This document shows positions 1 to 64,000 of a stretch of 64,000 bases of DNA, piece after piece (position 1 is the stretch's first letter; every line of letters starts with the position of its first letter). Location: positions 19,769,919 to 19,833,918 of the forward strand of contig NC_087076.1 in the NCBI RefSeq assembly GCF_026151205.1. The letters are read 5' to 3'. A program made the position numbers and the translations under genes. This stretch comes from Bolinopsis microptera. Lineage: Eukaryota; Ctenophora; Tentaculata; Lobata; Bolinopsidae. The notes under the pieces are model-generated. The model had not been told where the DNA came from, did no database searches, and saw nothing but the letters and a program-made list of their open reading frames with translations.

Positions 1-1512
1 GATGATCATGACGCAAAGTTCAGAATGTTCGACAGAAGTAATATTTATTTAAAATAATTTCATAAATACAAGTCATTATGTATATTGAGTGAATGCGTGT
101 AATAGGATGAGAGCATTTTTGTTGAAGATGGAGAAATTAAGAAAGTAGTTACAAAGTTAAATAATTAGACAGTTTGTTACTTGGCCCGCCATGTTTGCTT
201 GATAAGTTTAAAATAATAATGACGAATTATCCAAGTTTGACAGAAGTAACATTAAATACTTAAATATGTTTGGAGCAAGTTAAGAATCACGCAAGTTAAA
301 TAATTTAAAAACTTGTATATTTTATAATACCTTGTCAAGCCGGCTAGTAATTTTTACTTGAGAAGCTTAATTGTAAGTACAGAATGTCCTGAAGATTAGC
401 CAGAAGTAAACTTGGAGCAAATTAAGAAACTAGCTTGAATAAATTCAATGAGTTGGCTCGCGAAGTTAAATTATAAGGACGGAATGATGGGAAAAATACT
501 GAGCTGCAGTTGTCACTGCGCTTGGAACGGATCCGGAACAAGCCGATTGTGCTTCTTGAACCTCCACTCGTTGTTTTGATTGCCGTGTTTTCCGGATAAA
601 TAATGCTGCGACAGAACGATCACGTGTGATGATGTAACGGATCCTTCATAAAGATGATGTAATGTCAATGATTCGGACAGCTGTATATATAATATAACAT
701 AAGCTGCGTCTCATTTCGCTACGAATAGCTAAAATACTAAGCCATTATCATTAGATAAGAACTTTACAATCTAAAGTCAAACCTTCATTTACTATGCCTC
801 ACGAGTCACGATGAATACTAAATAACCTGGTAAACGGAGGTATTAGGTAAATAGAGTTGTGATTTACTTACATGAAAATAGTAGTAACTCGGAGGAAAGG
901 AAATGTGCCAAGTCGCGGTATTAGTCGAAGGACCCGTAAATTTAGGGAATGTGAATACAAGTTTGACTGTTTACATAATGTTCACTTTAATTAATGGTCC
1001 AGAATGGTTTACTAAATTTCTATTTGATGTTTTATTTCCATAATATTCAATAGCTTGAAGTACCGTGAGAAATTGAAGTATCTTTGACATTTGCGATTGC
1101 CAATAAATTCCTCAAGTCTCCTCTGATCTTAGATTATCCAACAAGGGCAATTAGAAACAATAATGGTGGTAGCCAATAAATCTACAGCTTGTTAACTAAA
1201 CGTTTGTGTTGCAAAATTTATAATTGATAAAACAATTTTTACAATAGTTACACTAGACACTCATATAACACAAAGTATTGATTGGGCTTCTCAAACAAAA
1301 GTGAACAACAAAGCTATTACGTTTTACTACCTAGATGCAGTTATTCTGTACTGAGTTGTCATGTGAACACTTCCCTGGTAGCTCTTGCTCATTTATAAAT
1401 CAATAACCGGAAATCCGTGGATCACATCATCAATTAATCTGATCTCTGTGGGAGTAATATTAGAGCTGTTTTTAATGGTTGGACATCGTTCTAATGCTTC
1501 CATACTTTTCAG

Positions 1513-1656
1513 CCGTTCCTGATAGACAACCTAAAGTTTGATTTGAGAGTTTATGTTTTGGTTACGTCATGCGATCCTCTGAGGATTTACGTGTACAAGG
1601 ATGGGCTGGTTCGCTTTGCTGTTACACCTTATCAAGACCCAACAAATAATAATGTG
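1513..1656 (+). CDS. TTLL6: TTLL exon (first in window)
   Basis: Acceptor ttttcag before 1513 and donor gtaagt at 1657; 48 codons, phase 0 at both ends. It encodes PFLIDNLKFDLRVYVLVTS and DPLRIYVYKDGL, the TTL strand block that binds nucleotide and the tubulin tail. The preceding exon, expected to end near a QQYI motif, was not found in bases 1-1512. Confidence 0.92.
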
Positions 1657-4600
1657 GTAAGTGGTTTTAGTCGAGATGGAATATTCTTAGCAAATTACAG
1701 TTTTAGAACACGTCTTTCTCCGTTATTAAATTAAACGCCAAAAAGGAGCTAGTGGAATGCTCCATCTTTTAATTTATTGCTTCTCAGTGCAAAAAAACTG
1801 CACAAAAAGCCTCCAAGTACAGCGTACACACACACTTTGTGCAGGATGAATTCTCACTAATGTTGGACACATTGCACTGCGAGAATAAATTGTGTACTGT
1901 GTGTGTAAGAGTCCTGATATACCGCTCTACTGCTCCAATGTCACGCACATCCTTGCAGCTTGTTTTTTGTGAAGCTGTTGTGCTCGAGGGAAAATTCAAA
2001 CTTCCAGACAATCAAACATCCCCCAGCCGGGATAATATTATTTTCACGTGCAAAATTACTTCGCATAATGTTTTATAACTCACTTTCTAAAAAGTTTCCA
2101 CGATTGATCAATACACACACACACCAAGAAACTTTTTGTCTTATTTTTAAAAGCTCGAATGTAGTAATTTTCATTATGCTCTGTTTACAAGGAATGGATT
2201 AGTATATATCACAGCATAACAAGCTGTGGTTTTCAGTACAGTAACAGTGAATGTAGGACTACTGGGCGAGGCGGCGTCTTTTAAATTGCATTAACAAATT
2301 GATTAAGAAATTATTAACTGAAGCGTATTGAGTTGGTTATTGCTTGTCACCCCTAACCGTATGATTACAGAGCTGAAAAATCAATTAAATGATAGTCCTA
2401 ACTCCTAGAGACTGAACGGAATGATTTCTTTTTGAATTTTGTCTGAGATTTAGTAAGTTTTTATTAGATGTGGCAAGCAGGCCCGTGAGCAGGCAAGCAG
2501 AACAATCATCTGGTAATTACCAGCCAATTACCTGGCAATTACCATGTAATTAGAAGGTCATCAGAACACGATGCAGATATAACATGTAGTATAATAAAGG
2601 AATTTCAGGACGATGTTTTGATGCACTTGACGAACTACGCAATTACAAAACATTCCAGTGACTTTATTAGGGACGATGAAAAGGGCCACAAGAGGTAACA
2701 GCTACTTCTTTGTGATCTGGAAAATTTTATGTTGATAATAACAAGTTTATCTGATAAAAACACGCAAATTGAAATATAAATTAACCTTATATCAACATGC
2801 AGAACTGTGCAAAAACACATTTTAAATATTAGATTTAACAAAAAAACTTTGATAAAACTAAACTTAATAAATCAAACTTGAATGAAACAAACTTATTTAA
2901 ATATAGACTTTAATGAAAATAAACTTTAAATTTAACAGCGAATCAAAGCATATTGATGTCATATTCTTATTTTCTTGCAATAAGTTAAGCTACAGCGATC
3001 AAATTATAATCATCGCAAAAATGTTCATGTTGGCTTTGGAGTATGTGTACTCAGGTGGCTTGAATTTTGGCGCATTGTGAGCTACAATATGTTCGAGCAA
3101 CCGCCGTGCTCTTTACTGCTACTAACTTATCCGGGGATTCGCTTTTTAAATTTTGGTTTATTATAAGGTAGACATTTGAATGGTGTGAAGGAAATAAAAG
3201 GGGAAAAAATGGTTGGGATTATTTTGAATTAATATAAGAGTTGTCCATCTGAGTAATCTAAATTCGAGATTTAATTCAATTTCTTGGATTCTCGACGGAG
3301 TTTGTCTAATTATAATAAACTGGTGGGAAATTTTCATGTTTGGCGCGCGTGTCAGAGACGTACAGGAACGCGCGCAAACAAAATTGTAATCTTTTGGTGT
3401 CTTTAATTGTCTTTTGCCATACCATGCGCGTTGCTATGGTTACGAGATGACCTTTGATTTGGCGTTCTCACAATTTCTTTTCACCGTGATCAGTCAATAT
3501 AATAAAGCATATAATGATTCCTCAAAATGGAGACATTTTCTCAATTTCAGATTTCGCCCAAAACAGCTTTAAACTGATCTATCATATAAGTTATCAGTTC
3601 TAATATAACAGGAAAGTGTTTTGAATCGGTGAAAAAGGGTGGCGAAGGTGAAATATGCCAAAAATTCATGAAAATTCTGAAAATTCTGAAAATTTCCAAA
3701 ACATCGTTGGAAACCGGATTTCCAAGATAAGTAGAAACGTTAACTGTCCAAATAGATCAGGGAGGGCGTTTACAGCTGTTTGCGGACCTCAGGCGCATGA
3801 AGACACCGGAATGTGGCTTTCAAATGGGCATTTTCGGGTGTTTATTAAGATGGACAAATTAAAGTCAGATTGTTTGCTCAAATTGGTTGGGACATGCCTT
3901 AATTGTACTGGATGACTTGCACGTGTGATCCATCGCAGAAAACTGGAATTCCAACATCTGAAATAAAGTCATGACTCTGCATATGCTCCGTAAATAGTCT
4001 GTGTCCTTTCCTTGATCTAGTTCTGCGAAGAACGAAGTTACACAGCCATTGCATGCTAATTTAGGATACTGAAACGAAGATGACATCAAACATAAGATAA
4101 TTAATAAACGCCAATCTAACTGAAATTTACTTACAGGAAGATAACGCATTTAAACAAATGGTTGGAAACAAACGGATACAACAGGGAAAAAATATGGGCA
4201 GATATCGAAGATGTTATCGTTAAGACACTGATCGTTTCGCATCCGACATTGAAGCACAATTACAGGACATGTTTTCCTAATCATAACCGTGGCAGTGCCT
4301 GTTTTGAGATTCTAGGGTTTGACATCATGCTGGACCGAAAACTAAAGCCGTGGTTACTTGAGGTAATGCTTCCAATATTTTGAATTTATTAATGTTTCAT
4401 TATTGTAACATAGAGAGATAAGTCAACACAGAGAGGGCTGTTTAGAAGGTGTTTCTAGGGAATTAAAATCTTCCGGATTTGTTCGCCCAAGATCTCTTAC
4501 AGCTAAACCATTATTCGTATCTTATTATATTGATGATCCTAAGTAGGAATGTAAACAGAGTACAGACCGTAGCTTCAGCTTAGGTTTTCAAACGGTATGG

Positions 4601-7600
4601 TTTATTCTTCCATTCGATCAGTTGTCACAAGCGAGAAAGGTTATTTTTATCATGTTTACGGTTTACTGCAACCAAGACTGACGAAAATAACAGACATTCT
4701 GATTTTATCTTCCTCATTGCGCCAATATCTAGAAAATAGATCGAAATCGACCATATTAACATGAGTTATGTCTCCTCTAATATGTATCTTGATAAGTGGT
4801 TAAACGCCCGAACCGGAAACGTTAAATCGCTCTTTTGTCTTTTTTGCCCGTTATCAGCTTATTTCCTTTCCGAAGCCAAGATACAAACTAAAGAGTTCAA
4901 TATATGCTTGTAGTTGTCTATATCTCTGCTTAAGTGCGCTAGTTAGTTTCGTATCTTTTCAGGTAAACCACTCCCCCAGTTTCCATACAGACTCTCCTCT
5001 TGACAAAGAAATTAAAGAGGGATTCCTAGCGGACACCATAAAAATGCTCAACTGCAGCTATCTCGAGAGGTTTGCGATATTTTTCACAAATATTTCATGA
5101 AATAGTAGTTAGTCGAATGATAAACCAAAAATTCGCCTGCTAAATATAATTGCAAATCCTTTATTACTTTAAAAGGAAAAAGTATAGGGAAAAATCTACT
5201 CGACCACTGAAATAAAAAACAGTAAACCGGCCAACTCTTTTAACATCTGTCTATGAAATTTTCTTGTTTTCCTTCGTTTGCTTCTCAAAGGAGGACTTCT
5301 TATCATACATCTGCTCTCCGTTATTTTCCGCAGCTGATTCAACATTAACCGAATTGAATTTGTCCTAATTTATATCATTAGGAAGCAAATAAACAGGGTT
5401 GCAAGCTCCATGAGCAATAATTTATAATCTTATTAAGTTATTAGCTGGTAAATGACAATTTTCTGGTGAGAAGGTTTAATAAATTTCCCCAATTTCTCAA
5501 TAATTTCCTAGAAATTTTATTAACTTGCCACACCATGTGTCCATTTTGTAGATCACAACCAAGTTAATTAGCAGAAATCGCTTAAACTTCATGAGAGATA
5601 GTCGATGATCTAACTATGTTGTAGATTAAACAGCTTGTAAAAAAGTTAATGAACACACGAGATTACAATAACAAGTGGTTGTTAAAGCCAGTGTAACCCC
5701 ACAGAAAACGTTGTATTGAGGAGGACAGGCGGCGAGTGAAGGAGAGACTGTTTGCAAAGAGTGGTACCCGTCAACAACAGCACCAGGAGTCGCTGGAGAC
5801 GGACAAAGCGTACTCGCTGGTCTTAGAACAAGCCGAGGCTAACAACTGTGGCGGGTACCGCTGTGTTTATCCGTGTATTAACGAGGCAAAGTATAAGCCC
5901 TTCTTCCAGCAGAGTGGATCTCTTTTTACTGAAACGGTAGGTTCCTACTTGAAGACCGTTTAATTTCCAGTACCTGAAATTTTATCAAAACATTAAAAGT
6001 TCCTAATTTAAAGAGTTAATTCGTCGGCAAAATCTAGAAAATATTACAGGGCATTTAATAATTCCTGGATTTATTTGGACTCGCGTCTTTTTCGAATGAT
6101 TGGAACGTCTCAATTGTTGTGATGATAATTTTTCGAACCAGGGCACCTTTTTAAGCACTAAGTTCTTGACCCGCACAAATAAATTTCCTACAGCAGACCT
6201 TTCATATGGTTTTTGTTTGAGTTCATAGGTCATCTCAGGGACTGCATCTGAGTAGACCAGACTTTTCCAGAAACCCCATTGCTAAATGTATTTGGGGTCT
6301 GGCTAGTGTGGCGGCCACAAGAAACCGGTTTCCCTCGATATCAAACGGGAACCAAAAATTCCTTTCATCACTCCATTGCCTCGTAAGACCAGTGTGGGTG
6401 ACCCATCTTGCCGGAAACAGCATTTGTTCAGCACATTCTACCTCTTATGCTTTTCTTGAACATCGCGATCTGAATTTTGCTGATCTTTATAGCCTCCCCT
6501 TCGCCCACCTTTGAATAAATACGGAACGGAACACTGTGTATGACCACTGGCCAGTGACTAACTTCCTGTTTGTCATTCAAAATTGATAAATCGGTTTTAA
6601 AAATACTTCAAAACTTGTCGTATGGTCTTTAAATCTAAATTCTTTTGGTCAAAGCCTCATCAGAGATGTATGTTTTATCTATTATCACACATAAAATAAA
6701 ATATTTGGACAGGTAGCCTCGAAAGCCCGGCAGGAGTGCGCGAGACTGCAGCGGGAAGCAATCCTGGCAAAGCAGAACGAAGGAAGACCTCGTGGTAAAG
6801 CAATTGATACTGGGGAAAGTGGGGAGGCAGTTGGACGGAGACGCATCAGAAAAAAAGTCCGGCCGGTCCCTGAGAGACTTTACAAGCGGCCTTCTTTTAA
6901 AATGGTACGTGCACGTTATGAGAGTGATGTTCAATTTGTCGACTGTTTTAAGAAAAGAGCGTATTTCACCACACGAATAGTTGATCATATAAACTCATGA
7001 AACTCTTACAGTAGAAGCAGAGTGTTGGGAATGATTGTATCACTAACACTGCTGAACTTTAACAGGTTTAATTTGGTTTTAGGTACGGATAGATTGCAGT
7101 TGCACGGGTTAAATCAATAAACAGGTAAAATCTGTAGCCGTGCAATTAAACCGATCCTAAAACCGGACTTGCACTAAAGTTCAACAGTGTAACTAAAAGT
7201 TGTGAACAGTTAATTTACCACTGTGTGTTATTGTTTAGGAAAACCTCCCGCCCGGCTCGCCTCGGTTCCCTATTCACATGACTACAGCTACCTCCCCTAG
7301 AAAGAGCGACTTGCTCAACGACCAGATCAAGGGGCTGGCCGGGTCGGCCCCCCACCAGGATAACATCTTCAAGGAAGCATCCCGCTTGAGAAACCTAACA
7401 TTTGAGAAGGCACGCGAGAATATCGTTATCAAAATGCCCACTATGCCCATAAACCCCCAAAATGACTACCTGAAAGTAAGGTGTTTCCTGGGTTCTGTCT
7501 CATCTTTCCCCACCATGATGCCTAGTGATTCGTCCTTCTACCCGGGAATGTTCAAAGTGTTGTCCAGGGTGAGATCCGTGGAGTCCCTCTGTGAAGCACT

Positions 7601-10600
7601 ACCTTGTCACCTAGTTACTTTTTCACCAAGTGCCGTAATCACCCAGTGGCGTTATCACCCAGTGGCGTTCATTGTGTCGTCTCACTCTGTCTTCCTGTAC
7701 GTATATTCCATATAAAATCTTGCATGCATATTACTTTAAATAGTTCATCTTCGTAATTTGTAATTGTCAGTGGTGTTAAGTTAAATTGTAAATTTAAAGT
7801 AATTATTTTACATATAATCTTAAAATATTTCGTATTCACATTTCATTTCTGAACATTAATATTGACATTCCATATAAGATTTAAATCATATTTGCTTATT
7901 ATGGCGGCTCACGAAGACAAACATAATTTAAATTCATTTAGATATATGTGGGATTTGGAGAAGACATCCCAGATATTTTTGGATCTCTTCACGGCGAAAT
8001 TGGCGAAGATTTTTTCCCATCTTCGCAATTTTTGCAATTCAGATGAGATGAGAAATTTCACGAGCAGTAAGGCGGAAAAGAGAAAAATTTCTTCGAGTAA
8101 TAAAAATTGATGGCCAAAATACTCAAAATAGTGGAATTATCCTTGAACTTTTCTCAGCGTTTTTTACTACATAGTAGTAGTACATACAGCGATCAGCAAT
8201 CAGAATGTTTGTGTAATGTTCGTAGCACAATTACTCTTTCTTGAGGTGGAATAGTGGAATAAAGCGGATTAATATTCTGTGTTGGGATTGTTTCTAACAT
8301 CCACCTTAACCACTATTTCTTGAGGTTTTTTGTTATCAGTTAATTCTTTATCGTCTTTCTCTGGATCCCCCATCTTATTATCTCTGTTGTCTTCTTTCGT
8401 TAATAAAGGATACAATTTTCCTGGAGAATTATTCAATGATTTTTGTTCAGTGTTCGGCGTTAAATCGCCGTGAGGACTGGACTTGTTAAAGATTGTGAAA
8501 TGAGTATGGGCAGCTTGTCCGCCGCTTCCTGACGGAGTTGTGTACTCCTCTCTTGACGTTCTCCGACTTTCATGCCCTCGTCGGGGCATCAGACCGTTGA
8601 CGTGCTCCCGAAAATCCTTCATCCTGAGGTAGAAAAGCAGGGGGTTCAGCGCTGCGTTGAGTGCGATGCTCAGAATATGAGTGACTCCCACCAGGTAGGA
8701 TTTGACGTAGTCGTCAGTGACGACTGCGTAAGGTGGCACTGAGAGTTGACTTGACCGGGTCTGTACATAGAGGTATATCACGCTGTATGGAATGTTGAGG
8801 ACAAGGTAGGTTCCTGTGATCAGCACAATTGTTATTCCGGACTGGAACGAACTGTCCTTTGAGGGACCATTTCCTTTAACTCGCTTCACAGATTCTTTCA
8901 TTCCTTTTGACTTTGTTACGCCGGTGGTTCTGGTGAATGTAATTCTGGCGAAGTTGCGGTGTGCGATTACCTTTTTCTTGTACTGCCTACTTTGCAAGAT
9001 GATCTTGTAGAGGCTGGCCAGAGCCGAGATGAAAGTGAGAGGAACTGGGATAAGAAGCATGGTCGGGATGGACATGACAATCATGTAGTAGGTGACGTCA
9101 CGGGAACCATTTCCCACAAACTGGGACTTGTTGAGACCTAGGGCACACCATTCTGCCTTGTAGTAGTGGGATATTCCGTAAAAGGCAGGAGTGGTGCAGA
9201 ACAGCCACACCGCATACACAATCAGACTCACTTGAACTACCCTCGTCCTGATAGCAGTGAAGGGGAGAAGGATTCTGACGGTCCGGGTGATGCTCAGAAC
9301 TGCCACCAAGTAGACCGAGTATCTAGAGCTGAAATTCCACAGAGATCCCCACGTTTCTCTGAAAATGACGTCAGAAAAAGGACCCGGACTGCGCCCCTGG
9401 ACGTAACATAGTCCCACGAAGAGAGCTAAGATAGATGTGAGAAGGTCGGTTAGGGTGACAGCGCAGAAGATCGGGGAGAAAACACTGTTACGGATACTTT
9501 TCCAGAAGAAGTTAAGAGCGAGGGTGTTACCGACTATTCCCAGGAATAGGGAACCAGCAAGGACTACTATCCCGATCACGAGTGTGATGTACTTGTCTTC
9601 TTCCCATTCTGGAACCATCGCAACTAAGGGAACTTCGGTCATTTTAATGAGTAAAAATATATGCGAAAATGGGATCTTTTAGTTTTAACTTTAAAATTTT
9701 TTTGGATGTTATCCTTTTTAAGTCGTCCAAAAAATTACTTTAAAAACGTTGTCAAGCACGTTAAAGAGAATTATTTGTCTATTTTTCATCCCGTCGGTCA
9801 ACTCTAAAGTGCATCTTATCATGGATAGATTTGTCGATCTTTAAAATCATTTTACTTTTAGATAAAATATCAACGTCACAACGTGGTAAATGATCTGAAG
9901 GCCACAGTGATGCACGCCGCCGCCGGACGCCGCCGCGCCGGCACATTTTCACACGCCGATACCTCTCAAGTCGGCGTGGCGTGAAAGGAAATATAAAGAG
10001 TATGGAGCCAGTCAGGGTTGATCTTGAACTCTAGGAGATCCAAATTGTCCAACATTGTCAAGAATTTGATTTTTCTTAAATATAATTGTAAAAATCACCA
10101 AATATAATTGTAAACACCACACTTATTACATCATTATTTCATGCACGCACGTACGCCACAATTTTTGTGGGCCTGGAAATTCAAACCTAAATTTTGACAA
10201 AATTATGTTCCACGCCGCCGAACGCCGCCACGCCGGGCCATTTTGGGCACGCCGCCGCCGGTTGGCGAAAAATGAACCGGCGTGCATCACTGGAAGGCCA
10301 AAATAGATTGTATAAACTTAAAGTTTACGCACGGTTGACGCACGGTTACGTAATTACGCAGTTAACTCGAGGTTGACTACAGTCACTGTTGCTTACCGCG
10401 AGTTTATCGTACAATTACTGTTCCGTACGTGACCGACCTGATATCAGGCTGGATAATTAATGATTTTAATCGAGTCCGGTTCTGATACGCTTTTTTAAGT
10501 TTAAACAGCCAAAAATGGTATTAAGTGGGCGGAATTCAAACCAATCAGCCTTGCATGTAGGAAAATTGTTATGTCGGAAGGATTTATTGCTAAAGTAGTC

Positions 10601-13600
10601 ATTAAATATAGTGCTAAAGTAGTCATTAAATATAGTGCTAAAGTAATTAATGGGATGGGATTCTAGCCACAGCCGTATTTCATGCCATGTTTTAAGTAGC
10701 CGAAGAATCCAGGTCCAAGGAATCCAAGGTTGCAACTATGCATGCATATAGTGCTAAAGTAGTCATTTTGTTACTTGCTTGATCAGTGTTATCCCATAAA
10801 AACAGATAATGGAACCACGCCCTAATAACCCAAAACGCCTAATAACTGAAAAAATAAGTATTTAAGTGGCCATTTCGGTTATTTTAAGCCAACCTAATAT
10901 TCTGTACGATTTTTAGAAGCTGATATAACCATTTAATATAATAATAGAACACAAATGGGCATGGCCAAAACGGCGATTTTTCCAGTTTTATAGACCTTTG
11001 AGAGGCCACAAAAACTTATCAGCTGTCGGCTATGAAATGCAGGCAAATTTCCATAACTGACCAGGTTACTAAAGTTATAGCTGTACGTCACGTGGTAGTC
11101 AAAAATGTTTCTTGGAAATGCGACACAGATTTGTCCGAAAATTCGATGTAATACGTTTCATAAAGAAGGCTTACGGGTGAGATGCAGTACACGTGATGAT
11201 TAATACACTTAAGGGTATTTACTTTTAAATAAGATACTTAACGATCCGAAATGAATATGTCGGGTGTGGTGCCCGCACTGTGGGCCTATAATTTAACAAG
11301 GATGTAGTAATAATGCGATAAGTATTTGGAGTAAAAAAGTTTATGGAGTAGAAATACGTTCGTGGACATAGCCTGTAGACTGTAGATTCATAGCCGTTTT
11401 TAAACGTTAATTTTTGTTTTAATCTTCTGTGTTATTTGTTTGATAAGATCAAGAAAAAAGAATTATATTTTGATAACAAAAATTCGAAAAAAAAACTTGA
11501 GGTCATTTAGCAACTATAATTAATGCCGGCAAGAATAAGTGAATAACGTAAGGGCCAATAAAGTCTGATAGAGTGAGTTGGGTTTCGATCAAGTTGTGGC
11601 GTACACTTCGTTAGGGAAACAAACTGAACTTTTGCACAGTCCATTATATTAGGCTCAGAGATAAACAAGGCGACCAAGGTCTTTTATTAATTCAGTGAAG
11701 TTACAGAAAACAATGTTGAAGGATTAGCACTCCGCTGGAGGAGTATTAAGAGGCCAGGATATCACGAATCTGTAATTCCATGATCAAAAGGTCGTATATG
11801 ATAGTGATACTCCTAATCTCTTAGTGCTCCTTCGTCAGATTGAGATTATCTTGCAGCATTCTTTTCTGCCGGCAATATCAAGGAAATGATTAAATACCGG
11901 CTCTTCTTTCACCTTCTTTATCTCATTACAGGTCGTCGAAATTGCTGCTCCACATTGGTGTCTTCAATCAAACTAAACATGATCAAATAACAATAAAAAT
12001 TCTGCAAAGTTTCCTGCCAAACGTTTTTCTAAAAACTACTTTTATCTTCGTTTTATGCAATTTCGATCACTTGAGCCAGTAAGAATTATTTAAATTTTTG
12101 GTAATTATCCAATTAACTGATTATTTAACATGAACATTTTAACAACAAAAGTTTTCCACATTGATAAGATTCAACGATGTTCACAACTTAAGATATTTGA
12201 CAAACAGTAAAGCTGGTAAAAAGTGGCCTTAAGAAACGTGGAAAAGTTGGTCAGCCACAAAGGACACCTAACTTGGGATACTTAGGAGTCAAAAATGACT
12301 AAACTCCTTTGAAAACTCGTTGTGTCGGTAAATAAATGGATCTGTCTAGTGTCTGTACTATTGAGAAGAATTGCAATGATAGTAAAGCCTCAAGTTGATA
12401 CTATCTCATTAAAATCATTTCTAACTAACTACATTTTGATTCAGCTGACTGTAGTGATAATTAAGCTTAATTACATTGTGGTTCAACCTTTGGACAATTC
12501 TAAGAACTTCCTTCGATCGTTCGAGTAATACAGTTCGACACGCGATATAGTAAAACTGAGCTAAACGATTCAATGGCTTAATTTGGGTGTGGGACGGAGT
12601 TTGAAGAAAACAGTTTGGCAGGTTTTATTTCTAACTGATGTGTTCCTCTGCAAGATGGGTTTATCGTTGTAGCAGATCCTTACAAACAGCAACTAGTAAA
12701 TTTTGTGACCATGTTTAGGTGAAGTCCACATTAACATTGTAACCGTGTAACGGCATAACTACAACAGTTAAGTGGTCCAAAGCCTTCGATTTTTGATTTA
12801 TGTCGAGATTTAGATCAAAACATCATCACATGATAAAAAGTAGTTGATCTCTTGTCAACTTTCCTAATGAACACGGTCATAAACTCTTGTTTGAGTTGTT
12901 TAACTCCCTAGTTTGTGGTTCAGTGAGATTTCATCAATCGCAGCTTCAGGAATTTATGAAGACCACCGTCAACCAATCTTAGACGCCGTCTGATAGCAAC
13001 CACTAAGTGAGCTGTGAGGAATCCTTTGTTGACAGCTCTTTATAGATACAGTTTTTTTGCAATTTGATTCGGTTAAAATGCACCAGGAAAGTAGTAAATC
13101 GTTGAGACTGAAATTCGTCTAGGAAAAGATTTTTTGTGATGAACTGTTAAATAGTGTTATCAATTGAAGCTGGCTTGAAACCTCTCACGCGGTACCTTGA
13201 CACGTCCAATTAGCAGCGTCCAATAGCAGCGACTGTCCAATTTCAAATCAAACAGCGAAATAAAAGAGCTACTGTCTCGTGTCAAAAAGAGCTAGTTCCA
13301 TCTCAAAATCAGGTGAGAAATTTAACATCAAACACCAAAATAAGCGATAGCAGCTCTGAGCCACTAACTAACTTCCGATTACAACGCCCAGATGACGAAA
13401 AGGACGATGTCACAATGTCACATATCACGCAATGGGAATGGTTCAGGAGAGTAAAATAATGAAAGTTATGTCACTTTGACACTCCGGTTTTGTCCAAGCA
13501 CGATTGTTCACTTATTGCGGGTGGGAATTTGATGGTTACTGTTGAATTTGGGTCATAAATGAAGGGAAGTAATACTCATGATGCTGTTGGCTGTCACTTT

Positions 13601-16600
13601 CCTTGAAAGTGTGCGACTGCCTCTTCCCCATGCTTGCACATGGGCCAGGCTCTACTGCTTGATTAACAAATGGTATGAAGGTGTTATACCTTTTGGCCCA
13701 TAAATTGATAAAATTTCATCATTTTAAACTACAAATTGTAGTTGTCTATTGTCTAAACTAAAATGAAAGGTAAGTTTAAACTACAAATTGTCTGTGATAT
13801 AGCTCAATATATGTTGAAAAGTAGATACTACTTGACGAAAATACCCATCCCCCAAGGTTTCTTATTTAAATCATTAATCATGTGCACTGCACCAATCCTT
13901 ACGAGTTAATCAATATTAATAAACATCGGTTAAAATTAAGGAGACGATATTAACATTAGTACATAAAATGCTTCAACAACTGCACAGTTTATCAATCAGA
14001 CGTCTCAACTATCAGAGAAGCTTAAGAAATAAAAGAATGGACAATTTAACTATTATTCTAGCAGTATTATTAATGTTCTGTGGTAATGGTATTAAATAGT
14101 TCAACCAACACCTTTTATCAATAGTGTCTAGTTTGCTATCTTTGTGCATACAATATCATATCATTAATTCACCAATTAAGAATAAATCACAGGAGAGAGG
14201 TTCCACCGACCACCCTCTCCCTTTAAAAATCATAAATATTTGTGTGATCTACTCATTCCTGGATATCTTATTAGGGCTGAATTTTTCATTAGACTCCTAG
14301 ATGGGTTTAAAAATACAAATTTTACAGGTGAACGAGACAACAAATTCGGAGCAATGGGACAGCTCCAAACCTATGCCCATTTCCGAAGAGGACGAATTAG
14401 AACGGCTGAGTGGAATGATAGAGAGAGACAATCTTGTGCGAGGACTGGGAATATCAGAGTTTGTAACTGAAATGTTGCAGACTGCACGTATCACCATGAA
14501 GGTAACTTGTTTTGTCAAATTGCAATCGTTTAAGTATTCAAACTTTCAGACTATATTGACATGGTATCGTAATCATATCTCAGAATCAGTTAATTTGATA
14601 CAGTAATGAGGTCATGGTCATTAATATTATATAACGTCATTTGATGGAACTTGACTAAAATGAATATCTTACGTGTACTTATTAAATATTATCATGGAAC
14701 TTAACTGTCCAAATTGATATTATTCGGAACTGGAAAATCATCGATAGTATATTATTAAGTACTTGATACTTTGTACCAAATAAATTGAAAGTAATACATT
14801 CGTGAGAAAGAAAAAAAGAATTGTATACGAGTGCATTAGCAGATCAACTATAACTGTATATATGTGTCGAATGTGTTTGCAAAATTTTACTTTTAAGAGA
14901 CTCACTTCGGTTAATCGGTTCGTGCATTGTCTTGCTCAGCACTCAACAGCCAAGATATTATGGTATTATAAAGTTATGGCATTGCCAAAAGGAACTCTTA
15001 AAAAGATTTTATAGTTTAAATGACTAAATAGCTAAATTAAGCTATTTAGTCTTCTATTTAGGAGGTCCGAAACGCAGACAAGAAATTTTACATGAAACGT
15101 CCCTAACAAAATATTTCTTTAGGTATAATTTCAGTAGATTACCCCTCACTGGTATTACAGAAGGAGTTGAACTTTATAAAAGCATTACTTTTCGTCCACA
15201 GCTGTTTGCAAAAATTCGAGATCTTTCATTGGATAGCTAATAGTTTTTCACAAGCTGGTTCGCTTAAACCCATTAGGGACGACGAGTTTTAAAGTTTGCC
15301 GATTTTGATGCCGTTTAACACACTAGGTCACATTACAGCAAAAATGAGATATCCAAAAAAGCTAATCTGTATCTCGTTTACTTTAAAAGATACAGCTATG
15401 GTCGCATACGACCCACTCGTCCGGGTCGCAAACGACCCATCACGGTTTTTCGGCTATTACTTATGAAACAAAGACGTTAGGATAAAATAAAAACTGTAGC
15501 ATAAGTTGAAAACGTATGGTCAATACTGTGTGACTCTAACTTTTCAAAAATAGAGAATTTGGGTCATTAACGACCCACTCGGCTCACTTGCTTATTACTA
15601 CATTTGTCCATGTAACTTCTTGAATTCAGCCTAAAACATGACATCATAAGTGCAAACTCGCCTCTCAGCAAGTGATTATCATCATAAACTGCGAAAAATC
15701 GGTTAAATGGGTCATTAGCGACCCACTAGGACCACAAAATTGATTAATTAAATATAATGTTGTCAAACTATTACAAATATTAGTATAAAAACATGTTATA
15801 TCTTGGTCATTACTCCTGTACGTTGATTTTACTTTTAAAATCGATCAACTGGGTCAATAACGACCCACTCGGAAGTTGAACCACGTCATTAATTATCAGT
15901 ATCATGCTGTTCCACCATCAAGAAAGACACTCGTAGGTCTTAATTCCACGCAAACCACGGGTGGATGACCACTAGCCCTCCTGAGATCTGGAGTCTCAAG
16001 GTGATCTGCAGATCACGTCACCCAATCACTGACGAATAATGGGCAGAATTGGATTGATAGGTAGGTGAGTTTATCAGCTGTTAGTACACGACCGTAATGT
16101 TGTGAGACAACAAACAACGTGCCTATCTTTTCCCGATTCCTAAAAAGTCCAAGAAGAACTATACAACTGCTGGATTCAGATTTCAGATGGCTGCATCTAC
16201 TCATTTCGCAGCTTCCTTTCTTTACTTCTTAGGGGCCGTTCACATTGACATAATATTACGTAATCACTTATTGGACAATTTTTAGCCCCGCCCCCCCCCC
16301 ACACCCCACCACATAGCTATTATGTCAAAATTACACTAGCGTAATCATTTGGAAACCCCCCTCCCTCTCGGCCGATTACGTAATACTTGGTTTCGTTTTG
16401 AAAGCTGCCTCGTTGTTGCGGGGTTGTTACCCACAACGAAGTAGTTGTCTGAGAGATTGCAGGTTGCAGCACCGCCAGCCAGATGGGGGGGGGTGCTCTT
16501 TCCTTGTCCTTCTTCACAGAGCTGTAGATTTAGCCATCTGAATGCAGCAGTTGTTTAGTTATTCTTGTACTTTCTAGGAATGTCAAACAGATTGGCATGT

Positions 16601-19600
16601 TGGATTAGAATATGCAATTTGACCGCTCTTCTTTCAGTATTTACCCAAGGTTACAGGATATCTCGTATACTTCGTTCAGGGTATTTTTCTTGAGTGACAT
16701 GATCTGATCACCGTGGGACCCTGGGTCTCAAGCGGTGAGTTGTAGCAGGTCGTTTACCAAGATTCGAAATTGACGAAAAAGGTAACAGAATCTAATAAGC
16801 AACAACAACAGCATGGCTATTACCTAGCAAGTTAGGAACGAGGGCCGATCTCCTTTTCTTTTGCGACACGGCCACGGTCCTTTCGGTACAGATTTCCACG
16901 CACCATAGTCAGGACGCAACTCCAGGCATATGCAGTCGAGTTATTCTCGCAGCTCTTTGATGAGTGATGACTGCCCTTCAGTTGGCCCTGGATCTCAGAA
17001 GGGCTAGTTGTCATCCACCGTGGTTTGTGTGAAATTAAGACCGTACGAGTGTCTTTCTTGATGGTGGAACAGCATGATACTGATAAATAATGACGTGGTT
17101 CAACTTCCGAGTGGGTCGTTATTGACCCAGTTGATCGATTTTAAAAGTAAAATCAACGTACAGGAGTAATGACCAAGATATAACATGTTTTTATACTAAT
17201 ATTTGTAATAGTTTGACAACATTATATTTAATTAATCAATTTTGTGGTCCTAGTGGGTCGCTAATGACCCATTTAACCGATTTTTCGCAGTTTATGATGA
17301 TAATCACTTGCTGAGAGGCGAGTTTGCACTTATGATGTCATGTTTTAGGCTGAATTCAAGAAGTTACATGGACAAATGTAGTAATAAGCAAGTGAGCCGA
17401 GTGGGTCGTTAATGACCCAAATTCCCTATTTTTGAAAAGTTAGAGTCACACAGTATTGACCATACGTTTTCAACTTATGCTACAGTTTTTATTTTATCCT
17501 AACGTCTTTGTTTCATAAGTAATAGCCGAAAAACCGTGATGGGTCGTTTGCGACCCGGACGAGTGGGTCGTATGCGACCGCAGTTAGTAAACAGCGTCTA
17601 GCTCTGTTTGTGAACATTTAATTATCACGGGCTTTTCATTTCTGCCAAGGAAATCGTTGCCCGCAACTATTTTGTTCTCAAAAAAATAAGCCCACATAAA
17701 GTTTTAATGTCCCAATCAAGGCAAGAAGTTAAGTGAAATATTTTCCAATTATGACGACTAATTAGTCTAATTATTTAATTGTTAGTGATTAATTGGGTCT
17801 TGACTGGAAAGTCAATAATGTAGCCCAATAAATTTTGAGCATATGTGCGAAAGATTCGTGGCGTTTAGTATTTTGGTTTGTCCTCTATAGCCTCTAGAAA
17901 AGGTGGGTCGTAAACGACCCTATCGTCCCTAATGGGTTAATGCTTATCACAAGACAAACTTTTACAAATTCACGGAAATTGGCTATCGATCTTAGTTCAT
18001 ACGACAGCCATGGCAATCACCCATGACACAAAGCTTCTTTTTTTATTGAGGGGAAGTATAATTTTTGCAATCCACCTTATCTTGTGGTAAATTCTTAATC
18101 CTAAAATTTTGATAACAAAAACTACATGTGTGTACTGTGTTTGCAAACGCCCGCAATTATTAAGGATTTGAAATGTGCGATTTGATCGCTTTAAAATTGT
18201 CACTTTATAGCAAATTAAGATGTTGTTAAAAATAAAAGATGATACAATCTTTTAATAACAGGTGGAAGACACATTATTTTACTCAAGAGATCGCCAAATT
18301 ATTTGGACCCAAGATTATAATATAATCATTCAAACCAAAAGTTGCAGTCTAAAAAGAAAATTGAAAAAAATTGTATTTTTTATCGGCTTTGGTATCGCAA
18401 CAAGGTAAAACATTGCTGTGTTTTGGATTGAGATTACATTGAATCTTTCGTAAAAACCAAAGCCAGGTATTTGCTTTGATTTTTAAAAAGGCTCTTTAAA
18501 AGTCGTCGACGTTAATAATAATTTGTCTCATAACAAAATATAACAATTAAATATTTATACTCCATGGATATTGGATATATGTACCTTCTGATCCTCGATT
18601 CACTGCATCCACTTATGCAGAAGGTAATTGGTATCTTAGGTATGTTAGGTATCCTAGGTGTTTGATAATACAAGCTTTTGTATTAAACAAACTTTATAAA
18701 CAATTGTACCAGTGGTTAAAATTCAGAAAATTTAGCTCAAAAATGAAAACTTCTGAGGATGCTTGAGTATTAGGCTTCTTAAACCCGAAACACTCAACAA
18801 TCAAATTAGTGACAGACACCATAAAATTAATGCATAAATCTGTTGGGTCATCTTAAGATGTGATATAACGGGCAATTTCTGCGAGAAAGCAATCAGTGTA
18901 ATTATTCTAGAAGTGAAAGAATCGAGATTAATCAAAAGTCATGAACTTGTAAGATTTGTGTCAAAAATTTGTCTGTCAATGTTCCATTCCAATATTCCCG
19001 CCATATTCTTCACTGTCCATAATATCCCCAGCCCTTAATAAAACCTGTCAAAATGTTCTCAAGTAAAGGTAACAGGTTGTAAAATAACGGAGGGATATCT
19101 TGGGAACATGTTTTTGCTGCCGGCATTTATGGCAAACATGTTTAAATCATGAGTCATAGTCTCGTTTTGCCTAAATTCCCTAAATTGTAGTCTGGACAAA
19201 AAATCTTAGCGTTATGATGCCATAGTTTGGAAATTATACCTTTCCCAAACTGAGAATATTTGTTCATGACAGTTTTCAAAGCAGCGACTGAGTGAGCAGC
19301 GAGTGAGTGTGCAAAAAATTCAACCACCCATTCTTCATATAATTAAATTTAAAGGTGGCAATTCACAAAAAATATGTTCTTATTTTGAAACATTTTATAT
19401 ATATTATAACAGAATCATCTGTAAATTAACTTTCAGCCTCAGAGTCAAGCAAGCTATGGCTACAATCCACGGGATCCAGGATTCAGGGCCAAAACAACGA
19501 ATGATGCTGAAAATTCTAAAACTTCCGAGAAACCCAACTCTTTCTCCCAACTGGTAATATGCCATTAGATTTTTAAATATAATGTGCGATTTTTTGTAAT

Positions 19601-22600
19601 TATAAAGAAAGAAACCTGTCAGTTGTCCTGCATCATGCGGCAAGTAAGTATGTATTTTTACAATCATCCTATCGAGTATGCCTTGTTAACAATTTCGTTT
19701 AAACTTAGTTGTTTTATTTAAGGGAGCAGAGAAAAGTATTCACAGAGAATATCCGGTTCAAAGACAGCGGCTGTGGCAACAAAAACCCTCTTATTTGACC
19801 CTGACAGCTCTTGAAGAAGCTTCTAGAATTGATGCCGACACTGACAAGTCCTCACGCCTCTTTAATCGGGGTAAGTTTCACACGCATCCAAAGTGGGTGA
19901 AGAGAGAAAAGCGTGGTTAATAGCACAAAAATAGAGATTAATTTAATTTTAAGATATTGTATATATGAATACCTTTTTAAACCCCCTTTCCAGGGCAGTT
20001 ATGCCATTTATAATAAGATAATACAGAGTGGCATAGAATTCACTAACCACACGCAACCCTTGAATAACTCACGTTATTGTCAGGATTGAACAAATTTAGT
20101 GGAATACTCTCAATCTATTTTTAAGCATTTAATCCATAATGAATTAAAATGATCCAATATTTCGAGACGTGCTTCGATAGCAATTAAACTGCTTTGACTA
20201 ATATAGAAAATTAAAATGTTTCTCAAATTTAAGAATGTACATGATCTCAAAAATTTTGGTATTCAAAGATTGCGTGTGGGCAGTTACTTTTGGGCTACCC
20301 TGTACATATAAAACAGAAATTTACAGCAACTTTATTATTTGAAAACCATTGCCACTGCAAGAGAAAAATAATGTTGGAAGGACTGCTTCCCTTATACAAA
20401 AAACTTGGAGGACTTGGATTAACAGAAAGAATAATCAAAACCCAACTTTGGTAACACCTTGGTCTACAGCTTGGGCTTTAGTGCAGCTTTAGTGGACGCT
20501 TATGATGGCCCTAGCAGCCCTCCCCCACCCTTACATGTACTAGCACGTACCCTTTCAACTCTCAAGTGGTGTCAAGAGACAACGATATTTATTTGTTTTG
20601 TGATTTTTATATCACTTGGGGGTTCAAATTTCGGGAACTAAATTTCTTATTCCTTGGCCACTTTGTATTTCTCCATACTGGTCAAAGCCCAAAGGGCTAT
20701 AAAAGTATTTGACCCAGCCAAAATACACCTAAACCCGGCCCAGTGCTCCAACAGTATTATACATCTATCTTTAAATATTGGAGTAAACAATTTAAATTAA
20801 TTCTAGGGCCGCAGTAAACTTAAAAACAGTAATACTACTGTCTTGAACACACTAAACCGCTGTTCACTGAGCAGAAAATTATGAACCTGGAGAATCTGCA
20901 CATGTATTGAATACATTTTTGGAACTATTCAAAATCCTTAAATTTGATGTCCCTCAGTCCTGCAGTCCATCAAAGATCTAAAGTTCTGCCCTAAAATGAA
21001 AAACTTCGTCTGATCGTCCCATTACTGAGGTTAGATATCTCCCAACAGAACTTTCTGTACACCTCCACGAAAATTTGGAGTGATCTCATCCCCTATGTAT
21101 TCGAAATATGTGATGCTAATGAAGATGGGATAATATTCTCGGGTTCTTCCAAAAAATCAGACTTATCAGCCCCAATCAGGTATTACCCCTATTACTCAAT
21201 CCAACCTTAAAAAGCCCTTGCTATCCCTCCAAAATCGAGATGACCCTAATACATGGTAACTAAATTATAATATTTTGATTTTGAAAATCTTGGACCTCGT
21301 TTTTTGACGATTTTTTCAGGTCCAAGATTTTAAAAATTGAATAAAAAATTTTCTAAGGCCTATCTCAAAATTCTGGCCCGACAATCTCTTCTAAATGGTC
21401 CATAGAACATATCCTTCAGAAAGTTTCAGGTTGATTGCCCAAGAAATGTAGGAGAAGATAGATTTTTAGACTCGATTTTCAGGGTCTCTTCAGGCTCGCG
21501 CAATACAATTACATTTACACATAAGCGCTGACCTTTGACCGGCAATAATTTCGGCTAAAAACAATATTTTTCCAAAGGATTAAAAACAGCTGATAGATAT
21601 CACTCACCTCTATCAGAAACAATTATAAAGCTTATAAAGCCCCCCCCCCCCCCCCCCCCCCCGGCCCCCTTAAATTCTACATCCGGTACGGCTATACACA
21701 CATGATATCTCTCTCTGCCATGAATGATAAAACATGGTTAACCCTTTTAAACTAAAATTTAAAACTTGAACCTAAACTAATTTAACATGAAACTGGGCTC
21801 TCCTGTGTCACCAAACTAGACCAATGAGTAATTTTAGATTATTATATTTTTCTATATTTTTATAAAAAGTACAGTGTATATTTACGAAGTTGATGGTTGA
21901 GGGGGTTTCAAGCACAGGTCTCTCTCAAATCCAAAAATAAGCAGTGGCCTTCGGCACTTGAAACCTCCTCAAGCCGAGCTACTGATTTATATATCATTGA
22001 TATTGTTTGATTGTGCCGTAAAAATAAATAATTGTTTTATTGAATAATTTTTTATTAATAAGCATTGTTATTAAATTAATTCTATTCCCTCAGGAATGAC
22101 TCCGCCTAACTTTGCGAGTAACGGCGGGAGCGGAGCCCCGGGAGGAAGCGCAGGTAATCAGATCTGCTCGGTCTATAGCCTGCCCGGGCGACCAGCCAAC
22201 AACAACGTCAACCTATCCGTCGTGTCCGGGCCTGCCCCCGTTTCACAGCGCTCTGATCTGGTGGTGAAAAGTGCAAATTCTCACTCTCAGCACTTTGACG
22301 TTTCGAGGTAACGTAGGTGTGGGGGTGTGAAGTGGAACTTCTAGCTTTGACCCCATGACATGCAACTTGAAGCCAGTTTATTTTTAGATTAAAGAGAAAC
22401 ATCCAGCTTGTAGGGTCTCTTAAAAGTGTAATGAACATAGCTGTTTTTTAATCTCGTCACTTTCTATTAAAGTGCTGAACAACTACATACATAACTAGTT
22501 TTTAATCTCGTCACTTTGTACTCAAGTGAATAAAGTTTATTGAACACAATCAATATGGAGTATTAAAAACAGTATCTAAAAGCGGTTATCATGAAGTTTT

Positions 22601-22966
22601 CGAGCACAACGACTTATTTAAGAGAATAAAGAGCATAAAAAGCATTAGAAATAGATTTAAAGGAAATTCATATATTCTAAATTAATTAGTCTGACCCTGA
22701 TAAATTAGGTATTTCAGAACCACGAAGTCTACCAGAATCAGAGGCGCCACAAATATCCTTCGGCTAAAGGTAGCTAATATGGCAACATTTATTATCTTAA
22801 TTAACTTATCTTAAGTCACGTTCTTTGATATTGATATCGTGTTGTGCGTCCACACATCTATATCTTTTTCAACCACTAATACCTGTCCAAAAATCAACAT
22901 TCAACATGTATATCAGCATATTTTCAGCAATTGGCGATGAGAGAAAACAATGCTATTCTATCATAA
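1513..22966 (+). CDS. TTLL6: Tubulin polyglutamylase TTLL6/TTLL13-like (5'-partial, 13 exons)
   Basis: Gene-level entry. Exons: 1513-1656, 2609-2694, 4137-4362, 4963-5069, 5705-5936, 6713-6904, 7239-7475, 14328-14501, 19437-19553, 19723-19870, 22094-22307, 22718-22769, 22928-22966. All boundaries are AG/GT and the phases agree, giving 655 codons plus stop without interruption. Family enzymes use ATP to add glutamate side chains to tubulin tails, mainly on cilia and basal bodies. Visible motifs are FDLRVYVLVTS and DPLRIYVYKDGLVRFA (exon 1), MHLTNYAI (exon 2), CFEILGFDIMLDRKLKPWLLE (exon 3) and VNHSPSF (exon 4), all from the C-terminal half of the TTL ATP-grasp fold. The CGGYRCVYP and SLFTETV segments after the core are shared with TTLL6/13 rather than TTLL4 or TTLL5. 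The N-terminal half of the catalytic domain lies upstream of the window. The tail from exon 7 on is low-complexity and I do not recognise it; the last exon is the least certain. Confidence 0.9.
2609..2694 (+). CDS. TTLL6: TTLL exon with HLTNYAI motif
   Basis: Acceptor atttcag, donor gtaaca. It encodes DDVLMHLTNYAITKHSSDF; HLTNY is a near-invariant TTLL signature. The exon ends in phase 2, completed by the first base of the next exon. Confidence 0.92.
4137..4362 (+). CDS. TTLL6: TTLL exon with catalytic GFDIMLD motif
   Basis: Acceptor cttacag, donor gtaatg. It reads IWADIEDVIVKTLI, HNYRTCFPNH and CFEILGFDIMLD, then KLKPWLLE. The acidic residues of the last two motifs are the metal and ATP ligands of the fold. 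Confidence 0.95.
4963..5069 (+). CDS. TTLL6: TTLL exon with VNHSPSF motif
   Basis: Acceptor cttttcag, donor gtttgc. It encodes VNHSPSFHTDSPLDKEIKEG, continuing the KPWLLE of the previous exon; the Asn is a conserved metal ligand. It ends in phase 2. Confidence 0.95.
5705..5936 (+). CDS. TTLL6: TTLL exon after the catalytic core (basic helix)
   Basis: Acceptor ccacag, donor gtaggt. It opens with a basic stretch, RKRCIEEDRRRVKERLF, followed by NNCGGYRCVYP and FFQQSGSLFTET. TTLL6 and TTLL13 have the matching segments in this order. The basic helix corresponds to the microtubule-binding region of autonomous polyglutamylases; that role is known for the family and inferred here. Confidence 0.92.
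6713..6904 (+). CDS. TTLL6: TTLL exon, basic tail
   Basis: Acceptor ggacag, donor gtacgt, 64 codons. It starts VASKARQECARLQREAI, which follows SLFTET as in TTLL6 (SLFQETAASKAREECARQQ type). A basic RRRIRKKVRP stretch follows. Phase 0 at both ends. Confidence 0.9.
7047..7189. mobile_element. Short MITE with TAA target duplication
   Basis: A 143-bp element between inverted ends CACTGCTGAACTTTA and, on the other strand, CACTGTTGAACTTTA. TAA is present on both flanks (7044-7046 and 7190-7192). A second inner inverted block (GGTTTTAGG near 7075 against CCTAAAACC near 7155) makes it nearly foldback. A 3-bp TAA duplication fits PIF/Harbinger-type elements; the family is inferred. It sits in TTLL intron 6. 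Confidence 0.6.
7239..7475 (+). CDS. TTLL6: TTLL exon, C-terminal tail
   Basis: Acceptor tgtttag, donor gtaagg, 79 codons, phase 0. The product is hydrophilic and unlike known domains. It is kept because the frame, phase and splice signals are continuous with the previous exon. Confidence 0.8.
8269..9642 (-). CDS. Class A (rhodopsin-like) GPCR, orphan, single exon
   Basis: 457 residues with seven hydrophobic segments at about 19-44, 57-80, 101-122, 134-156, 184-214, 268-292 and 316-340. Class A landmarks are GNT in TM1 (Asn39), LTDLL in TM2 (Asp66), Trp146 in TM4 and NPLLFY in TM7 (333-338). The D/ERY motif is replaced by TRT (Arg120). The TM6 CWxP motif reads LNIP. The TM3 cysteine that normally pairs with ECL2 is an arginine (95) although ECL2 has Cys166. 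N-glycosylation sites are possible at NKS and NGS in ECL2. The third loop is short and basic, and the C-tail is about 115 residues, charged and without cysteines. Ligand unknown. The gene is intronless and nested antisense in TTLL intron 7, as retrocopied or lineage-expanded GPCRs often are. Confidence 0.88.
   Translation of the reverse strand: MTEVPLVAMVPEWEEDKYITLVIGIVVLAGSLFLGIVGNTLALNFFWKSIRNSVFSPIFCAVTLTDLLTSILALFVGLCYVQGRSPGPFSDVIFRETWGSLWNFSSRYSVYLVAVLSITRTVRILLPFTAIRTRVVQVSLIVYAVWLFCTTPAFYGISHYYKAEWCALGLNKSQFVGNGSRDVTYYMIVMSIPTMLLIPVPLTFISALASLYKIILQSRQYKKKVIAHRNFARITFTRTTGVTKSKGMKESVKRVKGNGPSKDSSFQSGITIVLITGTYLVLNIPYSVIYLYVQTRSSQLSVPPYAVVTDDYVKSYLVGVTHILSIALNAALNPLLFYLRMKDFREHVNGLMPRRGHESRRTSREEYTTPSGSGGQAAHTHFTIFNKSSPHGDLTPNTEQKSLNNSPGKLYPLLTKEDNRDNKMGDPEKDDKELTDNKKPQEIVVKVDVRNNPNTEY
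9897..10300. mobile_element. hAT-type MITE with 8-bp target duplication
   Basis: The element spans 9905-10292 and has terminal inverted repeats CAGTGATGCACGCCG at both ends. It is flanked by perfect 8-bp direct repeats GAAGGCCA (9897-9904 and 10293-10300). An 8-bp duplication and CAGTG ends are characteristic of hAT elements. The interior has GC-rich CGCCGCCG stretches near both ends and no transposase ORF, so it is non-autonomous. Confidence 0.88.
10588..10650. repeat. 24-bp tandem repeat, about 2.6 copies
   Basis: The unit begins TGCTAAAGTAGTCATTAAAT and occurs at 10588, 10612 and, truncated, at 10636. A further isolated copy of its core lies at about 10752. Short intronic repeat with no visible function. 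Confidence 0.7.
14328..14501 (+). CDS. TTLL6: TTLL exon, acidic C-terminal tail
   Basis: Acceptor tttacag, donor gtaact, 58 codons, phase 0. It encodes an acidic helix-like stretch, EEDELERLSGMIERDN. It is assigned to the TTLL gene by strand, phase and continuous reading; the long intron before it makes this less certain than the core exons. Confidence 0.72.
15400..15990. repeat. Left inverted arm with periodic palindromes
   Basis: Pairs with 16989-17579 on the other strand with only scattered mismatches. It contains GGGTC-N6-GACCC palindromes at 15423, 15561, 15709 and 15851, each followed by an ACT.G/ACT.GG-type run, plus a shortened copy at 15400. Confidence 0.85.
16989..17579. repeat. 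Right inverted arm with periodic palindromes
   Basis: Reverse complement of the left arm, with palindromes at 17113, 17255, 17403, 17541 and 17565. One more palindrome, at 17905, lies outside the arm near the outer end and has no left-hand partner. Confidence 0.85.
19437..19553 (+). CDS. TTLL6: TTLL exon, C-terminal tail
   Basis: Acceptor actttcag, donor gtaata, 39 codons, phase 0. Hydrophilic product starting PQSQASYGYNPRDP. Supported by splice sites and phase only. Confidence 0.68.
19723..19870 (+). CDS. TTLL6: TTLL exon, C-terminal tail
   Basis: Acceptor atttaag, donor gtaagt. It encodes GAEKSIHREYPVQRQRLW and then an acidic Ser/Asp stretch. It ends in phase 1, which the next exon completes. 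Confidence 0.68.
19871..22093 (+). other. TTLL intron 10, no gene seen
   Basis: 2.2 kb of AT-rich intron. It holds a 23-base cytosine run at 21640-21662. The short ORFs here have no protein-like composition. Confidence 0.6.
22094..22307 (+). CDS. TTLL6: TTLL exon, Gly/Ser/Asn-rich tail
   Basis: Acceptor ccctcag, donor gtaacg. Its codons are noticeably more GC-rich than the surrounding intron, which supports a real exon. The product is a low-complexity tail (NGGSGAPGGSAGN, then SVVSGPAPVSQRSDLVVKS). Entry phase 1, exit phase 2. Confidence 0.72.
22718..22769 (+). CDS. TTLL6: TTLL short exon
   Basis: 52 bp with acceptor atttcag and donor gtagct. It encodes a basic segment, TTKSTRIRGATNILRLK, in the phase left by the previous exon. 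Confidence 0.55.
22928..22966 (+). CDS. TTLL6: Possible last TTLL exon with stop
   Basis: Acceptor attttcag; reads QLAMRENNAILS then TAA in the required phase. A possible AATAAA signal lies at 23272. The true last exon could lie elsewhere; a transcript read across 22769-22928 would decide. Confidence 0.4.
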   Translation, partial: QLAMRENNAILS

Positions 22967-24930
22967 GAGATAAGCCCAGACTCCAGCAAATAATTCTCAG
23001 CCACACTGTTCATGGCGGAACCTTTACTTCTTTCCTCCCCAGGGCTGGCGCTGGTGACCTCCCCTACATCTCTATCAGACTCACTTTGTGGAACTATAAC
23101 AAGTCATGTGACTATCATCCGGCCACATTTTTATTTGAACCGTTCTGTCTAATAGTTAGAATATTGAGTCAAATAATGGCGTGTGGTATGCTAGAAACAA
23201 ATTGTGCCAATATGGCTCGGATTTGAATGAGCTGATGGTCAAATCTAAAAAGAGCTGTGAGTGTGACAGATAATAAATTGGTAGTGCTATGTTTTAAATA
23301 GAATTACTTTTTGAATTAAAAATATCTATATTAGTATAATCGGTAGTTTTCGTTATTCATACTTCTTATAATTCTAGACGAGCGTTTCATTAACTAATAA
23401 TGCATGTGCAAAGTTATAATTGAGTTGTCGATGATAGGCCGATACCATGATTCAGATTATGTATATATTAATTCGTCGATAAGTTTAAAAAACACCGTTT
23501 CCTCAATTTCGTGATTTTAAATTATGAAATATATCTATTTGTAAATTAGATCAGAATGTACAAAAAGTTTTTATTCAGCCCCAGAATTTTTTGTTTTTGT
23601 TTTTTACATCATGTTTGCCACATTATACCTCAGCGGCGTAACATTGCCTGTTGCCCCTCCCCCACTCCCTCTACTGAAAAAGTGTGTTTCTAGAGCAAAA
23701 CTCTCAGTTTTGCTAGTACCGTAGTTAAGTTTTTCCAAATTGTCCCACATTCAAACGGCGAAGTGCTGACTGTAAGTAAAAACATATCACCCATTTGCAT
23801 TGCCCATTCATGATATTATCATCGGTTGATCAATCGGGGGTCGGAAGAGCCGTTAATAAGGCCATTACATGGCGCGACAGTGGACAGAAATGACGCATAA
23901 CTTGAACTGTAAACCGATCGCCCAACCCAAATTCCCGTCGCGTGCTATGCAGAAGACCTGTTCATTCAACAGGTCTTCTGCAATCTGCATATAGCACGCG
24001 ACGGGAATTTAGGTTTCCCAATTCTCATGAATTCAATGCAGTGTTGAATGCATTAAAATTGGGATGATGATTAATCACTCTACGTACGCAACTATTAGTT
24101 TAAAAAAGATAACACTGTCCCGACGTGGCTCTGACCCTAACGAGAAATCTTCACTATTTCCTTATATGGGCATATAACGTCATCAAATGGTTTTCGCATA
24201 TAACTTGTCATGACTGAAACAGTTGAACTTTTTACTTAAACTCTATTTTTCTTCTTGTAAAAATATACTACTAGTAGTAGTACTACTAGTACTTACAACT
24301 TAACACTAACTAGGTACTTAGATATGGATTATACAGATATAACCCTCGCCAATACGGCGGGAAACTGGAAACAGGAAAGGATATATTTATTTGCGAAACA
24401 TATTGCGCATTTATTTAAGCGAAGGAACAACGCACATGGGTATTTGGGTAAGTGAATTGCTACAAGTACATCTGTCCAATATCTACGCATGAAATTTATG
24501 AACAATAAATATTAAACATATTATACATACTATTGTCCAGCATGCTAATAGTTACTGGACGGCTTTGTCACTCCGCCATATCTTCATTCATATTTTGTTT
24601 GCATTGTTTACGAACACTTAAGCCTGAATTCCCCAGACAATTAAATAGTATATTGTCAGTATTCTGTATTACTAATACAGAATACTGAGTCTAACCATGA
24701 TCAAAGCTCTAGCTGTCTGCATGGTTATATTATAGTGTAATAATAGTGTATATAGGGAAGGTAATAGGGGAATTATACTAATACTATTACCACAACAACA
24801 AGTGGTCCCACGAATAAAGTCGGACGCGGATAAAAAGTGACTAAGTTGTAAATAGTCGATAATATAAATAGTAATATTACTATTGAGGGGGGGGGGGGGG
24901 GGGGGTCATGAGTATTTTTACGATTTTTGA
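22967..24930. other. Gene-poor spacer downstream of TTLL
   Basis: Contains a strong hairpin (23930-24010) and a 19-base guanine run (24887-24905). An open frame at 22825-23226 overlaps the end of the TTLL gene but has no recognisable features and runs through likely 3' UTR. Confidence 0.5.
23930..24010. repeat. Near-perfect hairpin (inverted repeat)
   Basis: Arms AATTCCCGTCGCGTGCTAT and its complement flank a second paired block, GCAGAAGACCTGTT/AACAGGTCTTCTGC, with a 5-base loop. A 9-base bulge is present only on the right side. GC-rich against an AT-rich background. It could be a miniature foldback element or a structured RNA; I cannot tell which. Confidence 0.8.
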
Positions 24931-25089
24931 ATTTGATAATTTAACCATTTTTGCCGGGAATACTAAAAAATGTTTCAAAAATTATTTTTGAATCTGAGTT
25001 GACACACGCTGTAAGTGTAACCCCTTTGATCGCCGGCCGCGCGATGGGTTTAGTGATATTTTCCGTCTTAACAGAGGTGCTGAGGCACG

Positions 25090-26766
25090 GGTTTTTACTC
25101 ATTTTAACAAAAAAGTACAAAACTCAGTCTAGATTAGATTTTTTCTTGATCCAAGATAGCCTAGTCAATCTACCTGTATGTGACACAGAAATAAGCCATG
25201 GCTATAAATCTGATCACAGCTACATCTCGCTATCCCTCAAGGGCTCTACTATTGCACACGGAAAAGGATATTGGAAAATTAACAACTCTCACCTCCTAGA
25301 TCAAAATTTTATTAACAAAATAAAGAAAATCATTCATAATACAAAAGAAGATAGCATTGATTCTTACAGAGGTCTTTGGGACGTAATAAAAATCAAAATA
25401 AAACAGTTTGGAATGACCTTCGGTAAAAAGAAAAAAAAAGAAATCACATTGAAAAAAGAAAAGTTTAAAAAAGATATTGAAGACTGTAAAAACGATTCGA
25501 ATCTAGTAAACTGTACGATACTACAGAAAAAATTATTTGAAGCAGAGTTGGATTTAAATCATATTATAGACCAGGAGGTGAGAGGTGCAATTACCAGATC
25601 ACGTGTGAAATGGACAGAGGAGGGGGAGCGCTCGACTAAATACTTTTTTGGACTTGAAAAATCAAACGAATGTTAAGAATGGCCCTTAACATCAATCAAT
25701 ATCGAGACCATGTCAGCAACCACAGTCTGTACGGTGATCTTCCTAAGGTCAGCTCAAAGATAACCCAACGAAGGCTCAGACTTGCAGGTCATGCTCACCG
25801 ACATCCGGAGCTGACACTGAACAAACTGATCCTCTGGAAGCCGAGTCATGGGCATACTAACAGGGGGCGACCTTACCTAACACTACTAGATAACCTAAAA
25901 GCAGATACTGGGCTGAAATCAGTAGATGAGATAGCTAGACTGATGGAGGACAGAAAGCTGTGGAGAACTGTTGTCAATGGATCTCGGGAATACTACCCGC
26001 CTTAAGTCAAGTCAAGTCAAATCAAACGGCAAGAAAAAATGTATTAGTAAATTGATAGACAACAACGGAAATGAACTAACGGACCAGGATAACATCTCTA
26101 GTCACGTGGTTAACTTTTATCAGAATCTATATAACTCAACTAACCCATCTCCCACTGAGATAGATAATTATGTAACCAGCAGCGAGCTTGAACAAATCCC
26201 ACAGGAAATTACTGAAACTCTGGAGGGACCTATTTCGTTACACGAAATGGATGCTATTGTGAACAAGTTAACAAACAATAAATCCCCAGTGGAACTTAAC
26301 TACATACAAAATTGGAGACCTATTACTCTGCTAAACATTGACTATAAAATCTTCACATGACATATAGCTAAGAATAGGATTATGAAGGCTATCCCTAGAA
26401 TAATTAGCAAAACCCAGTCAGGCTTTCAAGCAGGCAGGAGTATAGCAGATAAAATTAATCTTATTCTCATGTTAATGGTTCTGGAATCATTTAACAACGA
26501 CTCGGAACAAGAGGGTCTCCTTTTACAAATTGATTTTGAAAAGTGTTTTGACTCGGTAGAACATAACTTTGTCTTCAGTACGCTTGAAAAATTAGGTTTC
26601 AGTGATTATATTATTAAGTTGATTAAAGACGACACTGATCTGTTTCTGAAAGCTTCAATAGAGAGTGTAGAGGCAGTTATGGTAGAACTCAGAACGTTTG
26701 CTCAGTGCTCGGGGTGTAAAGCTAACATCGACAAAACTAGATGTATTCCTTTAGGGATTGGGGGGT
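25090..26766 (+). pseudogene. Decayed L1/Tx1-like LINE ORF2 fragment
   Basis: Left part (to 25668) matches the end of the endonuclease and the linker: QSRLDFFLIQDSL, SDHSYISLSL, GYWKINNSHLLD and RVKWTEEGERSTKYFFGLEK. The right part (from 26019) continues the same protein with NGKKKCISKL and then reverse transcriptase motifs: NWRPITLLNIDYKI, QSGFQAGRSI and LLLQIDFEKCFDSVEH. It is dead: interrupted by an insertion (25669-26018), internally deleted after NNKSP and after IIKLIK (the stretch leading into the catalytic DD is lost), and carrying a stop at about 26358. The 5' and 3' ends are missing. Confidence 0.85.
25669..26018 (+). mobile_element. Truncated RTE-like LINE 3' end inserted in the L1-like LINE
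   Basis: A 350-bp insertion flanked by the 10-bp duplication AAATCAAACG (25659-25668 and 26019-26028). Its open frame (to 26005) encodes a typical LINE C-terminus: RRLRLAGHAHRHPEL, LILWKPSHGHTNRGRP and RLMEDRKLWRTVV. It ends in a TCAAG pentamer tail. Joining the flanks restores the continuous FFGLEKSNGKKKC reading of the host LINE, which shows the insertion directly. Confidence 0.87.
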
Positions 26767-29700
26767 GATTCGGAATCAGCGTCCACAAATACAGCAATTT
26801 AGATCAGTTTCACAACCAAAGGGCCTTTTCAGAAGAATTTTTTTAAATTTGGGCGAGCGATTTAGTAGGAGCTGAAATTTCCAGGGCCGAAATTTTACAG
26901 ATTCGGCCGAATTTCTGACCTGCAACCAATCATACTGTCCCATACTTTGTCCAATTTTCAGTATTTGGAGCTGAAATTTCCAGGGCCGAATTTCTGACCT
27001 GCAACCAATTATTCAGTCAACTATAAATGCCAAATGACACAATTGAGGTGCTGGAAGTTTGATTCGGGTCGGAGGAAGCTATAAACAGCAGAAATCTTAA
27101 CAAAACGAAAAGTTGTATTTTCAAAACTCTGTCCCATTTTCAGATATGAAAATTTCTGAACGCACATTTGACAGATTGGATGAAATTTTTGCCCACAAAC
27201 CAATTAGTCAGTTAATTGATGATGGTATGAAACCAAATTGGGGTACTGGAAATCAAAATCTCGAAAAAAATTGGAAAATCATACTGTCCCATACTCTGTC
27301 CCATTTTCAGTTTTTGGAGCTGAAATTTCCAGGGCCGAAATTTTACAGTTTCGGCCGAATTTCTGACCTGCAACCAATTAGTCAGTCAACTATAGATGCC
27401 AAATGACACGATTGAGGTGCTGGAAGTTTGATTCGGGTCGGAGGAAGCTAACAGCAGAAATCTTAACAAAACGAAAAGTTGTATTTTCAAAACTCTGTCC
27501 CATTTTCAGATATGAAAATTTCTGAACGCACATTTGACAGATTGGATGAAATTTTTGCCCACAAACCAATTAGTCAGTTAATTGATGATGGTATGAAACC
27601 AAATTGGGGTACTGGAAATCAAAATCTCGAAAAAAATTGGAAAATCATACTGTCCCATACTCTGTCCCATTTTCAGTTTTTGGAGCTGAAATTTCCAGGG
27701 CCGAAATTTTACAGTTTCGGCCGAATTTCTGACCTGCAACCAATTAGTCAGTCAACTATAGATGCCAAATGACACGATTGAGGTGCTGGAAGTTTGATTC
27801 GGGTCGGAGGAAGCTAACAGCAGAAATCTTAACAAAACGAAAAGTTGTATTTTCAAAACTCTGTCCCATTTTCAGATATGAAAATTTCTGAACGCACATT
27901 TGACAGATTGGATGAAATTTTTGCCCACAAACCAATTAGTCAGTTAATTGATGATGGTATGAAACCAAATTGGGGTACTGGAAATCAAAATCTCGAAAAA
28001 AATTGGAAAATCATACTGTCCCATACTCTGTCCCATTTTCAGTTTTTGGAGCTGAAATTTCCAGGGCCGAAATTTTACAGTTTCGGCCGAATTTCTGACC
28101 TGCAACCAATTAGTCAGTCAACTATAGATGCCAAATGACACGATTGAGGTGCTGGAAGTTTGATTCGGGTCGGAGGAAGCTAACAGCAGAAATCTTAACA
28201 AAACGAAAAGTTGTATTTTCAAAACTCTGTCCCATTTTCAGATATGAAAATTTCTGAACGCACATTTGATAGATTGGATGAAATTTTTGCCCACAAACCA
28301 ATTAGTCAGTTAATTGATGATGGTATGAAACCAAATTGGGGTACTGGAAATCAAAATCTCGAAAAAAATTGGAAAATCATACTGTCCCATACTCTGTCCC
28401 ATTTTCAGTTTTTGGAGCTGAAATTTCCAGGGCCGAAATTTTACAGTTTCGGCCGAATTTCTGACCTGCAACCAATTAGTCAGTCAACTATAGATGCCAA
28501 ATGACACGATTGAGGTGCTGGAAGTTTGATTCGGGTCGGAGGAAGCTCACAGCAGAAATCTTAACAAAACGAAAAGTTGTATTTTCAAAACTCTGTCCCA
28601 TTTCAGATATGAAAATTTCTGAACGCACATTTGACAGATTGGATGAAATTATTGCCCACAAACCAATTAGTCAGTTAATTGATGATGGTATGAAACCAAA
28701 TTGGGGTACTGGAAATCAAAATCTCGAAAAAAATTGGAAAATCATACTGTCCCATACTCTGTCCCATTTTCAGTTTTTGGAGCTGAAATTTCCAGGGCCG
28801 AAATTTTACAGTTTCGGCCGAATTTCTGACCTGCAACCAATTAGTCAGTCAACTATAGATGCCAAATGACACGATTGAGGTGCTGGAAGTTTGATTCGGG
28901 TCGGAGGAAGCTAACAGCAGAAATCTTAACAAAACGAAAAGTTGTATTTTCAAAACTCTGTCCCATTTTCAGATATGAAAATTTCTGAACGCACATTTGA
29001 TAGATTGGATGAAATTTTTGCCCACAAACCAATTAGTCAGTTAATTGATGATGGTATGAAACCAAATTGGGGTACTGGAAATCAAAATCTCGAAAAAAAT
29101 TGGAAAATCATACTGTCCCATACTCTGTCCCATTTTCAGTTTTTGGAGCTGAAATTTCCAGGGCCGAAATTTTACAGTTTCGGCCGAATTTCTGACCTGC
29201 AACCAATTAGTCAGTCAACTATAGATACCAAATGACACGATTGAGGTGTTGGAAGTTTGATTCGGGTCGGAGGAAGCTCACAGCAGAAATCTTAACAAAA
29301 CGAAAAGTTGTATTTTCAAAACTCTGTCCCATTTTCAGATATGAAAATTTCTGAACGCACATTTGACAGATTGGATGAAATTTTTGCCCACAAACCAATT
29401 AGTCAGTTAAGTGATGATGGTATGAAACCAAATTGGGGTACTGGAAATCAAAATCTCGAAAAAAATTGGAAAATCATACTGTCCCATACTCTGTCCCATT
29501 TTCAGTTTTTGGAGCTGAAATTTCCAGGGCCGAAATTTTACAGTTTCGGCCGAATTTCTGACCTGCAACCAATTAGTCAGTCAACTATAGATGCCAAATG
29601 ACACGATTGAGGTGCTGGAAGTTTGATTCGGGTCGGAGGAAGCTAACAGCAGAAATCTTAACAAAACGAAAAGTTGTATTTTCAAAACTCTGTCCCATTT

Positions 29701-29854
29701 TCAGATATGAAAATTTCTGAACGCACATTTGACAGATTGGATGAAATTTTTGCCCACAAACCAATTAGTCAGTTAATTGATGATGGTATGAAACCAAATT
29801 GGGGTACTGGAAATCAAAATCTCGAAAAAAATTGGAAAATCATACTGTCCCATA

Positions 29855-30718
29855 CCATAATTTCCAAAAATTTGGGCGACAAAAAATTTGAGCGGGCCTC
29901 TCGCCCAAATTTTTTGCAGACCAAATTAATTGCATAAATCTTTTCCGTCTGCTAAATTTTTTGTTAACCAAACTTTTGGCAATTGGCCTGTGGCCCTGAA
30001 ATCTATAGAAAGATGGCTTTTTCTTCATATCCAAGTGAAATAATATTTGAAATTTTAGTTTTCTAATCTGTCATTCATGGCTTAACCAAGTAAAAAGGCT
30101 TATATTTTAAATGAATAGAAATAACTGGAATAGCTAACAGCTACTAATAAAACAAATGGCTAGAGGTACGGATAGCTAGAGATTTAAACAAGATCTGCAA
30201 ATGGATTATCATCCACCGTAAAGTCTGATCTACAAGCATCAGTTATACCCGACTTCTCAAAGCCTTTCAGTTTCCTTATGTCATCTGGCCTCCCTTTTAA
30301 ATATACAAAAAGTTCGTTGATCCAACGAGCGTGTACTTCACGGATCACTGTCAAGCAGATATCAATTTTCACATTGTCTGATGAAACTCCTCCATTGAGC
30401 AGCTGACACACTATGTTTTTCGCGTACCAATCTTCGTACTTATTGCGCATGAATTTCTTAGCCAGTCCATTGATAGATATTTCCAGGGGCTACCACCTAC
30501 ATGCTTAAAATTTAAAGCAAAATGACTGGAATAATAAGGAATAATAATGAACTAAGGCAAATATCTAACTGAAATTTTAGTGGAAAATCGTTCATTTTTG
30601 GAAGAATTTGTGCCCAAATTTTCGGTCGCCCAAATGAGTTCAAATTTTCTGCCCAAATTTTTCGGGCTCAAATAAATTGTGCTCAATATAATGGCACACA
30701 AATTTTTGGGAACTAAGG
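29855..30718. mobile_element. Pogo/Tigger-like DNA transposon remnant
   Basis: An 864-bp insertion inside a satellite unit. Ends are CCATAATTTCCAAAAATTTG and (complement) CCTTAGTTCCCAAAAATTTG, flanked by TA on both sides (29853-29854 and 30719-30720). The satellite register resumes exactly 866 bp late, which confirms the boundaries. TA duplication is the rule for Tc1/mariner/pogo elements. It carries a minus-strand fragment resembling the C-terminal end of a transposase. Confidence 0.85.
30184..30450 (-). pseudogene. Pogo-type transposase C-terminal fragment
   Basis: An 88-residue open frame containing REVHARWINELFVYLKG and LKGFEKSGITDAC. This resembles the segment after the DDE domain in pogo/Tigger-like proteins, where a similar 'plhakWi..y.yl...i..GF..aGI' pattern occurs. 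No DDE catalytic part is left. Its place inside a TA-flanked element supports the reading, but assignment is by pattern only. Confidence 0.55.
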
Positions 30719-33038
30719 TACTCTGTCCCATTTTCAGTTTTTGGAGCTGAAATTTCCAGGGCCGAAATTTTACAGTTCCGGCCGAATTTCTGACCTGCAA
30801 CCAATTAGTCAGTCAACTATAGATAACAAATGACACGATTGAGGTGCTGGAAGTTTGATTCGGGTCGGAGGAAGCTAACAGCAGAAATCTTAACAAAACG
30901 AAAAGTTGTATTTTCAAAACTCTGTCCCATTTTCAGATATGAAAATTTCTGAACGCACATTTGACAGATTGGATGAAATTTTTGCCCACAAACCAATTAG
31001 TCAGTTAATTGATGATGGTATGAAACCAAATTGGGGTACTGGAAATCAAAATCTCGAAAAAAATTGGAAAATCATACTGTCCCATACTCTGTCCCATTTT
31101 CAGTTTTTGGAGCTGAAATTTCCAGGGCCGAAATTTTACAGTTTCGGCCAAATTTCTGACCTGCAACCAATTAGTCAGTCAACTATAGATGCCAAATGAC
31201 ACGATTGAGGTGCTGGAAGTTTGATTCGGGTCGGAGGAAGCTAACAGCAGAAATCTTAACAAAACGAAAAGTTGTATTTTCAAAACTCTGTCCCATTTTC
31301 AGATATGAAAATTTCTGAACGCACATTTGATAGATTGGATGAAATTTTTGCCCACAAACCAATTAGTCAGTTAATTGATGATGGTATGAAACCAAATTGG
31401 GGTACTGGAAATCAAAATCTCGAAAAAAATTGGAAAATCATACTGTCCCATACTCTGTCCCATTTTCAGTTTTTGGAGCTGAAATTTCCAGGGCCGAAAT
31501 TTTACAGTTTCGGCCGAATTTCTGACCTGCAACCAATTAGTCAGTCAACTATAGATGCCAAATGACACGATTGAGGTGCTGGAAGTTTGATTCGGGTCGG
31601 AGGAAGCTAACAGCAGAAATCTTAACAAAACGAAAAGTTGTATTTTCAAAACTCTGTCCCATTTTCAGATATGAAAATTTCTGAACGCACATTTGATAGA
31701 TTGGATGAAATTTTTGCCCACAAACCAATTAGTCAGTTAATTGATGATGGTATGAAACCAAATTGGGGTACTGAAATCAAAATCTCGAAAAAAATTGGAA
31801 AATCATACTGTCCCATACTCTGTCCCATTTTCAGTTTTTGGAGCTGAAATTTCCAGGGCCGAAATTTTACAGTTTCGGCCGAATTTCTGACCTGCAACCA
31901 ATTAGTCAGTCAACTATAGATGCCAAATGACACGATTGAGGTGCTGGAAGTTTGATTCGGGTCGGAGGAAGCTCACAGCAGAAATCTTAACAAAACGAAA
32001 AGTTGTATTTTCAAAACTCTGTCCCATTTTCAGATATGAAAATTTCTGAACGCACATTTGACAGATTGGATGAAATTTTTGCCCACAAACCAATTAGTCA
32101 GTTAATTGATGATGGTATAAACCAAATTGGGGTACTGGAAATCAAAATCTCGAAAAAAATTGGAAAATCATACTGTCCCATACTCTGTCCCATTTTCAGT
32201 TTTTGGAGCTGAAATTTCCAGGGCAGAATTTTACAGTTTCGGCCGAATTTCTGACCTGCAACCAATTAGTCAGTCAACTATAGATGCCAAATGACACGAT
32301 TGAGGTGCTGGAAGTTTGATTAGGGCGGACGAAGCTAACAGCAGAAATCTTAACAAAACGAAAAATTGTATTTTCAAAACTCTGTCCCATTTTCAGATAT
32401 GATTTGATTTGATTTGAAACTTTTACAAAATAGCAAGTATACAAATGTACAGCAATTCGAACAAACATATAAAATGGGCCGAAATGTATAAATGCTAAAA
32501 AGCGTGGGTCAGTGAAACAATTGTACAGAGGACAACTTTCAGAAAAGAAGTTTTTCGGCCGCCCAAAGTCTCAATAACATCACCTCCACCTAGTGATAAA
32601 ATTATGAAACGTGAAAAGTGTGAAACAATCAAATAATAATGTATTTATATAATATAATTGTCTCTCATATATAGATAACGTCCGTAAACTCTTAAAATAC
32701 TCCTACAAGTACATATTATACTGATCTGTGGTGTCCGAGAAACATGAATTACGTCATCATGGTGCCTTCTTAACACGGCTACAGACCTTCCCGTTACGGA
32801 TGTAGTGGTCGAGATGAGTCTGTTCAGTCGGCTGCACGACTTCCAGGCCCCCTCTATTATTAGGGGTCAGATCATATGACGTATAATTAGTGATGTGACG
32901 TATAATTAGTGATGTGATCCAACTACGATTTACAGAACATGTGAACTCTACCCTACATCTAGCCCAGTTTTACCCCTTACTTTGATTTAAATTAACAAGT
33001 CAATACACATTTTTCGTAGGATAATTAATCAAATTTAT

Positions 33039-33297
33039 TGAATACTGAATACTGAATACTGAATACTGAATACTGAATACTGAATACTGAATACTGAATA
33101 CTGAATACTGAATACTGAATACTGAATACTGAATACTGAATACTGAATACTGAATACTGAATACTGAATACTGAATACTGAATACTGAATACTGAATACT
33201 GAATACTGAATACTGAATACTGAATACTGAATACTGAATACTGAATACTGAATATTGAATACTGAATACTGAATACTGAATACTGAATACTGAATAC
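33039..33297. repeat. (TGAATAC)n microsatellite
   Basis: About 37 copies of a 7-bp unit, with one variant unit near 33252. It lies inside the MULE-like element. The minus strand is open as a YSVFSIQ heptapeptide repeat, with no sign of being coding. Confidence 0.95.
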
Positions 33298-33312
33298 ATC
33301 AATTATAGTTAT

Positions 33313-33807
33313 CTAAATATCGTGCCCAAACATTGAGGCTACAGTAAACAAATACTCGATCTTGCTAGAGTATGTTGAGTAGAAAGAACAGATATCGTGG
33401 AGTTGGGTATGGCAATTCCTTCGCCTTTTAGCGGGTGTCTTGCCAACACTCAACCTGTCGATGTGAAAGTCAGTTATGACTTGCTGCTCTTTGATAGCCC
33501 GCACATACTCTTGAACAGATGGCTTTGGGCGATGCACTCGGGATTTAAATCCTCTGTGAAAGCCCTCAACCATGTTCGAGGTTCGAGGGAACTCTGGATC
33601 CCGAATGATTCTGGCGAAATGGTTCCAGAATCCTAAGGGATATGCAGGGAGCAGCCTCACCTCACTGTCCACAATGACTGACCCAAGGTAAGTCTTCTCG
33701 AAATAATTAACTATAGACATTAGCTTAGGAAAGTTTGTCTGTATATAGTACGTTATTTCATAGAATACTTCCTCAACATCAGCCACTGGAACGAAAGCAA
33801 GAAACAC
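33313..33807 (-). pseudogene. MULE-type transposase fragment (copy 1)
   Basis: The open frame encodes the C-terminal part of a Mutator-like transposase: GFWNHFARI, PRTSNMVEGFHRGFKSRV, HRPKPSVQEYVRAIKEQQ and GKTPAKRRRN. The N-SxEGxH-type motif after the catalytic core is typical of MULE proteins. The upstream coding remnant (to about 33,850, DKLFARAARLVVFLAF) stays in frame, but the zinc finger and first catalytic Asp residues are absent. Confidence 0.65.
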
Positions 33808-34195
33808 AACAAGCCTCGCAGCTCTGGCAAACAGTTTATCTGCAAAATAAATCTTCTTAAAATTGACCAGAGATGAATTTGGAGAAGGTAGGCATGTTGA
33901 TAGAATGGGATACTATTGTCTATCATCTTCCCGTATATATACCTAAGAAAACTTGATCGGCTCACTCCCGTTGCATGCCTTTGGCACGTACGTCTCACAT
34001 CCCTAGATACGAGAACCCCCCTTTAGCAAGAGCTCCCGTCCCTTATGTGATATACGAGTCGAGCGGTCAAATCTTAAAGATCATGTTTACTTCTTAATGA
34101 ACTGCTATGATGTACATGTGAACTCTACCCTGTATCTAGCCCATTTCTAGGTCAGTTAAATCCTACTGATGGATCACATCACTAATTATACGTCA

Positions 34196-35119
34196 CTAAT
34201 TAGTGATATGATCTGATCTCCCTGGGCCCCCTAGTAATGAGGGGGCCTGGCCGTCGGCCTCCCGTTCAGCCCTCTTCTTCTTCAGGTCAGTTACCACGTT
34301 CTTCCTTGCTGCACGCTCTTCACTGGATCTATCAGGACAGATCCATACATCTTTGTGTGCATCAGCCATCCTCAGTCTCCCTGTTTTCATCAGAATCTGA
34401 TGAACTGCTGTTGAGCTTGGGACGGTGATCTTGACTGGTCGGATAGCCGAGATACCTGGCCTCTTCCAGCCGACTCTAGTCGCTTCAAAATGAGGTTTCT
34501 CCCCAATCTCCTCCAATACTGCGGCTACCAGAGCTGGAAGCTGTTCTCCATCCTCTTCTTTCAGTCCAAACACTATCAGATTCTTGCTCCTGTCCTCCTC
34601 TGCAGCCACACTCTTCATAACATTCTTCAGAATTTTACTGTTGCAGACCGCGCCATTTGTGCTGTTCTTTTGTACAGCGGCACTGTAGCTCTTAATCCCT
34701 GTCTCCACCGTTGTTTGTACTGTCTCTTCAACTGACGTCCTTAACAACTGTAGTTGTTCGTCCTTCTGCACTAGCAACTGGTCCTGCAACCCGACCATCT
34801 TTTCCTTGTCTGCTAGTGCTTCCGTCTTGAGGCACTCAACGATTTCCATCATAGCGCTCATCTGACTACTCTGCCGTCGTACGAGGTCTGCTGCTTGCAT
34901 AACCCATTCTGCCATATACCTTTTATAGATAGACGGAGACATGAGAATTTCTTGGTCCATATCTCCACGAATTTCGAAGTTTTCTAATTTCAGTAGACTT
35001 GCCATCGAAGTGAACCATCTATCAGCACAGCCCTCTACATCTTCCTTTTCTTCATAGTTGAAATCCTTGAGTTTCTTCTGAGATCGGGTCAAATGTAGAT
35101 CATCCTCCGTGGTGTACAT
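34196..35119 (-). pseudogene. LINE ORF1 protein (copy 1, interrupted near the C-terminus)
   Basis: Starts MYTTEDDLHLTRSQKKLKDF. A long heptad-rich helix (about residues 80-150, with ALADKEKMVGLQDQLLVQKD) predicts a coiled coil. It is followed by an RRM-like block, SKNLIVFGLKEEDGEQ, and the LINE ORF1 C-terminal signature VKITVPSSTAVHQIL with VWICPDRSSEERAARK. Such ORF1 proteins bind LINE RNA as trimers. The frame enters the nested MULE-like element after KKKRAER and stops there, so the normal end (IRNGKVCSRV) is cut off. An upstream TTG extension to 35224 is unlikely to be translated. Confidence 0.75.
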
Positions 35120-36240
35120 TGTATAGTAATGTACAAGTATACACACGCAAAGGCTTACTACGCGGTAGCAGCAAACTGAACTTATCGCAAAGTTACAAAA
35201 GATAAGAGAGCTTGATAATTGCAACGTAAGCTACACACACTACACACACTGTGTGCACATTTGACAGATCGGATGAAATTTTTGCCCACAAACCAATTAG
35301 TTAGTTAATTGGTGATGGTATGAAACCAAATTGGGGTACTGGAAATCAAAATCTCGAAAAAAATTGGAAAATCATACTGTCCCATACTCTGTCCCATTTT
35401 CAGTTTTTGGAGCTGAAATTTGCAGGGCAGAATTTTACAGTTTCGGCCGAATTTCTGACCTACAACCAATTAGTCAGTCAACTATAGATGCCAAATGACA
35501 CGATTGAGGTGCTGGAAGTTTGATTAGGGCGGACGAAGCTAACAGCAGAAATCTTAACAAAACGAAAAATTGTATTTTCAAAACTCTGTCCCATTTTCAG
35601 ATATGATTTGATTTGATTTGAAACTTTTACAAAATAGCAAGTATACAAATGTACAGCAATTCGAACAAACATATAAAATGGGCCGAAATGTATAAATGCT
35701 AAAAAGCGTGGGTCAGTGAAACAAGTACAGAGGACAACTTTCAGAAAAGAAGTTTTTTGGCCGCCCAAAGTCTCAATAACATCACCTCCACCTAGTGATA
35801 AAATTATGAAACGTGAAAAGTGTGAAACAATCAAATAATAATGTATTTATATAATATAATTGTCTCTCATATACAGATAACGTCCGTAAACTCTTAAAAT
35901 ACTCCTACAAGTACATATTATACTGATCTGTGGTGTCCGAGAAACATGAATTACGTCATCATGGTGCCTTCTTAACACGGCTACAGACCTTCCCGTTACG
36001 GATGTAGTGGTCGAGATGAGTCTGTTCAGTCGGCTGCACGACTTCCAGGCCCCCTCTATTATTAGGGGTCAGATCATATGACGTATAATTAGTGATGTGA
36101 CGTATAATTAGTGATGTGATCCAACTACGATTTACAGAACATGTGAACTCTACCCTACATCTAGCCCAGTTTTACCCCTTACTTTGATTTAAATTAACAA
36201 GTCAATACACATTTTTCGTAGGATAATTAATCAAATTTAT

Positions 36241-36499
36241 TGAATACTGAATAATGAATACTGAATACTGAATACTGAATACTGAATACTGAATACTGAA
36301 TACTGAATACTGAATACTGAATACTGAATACTGAATACTGAATACTGAATACTGAATACTGAATACTGAATACTGAATACTGAATACTGAATACTGAATA
36401 CTGAATACTGAATACTGAATACTGAATACTGAATACTGAATACTGAATACTGAATACTGAATACTGAATACTGAATACTGAATACTGAATACTGAATAC
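36241..36499. repeat. (TGAATAC)n microsatellite, second copy
   Basis: Same length as the copy at 33039, but with its variant unit at a different place (near 36252). The two arrays have therefore diverged by point change without changing length. Confidence 0.95.
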
Positions 36500-36514
36500 A
36501 TCAATTATAGTTAT

Positions 36515-37009
36515 CTAAATATCGTGCCCAAACATTGAGGCTACAGTAAACAAATACTCGATCTTGCTAGAGTATGTTGAGTAGAAAGAACAGATATCGT
36601 GGAGTTGGGTATGGCAATTCCTTCGCCTTTTAGCGGGTGTCTTGCCAACACTCAACCTGTCGATGTGAAAGTCAGTTATGACTTGCTGCTCTTTGATAGC
36701 CCGCACATACTCTTGAACAGATGGCTTTGGGCGATGCACTCGGGATTTAAATCCTCTGTGAAAGCCCTCAACCATGTTCGAGGTTCGAGGGAACTCTGGA
36801 TCCCGAATGATTCTGGCGAAATGGTTCCAGAATCCTAAGGGATATGCAGGGAGCAGCCTCACCTCACTGTCCACAATGACTGACCCAAGGTAAGTCTTCT
36901 CGAAATAATTAACTATAGACATTAGCTTAGGAAAGTTTGTCTGTATATAGTACGTTATTTCATAGAATACTTCCTCAACATCAGCCACTGGAACGAAAGC
37001 AAGAAACAC
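36515..37009 (-). pseudogene. MULE-type transposase fragment (copy 2)
   Basis: Translates identically to the 33313-33807 fragment over all 164 residues, including NMVEGFHRGFKSRV. Truncated in the same way. Confidence 0.65.
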
Positions 37010-37397
37010 AACAAGCCTCGCAGCTCTGGCAAACAGTTTATCTGCAAAATAAATCTTCTTAAAATTGACCAGAGATGAATTTGGAGAAGGTAGGCATGTT
37101 GATAGAATGGGATACTATTGTCTATCATCTTCCCGTATATATACCTAAGAAAACTTGATCGGCTCACTCCCGTTGCATGCCTTTGGCACGTACGTCTCAC
37201 ATCCCTAGATACGAGAACCCCCCTTTAGCAAGAGCTCCCGTCCCTTATGTGATATACGAGTCGAGCGGTCAAATCTTAAAGATCATGTTTACTTCTTAAT
37301 GAACTGCTATGATGTACATGTGAACTCTACCCTGTATCTAGCCCATTTCTAGGTCAGTTAAATCCTACTGATGGATCACATCACTAATTATACGTCA

Positions 37398-38321
37398 CTA
37401 ATTAGTGATATGATCTGATCTCCCTGGGCCCCCTAGTAATGAGGGGGCCTGGCCGTCGGCCTCCCGTTCAGCCCTCTTCTTCTTCAGGTCAGTTACCACG
37501 TTCTTCCTTGCTGCACGCTCTTCACTGGATCTATCAGGACAGATCCATACATCTTTGTGTGCATCAGCCATCCTCAGTCTCCCTGTTTTCATCAGAATCT
37601 GACGAACTGCTGTTGAGCTTGGGACGGTGATCTTGACTGGTCGGATAGCCGAGATACCTGGCCTCTTCCAGCCGACTCTAGTCGCTTCGAAATGAGGTTT
37701 CTCCCCAATCTCCTCCAATACTGCGGCTACCAGAGCTGGAAGCTGTTCTCCATCCTCTTCTTTCAGTCCAAACACTATCAGATTCTTGCTCCTGTCCTCC
37801 TCTGCAGCCACACTCTTCATAACATTCTTCAGAATTTTACTGTTGCAGACCGCGCCATTTGTGCTGTTCTTTTGTACAGCGGCACTGTAGCTCTTAATCC
37901 CTGTCTCCACCGTTGTTTGTACTGTCTCTTCAACTGACGTCCTTAACAACTGTAGTTGTTCGTCCTTCTGCACTAGCAACTGGTCCTGCAACCCGACCAT
38001 CTTTTCCTTGTCTGCTAGTGCTTCCGTCTTGAGGCACTCAACGATTTCCATCATAGCGCTCATCTGACTACTCTGCCGTCGTACGAGGTCTGCTGCTTGC
38101 ATAACCCATTCTGCCATATACCTTTTATAGATAGACGGAGACATGAGAATTTCTTGGTCCATATCTCCACGAATTTCGAAGTTTTCTAATTTCAGTAGAC
38201 TTGCCATCGAAGTGAACCATCTATCAGCACAGCCCTCTACATCTTCCTTTTCTTCATAGTTGAAATCCTTGAGTTTCTTCTGAGATCGGGTCAAATGTAG
38301 ATCATCCTCCGTGGTGTACAT
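37398..38321 (-). pseudogene. LINE ORF1 protein (copy 2, interrupted)
   Basis: Same protein as copy 1 with a single visible His-to-Arg change in the TAVRQIL segment. Coiled coil plus RRM-like region, ending prematurely inside the MULE-like insertion. Confidence 0.75.
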
Positions 38322-39540
38322 TGTATAGTAATGTACAAGTATACACACGCAAAGGCTTACTACGCGGTAGCAGCAAACTGAACTTATCGCAAAGTTACAA
38401 AAGATAAGAGAGCTTGATAATTGCAACGTAAGCTACACACACTACACACACTGTGTGCACATTTGACAGATCGGATGAAATTTTTGCCCACAAACCAATT
38501 AGTTAGTTAATTGGTGATGGTATGAAACCAAATTGGGGTACTGGAAATCAAAATCTCGAAAAAAATTGGAAAATCATACTGTCCCATACTCTGTCCCATT
38601 TTCAGTTTTTGGAGCTGAAATTTCCAGGGCCGAAATTTTACAGTTTCGACCGAATTTCTGACCTGCAACCAATTAGTCAGTCAAATATAGATGCCAAATG
38701 ACACGATTGAGGTGCTGGAAGTTTGATTCGGGTCGGAGGAAGCTCACAGCAGAAATCTTAAGAAAACAAAAAGTTGTATTTTCAAAACTCTGTCCCATTT
38801 TCAGATATGAAAATTTCTGAACGCACATTTGACAGATTGGATGAAATTTTTGCCCACAAACCAATTAGTCAGTTAATTGATGATGGTATGAAACCAAATT
38901 GGGGTACTGAAAATCAAAATCTCGAAAAAAATTGGAAAATCATACTGTCCCATACTCTGTCCCATTTTCAGTTTTTGGAGCTGAAATTTCCAGGGCCGAA
39001 ATTGTACAGTTCCGGCCGAATTTCTGACCTGCAACCAATTAGTCAGTCAACTATAGATAACAAATGACACGATTGAGGTGTTGGAAGTTTGATTCAGGTC
39101 GGAGGAAGCTCACAGCAGAAATCTTAACAAAACGAAAAGTTGTATTTTCAAAACTCTGTCCCATTTTCAGATATGAAAATTTCTGAACGCACATTTGACA
39201 GATTGGATGAAATTTTTGCCCACAAACCAATTAGTCAGTTAATTGATGATGGTATAAAACCAAATTGGGGTACTGGAAATCAAAATCTCGAAAAAAATTG
39301 GAAAATCATACTGTCCCATACTCTGTCCCATTTTCAGTTTTTGGAGCTGAAATTTGCAGGGCAGAATTTTACAGTTTCGGCCGAATTTCTGACCTGCAAC
39401 CAATTAGTCAGTCAACTATAGATGCCAAATGACACGATTGAGGTGCTGGAAGTTTGATTAGGGCAGACGAAGCTAACAGCAGAAATCTTAACAAAACGAA
39501 AAATTGTATTTTCAAAACTCTGTCCCATTTTCAGATATGA

Positions 39541-40948
39541 TTTGATTTGATTTGAAACTTTTACAAAATAGCAAGTATACAAATGTACAGCAATTCGAAC
39601 AAACATATAAAATGGGCCGAAATGTATAAATGCTAAAAAGCGTGGGTCAGTGAAACAAGTACAGAGGACAACTTTCAGAAAAGAAGTTTTTTGGCCGCCA
39701 AAAGTCTCAATAACATCACCTCCACCTAGTGATAAAATTATGAAACGTGAAAAGTGTGAAACAATCAAATAATAATGTATTTATATAATATAATTGTCTC
39801 TCAAATACAGATAACGTCCGTAAACTCTTAAAATACTCCTACAAGTACATATTATACTGATCGGTGGTGTCCGAGAAACATGAATTACGTCATCATGGTG
39901 CCTTCTTAACACGGCTACAGACCTTCCCGTTACGGATGTAGTGGTCGAGATGAGTCTGTTCAGCCCTCTTCTTCTTCAGGTCAGTTACCACGTTCTTCCT
40001 TGCTGCACGCTCTTCACTGGATCTATCAGGACAGATCCATACATCTTTGTGTGCATCAGCCATCCTCAGTCTCCCTGTTTTCATCAGAATCTGATGAACT
40101 GCTGTTGAGCTTGGGACGGTGATCTTGACTGGTCGGATAGCCGTGATACCTGGCCTCTTCCAGCCGACTCTAGTCGCTTCAAAATGAGGTTTCTCCCCAA
40201 TCTCCTCCAATACTGCGGCTACCAGAGCTGGAAGCTGTTCTCCATCCTCTTCTTTCAGTCCAAACACTATCAGATTCTTGCTCCTGTCCTCCTCTGCAGC
40301 CACACTCTTCATAACATTCTTCAGAATTTTACTGTTGCAGACCGCGCCATTTGTGCTGTTCTTTTGTACAGCGGCACTGTAGCTCTTAATCCCTGTCTCC
40401 ACCGTTGTTTGTACTGTCTCTTCAACTGACGTCCTTAACAACTGTAGTTGTTCGTCCTTCTGCACTAGCAACTGGTCCTGCAACCTGACCATCTTTTCCT
40501 TGTCTGCTAGTGCTTCCGTCTTGAGGCACTCAACGATTTCCATCATAGCGCTCATCTGACTACTCTGCCGTCGTACGAGGTCTGCTGCTTGCATAACCCA
40601 TTCTGCCATATACCTTTTATAGATAGACGGAGACATGAGAATTTCTTGGTCCATATCTCCACGAATTTCGAAGTTTTCTAATTTCAGTAGACTTGCCATC
40701 GAAGTGAACCATCTATCAGCACAGCCCTCTACATCTTCCTTTTCTTCATAGTTGAAATCCTTGAGTTTCTTCTGAGATCGGGTCAAATGTAGATCATCCT
40801 CCGTGGTGTACATTGTATAGTAATGTACAAGTATACACACGCAAAGGCTTACTACGCGGTAGCAGCAAACTGAACTTATCGCAAAGTTACAAAAGATAAG
40901 AGAGCTTGATAATTGCAACGTAAGCTACACACACTACACACACTGTGT
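39541..40948 (-). mobile_element. ORF1-only LINE copy 3 (without MULE)
   Basis: 1408 bp with the same satellite junctions as copies 1 and 2, but no MULE-like element. The single GTTCAG at 39958-39963 stands where the other copies have the insertion. It shows the compact structure: 5' region, intact ORF1, 352-bp 3' UTR, AAATC tail. Confidence 0.82.
39893..40813 (-). CDS. LINE ORF1 protein, intact copy
   Basis: 306 codons from MYTTEDDLHL to the stop. Order: acidic N-terminus, coiled coil (about residues 80-150), RRM-like domain (SKNLIVFGL near 185), C-terminal domain (VKITVPSSTAV, VWICPDRSSEERAARK) and the closing IRNGKVCSRVKKAP. The spacing from LKKKR to IRNGK is what LINE ORF1 proteins usually show. 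This suggests the empty site is the older state and the frame could still be translated. RNA-binding chaperone role is inferred from the family. No ORF2 follows; only the 3' UTR and tail are present. Confidence 0.78.
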   Translation of the reverse strand: MYTTEDDLHLTRSQKKLKDFNYEEKEDVEGCADRWFTSMASLLKLENFEIRGDMDQEILMSPSIYKRYMAEWVMQAADLVRRQSSQMSAMMEIVECLKTEALADKEKMVRLQDQLLVQKDEQLQLLRTSVEETVQTTVETGIKSYSAAVQKNSTNGAVCNSKILKNVMKSVAAEEDRSKNLIVFGLKEEDGEQLPALVAAVLEEIGEKPHFEATRVGWKRPGITAIRPVKITVPSSTAVHQILMKTGRLRMADAHKDVWICPDRSSEERAARKNVVTDLKKKRAEQTHLDHYIRNGKVCSRVKKAP

Positions 40949-43050
40949 GCACATTTGACAGATCGGATGAAATTTTTGCCCACAAACCAATTAGTTAGTT
41001 AATTGGTGATGGTATGAAACCAAATTGGGGTACTGGAAATCAAAATCTCGAAAAAAATTGGAAAATCATACTGTCCCATACTCTGTCCCATTTTCAGTTT
41101 TTGGAGCTGAAATTTCCAGGGCCGAAATTTTACAGTTTCGACCGAATTTCTGACCTGCAACCAATTAGTCAGTCAAATATAGATGCCAAATGACACGATT
41201 GAGGTGCTGGAAGTTTGATTCGGGTCGGAGGAAGCTCACAGCAGAAATCTTAACAAAACGAAAAGTTGTATTTTCAAAACTCTGTCCCATTTTCAGATAT
41301 GAAAATTTCTGAACGCACATTTGATAGATTGGATGAAATTTTTGCCCACAAACCAATTAGTCAGTTAATTGATGATGGTATGAAACCAAATTGGGGTACT
41401 GAAAATCAAAATCTCGAAAAAAATTGGAAAATCATACTGTCCATACTCTGTCCCATTTTCAGTTTTTGGAGCTGAAATTTCCAGGGCCGAAATTGTACAG
41501 TTCCGGCCGAATTTCTGACCTGCAACCAATTAGTCAGTCAACTATAGATAACAAATGACACGATTGAGGTGTTGGAAGTTTGATTCGGGTCGGAGGAAGC
41601 TCACAGCAGAAATCTTAACAAAACGAAAAGTTGTATTTTCAAAACTCTGTCCCATTTTCAGATATGAAAATTTCTGAACGCACATTTGACAGATTGGATG
41701 AAATTTGTGCCCACAAACCAATTAGTCAGTTAATTGATGATGGTATGAAACCAAATTGGGGTACTGGAAATCAAAATCTCGAAAAAAATTGGAAAATCAT
41801 ACTGTCCCATACTCTGTCCCATTTTCAGTTTTTGGAGCTGAAATTTCCAGGGCCGAAATTTTACAGTTTCGACCGAATTTCTGACCTGCAACCAATTAGT
41901 CAGTCAAATATAGATGCCAAATGACACGATTGAGGTGCTGGAAGTTTGATTCGGGTCGGAGGAAGCTCACAGCAGAAATCTTAAGAAAACGAAAAGTTGT
42001 ATTTTCAAAACTCTGTCCCATTTTCAGATATGAAAATTTCTGAACGCACATTTGACAGATTGGATGAAATTTGTGCCCACAAACCAATTAGTCAGTTAAT
42101 TGATGATGGTATGAAACCAAATTGGGGTACTGAAAATCAAAATCTCGAAAAAAATTGGAAAATCATACTGTCCCATACTCTGTCCCATTTTCAGTTTTTG
42201 GAGCTGAAATTTCCAGGGCCGAAATTTTACAGTTTCGACCGAATTTCTGACCTGCAACCAATTAGTCAGTCAAATATAGATGCATAATGACACGATTGAG
42301 GTGCTGGAAGTTTGATTCGGGTCGGAGGAAGCTCACAGCAGAAATCTTAAGAAAACGAAAAGTTGTATTTTCAAAACTCTGTCCCATTTTCAGATATGAA
42401 AATTTCTGAACGCACATTTGACAGATTGGATGAAATTTGTGCCCACAAACCAATTAGTCAGTTAATTGATGATGGTATGAAACCAAATTGGGGTACTGGA
42501 AATCAAAATCTCGAAAAAAATTGGAAAATCATACTGTTCCATACTCTGTCCCATTTTCAGTTTTTGGAGCTGAAATTTCCAGGGCCGAAATTTTACAGTT
42601 TCGGCCGAATTTCTGACCTGCAACCAATTAGTCAGTCAACTATAGATGCCAAATGACACGATTGAGGTGCTGGAAGTTTGATTCGGGTCGGAGGAAGCTC
42701 ACAGCAGAAATCTTAACAAAACGAAAAGTTGTTTTTTCAAAACTCGTTCCCATTTTCAGAAAAGAAAATTTCTGAACGCACATTTTACAGATTGGATGAA
42801 ATTTTTGCCCACAAACCAATTAGTCAGTTAATTGATGATGGTATAAAACCAAATTGGGGTACTGGAAATCAAAATCTCGAAAAAAATTGGAAAATCATAC
42901 TGTTCCATACTCTGTCCCATTTTCAGTTTTTGGAGCTGAAATTTCCAGGGCCGAAATTTTACAGTTTCGGCCGAATTTCTGACCTGCAACCAATTAGTCA
43001 GTCAACTATAGATGCCAAATGACACGATTGAGGTGCTGGAAGTTTGATTC

Positions 43051-44460
43051 GGCCTCGTTACGAGCACAATTACTATCCATGATACATGAATAATGAATAT
43101 ATTGGAGTATACCTTATCGGACATTATATTGGGGGAACATTGCATTACATGAGTATAGCTGGGGGGGGGGGGGGGGGGGGTTAATGCCCTTAACTCCATA
43201 ATTATGTCCACTCACGACATGTCCGTTCATTAAATTTGTCAACCCAAAGTGCGATAAGGTTATAACACAGTAAAACAGTCGACTGTATACACACACCAAA
43301 GCGTACCAAACTCGGTTCTAAAACTTGAAGGGGCCAGACATCCTTGGTCAGTAAGATAAGATTGAGATGAATTGATAAACATAAGAAGCTAAATACTCAC
43401 CGCAAGTATAATCAGTCTCTAGCAATTAGCATATTATTCTATTCAATTACATTCAAACTTATTTCTTTCTATTATATCTATCCCTCTTGTAGTATATCAG
43501 AATTAAGTCTCTGCATTCATGATTCAAAGTTAACCGGTGTACAGTCCTGGTATCTGTAAGGGATTACGAAAGAACCTAACAGAGTGATAAGATTCTTAAC
43601 CACTGGACTGTGCCCGGGTTAAATATGTTTAACACGGCTTTTGTCCGAATCAGGTGACCGAAAAACAATAACTGCTCTCCGAATTTGAAATCTGATCCGT
43701 ATACGACACATTTCGAATCAAAAATATGGTATGAATTGTTAAATTGTTGCTAATTTTCGAAAGACGTTGGCTTCCAATACGTAAGCAATATGCAATAGCT
43801 CCAGTCATGAGTCCGAACTGGTTAATTTCTGGAAAGGGTTCTTGTAGTTGGTAACAGTTTTGCCAGGAAGGAGTCCGTAACCCTTCCAAAACTCCGAACA
43901 CTTCCAAAGTTCCATATGGTAAGTATAGTTGAAAAAATTTAGTGTAACGATGAATTTAAGTGTAGAAAATTGTAATTGAATTATTTAAGACCTAGCTAAA
44001 TGTAACAAATACAATAATTGTTGGGACAATCTGAGTGTTTTACAATCTGGTGCAAATTACAGTATCATGGAACTTTATTCAATAATATATATACATAAAA
44101 TATATATGGGGTCTGATCAAATAATATTCAACAAATCAATTAAAAAGTTATTGCACTTTATCCAAAGAAAGGCTGTTCAGGTACGACTCTCAATCAATAA
44201 GCAACATTTCAAAGTTAAGTCTGACAGGGTCTACGGAATTTAGAGTCCCAATCCATGCAGATCTAGTGATCAGTGTGACGAGATCTCAAATCATGTGTGC
44301 GTACCGGGTCCCACGCTAATGCACTTGTGATCACCGCACACTTAATCACTGTACACGTGATCACTGATTTCACATTCCGATCACGTGTTTTACAGGACGG
44401 ATGTAATCCAAACCAGTCTGGTCTAACGAGCTGATGCAGCTATTAGGCTAACGAGAAAAC
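43051..44460. other. Spacer between the satellite array and the kinase gene
   Basis: No supported gene. It contains a 20-base guanine run (43161-43180). Close to the kinase it has several GATCAC-type motifs (44265-44390). A minus-strand frame at 43650-43907 has no recognisable features. Confidence 0.6.
44353..44388. promoter_or_regulatory. Inverted E-box pair upstream of the kinase
   Basis: ACACGTGATC (44353-44362) and its exact inverse GATCACGTGT (44379-44388) lie about 85-115 bp upstream of the TATA box. Each contains the palindromic E-box CACGTG, bound in animals by bHLH-ZIP factors such as USF, MITF and MYC/MAX. Related GTGATCA motifs occur at 44265 and 44330. Function is inferred from position and symmetry. 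Confidence 0.4.
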
Positions 44461-44468
44461 CGAGAGGG

Positions 44469-44476
44469 TATAAAAA
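44469..44476 (+). promoter_or_regulatory. TATA box of the kinase gene
   Basis: TATAAAAA, 73 bp before the ATG at 44549. This places a transcription start near 44,500 and leaves a 5' UTR of about 50 bases. It is a good match in a sensible place. Confidence 0.7.
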
Positions 44477-44548
44477 CAGTTTCAATTCGTCATAAGCCAT
44501 CATCGTATCTGTCTACCTTTGTTCACTACCACTTCCATTTCCAATAAT

Positions 44549-45394
44549 ATGTTCGCAGCAATCAAAAAGTATTTCTTCCCTACACCCCTCTTGACACACT
44601 TTGACGTTTTGCAGAAGTTAGGATCTGGAGGCTATGGGACAGTCTATCTGGCTCGGAGGAAGCAAGACAACACTACTGTAGCCGTAAAGAAGATCAAGAA
44701 GAAGAGAGTCCGTGAGTACGTGACCACCCCAGTGGGAGACCTACCTTTGGAGATCTACATCGCAATGAGCATGTCCCACACCAACATCATCAAAACGAGT
44801 GGGTTCCTGAAGAGCGGCGGATCCTGGTGCATGGTGATGGAACACTGTGTTGGGTACCTGGACCTCACTTCCTACATTCATTACAACAATACCCTCTCTC
44901 AGCTCACATCCAGGAAGATATTTATACAGACCTACAAGGCGCTCACCTACTGCTTCCGACAGAACGTCGTCCACAGAGATGTCAAAACAGACAACATCCT
45001 CGTGCACTGGTCCAACCACCAAGTCAAGCTTATAGACTTTGGAATTTCCAGTTTCGTGCGAGCAAACACAAAAGTGAACGAGGACAAGGGAACAGACATC
45101 TTCATGCCTCCAGAGTTCTTCATCAAACGCAGCTACGACCCTCTCGGTGGAACTGTCTGGGCACTAGGTTGTCTCCTCTACTGCATGATATTCGGAGAAG
45201 TTCCCTTCGTAGACGTGGAAGAAGTCCTCTACAAAGATCTGACATATTCCCTGCCCAGCCCTACTGATGATCCAGCCTCAAACTACTGTTTAGACCTGAT
45301 AGAGCGGTGTTTGGAGAAGAACGAGAACGATAGAGTTTCTTATAAGAATATCAGCTATCATCCCTGGATTGCAAGACATGATCAGTCAAAGTGA
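44549..45394 (+). CDS. PIM-like serine/threonine kinase, intronless
   Basis: 281 residues, essentially only a kinase domain. P-loop GSGGYGTV (25-32), VAVKK with Lys47, helix-C Glu68 in GDLPLEIY, HRDVKTDN (142-149), DFG (163-165), PPE (187-189) and Arg262 are all present, so it should be active. The PIM group is indicated by LPLE preceding helix C, by GTDIFMPPE, and by TVWALG, where most kinases have Asp before xWxxG; human PIM1 reads AVWSLG. PIM kinases phosphorylate basic Ser/Thr sites and are constitutively active, controlled mostly by transcription. The ATG was chosen over a TTG 30 bases upstream. A single exon with a TATA box suggests a retrocopy or a lineage-specific expansion. Confidence 0.9.
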   Translation: MFAAIKKYFFPTPLLTHFDVLQKLGSGGYGTVYLARRKQDNTTVAVKKIKKKRVREYVTTPVGDLPLEIYIAMSMSHTNIIKTSGFLKSGGSWCMVMEHCVGYLDLTSYIHYNNTLSQLTSRKIFIQTYKALTYCFRQNVVHRDVKTDNILVHWSNHQVKLIDFGISSFVRANTKVNEDKGTDIFMPPEFFIKRSYDPLGGTVWALGCLLYCMIFGEVPFVDVEEVLYKDLTYSLPSPTDDPASNYCLDLIERCLEKNENDRVSYKNISYHPWIARHDQSK

Positions 45395-45766
45395 AATGAA
45401 ACTGTCCACCTCGGATCACATTGACCTTGGATCATATTGATCTTGAAAATTTGTTTGTGTAAATATATGCTGTATGGAATTAATAGCTTTATGATAATAA
45501 GTAAAACAAACCTTCTTATTATGTACATACATTAATGAATTAGTACAGTAGAATAACAAACATTTAAATCAAATTGTTGAACAAATAGTAAATACTCAAA
45601 CGAATAAACGTTTAAATCACGATTTTCAACACCCAAAAATTTAAACTAAATTCTAACTACAGAAAAACAAAAATTATATTTGAGATTCATCACTGTAAAT
45701 AAAGTTCTTTAATCATTCGCTCTTCTTCGGTTATTTGTTTTAACTCTTTGCCGATAATAAAGCGGT
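45395..45766. other. Shared 3' region of two convergent genes
   Basis: Only 372 bp separate the kinase stop from the stop of the giant minus-strand gene. AATAAA occurs on the plus strand at 45603 and near 45698. ATTAAA (minus) at 45708-45713 could serve the giant gene. The 3' UTRs probably lie very close or overlap. Confidence 0.55.
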
Positions 45767-45889
45767 TTAAGAGCAGGACTGCATCTTGATAGCATTGACC
45801 GCTACCAGGTGGGTGGTATCACCATGTTTCACCACCATCTGACCTGGCCTACTGTTACTCATCCTCATGTGCTTCCTGTCGATAGACAC
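45767..45889 (-). CDS. Giant protein, last exon
   Basis: 40 codons and stop, acceptor atctcag (minus). It reads VSIDRKHMRMSNSRPGQMVV and ends AIKMQSCS. Basic, not repetitive. Confidence 0.78.
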   Translation of the reverse strand: MSIDRKHMRMSNSRPGQMVVKHGDTTHLVAVNAIKMQSCS

Positions 45890-48800
45890 CTGAGATGGAA
45901 TACTGTTAAAGTGTTAACTAATGGTCACCAGAGATGGAATACATCTGATAATGTCTAGACAATTGCTGATATTGTCATGAAGAAGAATATTGCCTCCCTG
46001 ATACACAGGCGCATGTTGCTAGGGTATTCATTGGACATCACAAGCGGTAAATAATCAAGAAACTTATGAGAGTAGAAGTTTGAAATTCTAAATATAATCC
46101 AAATGTGCCAATTGACCTGGTTACCCCCGATGGAACAGACGGCCTGGTATCCTCTGGGTAAACACCCGTCAGCAGGTATTGCGACTAAGTTAGCTCCAGA
46201 GGGAACAGAGGATCCTGCTCCTTTGTAGCTAAAACTGACCTCTGACAGTGCGATTGCAGCTGGTACCTGGGAGGGGTTGTTATTGTGGGAGAAGGGATTA
46301 TATTATTATCAATCAGTGGCTTGAGAAAAAGAATGTTTGATTAAAACAATAGAAACTATCGCATTTCAGTTTATATCATGTTCATTGTTCAAAATGTGAG
46401 TTTGGTTGTATTTACTGTGAAATCATATCAAATAATGGAGTTTGGCCTGTAAAAGTATTTTGTTTAAAAAATACCTTGATACGCTGTCCATTGATCTTCA
46501 CTGAGAAGGTTCCAGGTCGAGCCGCTCTATTTCTAAAGTACCTTCCAGGAATTACAGCAGAGTTTCCTTTGATATTAACCTAACAAATTTAACAGTATTA
46601 ACATACTAAGGTTTATAGTTATAACATGACAAGTTTCTAGTTTTAACATACCACCGGACCCAAGTAGTCTAAGCGATCTTAGGGAAATACGACAAGTTGA
46701 TTGAGCAAATGAACCAAAAAATTAAATTAGCTAATCAAGTTAATTAAGTCTATTTATTTAATAAACCTGGTAGAATCTGTCAGGGTAGACGGGAGTTCCA
46801 CTGATATTACAAGAGGGTGCGTCAGTTGGTCGACGTGAAGGTCTGTTCATCATACTTGCAGGTATCACCACTATAGGCCTCTTGTCCTGAAATGCGTTCG
46901 GTAATATTGTGACTATACGTTTATACTATAGTGCTACCACAGTGCTACCACAGTGCTACCACAGTGCTACCACAGTGCTACCACAGTGCTACCACAGTGC
47001 TACCACAGTGCTACCACAGTGCTACCACAGTGCTACCACAGTGCTACCACAGTGCTACCACAGTGCTACCACAGTGCTACCACAGTGCTACCACAGTGCT
47101 ACCACAGTGCTACCACAGTGCTACCACAGTGCTACCACAGTGCTACCACAGTGCTACCACAGTGCTACCACAGTGCTACCACAGTGCTACCACAGTGCTA
47201 CCACAGTGCTACCACAGTGCTACCACAGTGCTACCACAGTGCTACCACAGTGCTACCACAGTGCTACCACAGTGCTACCACAGTGCTACCACAGTGCTAC
47301 CACAGTGCTACCACAGTGCTACCACAGTGCTACCACAGTGCTACCACAGTGCTACCACAGTGCTACCACAGTGCTACCACAGTGCTACCACAGTGCTACC
47401 ACAGTGCTACCACAGTGCTACCACAGTGCTACCACAGTGCTACCACAGTGCTACCACAGTGCTACCACAGTGCTACCACAGTGCTACCACAGTGCTACCA
47501 CAGTGCTACCACAGTGCTACCACAGTGCTACCACAGTGCTACCACAGTGCTACCACAGTGCTACCACAGTGCTACCACAGTGCTACCACAGTGCTACCAC
47601 AGTGCTACCACAGTGCTACCACAGTGCTACCACAGTGCTACCACAGTGCTACCACAGTGCTACCACAGTGCTACCACAGTGCTACCACAGTGCTACCACA
47701 GTGCTACCACAGTGCTACCACAGTGCTACCACAGTGCTACCACAGTGCTACCACAGTGCTACCACAGTGCTACCACAGTGCTACCACAGTGCTACCACAG
47801 TGCTACCACAGTGCTACCACAGTGCTACCACAGTGCTACCACAGTGCTACCACAGTGCTACCACAGTGCTACCACAGTGCTACCACAGTGCTACCACAGT
47901 GCTACCACAGTGCTACCACAGTGCTACCACAGTGCTACCACAGTGCTACCACAGTGCTACCACAGTGCTACCACAGTGCTACCACAGTGCTACCACAGTG
48001 CTACCACAGTGCTACCACAGTGCTACCACAGTGCTACCACAGTGCTACCACAGTGCTACCACAGTGCTACCACAGTGCTACCACAGTGCTACCACAGTGC
48101 TACCACAGTGCTACCACAGTGCTACCACAGTGCTACCACAGTGCTACCACAGTGCTACCACAGTGCTACCACAGTGCTACCACAGTGCTACCACAGTGCT
48201 ACCACAGTGCTACCACAGTGCTACCACAGTGCTACCACAGTGCTACCACAGTGCTACCACAGTGCTACCACAGTGCTACCACAGTGCTACCACAGTGCTA
48301 CCACAGTGCTACCACAGTGCTACCACAGTGCTACCACAGTGCTACCACAGTGCTACCACAGTGCTACCACAGTGCTACCACAGTGCTACCACAGTGCTAC
48401 CACAGTGCTACCACAGTGCTGCTACAGTGCTACCACAGTGCTACCACAGTGCTACCACAGTGCTACCACAGTGCTACCACAGTGCTACCACAGTGCTACC
48501 ACAGTGCTACCACAGTGCTACCACAGTGCTACCACAGTGCTACCACAGTGCTACCGCAGTGCTACCACAGTGCTACCACAGTGCTACCACAGTGCTACCA
48601 CAGTGCTACCACAGTGCTACCACAGTGCTACCACAGTGATACCATAGTGATCTCATACTGCTACCACAGTGCTATCATAGTGATATCATCACGTATCAAA
48701 TTTAAAATGGAAAGTCTACCGTTTATTAAAGTTAAATCATTGACACATTTTTTGTACGATCGTTAATGTATTTCGTATCATGATAGAAAAATGGCAAAAA

Positions 48801-51800
48801 TCTAATAATGATTTCATAGATGGTCACCTTAGCCACGGGTTTGTAGGTAGGTTTCACAGAGCCATCATTGTTGAACATAACAAACAGGGGGAAGGATCTG
48901 GTTCCACGAGGCAATCCTTGAGACATAAACTTAGGAGCACCCATAGCAGGGTATGTGGGATATGGTAGCTTGGTTGGAGAATCACCATCATCAGAGGATG
49001 AGTCTCCAGAAGATGAACTGGGATCAGAAGACATGTAGCCAGGACCTCCAGGAGAAAGGAAAGCTTGTGCACCAGTAGGCGATGGTATGAAACCACAAGG
49101 ACTTGGAATAAAACCTCCAGGACCCTCAGGGCCATATGGTCCGACAGAAGTCGGTCCGTATGGTCCAGCAAAAGTAGGTCCGTAAGGTCCAACAGAAGCA
49201 GGTCCGTATGGTCCAGCTGGATCAATAAGTCCTACAGATGAAGGTACTCCGTAGGGTCCAGCAGACGCAAGTCCAGCAGAAGTAGGTCCGTAGGGTCCAG
49301 CAGAAGCAGGTCCAGCAGAAGTAGGTCCGTAGGGTCCAGCAGACGCAGGTCCAGCAGAAGTAGGTCCGTAAGTTCCGGCAGAAACAGGTCCGTATGGTCC
49401 AGTAGAAGCAGGTCCAGTAGAAGTAAGTCCGTAAGGTCCGGCAGAAGTAGGACCGTAAGGTCCGGAAGAAGTAGGTCTGTATGGTCCAGCGCCTCCAGCA
49501 CCTCCGGAAGAAATATCAATGTCGATAGAGGGACCAACTCCTGCACCAGAACCAGCACCGTATTGACCGGCACCTCCAGCACCACCAGCACCAGGACCGT
49601 ACAGTCCACCGGCACCACCAGATGGTGAAATAAGTCCAGCTCCAGAAGGACCGGATGAAGGTCCAGCACCTCCAGCAGCAGAAACAACAAATACGACGTG
49701 CACTGATCCACCATATGCAACTAGGACACTTCCTAGATTGCTTGGGTTTGGTGAGATGGCAGCTCCAGAGACGATAACAGTTGCACCACTAGGTAGAGTT
49801 ACACTGTAAGAACCTCCGGCAGAAATGAGGATTCCGTTGAACATGAATCCACCAGCACCTCCGGCACCACCAGCAGCGCCAGCACCTCCTGCACCAGAGC
49901 CATACATACCTGCTCCAGCGCCTCCAGCACCTCCGGAGTAAATATCAATGTCGATAGAGGGACCAACTCCTGCACCAGAACCAGCACCGTATTGACCGGC
50001 ACCTCCAGCACCACCAGCACCAGGACCGTACAGTCCACCGGCACCACCAGATGGTGAAATAAGTCCAGCTCCAGAAGGACCGGATGAAGGTCCAGCACCT
50101 CCAGCAGCAGAAACAACAAATACGACGTGCACTGATCCACCATATGCAACTAGGACACTTCCTGGATTGCTTGGGTTTGGTGAGATGGCAGCTCCAGAGA
50201 CGATAACAGTGGCACCACTAGGTAGAGTTACACTGTAAGAACCTCCGGCGGAAATGAGGATTCCGTTGAACATGAATCCACCAGCACCTCCGGCACCACC
50301 AGCAGCGCCAGCACCTCCTGCACCAGAGCCATACATACCTGCTCCAGCGCCTCCAGCACCTCCGGAGTAAATATCAATGTCGATAGAGGGACCAACTCCT
50401 GCACCAGAACCAGCACCGTATTGACCGGCACCTCCAGCACCACCAGCACCAGGACCGTACAGTCCACCGGCACCACCAGATGGTGAAATAAGTCCAGCTC
50501 CAGAAGGACCGGATGAAGGTCCAGCACCTCCAGCAGCAGAAACAACAAATACGACGTGCACTGATCCACCATATGCAACTAGGACACTTCCTGGATTGCT
50601 TGGGTTTGGTGAGATGGCAGCTCCAGAGACGATAACAGTGGCACCACTAGGTAGAGTTACACTGTAAGAACCTCCGGCGGAAATGAGGATTCCGTTGAAC
50701 ATGAATCCACCAGCACCTCCGGTACCACCAGCAGCGCCAGCACCTCCTGCACCAGAGCCATACATACCTGCTCCAGCGCCTCCAGCACCTCCGGAGTAAA
50801 TATCAATGTCGATAGAGGGACCAACTCCTGCACCAGAACCAGCACCGTATTGACCGGCACCTCCAGCACCACCAGCACCAGGACCGTACAGTCCACCGGC
50901 ACCACCAGATGGTGAAATAAGTCCAGCTCCAGAAGGACCGGATGAAGGTCCAGCACCTCCAGCAGCAGAAACAACAAATACGACGTGCACTGATCCACCA
51001 TATGCAACTAGGACACTTCCTGGATTGCTTGGGTTTGGTGAGATGGCAGCTCCAGAGACGATAACAGTGGCACCACTAGGTAGAGTTACACTGTAAGAAC
51101 CTCCGGCGGAAATGAGGATTCCGTTGAACATGAATCCACCAGCACCTCCGGCACCACCAGCAGCGCCAGCACCTCCTGCACCAGAACCATACATACCTGC
51201 TCCAGCGCCTCCAGCACCTCCGGAGTAAATATCAATGTCGATAGAGGGACCAACTCCTGCACCAGAACCAGCACCGTATTGACCGGCACCTCCAGCACCA
51301 CCAGCACCAGGACCGTACAGTCCACCGGCACCACCAGATGGTGAAATAAGTCCAGCTCCAGAAGGACCGGATGAAGGTCCAGCACCTCCAGCAGCAGAAA
51401 CAACAAATACGACGTGCACTGATCCACCATATGCAACTAGGACACTTCCTGGATTGCTTGGGTTTGGTGAGATGGCAGCTCCAGAGACGATAACAGTGGC
51501 ACCACTAGGTAGAGTTACACTGTAAGAACCTCCGGCGGAAATGAGGATTCCGTTGAACATGAATCCACCAGCACCTCCGGCACCACCAGCAGCGCCAGCA
51601 CCTCCTGCACCAGAGCCATACATACCTGCTCCAGCGCCTCCAGCACCTCCGGAGTAAATATCAATGTCGATAGAGGGACCAACTCCTGCACCAGAACCAG
51701 CACCGTATTGACCGGCACCTCCAGCACCACCAGCACCAGGACCGTACAGTCCACCGGCACCACCAGATGGTGAAATAAGTCCAGCTCCAGAAGGACCGGA

Positions 51801-54800
51801 TGAAGGTCCAGCACCTCCAGCACCTCCAGCAGCAGAAACAACAAATACGACGTGCACTGATCCACCATATGCAACTAGGACACTTCCTGGATTGCTTGGG
51901 TTTGGTGAGATGGCAGCTCCAGAGACGATAACAGTGGCACCACTAGGTAGAGTTACACTGTAAGAACCTCCGGCGGAAATGAGGATTCCGTTGAACATGA
52001 ATCCACCAGCACCTCCGGCACCACCAGCAGCGCCAGCACCTCCTGCACCAGAGCCATACATACCTGCTCCAGCGCCTCCAGCACCTCCGGAGTAAATATC
52101 AATGTCGATAGAGGGACCAACTCCTGCACCAGAACCAGCACCGTATTGACCGGCACCTCCAGCACCACCAGCACCAGGACCGTACAGTCCACCGGCACCA
52201 CCAGATGGTGAAATAAGTCCAGCTCCAGAAGGACCGGATGAAGGTCCAGCACCTCCAGCAGCAGAAACAACAAATACGACGTGCACTGATCCACCATATG
52301 CAACTAGGACACTTCCTGGATTGCTTGGGTTTGGTGAGATGGCAGCTCCAGAGACGATAACAGTGGCACCACTAGGTAGAGTTACACTGTAAGAACCTCC
52401 GGCGGAAATGAGGATTCCGTTGAACATGAATCCACCAGCACCTCCGGCACCACCAGCAGCGCCAGCACCTCCTGCACCAGAGCCATACATACCTGCTCCA
52501 GCGCCTCCAGCACCTCCGGAGTAAATATCAATGTCGATAGAGGGACCAACTCCTGCACCAGAACCAGCACCGTATTGACCGGCACCTCCAGCACCACCAG
52601 CACCAGGACCGTACAGTCCACCGGCACCACCAGATGGTGAAATAAGTCCAGCTCCAGAAGGACCGGATGAAGGTCCAGCACCTCCAGCACCTCCAGCAGC
52701 AGAAACAACAAATACGACGTGCACTGATCCACCATATGCAACTAGGACACTTCCTGGATTGCTTGGGTTTGGTGAGATGGCAGCTCCAGAGACGATAACA
52801 GTGGCACCACTAGGTAGAGTTACACTGTAAGAACCTCCGGCGGAAATGAGGATTCCGTTGAACATGAATCCACCAGCACCTCCGGCACCACCAGCAGCGC
52901 CAGCACCTCCTGCACCAGAGCCATACATACCTGCTCCAGCGCCTCCAGCACCTCCGGAGTAAATATCAATGTCGATAGAGGGACCAACTCCTGCACCAGA
53001 ACCAGCACCGTATTGACCGGCACCTCCAGCACCACCAGCACCAGGACCGTACAGTCCACCGGCACCACCAGATGGTGAAATAAGTCCAGCTCCAGAAGGA
53101 CCGGATGAAGGTCCAGCACCTCCAGCAGCAGAAACAACAAATACGACGTGCACTGATCCACCATATGCAACTAGGACACTTCCTGGATTGCTTGGGTTTG
53201 GTGAGATGGCAGCTCCAGAGACGATAACAGTGGCACCACTAGGTAGAGTTACACTGTAAGAACCTCCGGCGGAAATGAGGATTCCGTTGAACATGAATCC
53301 ACCAGCACCTCCGGCACCACCAGCAGCGCCAGCACCTCCTGCACCAGAGCCATACATACCTGCTCCAGCGCCTCCAGCACCTCCGGAGTAAATATCAATG
53401 TCGATAGAGGGACCAACTCCTGCACCAGAACCAGCACCGTATTGACCGGCACCTCCAGCACCACCAGCACCAGGACCGTACAGTCCACCGGCACCACCAG
53501 ATGGTGAAATAAGTCCAGCTCCAGAAGGACCGGATGAAGGTCCAGCACCTCCAGCAGCAGAAACAACAAATACGACGTGCACTGATCCACCATATGCAAC
53601 TAGGACACTTCCTGGATTGCTTGGGTTTGGTGAGATGGCAGCTCCAGAGACGATAACAGTGGCACCACTAGGTAGAGTTACACTGTAAGAACCTCCGGCG
53701 GAAATGAGGATTCCGTTGAACATGAATCCACCAGCACCTCCGGCACCACCAGCAGCGCCAGCACCTCCTGCACCAGAGCCATACATACCTGCTCCAGCGC
53801 CTCCAGCACCTCCGGAGTAAATATCAATGTCGATAGAGGGACCAACTCCTGCACCAGAACCAGCACCGTATTGACCGGCACCTCCAGCACCACCAGCACC
53901 AGGACCGTACAGTCCACCGGCACCACCAGATGGTGAAATAAGTCCAGCTCCAGAAGGACCGGATGAAGGTCCAGCACCTCCAGCAGCAGAAACAACAAAT
54001 ACGACGTGCACTGATCCACCATATGCAACTAGGACACTTCCTGGATTGCTTGGGTTTGGTGAGATGGCAGCTCCAGAGACGATAACAGTGGCACCACTAG
54101 GTAGAGTTACACTGTAAGAACCTCCGGCGGAAATGAGGATTCCGTTGAACATGAATCCACCAGCACCTCCGGCACCACCAGCAGCGCCAGCACCTCCTGC
54201 ACCAGAGCCATACATACCTGCTCCAGCGCCTCCAGCACCTCCGGAGTAAATATCAATGTCGATAGAGGGACCAACTCCTGCACCAGAACCAGCACCGTAT
54301 TGACCGGCACCTCCAGCACCACCAGCACCAGGACCGTACAGTCCACCGGCACCACCAGATGGTGAAATAAGTCCAGCTCCAGAAGGACCGGATGAAGGTC
54401 CAGCACCTCCAGCAGCAGAAACAACAAATACGACGTGCACTGATCCACCATATGCAACTAGGACACTTCCTGGATTGCTTGGGTTTGGTGAGATGGCAGC
54501 TCCAGAGACGATAACAGTGGCACCACTAGGTAGAGTTACACTGTAAGAACCTCCGGCGGAAATGAGGATTCCGTTGAACATGAATCCACCAGCACCTCCG
54601 GCACCACCAGCAGCGCCAGCACCTCCTGCACCAGAGCCATACATACCTGCTCCAGCGCCTCCAGCACCTCCGGAGTAAATATCAATGTCGATAGAGGGAC
54701 CAACTCCTGCACCAGAACCAGCACCGTATTGACCGGCACCTCCAGCACCACCAGCACCAGGACCGTACAGTCCACCGGCACCACCAGATGGTGAAATAAG

Positions 54801-57800
54801 TCCAGCTCCAGAAGGACCGGATGAAGGTCCAGCACCTCCAGCAGCAGAAACAACAAATACGACGTGCACTGATCCACCATATGCAACTAGGACACTTCCT
54901 GGATTGCTTGGGTTTGGTGAGATGGCAGCTCCAGAGACGATAACAGTGGCACCACTAGGTAGAGTTACACTGTAAGAACCTCCGGCGGAAATGAGGATTC
55001 CGTTGAACATGAATCCACCAGCACCTCCGGCACCACCAGCAGCGCCAGCACCTCCTGCACCAGAGCCATACATACCTGCTCCAGCGCCTCCAGCACCTCC
55101 GGAGTAAATATCAATGTCGATAGAGGGACCAACTCCTGCACCAGAACCAGCACCGTATTGACCGGCACCTCCAGCACCACCAGCACCAGGACCGTACAGT
55201 CCACCGGCACCACCAGATGGTGAAATAAGTCCAGCTCCAGAAGGACCGGATGAAGGTCCAGCACCTCCAGCAGCAGAAACAACAAATACGACGTGCACTG
55301 ATCCACCATATGCAACTAGGACACTTCCTGGATTGCTTGGGTTTGGTGAGATGGCAGCTCCAGAGACGATAACAGTGGCACCACTAGGTAGAGTTACACT
55401 GTAAGAACCTCCGGCGGAAATGAGGATTCCGTTGAACATGAATCCACCAGCACCTCCGGCACCACCAGCAGCGCCAGCACCTCCTGCACCAGAGCCATAC
55501 ATACCTGCTCCAGCGCCTCCAGCACCTCCGGAGTAAATATCAATGTCGATAGAGGGACCAACTCCTGCACCAGAACCAGCACCGTATTGACCGGCACCTC
55601 CAGCACCACCAGCACCAGGACCGTACAGTCCACCGGCACCACCAGATGGTGAAATAAGTCCAGCTCCAGAAGGACCGGATGAAGGTCCAGCACCTCCAGC
55701 AGCAGAAACAACAAATACGACGTGCACTGATCCACCATATGCAACTAGGACACTTCCTGGATTGCTTGGGTTTGGTGAGATGGCAGCTCCAGAGACGATA
55801 ACAGTGGCACCACTAGGTAGAGTTACACTGTAAGAACCTCCGGCGGAAATGAGGATTCCGTTGAACATGAATCCACCAGCACCTCCGGCACCACCAGCAG
55901 CGCCAGCACCTCCTGCACCAGAGCCATACATACCTGCTCCAGCGCCTCCAGCACCTCCGGAGTAAATATCAATGTCGATAGAGGGACCAACTCCTGCACC
56001 AGAACCAGCACCGTATTGACCGGCACCTCCAGCACCACCAGCACCAGGACCGTACAGTCCACCGGCACCACCAGATGGTGAAATAAGTCCAGCTCCAGAA
56101 GGACCGGATGAAGGTCCAGCACCTCCAGCAGCAGAAACAACAAATACGACGTGCACTGATCCACCATATGCAACTAGGACACTTCCTGGATTGCTTGGGT
56201 TTGGTGAGATGGCAGCTCCAGAGACGATAACAGTGGCACCACTAGGTAGAGTTACACTGTAAGAACCTCCGGCGGAAATGAGGATTCCGTTGAACATGAA
56301 TCCACCAGCACCTCCGGCACCACCAGCAGCGCCAGCACCTCCTGCACCAGAGCCATACATACCTGCTCCAGCGCCTCCAGCACCTCCGGAGTAAATATCA
56401 ATGTCGATAGAGGGACCAACTCCTGCACCAGAACCAGCACCGTATTGACCGGCACCTCCAGCACCACCAGCACCAGGACCGTACAGTCCACCGGCACCAC
56501 CAGATGGTGAAATAAGTCCAGCTCCAGAAGGACCGGATGAAGGTCCAGCACCTCCAGCAGCAGAAACAACAAATACGACGTGCACTGATCCACCATATGC
56601 AACTAGGACACTTCCTGGATTGCTTGGGTTTGGTGAGATGGCAGCTCCAGAGACGATAACAGTGGCACCACTAGGTAGAGTTACACTGTAAGAACCTCCG
56701 GCAGAAATGAGGATTCCGTTGAACATGAATCCACCAGCACCTCCGGCACCACCAGCAGCGCCAGCACCTCCTGCACCAGAGCCATACATACCTGCTCCAG
56801 CGCCTCCAGCACCTCCGGAGTAAATATCAATGTCGATAGAGGGACCAACTCCTGCACCAGAACCAGCACCGTATTGACCGGCACCTCCAGCACCACCAGC
56901 ACCAGGACCGTACAGTCCACCGGCACCACCAGATGGTGAAATAAGTCCAGCTCCAGAAGGACCGGATGAAGGTCCAGCACCTCCAGCAGCAGAAACAACA
57001 AATACGACGTGCACTGATCCACCATATGCAACTAGGACACTTCCTGGATTGCTTGGGTTTGGTGAGATGGCAGCTCCAGAGACGATAACAGTGGCACCAC
57101 TAGGTAGAGTTACACTGTAAGAACCTCCGGCGGAAATGAGGATTCCGTTGAACATGAATCCACCAGCACCTCCGGCACCACCAGCAGCGCCAGCACCTCC
57201 TGCACCAGAGCCATACATACCTGCTCCAGCGCCTCCAGCACCTCCGGAGTAAATATCAATGTCGATAGAGGGACCAACTCCTGCACCAGAACCAGCACCG
57301 TATTGACCGGCACCTCCAGCACCACCAGCACCAGGACCGTACAGTCCACCGGCACCACCAGATGGTGAAATAAGTCCAGCTCCAGAAGGACCGGATGAAG
57401 GTCCAGCACCTCCAGCAGCAGAAACAACAAATACGACGTGCACTGATCCACCATATGCAACTAGGACACTTCCTGGATTGCTTGGGTTTGGTGAGATGGC
57501 AGCTCCAGAGACGATAACAGTGGCACCACTAGGTAGAGTTACACTGTAAGAACCTCCGGCGGAAATGAGGATTCCGTTGAACATGAATCCACCAGCACCT
57601 CCGGCACCACCAGCAGCGCCAGCACCTCCTGCACCAGAGCCATACATACCTGCTCCAGCACCTCCAGCACCTCCGGAGTAAATATCAATGTCGATAGAGG
57701 GACCAACTCCTGCACCAGAACCAGCACCGTATTGACCGGCACCTCCAGCACCACCAACACCAGGACCGTACAGTCCACCGGCACCACCAGATGGTGAAAT

Positions 57801-60800
57801 AAGTCCAGCTCCAGAAGGACCGGATGAAGGTCCAGCACCTCCAGCAGCAGAAACAACAAATACGACGTGCACTGATCCACCATATGCAACTAGGACACTT
57901 CCTGGATTGCTTGGGTTTGGTGAGATGGCAGCTCCAGAGACGATAACAGTGGCACCACTAGGTAGAGTTACACTGTAAGAACCTCCGGCGGAAATGAGGA
58001 TTCCGTTGAACATGAATCCACCAGCACCTCCGGCACCACCAGCAGCGCCAGCACCTCCTGCACCAGAGCCATACATACCTGCTCCAGCGCCTCCAGCACC
58101 TCCGGAGTAAATATCAATGTCGATAGAGGGACCAACTCCTGCACCAGAACCAGCACCGTATTGACCGGCACCTCCAGCACCACCAGCACCAGGACCGTAC
58201 AGTCCACCGGCACCACCAGATGGTGAAATAAGTCCAGCTCCAGAAGGACCGGATGAAGGTCCAGCACCTCCAGCAGCAGAAACAACAAATACGACGTGCA
58301 CTGATCCACCATATGCAACTAGGACACTTCCTGGATTGCTTGGGTTTGGTGAGATGGCAGCTCCAGAGACGATAACAGTGGCACCACTAGGTAGAGTTAC
58401 ACTGTAAGAACCTCTGGCAGAAATGAGGATTCCGTTGAACATGAATCCACCAGCACCTCCGGCACCACCAGCAGCGCCAGCACCTCCTGCACCAGAGCCA
58501 TACATACCTGCTCCAGCGCCTCCAGCACCTCCGGAGTAAATATCAATGTCGATAGAGGGACCAACTCCTGCACCAGAACCAGCACCGTATTGACCGGCAC
58601 CTCCAGCACCACCAGCACCAGGACCGTACAGTCCACCGGCACCACCAGATGGTGAAATAAGTCCAGCTCCAGAAGGACCGGATGAAGGTCCAGCACCTCC
58701 AGCAGCAGAAACAACAAATACGACGTGCACTGATCCACCATATGCAACTAGGACACTTCCTGGATTGCTTGGGTTTGGTGAGATGGCAGCTCCAGAGACG
58801 ATAACAGTGGCACCACTAGGTAGAGTTACACTGTAAGAACCTCCGGCGGAAATGAGGATTCCGTTGAACATGAATCCACCAGCACCTCCGGCACCACCAG
58901 CAGCGCCAGCACCTCCTGCACCAGAGCCATACATACCTGCTCCAGCGCCTCCAGCACCTCCGGAGTAAATATCAATGTCGATAGAGGGACCAACTCCTGC
59001 ACCAGAACCAGCACCGTATTGACCGGCACCTCCAGCACCACCAGCACCAGGACCGTACAGTCCACCGGCACCACCAGATGGTGAAATAAGTCCAGCTCCA
59101 GAAGGACCGGATGAAGGTCCAGCACCTCCAGCAGCAGAAACAACAAATACGACGTGCACTGATCCACCATATGCAACTAGGACACTTCCTGGATTGCTTG
59201 GGTTTGGTGAGATGGCAGCTCCAGAGACGATAACAGTGGCACCACTAGGTAGAGTTACACTGTAAGAACCTCCGGCGGAAATGAGGATTCCGTTGAACAT
59301 GAATCCACCAGCACCTCCGGCACCACCAGCAGCGCCAGCACCTCCTGCACCAGAGCCATACATACCTGCTCCAGCGCCTCCAGCACCTCCGGAGTAAATA
59401 TCAATGTCGATAGAGGGACCAACTCCTGCACCAGAACCAGCACCGTATTGACCGGCACCTCCAGCACCACCAGCACCAGGACCGTACAGTCCACCGGCAC
59501 CACCAGATGGTGAAATAAGTCCAGCTCCAGAAGGACCGGATGAAGGTCCAGCACCTCCAGCAGCAGAAACAACAAATACGACGTGCACTGATCCACCATA
59601 TGCAACTAGGACACTTCCTGGATTGCTTGGGTTTGGTGAGATGGCAGCTCCAGAGACGATAACAGTGGCACCACTAGGTAGAGTTACACTGTAAGAACCT
59701 CCGGCGGAAATGAGGATTCCGTTGAACATGAATCCACCAGCACCTCCGGCACCACCAGCAGCGCCAGCACCTCCTGCACCAGAGCCATACATACCTGCTC
59801 CAGCGCCTCCAGCACCTCCGGAGTAAATATCAATGTCGATAGAGGGACCAACTCCTGCACCAGAACCAGCACCGTATTGACCGGCACCTCCAGCACCACC
59901 AGCACCAGGACCGTACAGTCCACCGGCACCACCAGATGGTGAAATAAGTCCAGCTCCAGAAGGACCGGATGAAGGTCCAGCACCTCCAGCAGCAGAAACA
60001 ACAAATACGACGTGCACTGATCCACCATATGCAACTAGGACACTTCCTGGATTGCTTGGGTTTGGTGAGATGGCAGCTCCAGAGACGATAACAGTGGCAC
60101 CACTAGGTAGAGTTACACTGTAAGAACCTCCGGCGGAAATGAGGATTCCGTTGAACATGAATCCACCAGCACCTCCGGCACCACCAGCAGCGCCAGCACC
60201 TCCTGCACCAGAGCCATACATACCTGCTCCAGCGCCTCCAGCACCTCCGGAGTAAATATCAATGTCGATAGAGGGACCAACTCCTGCACCAGAACCAGCA
60301 CCGTATTGACCGGCACCTCCAGCACCACCAGCACCAGGACCGTACAGTCCACCGGCACCACCAGATGGTGAAATAAGTCCAGCTCCAGAAGGACCGGATG
60401 AAGGTCCAGCACCTCCAGCAGCAGAAACAACAAATACGACGTGCACTGATCCACCATATGCAACTAGGACACTTCCTGGATTGCTTGGGTTTGGTGAGAT
60501 GGCAGCTCCAGAGACGATAACAGTGGCACCACTAGGTAGAGTTACACTGTAAGAACCTCCGGCGGAAATGAGGATTCCGTTGAACATGAATCCACCAGCA
60601 CCACAAGCAGCGCCAGCACCTCCTGCACCAGAGTCATACATACCTGCTCCAGCGCCTCCAGCACCTCCGGAGTAAATATCAATGTCGATAGAGGGACCAA
60701 CTCCTGCACCAGAACCAGCACCGTATTGACCGGCACCTCCAGCACCACCAGCACCAGGACCGTACAGTCCACCGGCACCACCAGATGGTGAAATAAGTCC

Positions 60801-63800
60801 AGCTCCAGAAGGACCGGATGAAGGTCCAGCACCTCCAGCAGCAGAAACAACAAATACGACGTGCACTGATCCACCAAATGCAACTAGGACACTTCCTGGA
60901 TTGCTTGGGTTTGGTGAGATGGCAGCTCCAGAGACGATAACAGTGGCACCACTAGGTAGAGTTACACTGTAAGAACCTCCGGCGGAAATGAGGATTCCGT
61001 TGAACATGAATCCACCAGCACCTCCAGCACCACAAGCAGCGCCAGCACCTCCTGCACCAGAGTCATACATACCTGCTCCAGCGCCTCCAGCACCTCCGGA
61101 GTAAATATCAATGTCGATAGAGGGACCAACTCCTGCACCAGAACCAGCACCGTATTGTCCAGCACCACCAGCACCAGGACCGTACAGTCCACCGGCACCA
61201 CCAGATGGTGAAATAAGTCCAGCTCCAGAAGGACCGGATGAAGGTCCAGCACCTCCAGCAGCAGAAACAACAAATACGACGTGCACTGATCCACCATATG
61301 CAACTAGGACACTTCCTGGATTGCTTGGGTTTGGTGAGATGGCAGCTCCAGAGACGATAACAGTGGCACCACTAGGTAGAGTTACACTGTAAGAACCTCC
61401 GGCGGAAATGAGGATTCCGTTGAACATGAATCCACCAGCACCTCCGGCACCACCAGCAGCGCCAGCACCTCCTGCACCAGAGCCATACATACCTGCTCCA
61501 GCACCTCCAGCACCTCCGGAGTAAATATCAATGTCGATAGAGGGACCAACTCCTGCACCAGAACCAGCACCGTATTGACCGGCACCTCCAGCACCACCAG
61601 CACCAGGACCGTACAGTCCACCGGCACCACCAGATGGTGAAATAAGTCCAGCTCCAGAAGGACCGGATGAAGGTCCAGCACCTCCAGCAGCAGAAACAAC
61701 AAATACGACGTGCACTGATCCACCATATGCAACTAGGACACTTCCTGGATTGCTTGGGTTTGGTGAGATGGCAGCTCCAGAGACGATAACAGTGGCACCA
61801 CTAGGTAGAGTTACACTGTAAGAACCTCCGGCGGAAATGAGGATTCCGTTGAACATGAATCCACCAGCACCTCCGGCACCACCAGCAGCGCCAGCACCTC
61901 CTGCACCAGAGCCATACATACCTGCTCCAGCGCCTCCAGCACCTCCGGAGTAAATATCAATGTCGATAGAGGGACCAACTCCTGCACCAGAACCAGCACC
62001 GTATTGACCGGCACCTCCAGCACCACCAGCACCAGGACCGTACAGTCCACCGGCACCACCAGATGGTGAAATAAGTCCAGCTCCAGAAGGACCGGATGAA
62101 GGTCCAGCACCTCCAGCAGCAGAAACAACAAATACGACGTGCACTGATCCACCATATGCAACTAGGACACTTCCTGGATTGCTTGGGTTTGGTGAGATGG
62201 CAGCTCCAGAGACGATAACAGTGGCACCACTAGGTAGAGTTACACTGTAAGAACCTCCGGCCTGAATGCGGATTCCGTTGAAATTGAAGCCAGCACCACC
62301 TGCAGTAGGAGCTGCACCTCCAGCAGCACCAGCACCTCCTGCACCAGAGCCATACATACCTGCTCCAGCGCCTCCAGCACCTCCGGAGTAAATATCAATG
62401 TCGATAGAGGGACCAACTCCTGCACCAGAACCAGCACCGTATTGACCGGCACCTCCAGCACCACCAGCACCAGGACCGTATAGTCCACCGGCACCTCCAG
62501 ATGGTGAAATAAGTCCAGCTCCAGAAGGACCGGATGAAGGTCCAGCACCTCCAGCAGCAGAAACAACAAATACGACGTGCACTGATCCACCATATGCAAC
62601 TAGGACACTTCCTGGATTGCTTGGGTTTGGTGAGATGGCAGCTCCAGAGACGATAACAGTGGCACCACTAGGAAGAGTTACACTGTAAGAACCTCCGGCG
62701 GAAATGAGGATTCCGTTGAACATGAATCCACCACCTGGTACACCATGATGTCCTCCTAGATTAGATGGACTACCTGGTACACCATGACGTACTTCTGGAC
62801 CAGATGGACTACCTGGTACACCATGACGTCCTCCTGGACCAGATGGACTACCTGGTACACCATGACGTTCTCCTGGACCAGATGAACTACCCGGGAATCC
62901 TGGTCTACCTCCTGGACCAGATGGACTACCTGGTACACCATGACGTCTGACTGGACCAGATGGACTACCTGGTACACCATGACGTCCTCCTGGACCGGAT
63001 GGACTACCCGGGAATCCTGGTTGTCTCCCTGGACTGGCTGGCCCTCGTGGCACTCCTGCTTGAGATCCAGGGAAAGTACCCGGAGACCCTGGGGATCCAG
63101 GGAAACCACCCGGAGACCCTGGGGATCCAGGAATTCCTCCTGGAGACCCTGGAGATCCAGGAATTCCACCTGGAGATCTGGGAGATCCTGGGCCAAGTTT
63201 TGGTTGTACAAGTTGTAAACTGGACACTGGATACGAAGATCCTCTGAATGTAACTATTACAGTTGATGGGTTGCTTGGGTTTTGAGCAATAGCAGATCCC
63301 GGTACAACAGGAGAACTTCCAGTCGGCAGTTTGACAAGATATCTGAGGTCAGGCTGGATGATAATTCCATTAAAGTTGAAAGCAGGACTCGGGAACAAGA
63401 TTCTAGATCCAGAAAGAGAAGCTCGTGATTGTCTACGGGCCAGGGGCTTGTTCTTTCCATTTGGGAAGAGGATCAGTGCCACCTGCAAATAGATGTTTAA
63501 ATGTTTTCTGGCATGTTTAAACAAACTTCTTATAATAGGAACAAGCTTCAAGATCCCGTAAGTGTTATAATTGAATTAACACTATTTCAGAATATGAGTA
63601 TGACGTAGAAATTTCGATACGTTATTCAGCTATTTATTTCCATCAGAATTTGTCTTCACTGAGTCTATTCAGAAACAATCAGAAATTTGAATGGCAGAAA
63701 TAACATTGAATGCAAAGGTTTTGTGTTACATTAACGTGTTAAATAATGTGTTATATTATTATTAACGATAACAAGGAGAAATGCTCACATTAATGACTGA

Positions 63801-63907
63801 TTTATACTCTCGTTTAAGGACACCATTGCTCGAGAAGACGGAAGTAGCTGGGATAGCAGTGTAGTTGCTCAAATCAATTCCTGCTTGAATCGCGGGGGCC
63901 CCGAGAC
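45767..63907 (-). CDS. Giant Gly/Ala-rich repetitive structural protein (5'-partial, 6 exons)
   Basis: Gene-level entry. Exons in transcript order: 63907-63789, 63482-48828, 46886-46767, 46579-46475, 46266-46117, 45889-45767 (stop). All have AG/GT borders; every intron after the first exon is phase 0. About 5,090 codons are in the window. Order of the protein: a short unique part; one divergent NFNGIIIQ module; a collagen-like Gly/Pro/Ser region; 31 near-identical 143-residue modules; a GPYGPTSA-type region; an acidic Ser/Asp stretch; and a unique, partly basic C-terminus. The modules combine a beta-rich segment with Gly-Ala linkers. No enzyme motif is visible. The composition suggests a secreted silk-like, matrix or capsule protein, but I do not recognise the family and the N-terminus, with any signal peptide, is outside the window. 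Confidence 0.82.
46117..46266 (-). CDS. Giant protein, exon with two cysteines
   Basis: 50 codons, acceptor tcccag, donor gtcaat. It encodes SVPSGANLVAIPADGCLPRG and CSIGGNQ. The donor at CAG/gtcaat keeps phase 0; an alternative gtaacc 9 bases earlier would break the frame with the next exon. Confidence 0.75.
46475..46579 (-). CDS. Giant protein, small exon
   Basis: 35 codons, acceptor tgttag, donor gtattt. It reads VNIKGNSAVIPGRYFRNRAA and SVKINGQRIK, a short beta-like segment. Phase 0 at both ends. Confidence 0.78.
46767..46886 (-). CDS. Giant protein, exon after the minisatellite intron
   Basis: 40 codons, acceptor atttcag, donor gtttat. It reads DKRPIVVIPASMMNRPSRRP and then CNISGTPVYPDRFYQ. 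Phase 0. It joins the giant exon across an intron filled with an 11-bp repeat. Confidence 0.78.
46931..48640. repeat. 11-bp minisatellite, about 155 copies
   Basis: Unit ACAGTGCTACC, almost without variation; a few changed units lie near 48421 and 48555, and the array decays after 48,637. It fills most of the 1.94-kb intron 46887-48827. Because 11 is not a multiple of 3 and the unit has no stop in any forward frame, all three plus-strand frames are open for more than 560 codons. These are artefacts. Confidence 0.97.
48828..63482 (-). CDS. Giant exon (14,655 bp) of the repetitive structural protein
   Basis: 4,885 codons without interruption. Acceptor atttgcag at 63483 on the minus strand, donor AAG/gtgacc at 48827; the open frame continues 23 codons upstream and 32 downstream but these are intronic. 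It starts VALILFPNGKNKPLARRQ. It holds the divergent module (about 63,250-63,400), the collagen-like region (62,740-63,195), the module array (about 49,490-62,720), the GPYGP region (about 49,090-49,490) and SSSSGDSSSDDGDS (about 48,980). Module copies are almost identical even at third codon positions. Exons this long are rare in intron-rich animal genes and usually mark silk, mucin or titin-type proteins. Confidence 0.88.
49090..49490 (-). repeat. GPYGPTSA-type short repeat region
   Basis: Within the giant exon, repeats of about 8 residues (GPYGPTSA, GPYGPVSA, GPYGPTFA), some extended to 13 by GPASA. Proline-glycine turns of this kind resemble elastomeric silk motifs. Copies differ more than the 143-residue modules do. 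Confidence 0.85.
49490..62720 (-). repeat. 429-bp coding repeat (143-residue module), about 31 copies
   Basis: Each unit encodes FMFNGILISAGGSYSVTLPS, the core ATVIVSGAAISPNPSNPGSV, LVAYGGSVHVVFVVSA, and then a Gly/Ala/Ser/Tyr linker with SIDIDIYSGG. Module starts recur every 429 bp (49799, 50228 and so on up to 62240). Two 438-bp and two 420-bp units differ by whole GGA triplets. Differences concentrate in units near both ends of the array. Confidence 0.95.
62740..63195 (-). repeat. Collagen-like Gly/Pro/Ser minisatellite region
   Basis: Two coding minisatellites: a 30-bp unit encoding GSPGSPGGIP-type decapeptides (63,070-63,195) and a 39-bp unit encoding RHGVPGSPSGPGG-type 13-mers (62,740-63,030). 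Gly-X-Y triplets occur, but an extra Gly or two breaks the register in each unit, so it is not a standard collagen helix. Confidence 0.85.
63789..63907 (-). CDS. Giant protein, upstream exon
   Basis: 119 bp, acceptor tttcag, donor gtgagc. In the only open frame (entry phase 1) it reads LGAPAIQAGIDLSNYTAIPA and then VFSSNGVLKREYKSVIN, joining the giant exon in phase 0. Earlier exons are outside the window. Confidence 0.72.
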
Positions 63908-64000
63908 CTGAAAATCGAGATGTAAAATAAAATGTCTAAGATTTGTTTCGTCTAGAGGGTCATCAAAATACTAAGATATATCATAGACCACAGTCGCACT

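Follow-up and report, generated by a model that had tools for sequence, protein, structure and literature searches.

The window (the whole 64-kb stretch of DNA analysed) appears to hold almost the whole of a ctenophore gene, referred to here as the C5 gene, which has seven exons on the minus strand and encodes a structural protein of 5,098 amino acids (aa). The longest open frame comprises 4,947 codons (minus strand; coordinates 48732 to 63575), and GT-AG introns join it to one exon upstream and four exons downstream within the window. The limits proposed for the gene in a sequence-only reading, 45767 to 63907, were matched exactly by exons 2 to 7 on this strand, and its estimate of more than 5,000 codons was borne out by the joined seven-exon model, which has one terminal stop and no internal stops. 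Exon 2 (63789 to 63907; 119 nt; acceptor ttttcag, donor gtgagc) is entered in phase 1, and some exon must therefore precede it. The predicted exon 1 (25 nt; MVCGSGSP; phase 1) lies outside the window on the same strand, at 64105 to 64081 in window numbering, and was picked post hoc among 22 loose candidates because its MVC start resembles that of a paralogue at 9.88 Mb in C3 (MVCQSNS). No Rfam match was found within the 64-kb window.

Exon 3 (48828 to 63482, minus strand) has GT-AG introns and is 14,655 nt long, in agreement with the 14.7-kb exon noted earlier. After a short N-terminus, the protein contains, in order and all encoded by this exon, a divergent first barrel module (FNFNGIIIQPDLRYLV...; 63189 to 63380); a 154-aa Gly/Pro/Ser-rich segment with 10- and 13-residue repeats (62736 to 63197), the start of which overlaps the last residues of the structure query used for the divergent module; an array of 31 head-to-tail units of ~143 aa (49485 to 62726), each a ~57-aa core followed by a Gly/Ala-rich linker (an example core is at 50091 to 50276); a GPYGPTSA-type Gly/Pro/Tyr segment (49113 to 49484, ends counted on the sequence); an acidic Ser/Asp stretch, SSDPSSSSGDSSSDDGDSPTK (48969 to 49031); and the first part of a C-terminal block, KLPYP...LPRGTRxFPLxVxFNxDGSxKP (48828 to 48971), common to three giant paralogues. 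The GPYGP and acidic Ser segments had both been listed in the sequence-only reading. The remainder of the C-terminal block carries further modules. Exon 4 (46767 to 46886) encodes DKRPIVVIPASMMNRP... and the start of a C-terminal barrel module that is completed in exon 5 (VNIKGNSAVIPGRYF...; 46475 to 46579). Exon 6 (46117 to 46266), which has canonical introns, is followed by exon 7 (45767 to 45889), which ends in the stop codon and holds a last barrel-like module, a weak HMM match (5.4 bits) spanning the exon 6/7 join.

Glycine makes up 31% of the whole protein, and cysteines are as few as was claimed (8 in 5,098 residues). The segment that had been described as collagen-like proved to be only Gly/Pro-rich, with a longest Gly-X-Y run of 12 residues in 154 aa, and a collagen triple helix was rejected as the long uninterrupted Gly-X-Y triplets are absent.

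The repeat array and the module family

Tandem Repeats Finder (TRF) reported 429 bp x 30.9 copies with 98% matches at 49485 to 62733, consistent with the 31 Gly/Ala modules counted previously, and the array together with the gene model supports the description of a giant repetitive structural-type protein. A total of 32 F[MN]FNGI cores were found, one in the divergent unit and 31 in the Gly/Ala units. Among the 31 core-to-core intervals compared, one of which represents the divergent unit and which leave out the last unit, the same 143-aa unit was found in 21, and in 18 the 429 bp are identical at every position. This identity across the array points to recent copying or homogenisation. A module profile that includes modules of the C5 protein itself scored at least 10 bits at 34 places in the protein.

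The genome (264.65 Mb in 232 contigs) was searched using the repeat and the C-terminus, and the ~55-aa module, NGILISAGGSYSV...NPSNPGSV, was found at eight loci by our count. The C5 gene is thus apparently one of about eight genes encoding a module predicted to form a Tudor/SH3-like barrel. The paralogue at C3:9.88 Mb has a single frame of 2,041 aa that carries 13 cores, that at C3:20.85 Mb has a 2,606-aa frame with a GPGG middle and a C-terminal match of E 2e-32, and that at C2:8.66 Mb has a 1,241-aa frame (E 9e-6). The loci at C8:1.94, C8:2.01, C9:15.50 and C9:13.42 Mb were reached via weaker matches, with single matches at E 0.002 to 4, and the last was seen only through its neighbour family, to which it is 59% identical across 56 residues. 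Two profiles built without C8 or C9 sequences detected domains scoring 10 bits or more at the C8/C9 loci, 9 with the seed model and 12 with the iterated one, whereas neither 700 unrelated ORFs nor the reversed C8/C9 ORFs contained any. Profile-profile comparison of the silk-type, C2-type and C8/C9-type modules gave 96.4%, 96.1% and 98.5%. Both results indicate that the silk-type cores are related to the modules at C2, C8 and C9.

The proteins encoded at C5, C3:9.88 and C3:20.85 share a block, KLxYP...LPR..R.FPL.V.FN.D.S.KP...P...D.RP.VV.P..MMN.P, with a module behind it. Pairwise identity of the C-terminal block is 45-48%, and in all three giant proteins an acidic Ser/Asp stretch directly precedes it. 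The middles differ, with barrel plus Gly/Ala arrays in the C5 and C3:9.88 proteins and GPGGPGG with Cys-Pro-Tyr-Ser units in the C3:20.85 protein. Spidroins are likewise a gene family in which a conserved C-terminal block stands behind variable repetitive middles, and by analogy the shared C-terminus and differing middles may follow a spidroin-like logic. The block found here, however, has no Pfam match and holds a barrel module, and the family seems to be leaderless and belongs to another phylum. The conserved spidroin C-terminal domain was not found when the 211-aa C-terminus was compared with Pfam at E 1 or better.

The commonest core of the C5 array differs from that of the C3:9.88 paralogue with dN 0.196 and dS 1.694 (dN/dS ~0.12), which indicates purifying selection over a long time, and this low dN relative to dS supports the coding status of the genes. 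Among the 13 cores within the C3:9.88 gene, pN (0.028) and pS (0.035) are nearly equal, suggesting little short-term constraint within that array.

Predicted fold and database comparisons

The sequence-only reading placed the module in no recognised family, and this held when 27 modules were compared with Pfam. No family reached its cut-off, each of the 11 families listed was hit by a single module (best E 0.062), and no Tudor model appeared at E 1 or better. At the same threshold Pfam gave nothing for the 211-aa C-terminus, for the pieces from C2 or for the C3:20.85 protein, and a single match for a 435-aa piece of the C5 protein, at E 0.18 and 12.5 bits where the family's cut-off is 24.9. 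Against solved structures, the sequence profile of the module found at best an unrelated sialidase (E 0.68), and viral structures included no match at E 0.001 or better. A bacterial origin of the module was rejected, with 594 pattern matches in genome contigs and no relatives. No description of the family was found in print, in a search that covered few subscription journals. Separately, Pfam matches to cytoplasmic intermediate filaments lie at two places above the cut-off, both in C2, and at three below it, which is too little to be informative.

The structure of the repeat core was predicted using AlphaFold2 with eight window sequences as the only input, giving a pLDDT of 91 and a pTM of 0.75; pLDDT was near 90 in three of the five models and near 70 in the other two. 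The model of the divergent first module (pLDDT 83-92 over its body) has the same strand order as the repeat core, and the two are predicted to share a fold. Foldseek searches of the PDB using both models returned nothing at E 0.001 or better, the best matches being Hfq in each case (E 0.14 for the repeat core and 0.28 for the divergent module), and the repeat core gave TM-scores of 0.55-0.62 with the Tudor domains of PHF1 and PHF19. In a second structure comparison, the best 24 rows for both models were chains of Tudor-domain proteins, some identified in their titles by the protein name only. The best Z was 5.0 for the repeat core (rmsd 2.6 over 54 residues) and 4.5 for the divergent module (rmsd 3.3 over 56 residues), and a Z below 8 may reflect no more than a common arrangement.

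The module is therefore probably an SH3-like small barrel of Tudor type. Its predicted fold resembles the Tudor/SH3-like barrels of PHF1, TDRD3 and PHF19 (50-56 residues at rmsd 2.2-3.3 in the best rows), but it has no sequence match to them and is used in tandem with Gly/Ala linkers. The repeat core is thus predicted, with moderate scores, to be a folded small beta-barrel rather than a silk crystal motif. We would class the protein with the repetitive structural proteins, its repeated module having as yet no name.

Host, N-termini and proposed role

The genome had been described as cnidarian-like. However, a glutamate-receptor ligand-binding domain encoded in it matches Mnemiopsis ML032222a at 5e-68 and structure 4zdm (Pleurobrachia) at 1e-57, and the next animal follows only at 2e-32. 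The closest receptor in the genome shares 88/116 and 90/128 aligned residues with the Mnemiopsis domain. Two other receptors from the genome had their best matches in mammals or insects and did not discriminate between phyla. No COX1 match was found in the assembly. As the host is a ctenophore, the suggested role as a nematocyst capsule component is ruled out and that as a hydrozoan periderm component is irrelevant. Nematocyst minicollagens are found in cnidarian genomes and have Cys-rich ends and a Gly-X-Y core. The C5 protein resembles collagens and minicollagens in one Gly/Pro-rich stretch but differs in the shortness of its Gly-X-Y runs and in its host, and minicollagen was rejected on the ctenophore genome, the few cysteines and the lack of a Gly-X-Y core.

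A hydrophobic leader was found in none of the five N-termini assigned to family members (C5, two in C3, C2 and C8). By hydropathy, used here rather than SignalP and resting for C5 on the predicted exon 1, the top 9-residue value in the first 30 residues was -0.06 to 0.97, compared with 3.2 to 3.5 for three secreted or membrane controls from the same genome. The top 19-residue value in the C5 protein (2.01) is located inside a barrel core. A cytoplasmic or ciliary location is therefore more likely than secretion, and a cytoplasmic or ciliary structural polymer is favoured over a secreted protein. The earlier suggestion of an extracellular silk or mesoglea component is accordingly disfavoured because no signal peptide was seen in the C5 gene or in four relatives.

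We put a probability of about one half on a leaderless ctenophore structural protein of the cytoplasm or cilium, in which barrels are carried on Gly/Ala linkers. The protein would be made and, given the lack of a signal peptide, kept in the cytoplasm or cilium, where the 31 barrels may serve as sticky folded beads, spaced by glycine-rich linkers that can stretch, as in bead-and-spring mechanics. The C-terminal block, set off by the acidic Ser/Asp stretch, could then join or anchor chains.

A secreted silk, mucus, adhesive or mesoglea protein, with a signal exon that was missed or another exit route, is possible but less likely. Such a protein would fit the glycine content, which is the composition of known silk-like proteins, and Gly/Ala-rich polymers are defined as secreted in PMC4944945. 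The gene structures leave some room for it. The C3:20.85 gene is the clearest leaderless case, as its ATG follows a stop by 6 nt and no AG intervenes, but an AG directly precedes the ATG of the C3:9.88 gene and AGs lie upstream in the C5, C2 and C8 genes, so that four of the five genes could have unseen exons further upstream. A first filter, however, found no candidate signal-peptide exon in ~9 kb (C5, in the phase needed) or ~7 kb (C3) upstream. A looser filter gave 22 candidates for C5 and 3 for C3, but the hydrophobic candidates among the 14 of the 22 C5 candidates listed end in phase 0 or 2, whereas exon 2 needs phase 1. Evidence from the adhesive cells of ctenophores points both ways, as signal peptides are enriched among colloblast candidate genes but low-complexity sequence is not, according to PMC6278862.

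The silk-like structural proteins (SLSPs) of PMC4944945 are characterised by a signal peptide together with a domain rich in glycine, in which an 80-residue window reaches 25% glycine or more, and by the lack of a transmembrane segment. The term "ctenophor" is absent from the main text of that paper. Since glycine is 31% overall, 80-residue windows of at least 25% glycine must exist in the C5 protein, which also resembles SLSPs in its long tandem repeats and giant size. It differs in that hydropathy found no signal peptide and in that its core is a predicted folded barrel. Silk-like proteins are generally defined as secreted, and surveys that begin by demanding a signal peptide, as in the pipeline of that paper, would overlook a leaderless family whose repeats are folded barrels.

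It is improbable, though in keeping with some features of the family, that the barrel is instead the functional part, in a cytoplasmic scaffold or binding family akin to tandem Tudor/SH3-like readers, with a secondary, fast-evolving array of little material role. The C2, C8 and C9 members with tandem modules have only 4-17% glycine, pN is close to pS inside the C3 array, and the identity of the C5 units points to recent copying. Against this, long glycine-rich middles precede the same C-terminal block at three loci independently, and between C5 and C3 the core has been conserved even though synonymous sites are saturated. An artefact of assembly or annotation, with a wrong copy number or continuity of the array or a dead gene, is very unlikely, as assemblers may miscount an array with 18 of 31 intervals letter-identical but the stop-free frame, canonical introns, conserved paralogues and dN/dS of the core all argue against it.

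For the favoured cytoplasmic or ciliary protein, the suggested site is a structure peculiar to ctenophores, within the cell or the cilium, for which the comb-plate lamella is an example, as a tentative guess that is more probably wrong than right; colloblast core filaments or the epidermal cortex are other conceivable sites. Comb plates were considered because two ctenophore-specific proteins, CTENO64 and CTENO189, are known in the compartmenting lamella of comb plates (PMC11184263), where a structural protein without a leader, such as the predicted C5 product, would fit. If correct, the family would offer molecular access to structures specific to the phylum, comb plates or colloblasts among them, and would be an example of a small barrel of the binding type recruited as a structural bead.

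Ctenophores are the proposed sister group of other animals. A more speculative extension, and a doubtful one, is that the family represents an intracellular silk evolved in ctenophores, with leaderless giants in which a binding barrel became a repeated bead on glycine-rich springs and a shared C-terminal block directs assembly, bearing load in cells or cilia. Such a silk could form the lamella that bonds the thousands of cilia of a comb plate, and would play the part that keratins or silks play elsewhere.

Repeats inside and beside the giant gene

Most of intron 3 of the giant gene was found to be occupied by an 11-bp minisatellite (unit AGTGCTACCAC; window 46930-48682; 159 copies with 98% matches), and the long plus-strand frames of up to 617 aa present in the same interval are by-products of this repeat. 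The end of the giant gene is adjoined by a plus-strand protein kinase frame (window 44474-45394; Pkinase match, E 6e-59).

Two sequence versions of a 366-bp satellite were distinguished across its four arrays (window 26984-29855, 30719-32402, 38457-39540 and 40949-43052), all inside 16 kb. Two TGAATAC arrays of equal length (window 33039-33297 and 36241-36499), each with 37 copies and spaced 3.2 kb apart, look as if one segment had been duplicated.

Related loci elsewhere in the genome

A minus-strand frame of 2,606 aa at C3:20.85 Mb (L016; 839-8656) belongs to the same family as the giant gene, and encodes GPGGPGG sequence, repeated Cys-Pro-Tyr-Ser units (58 Cys) and a tail of repeated NLNPGMFKPAINPMAQPRPAA. 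At the C9 locus (C9:15502501-15510500), tandem modules are followed by Gly/His/Gln-rich repeats and then by a KKSKHHRSHSSSSSSSSN tail.

At the C2 locus (L017), a minus-strand 239-aa frame (2152-2868), which matched neither Pfam nor the module when searched against both, overlaps the C2 module protein at its end and may belong to the same gene.
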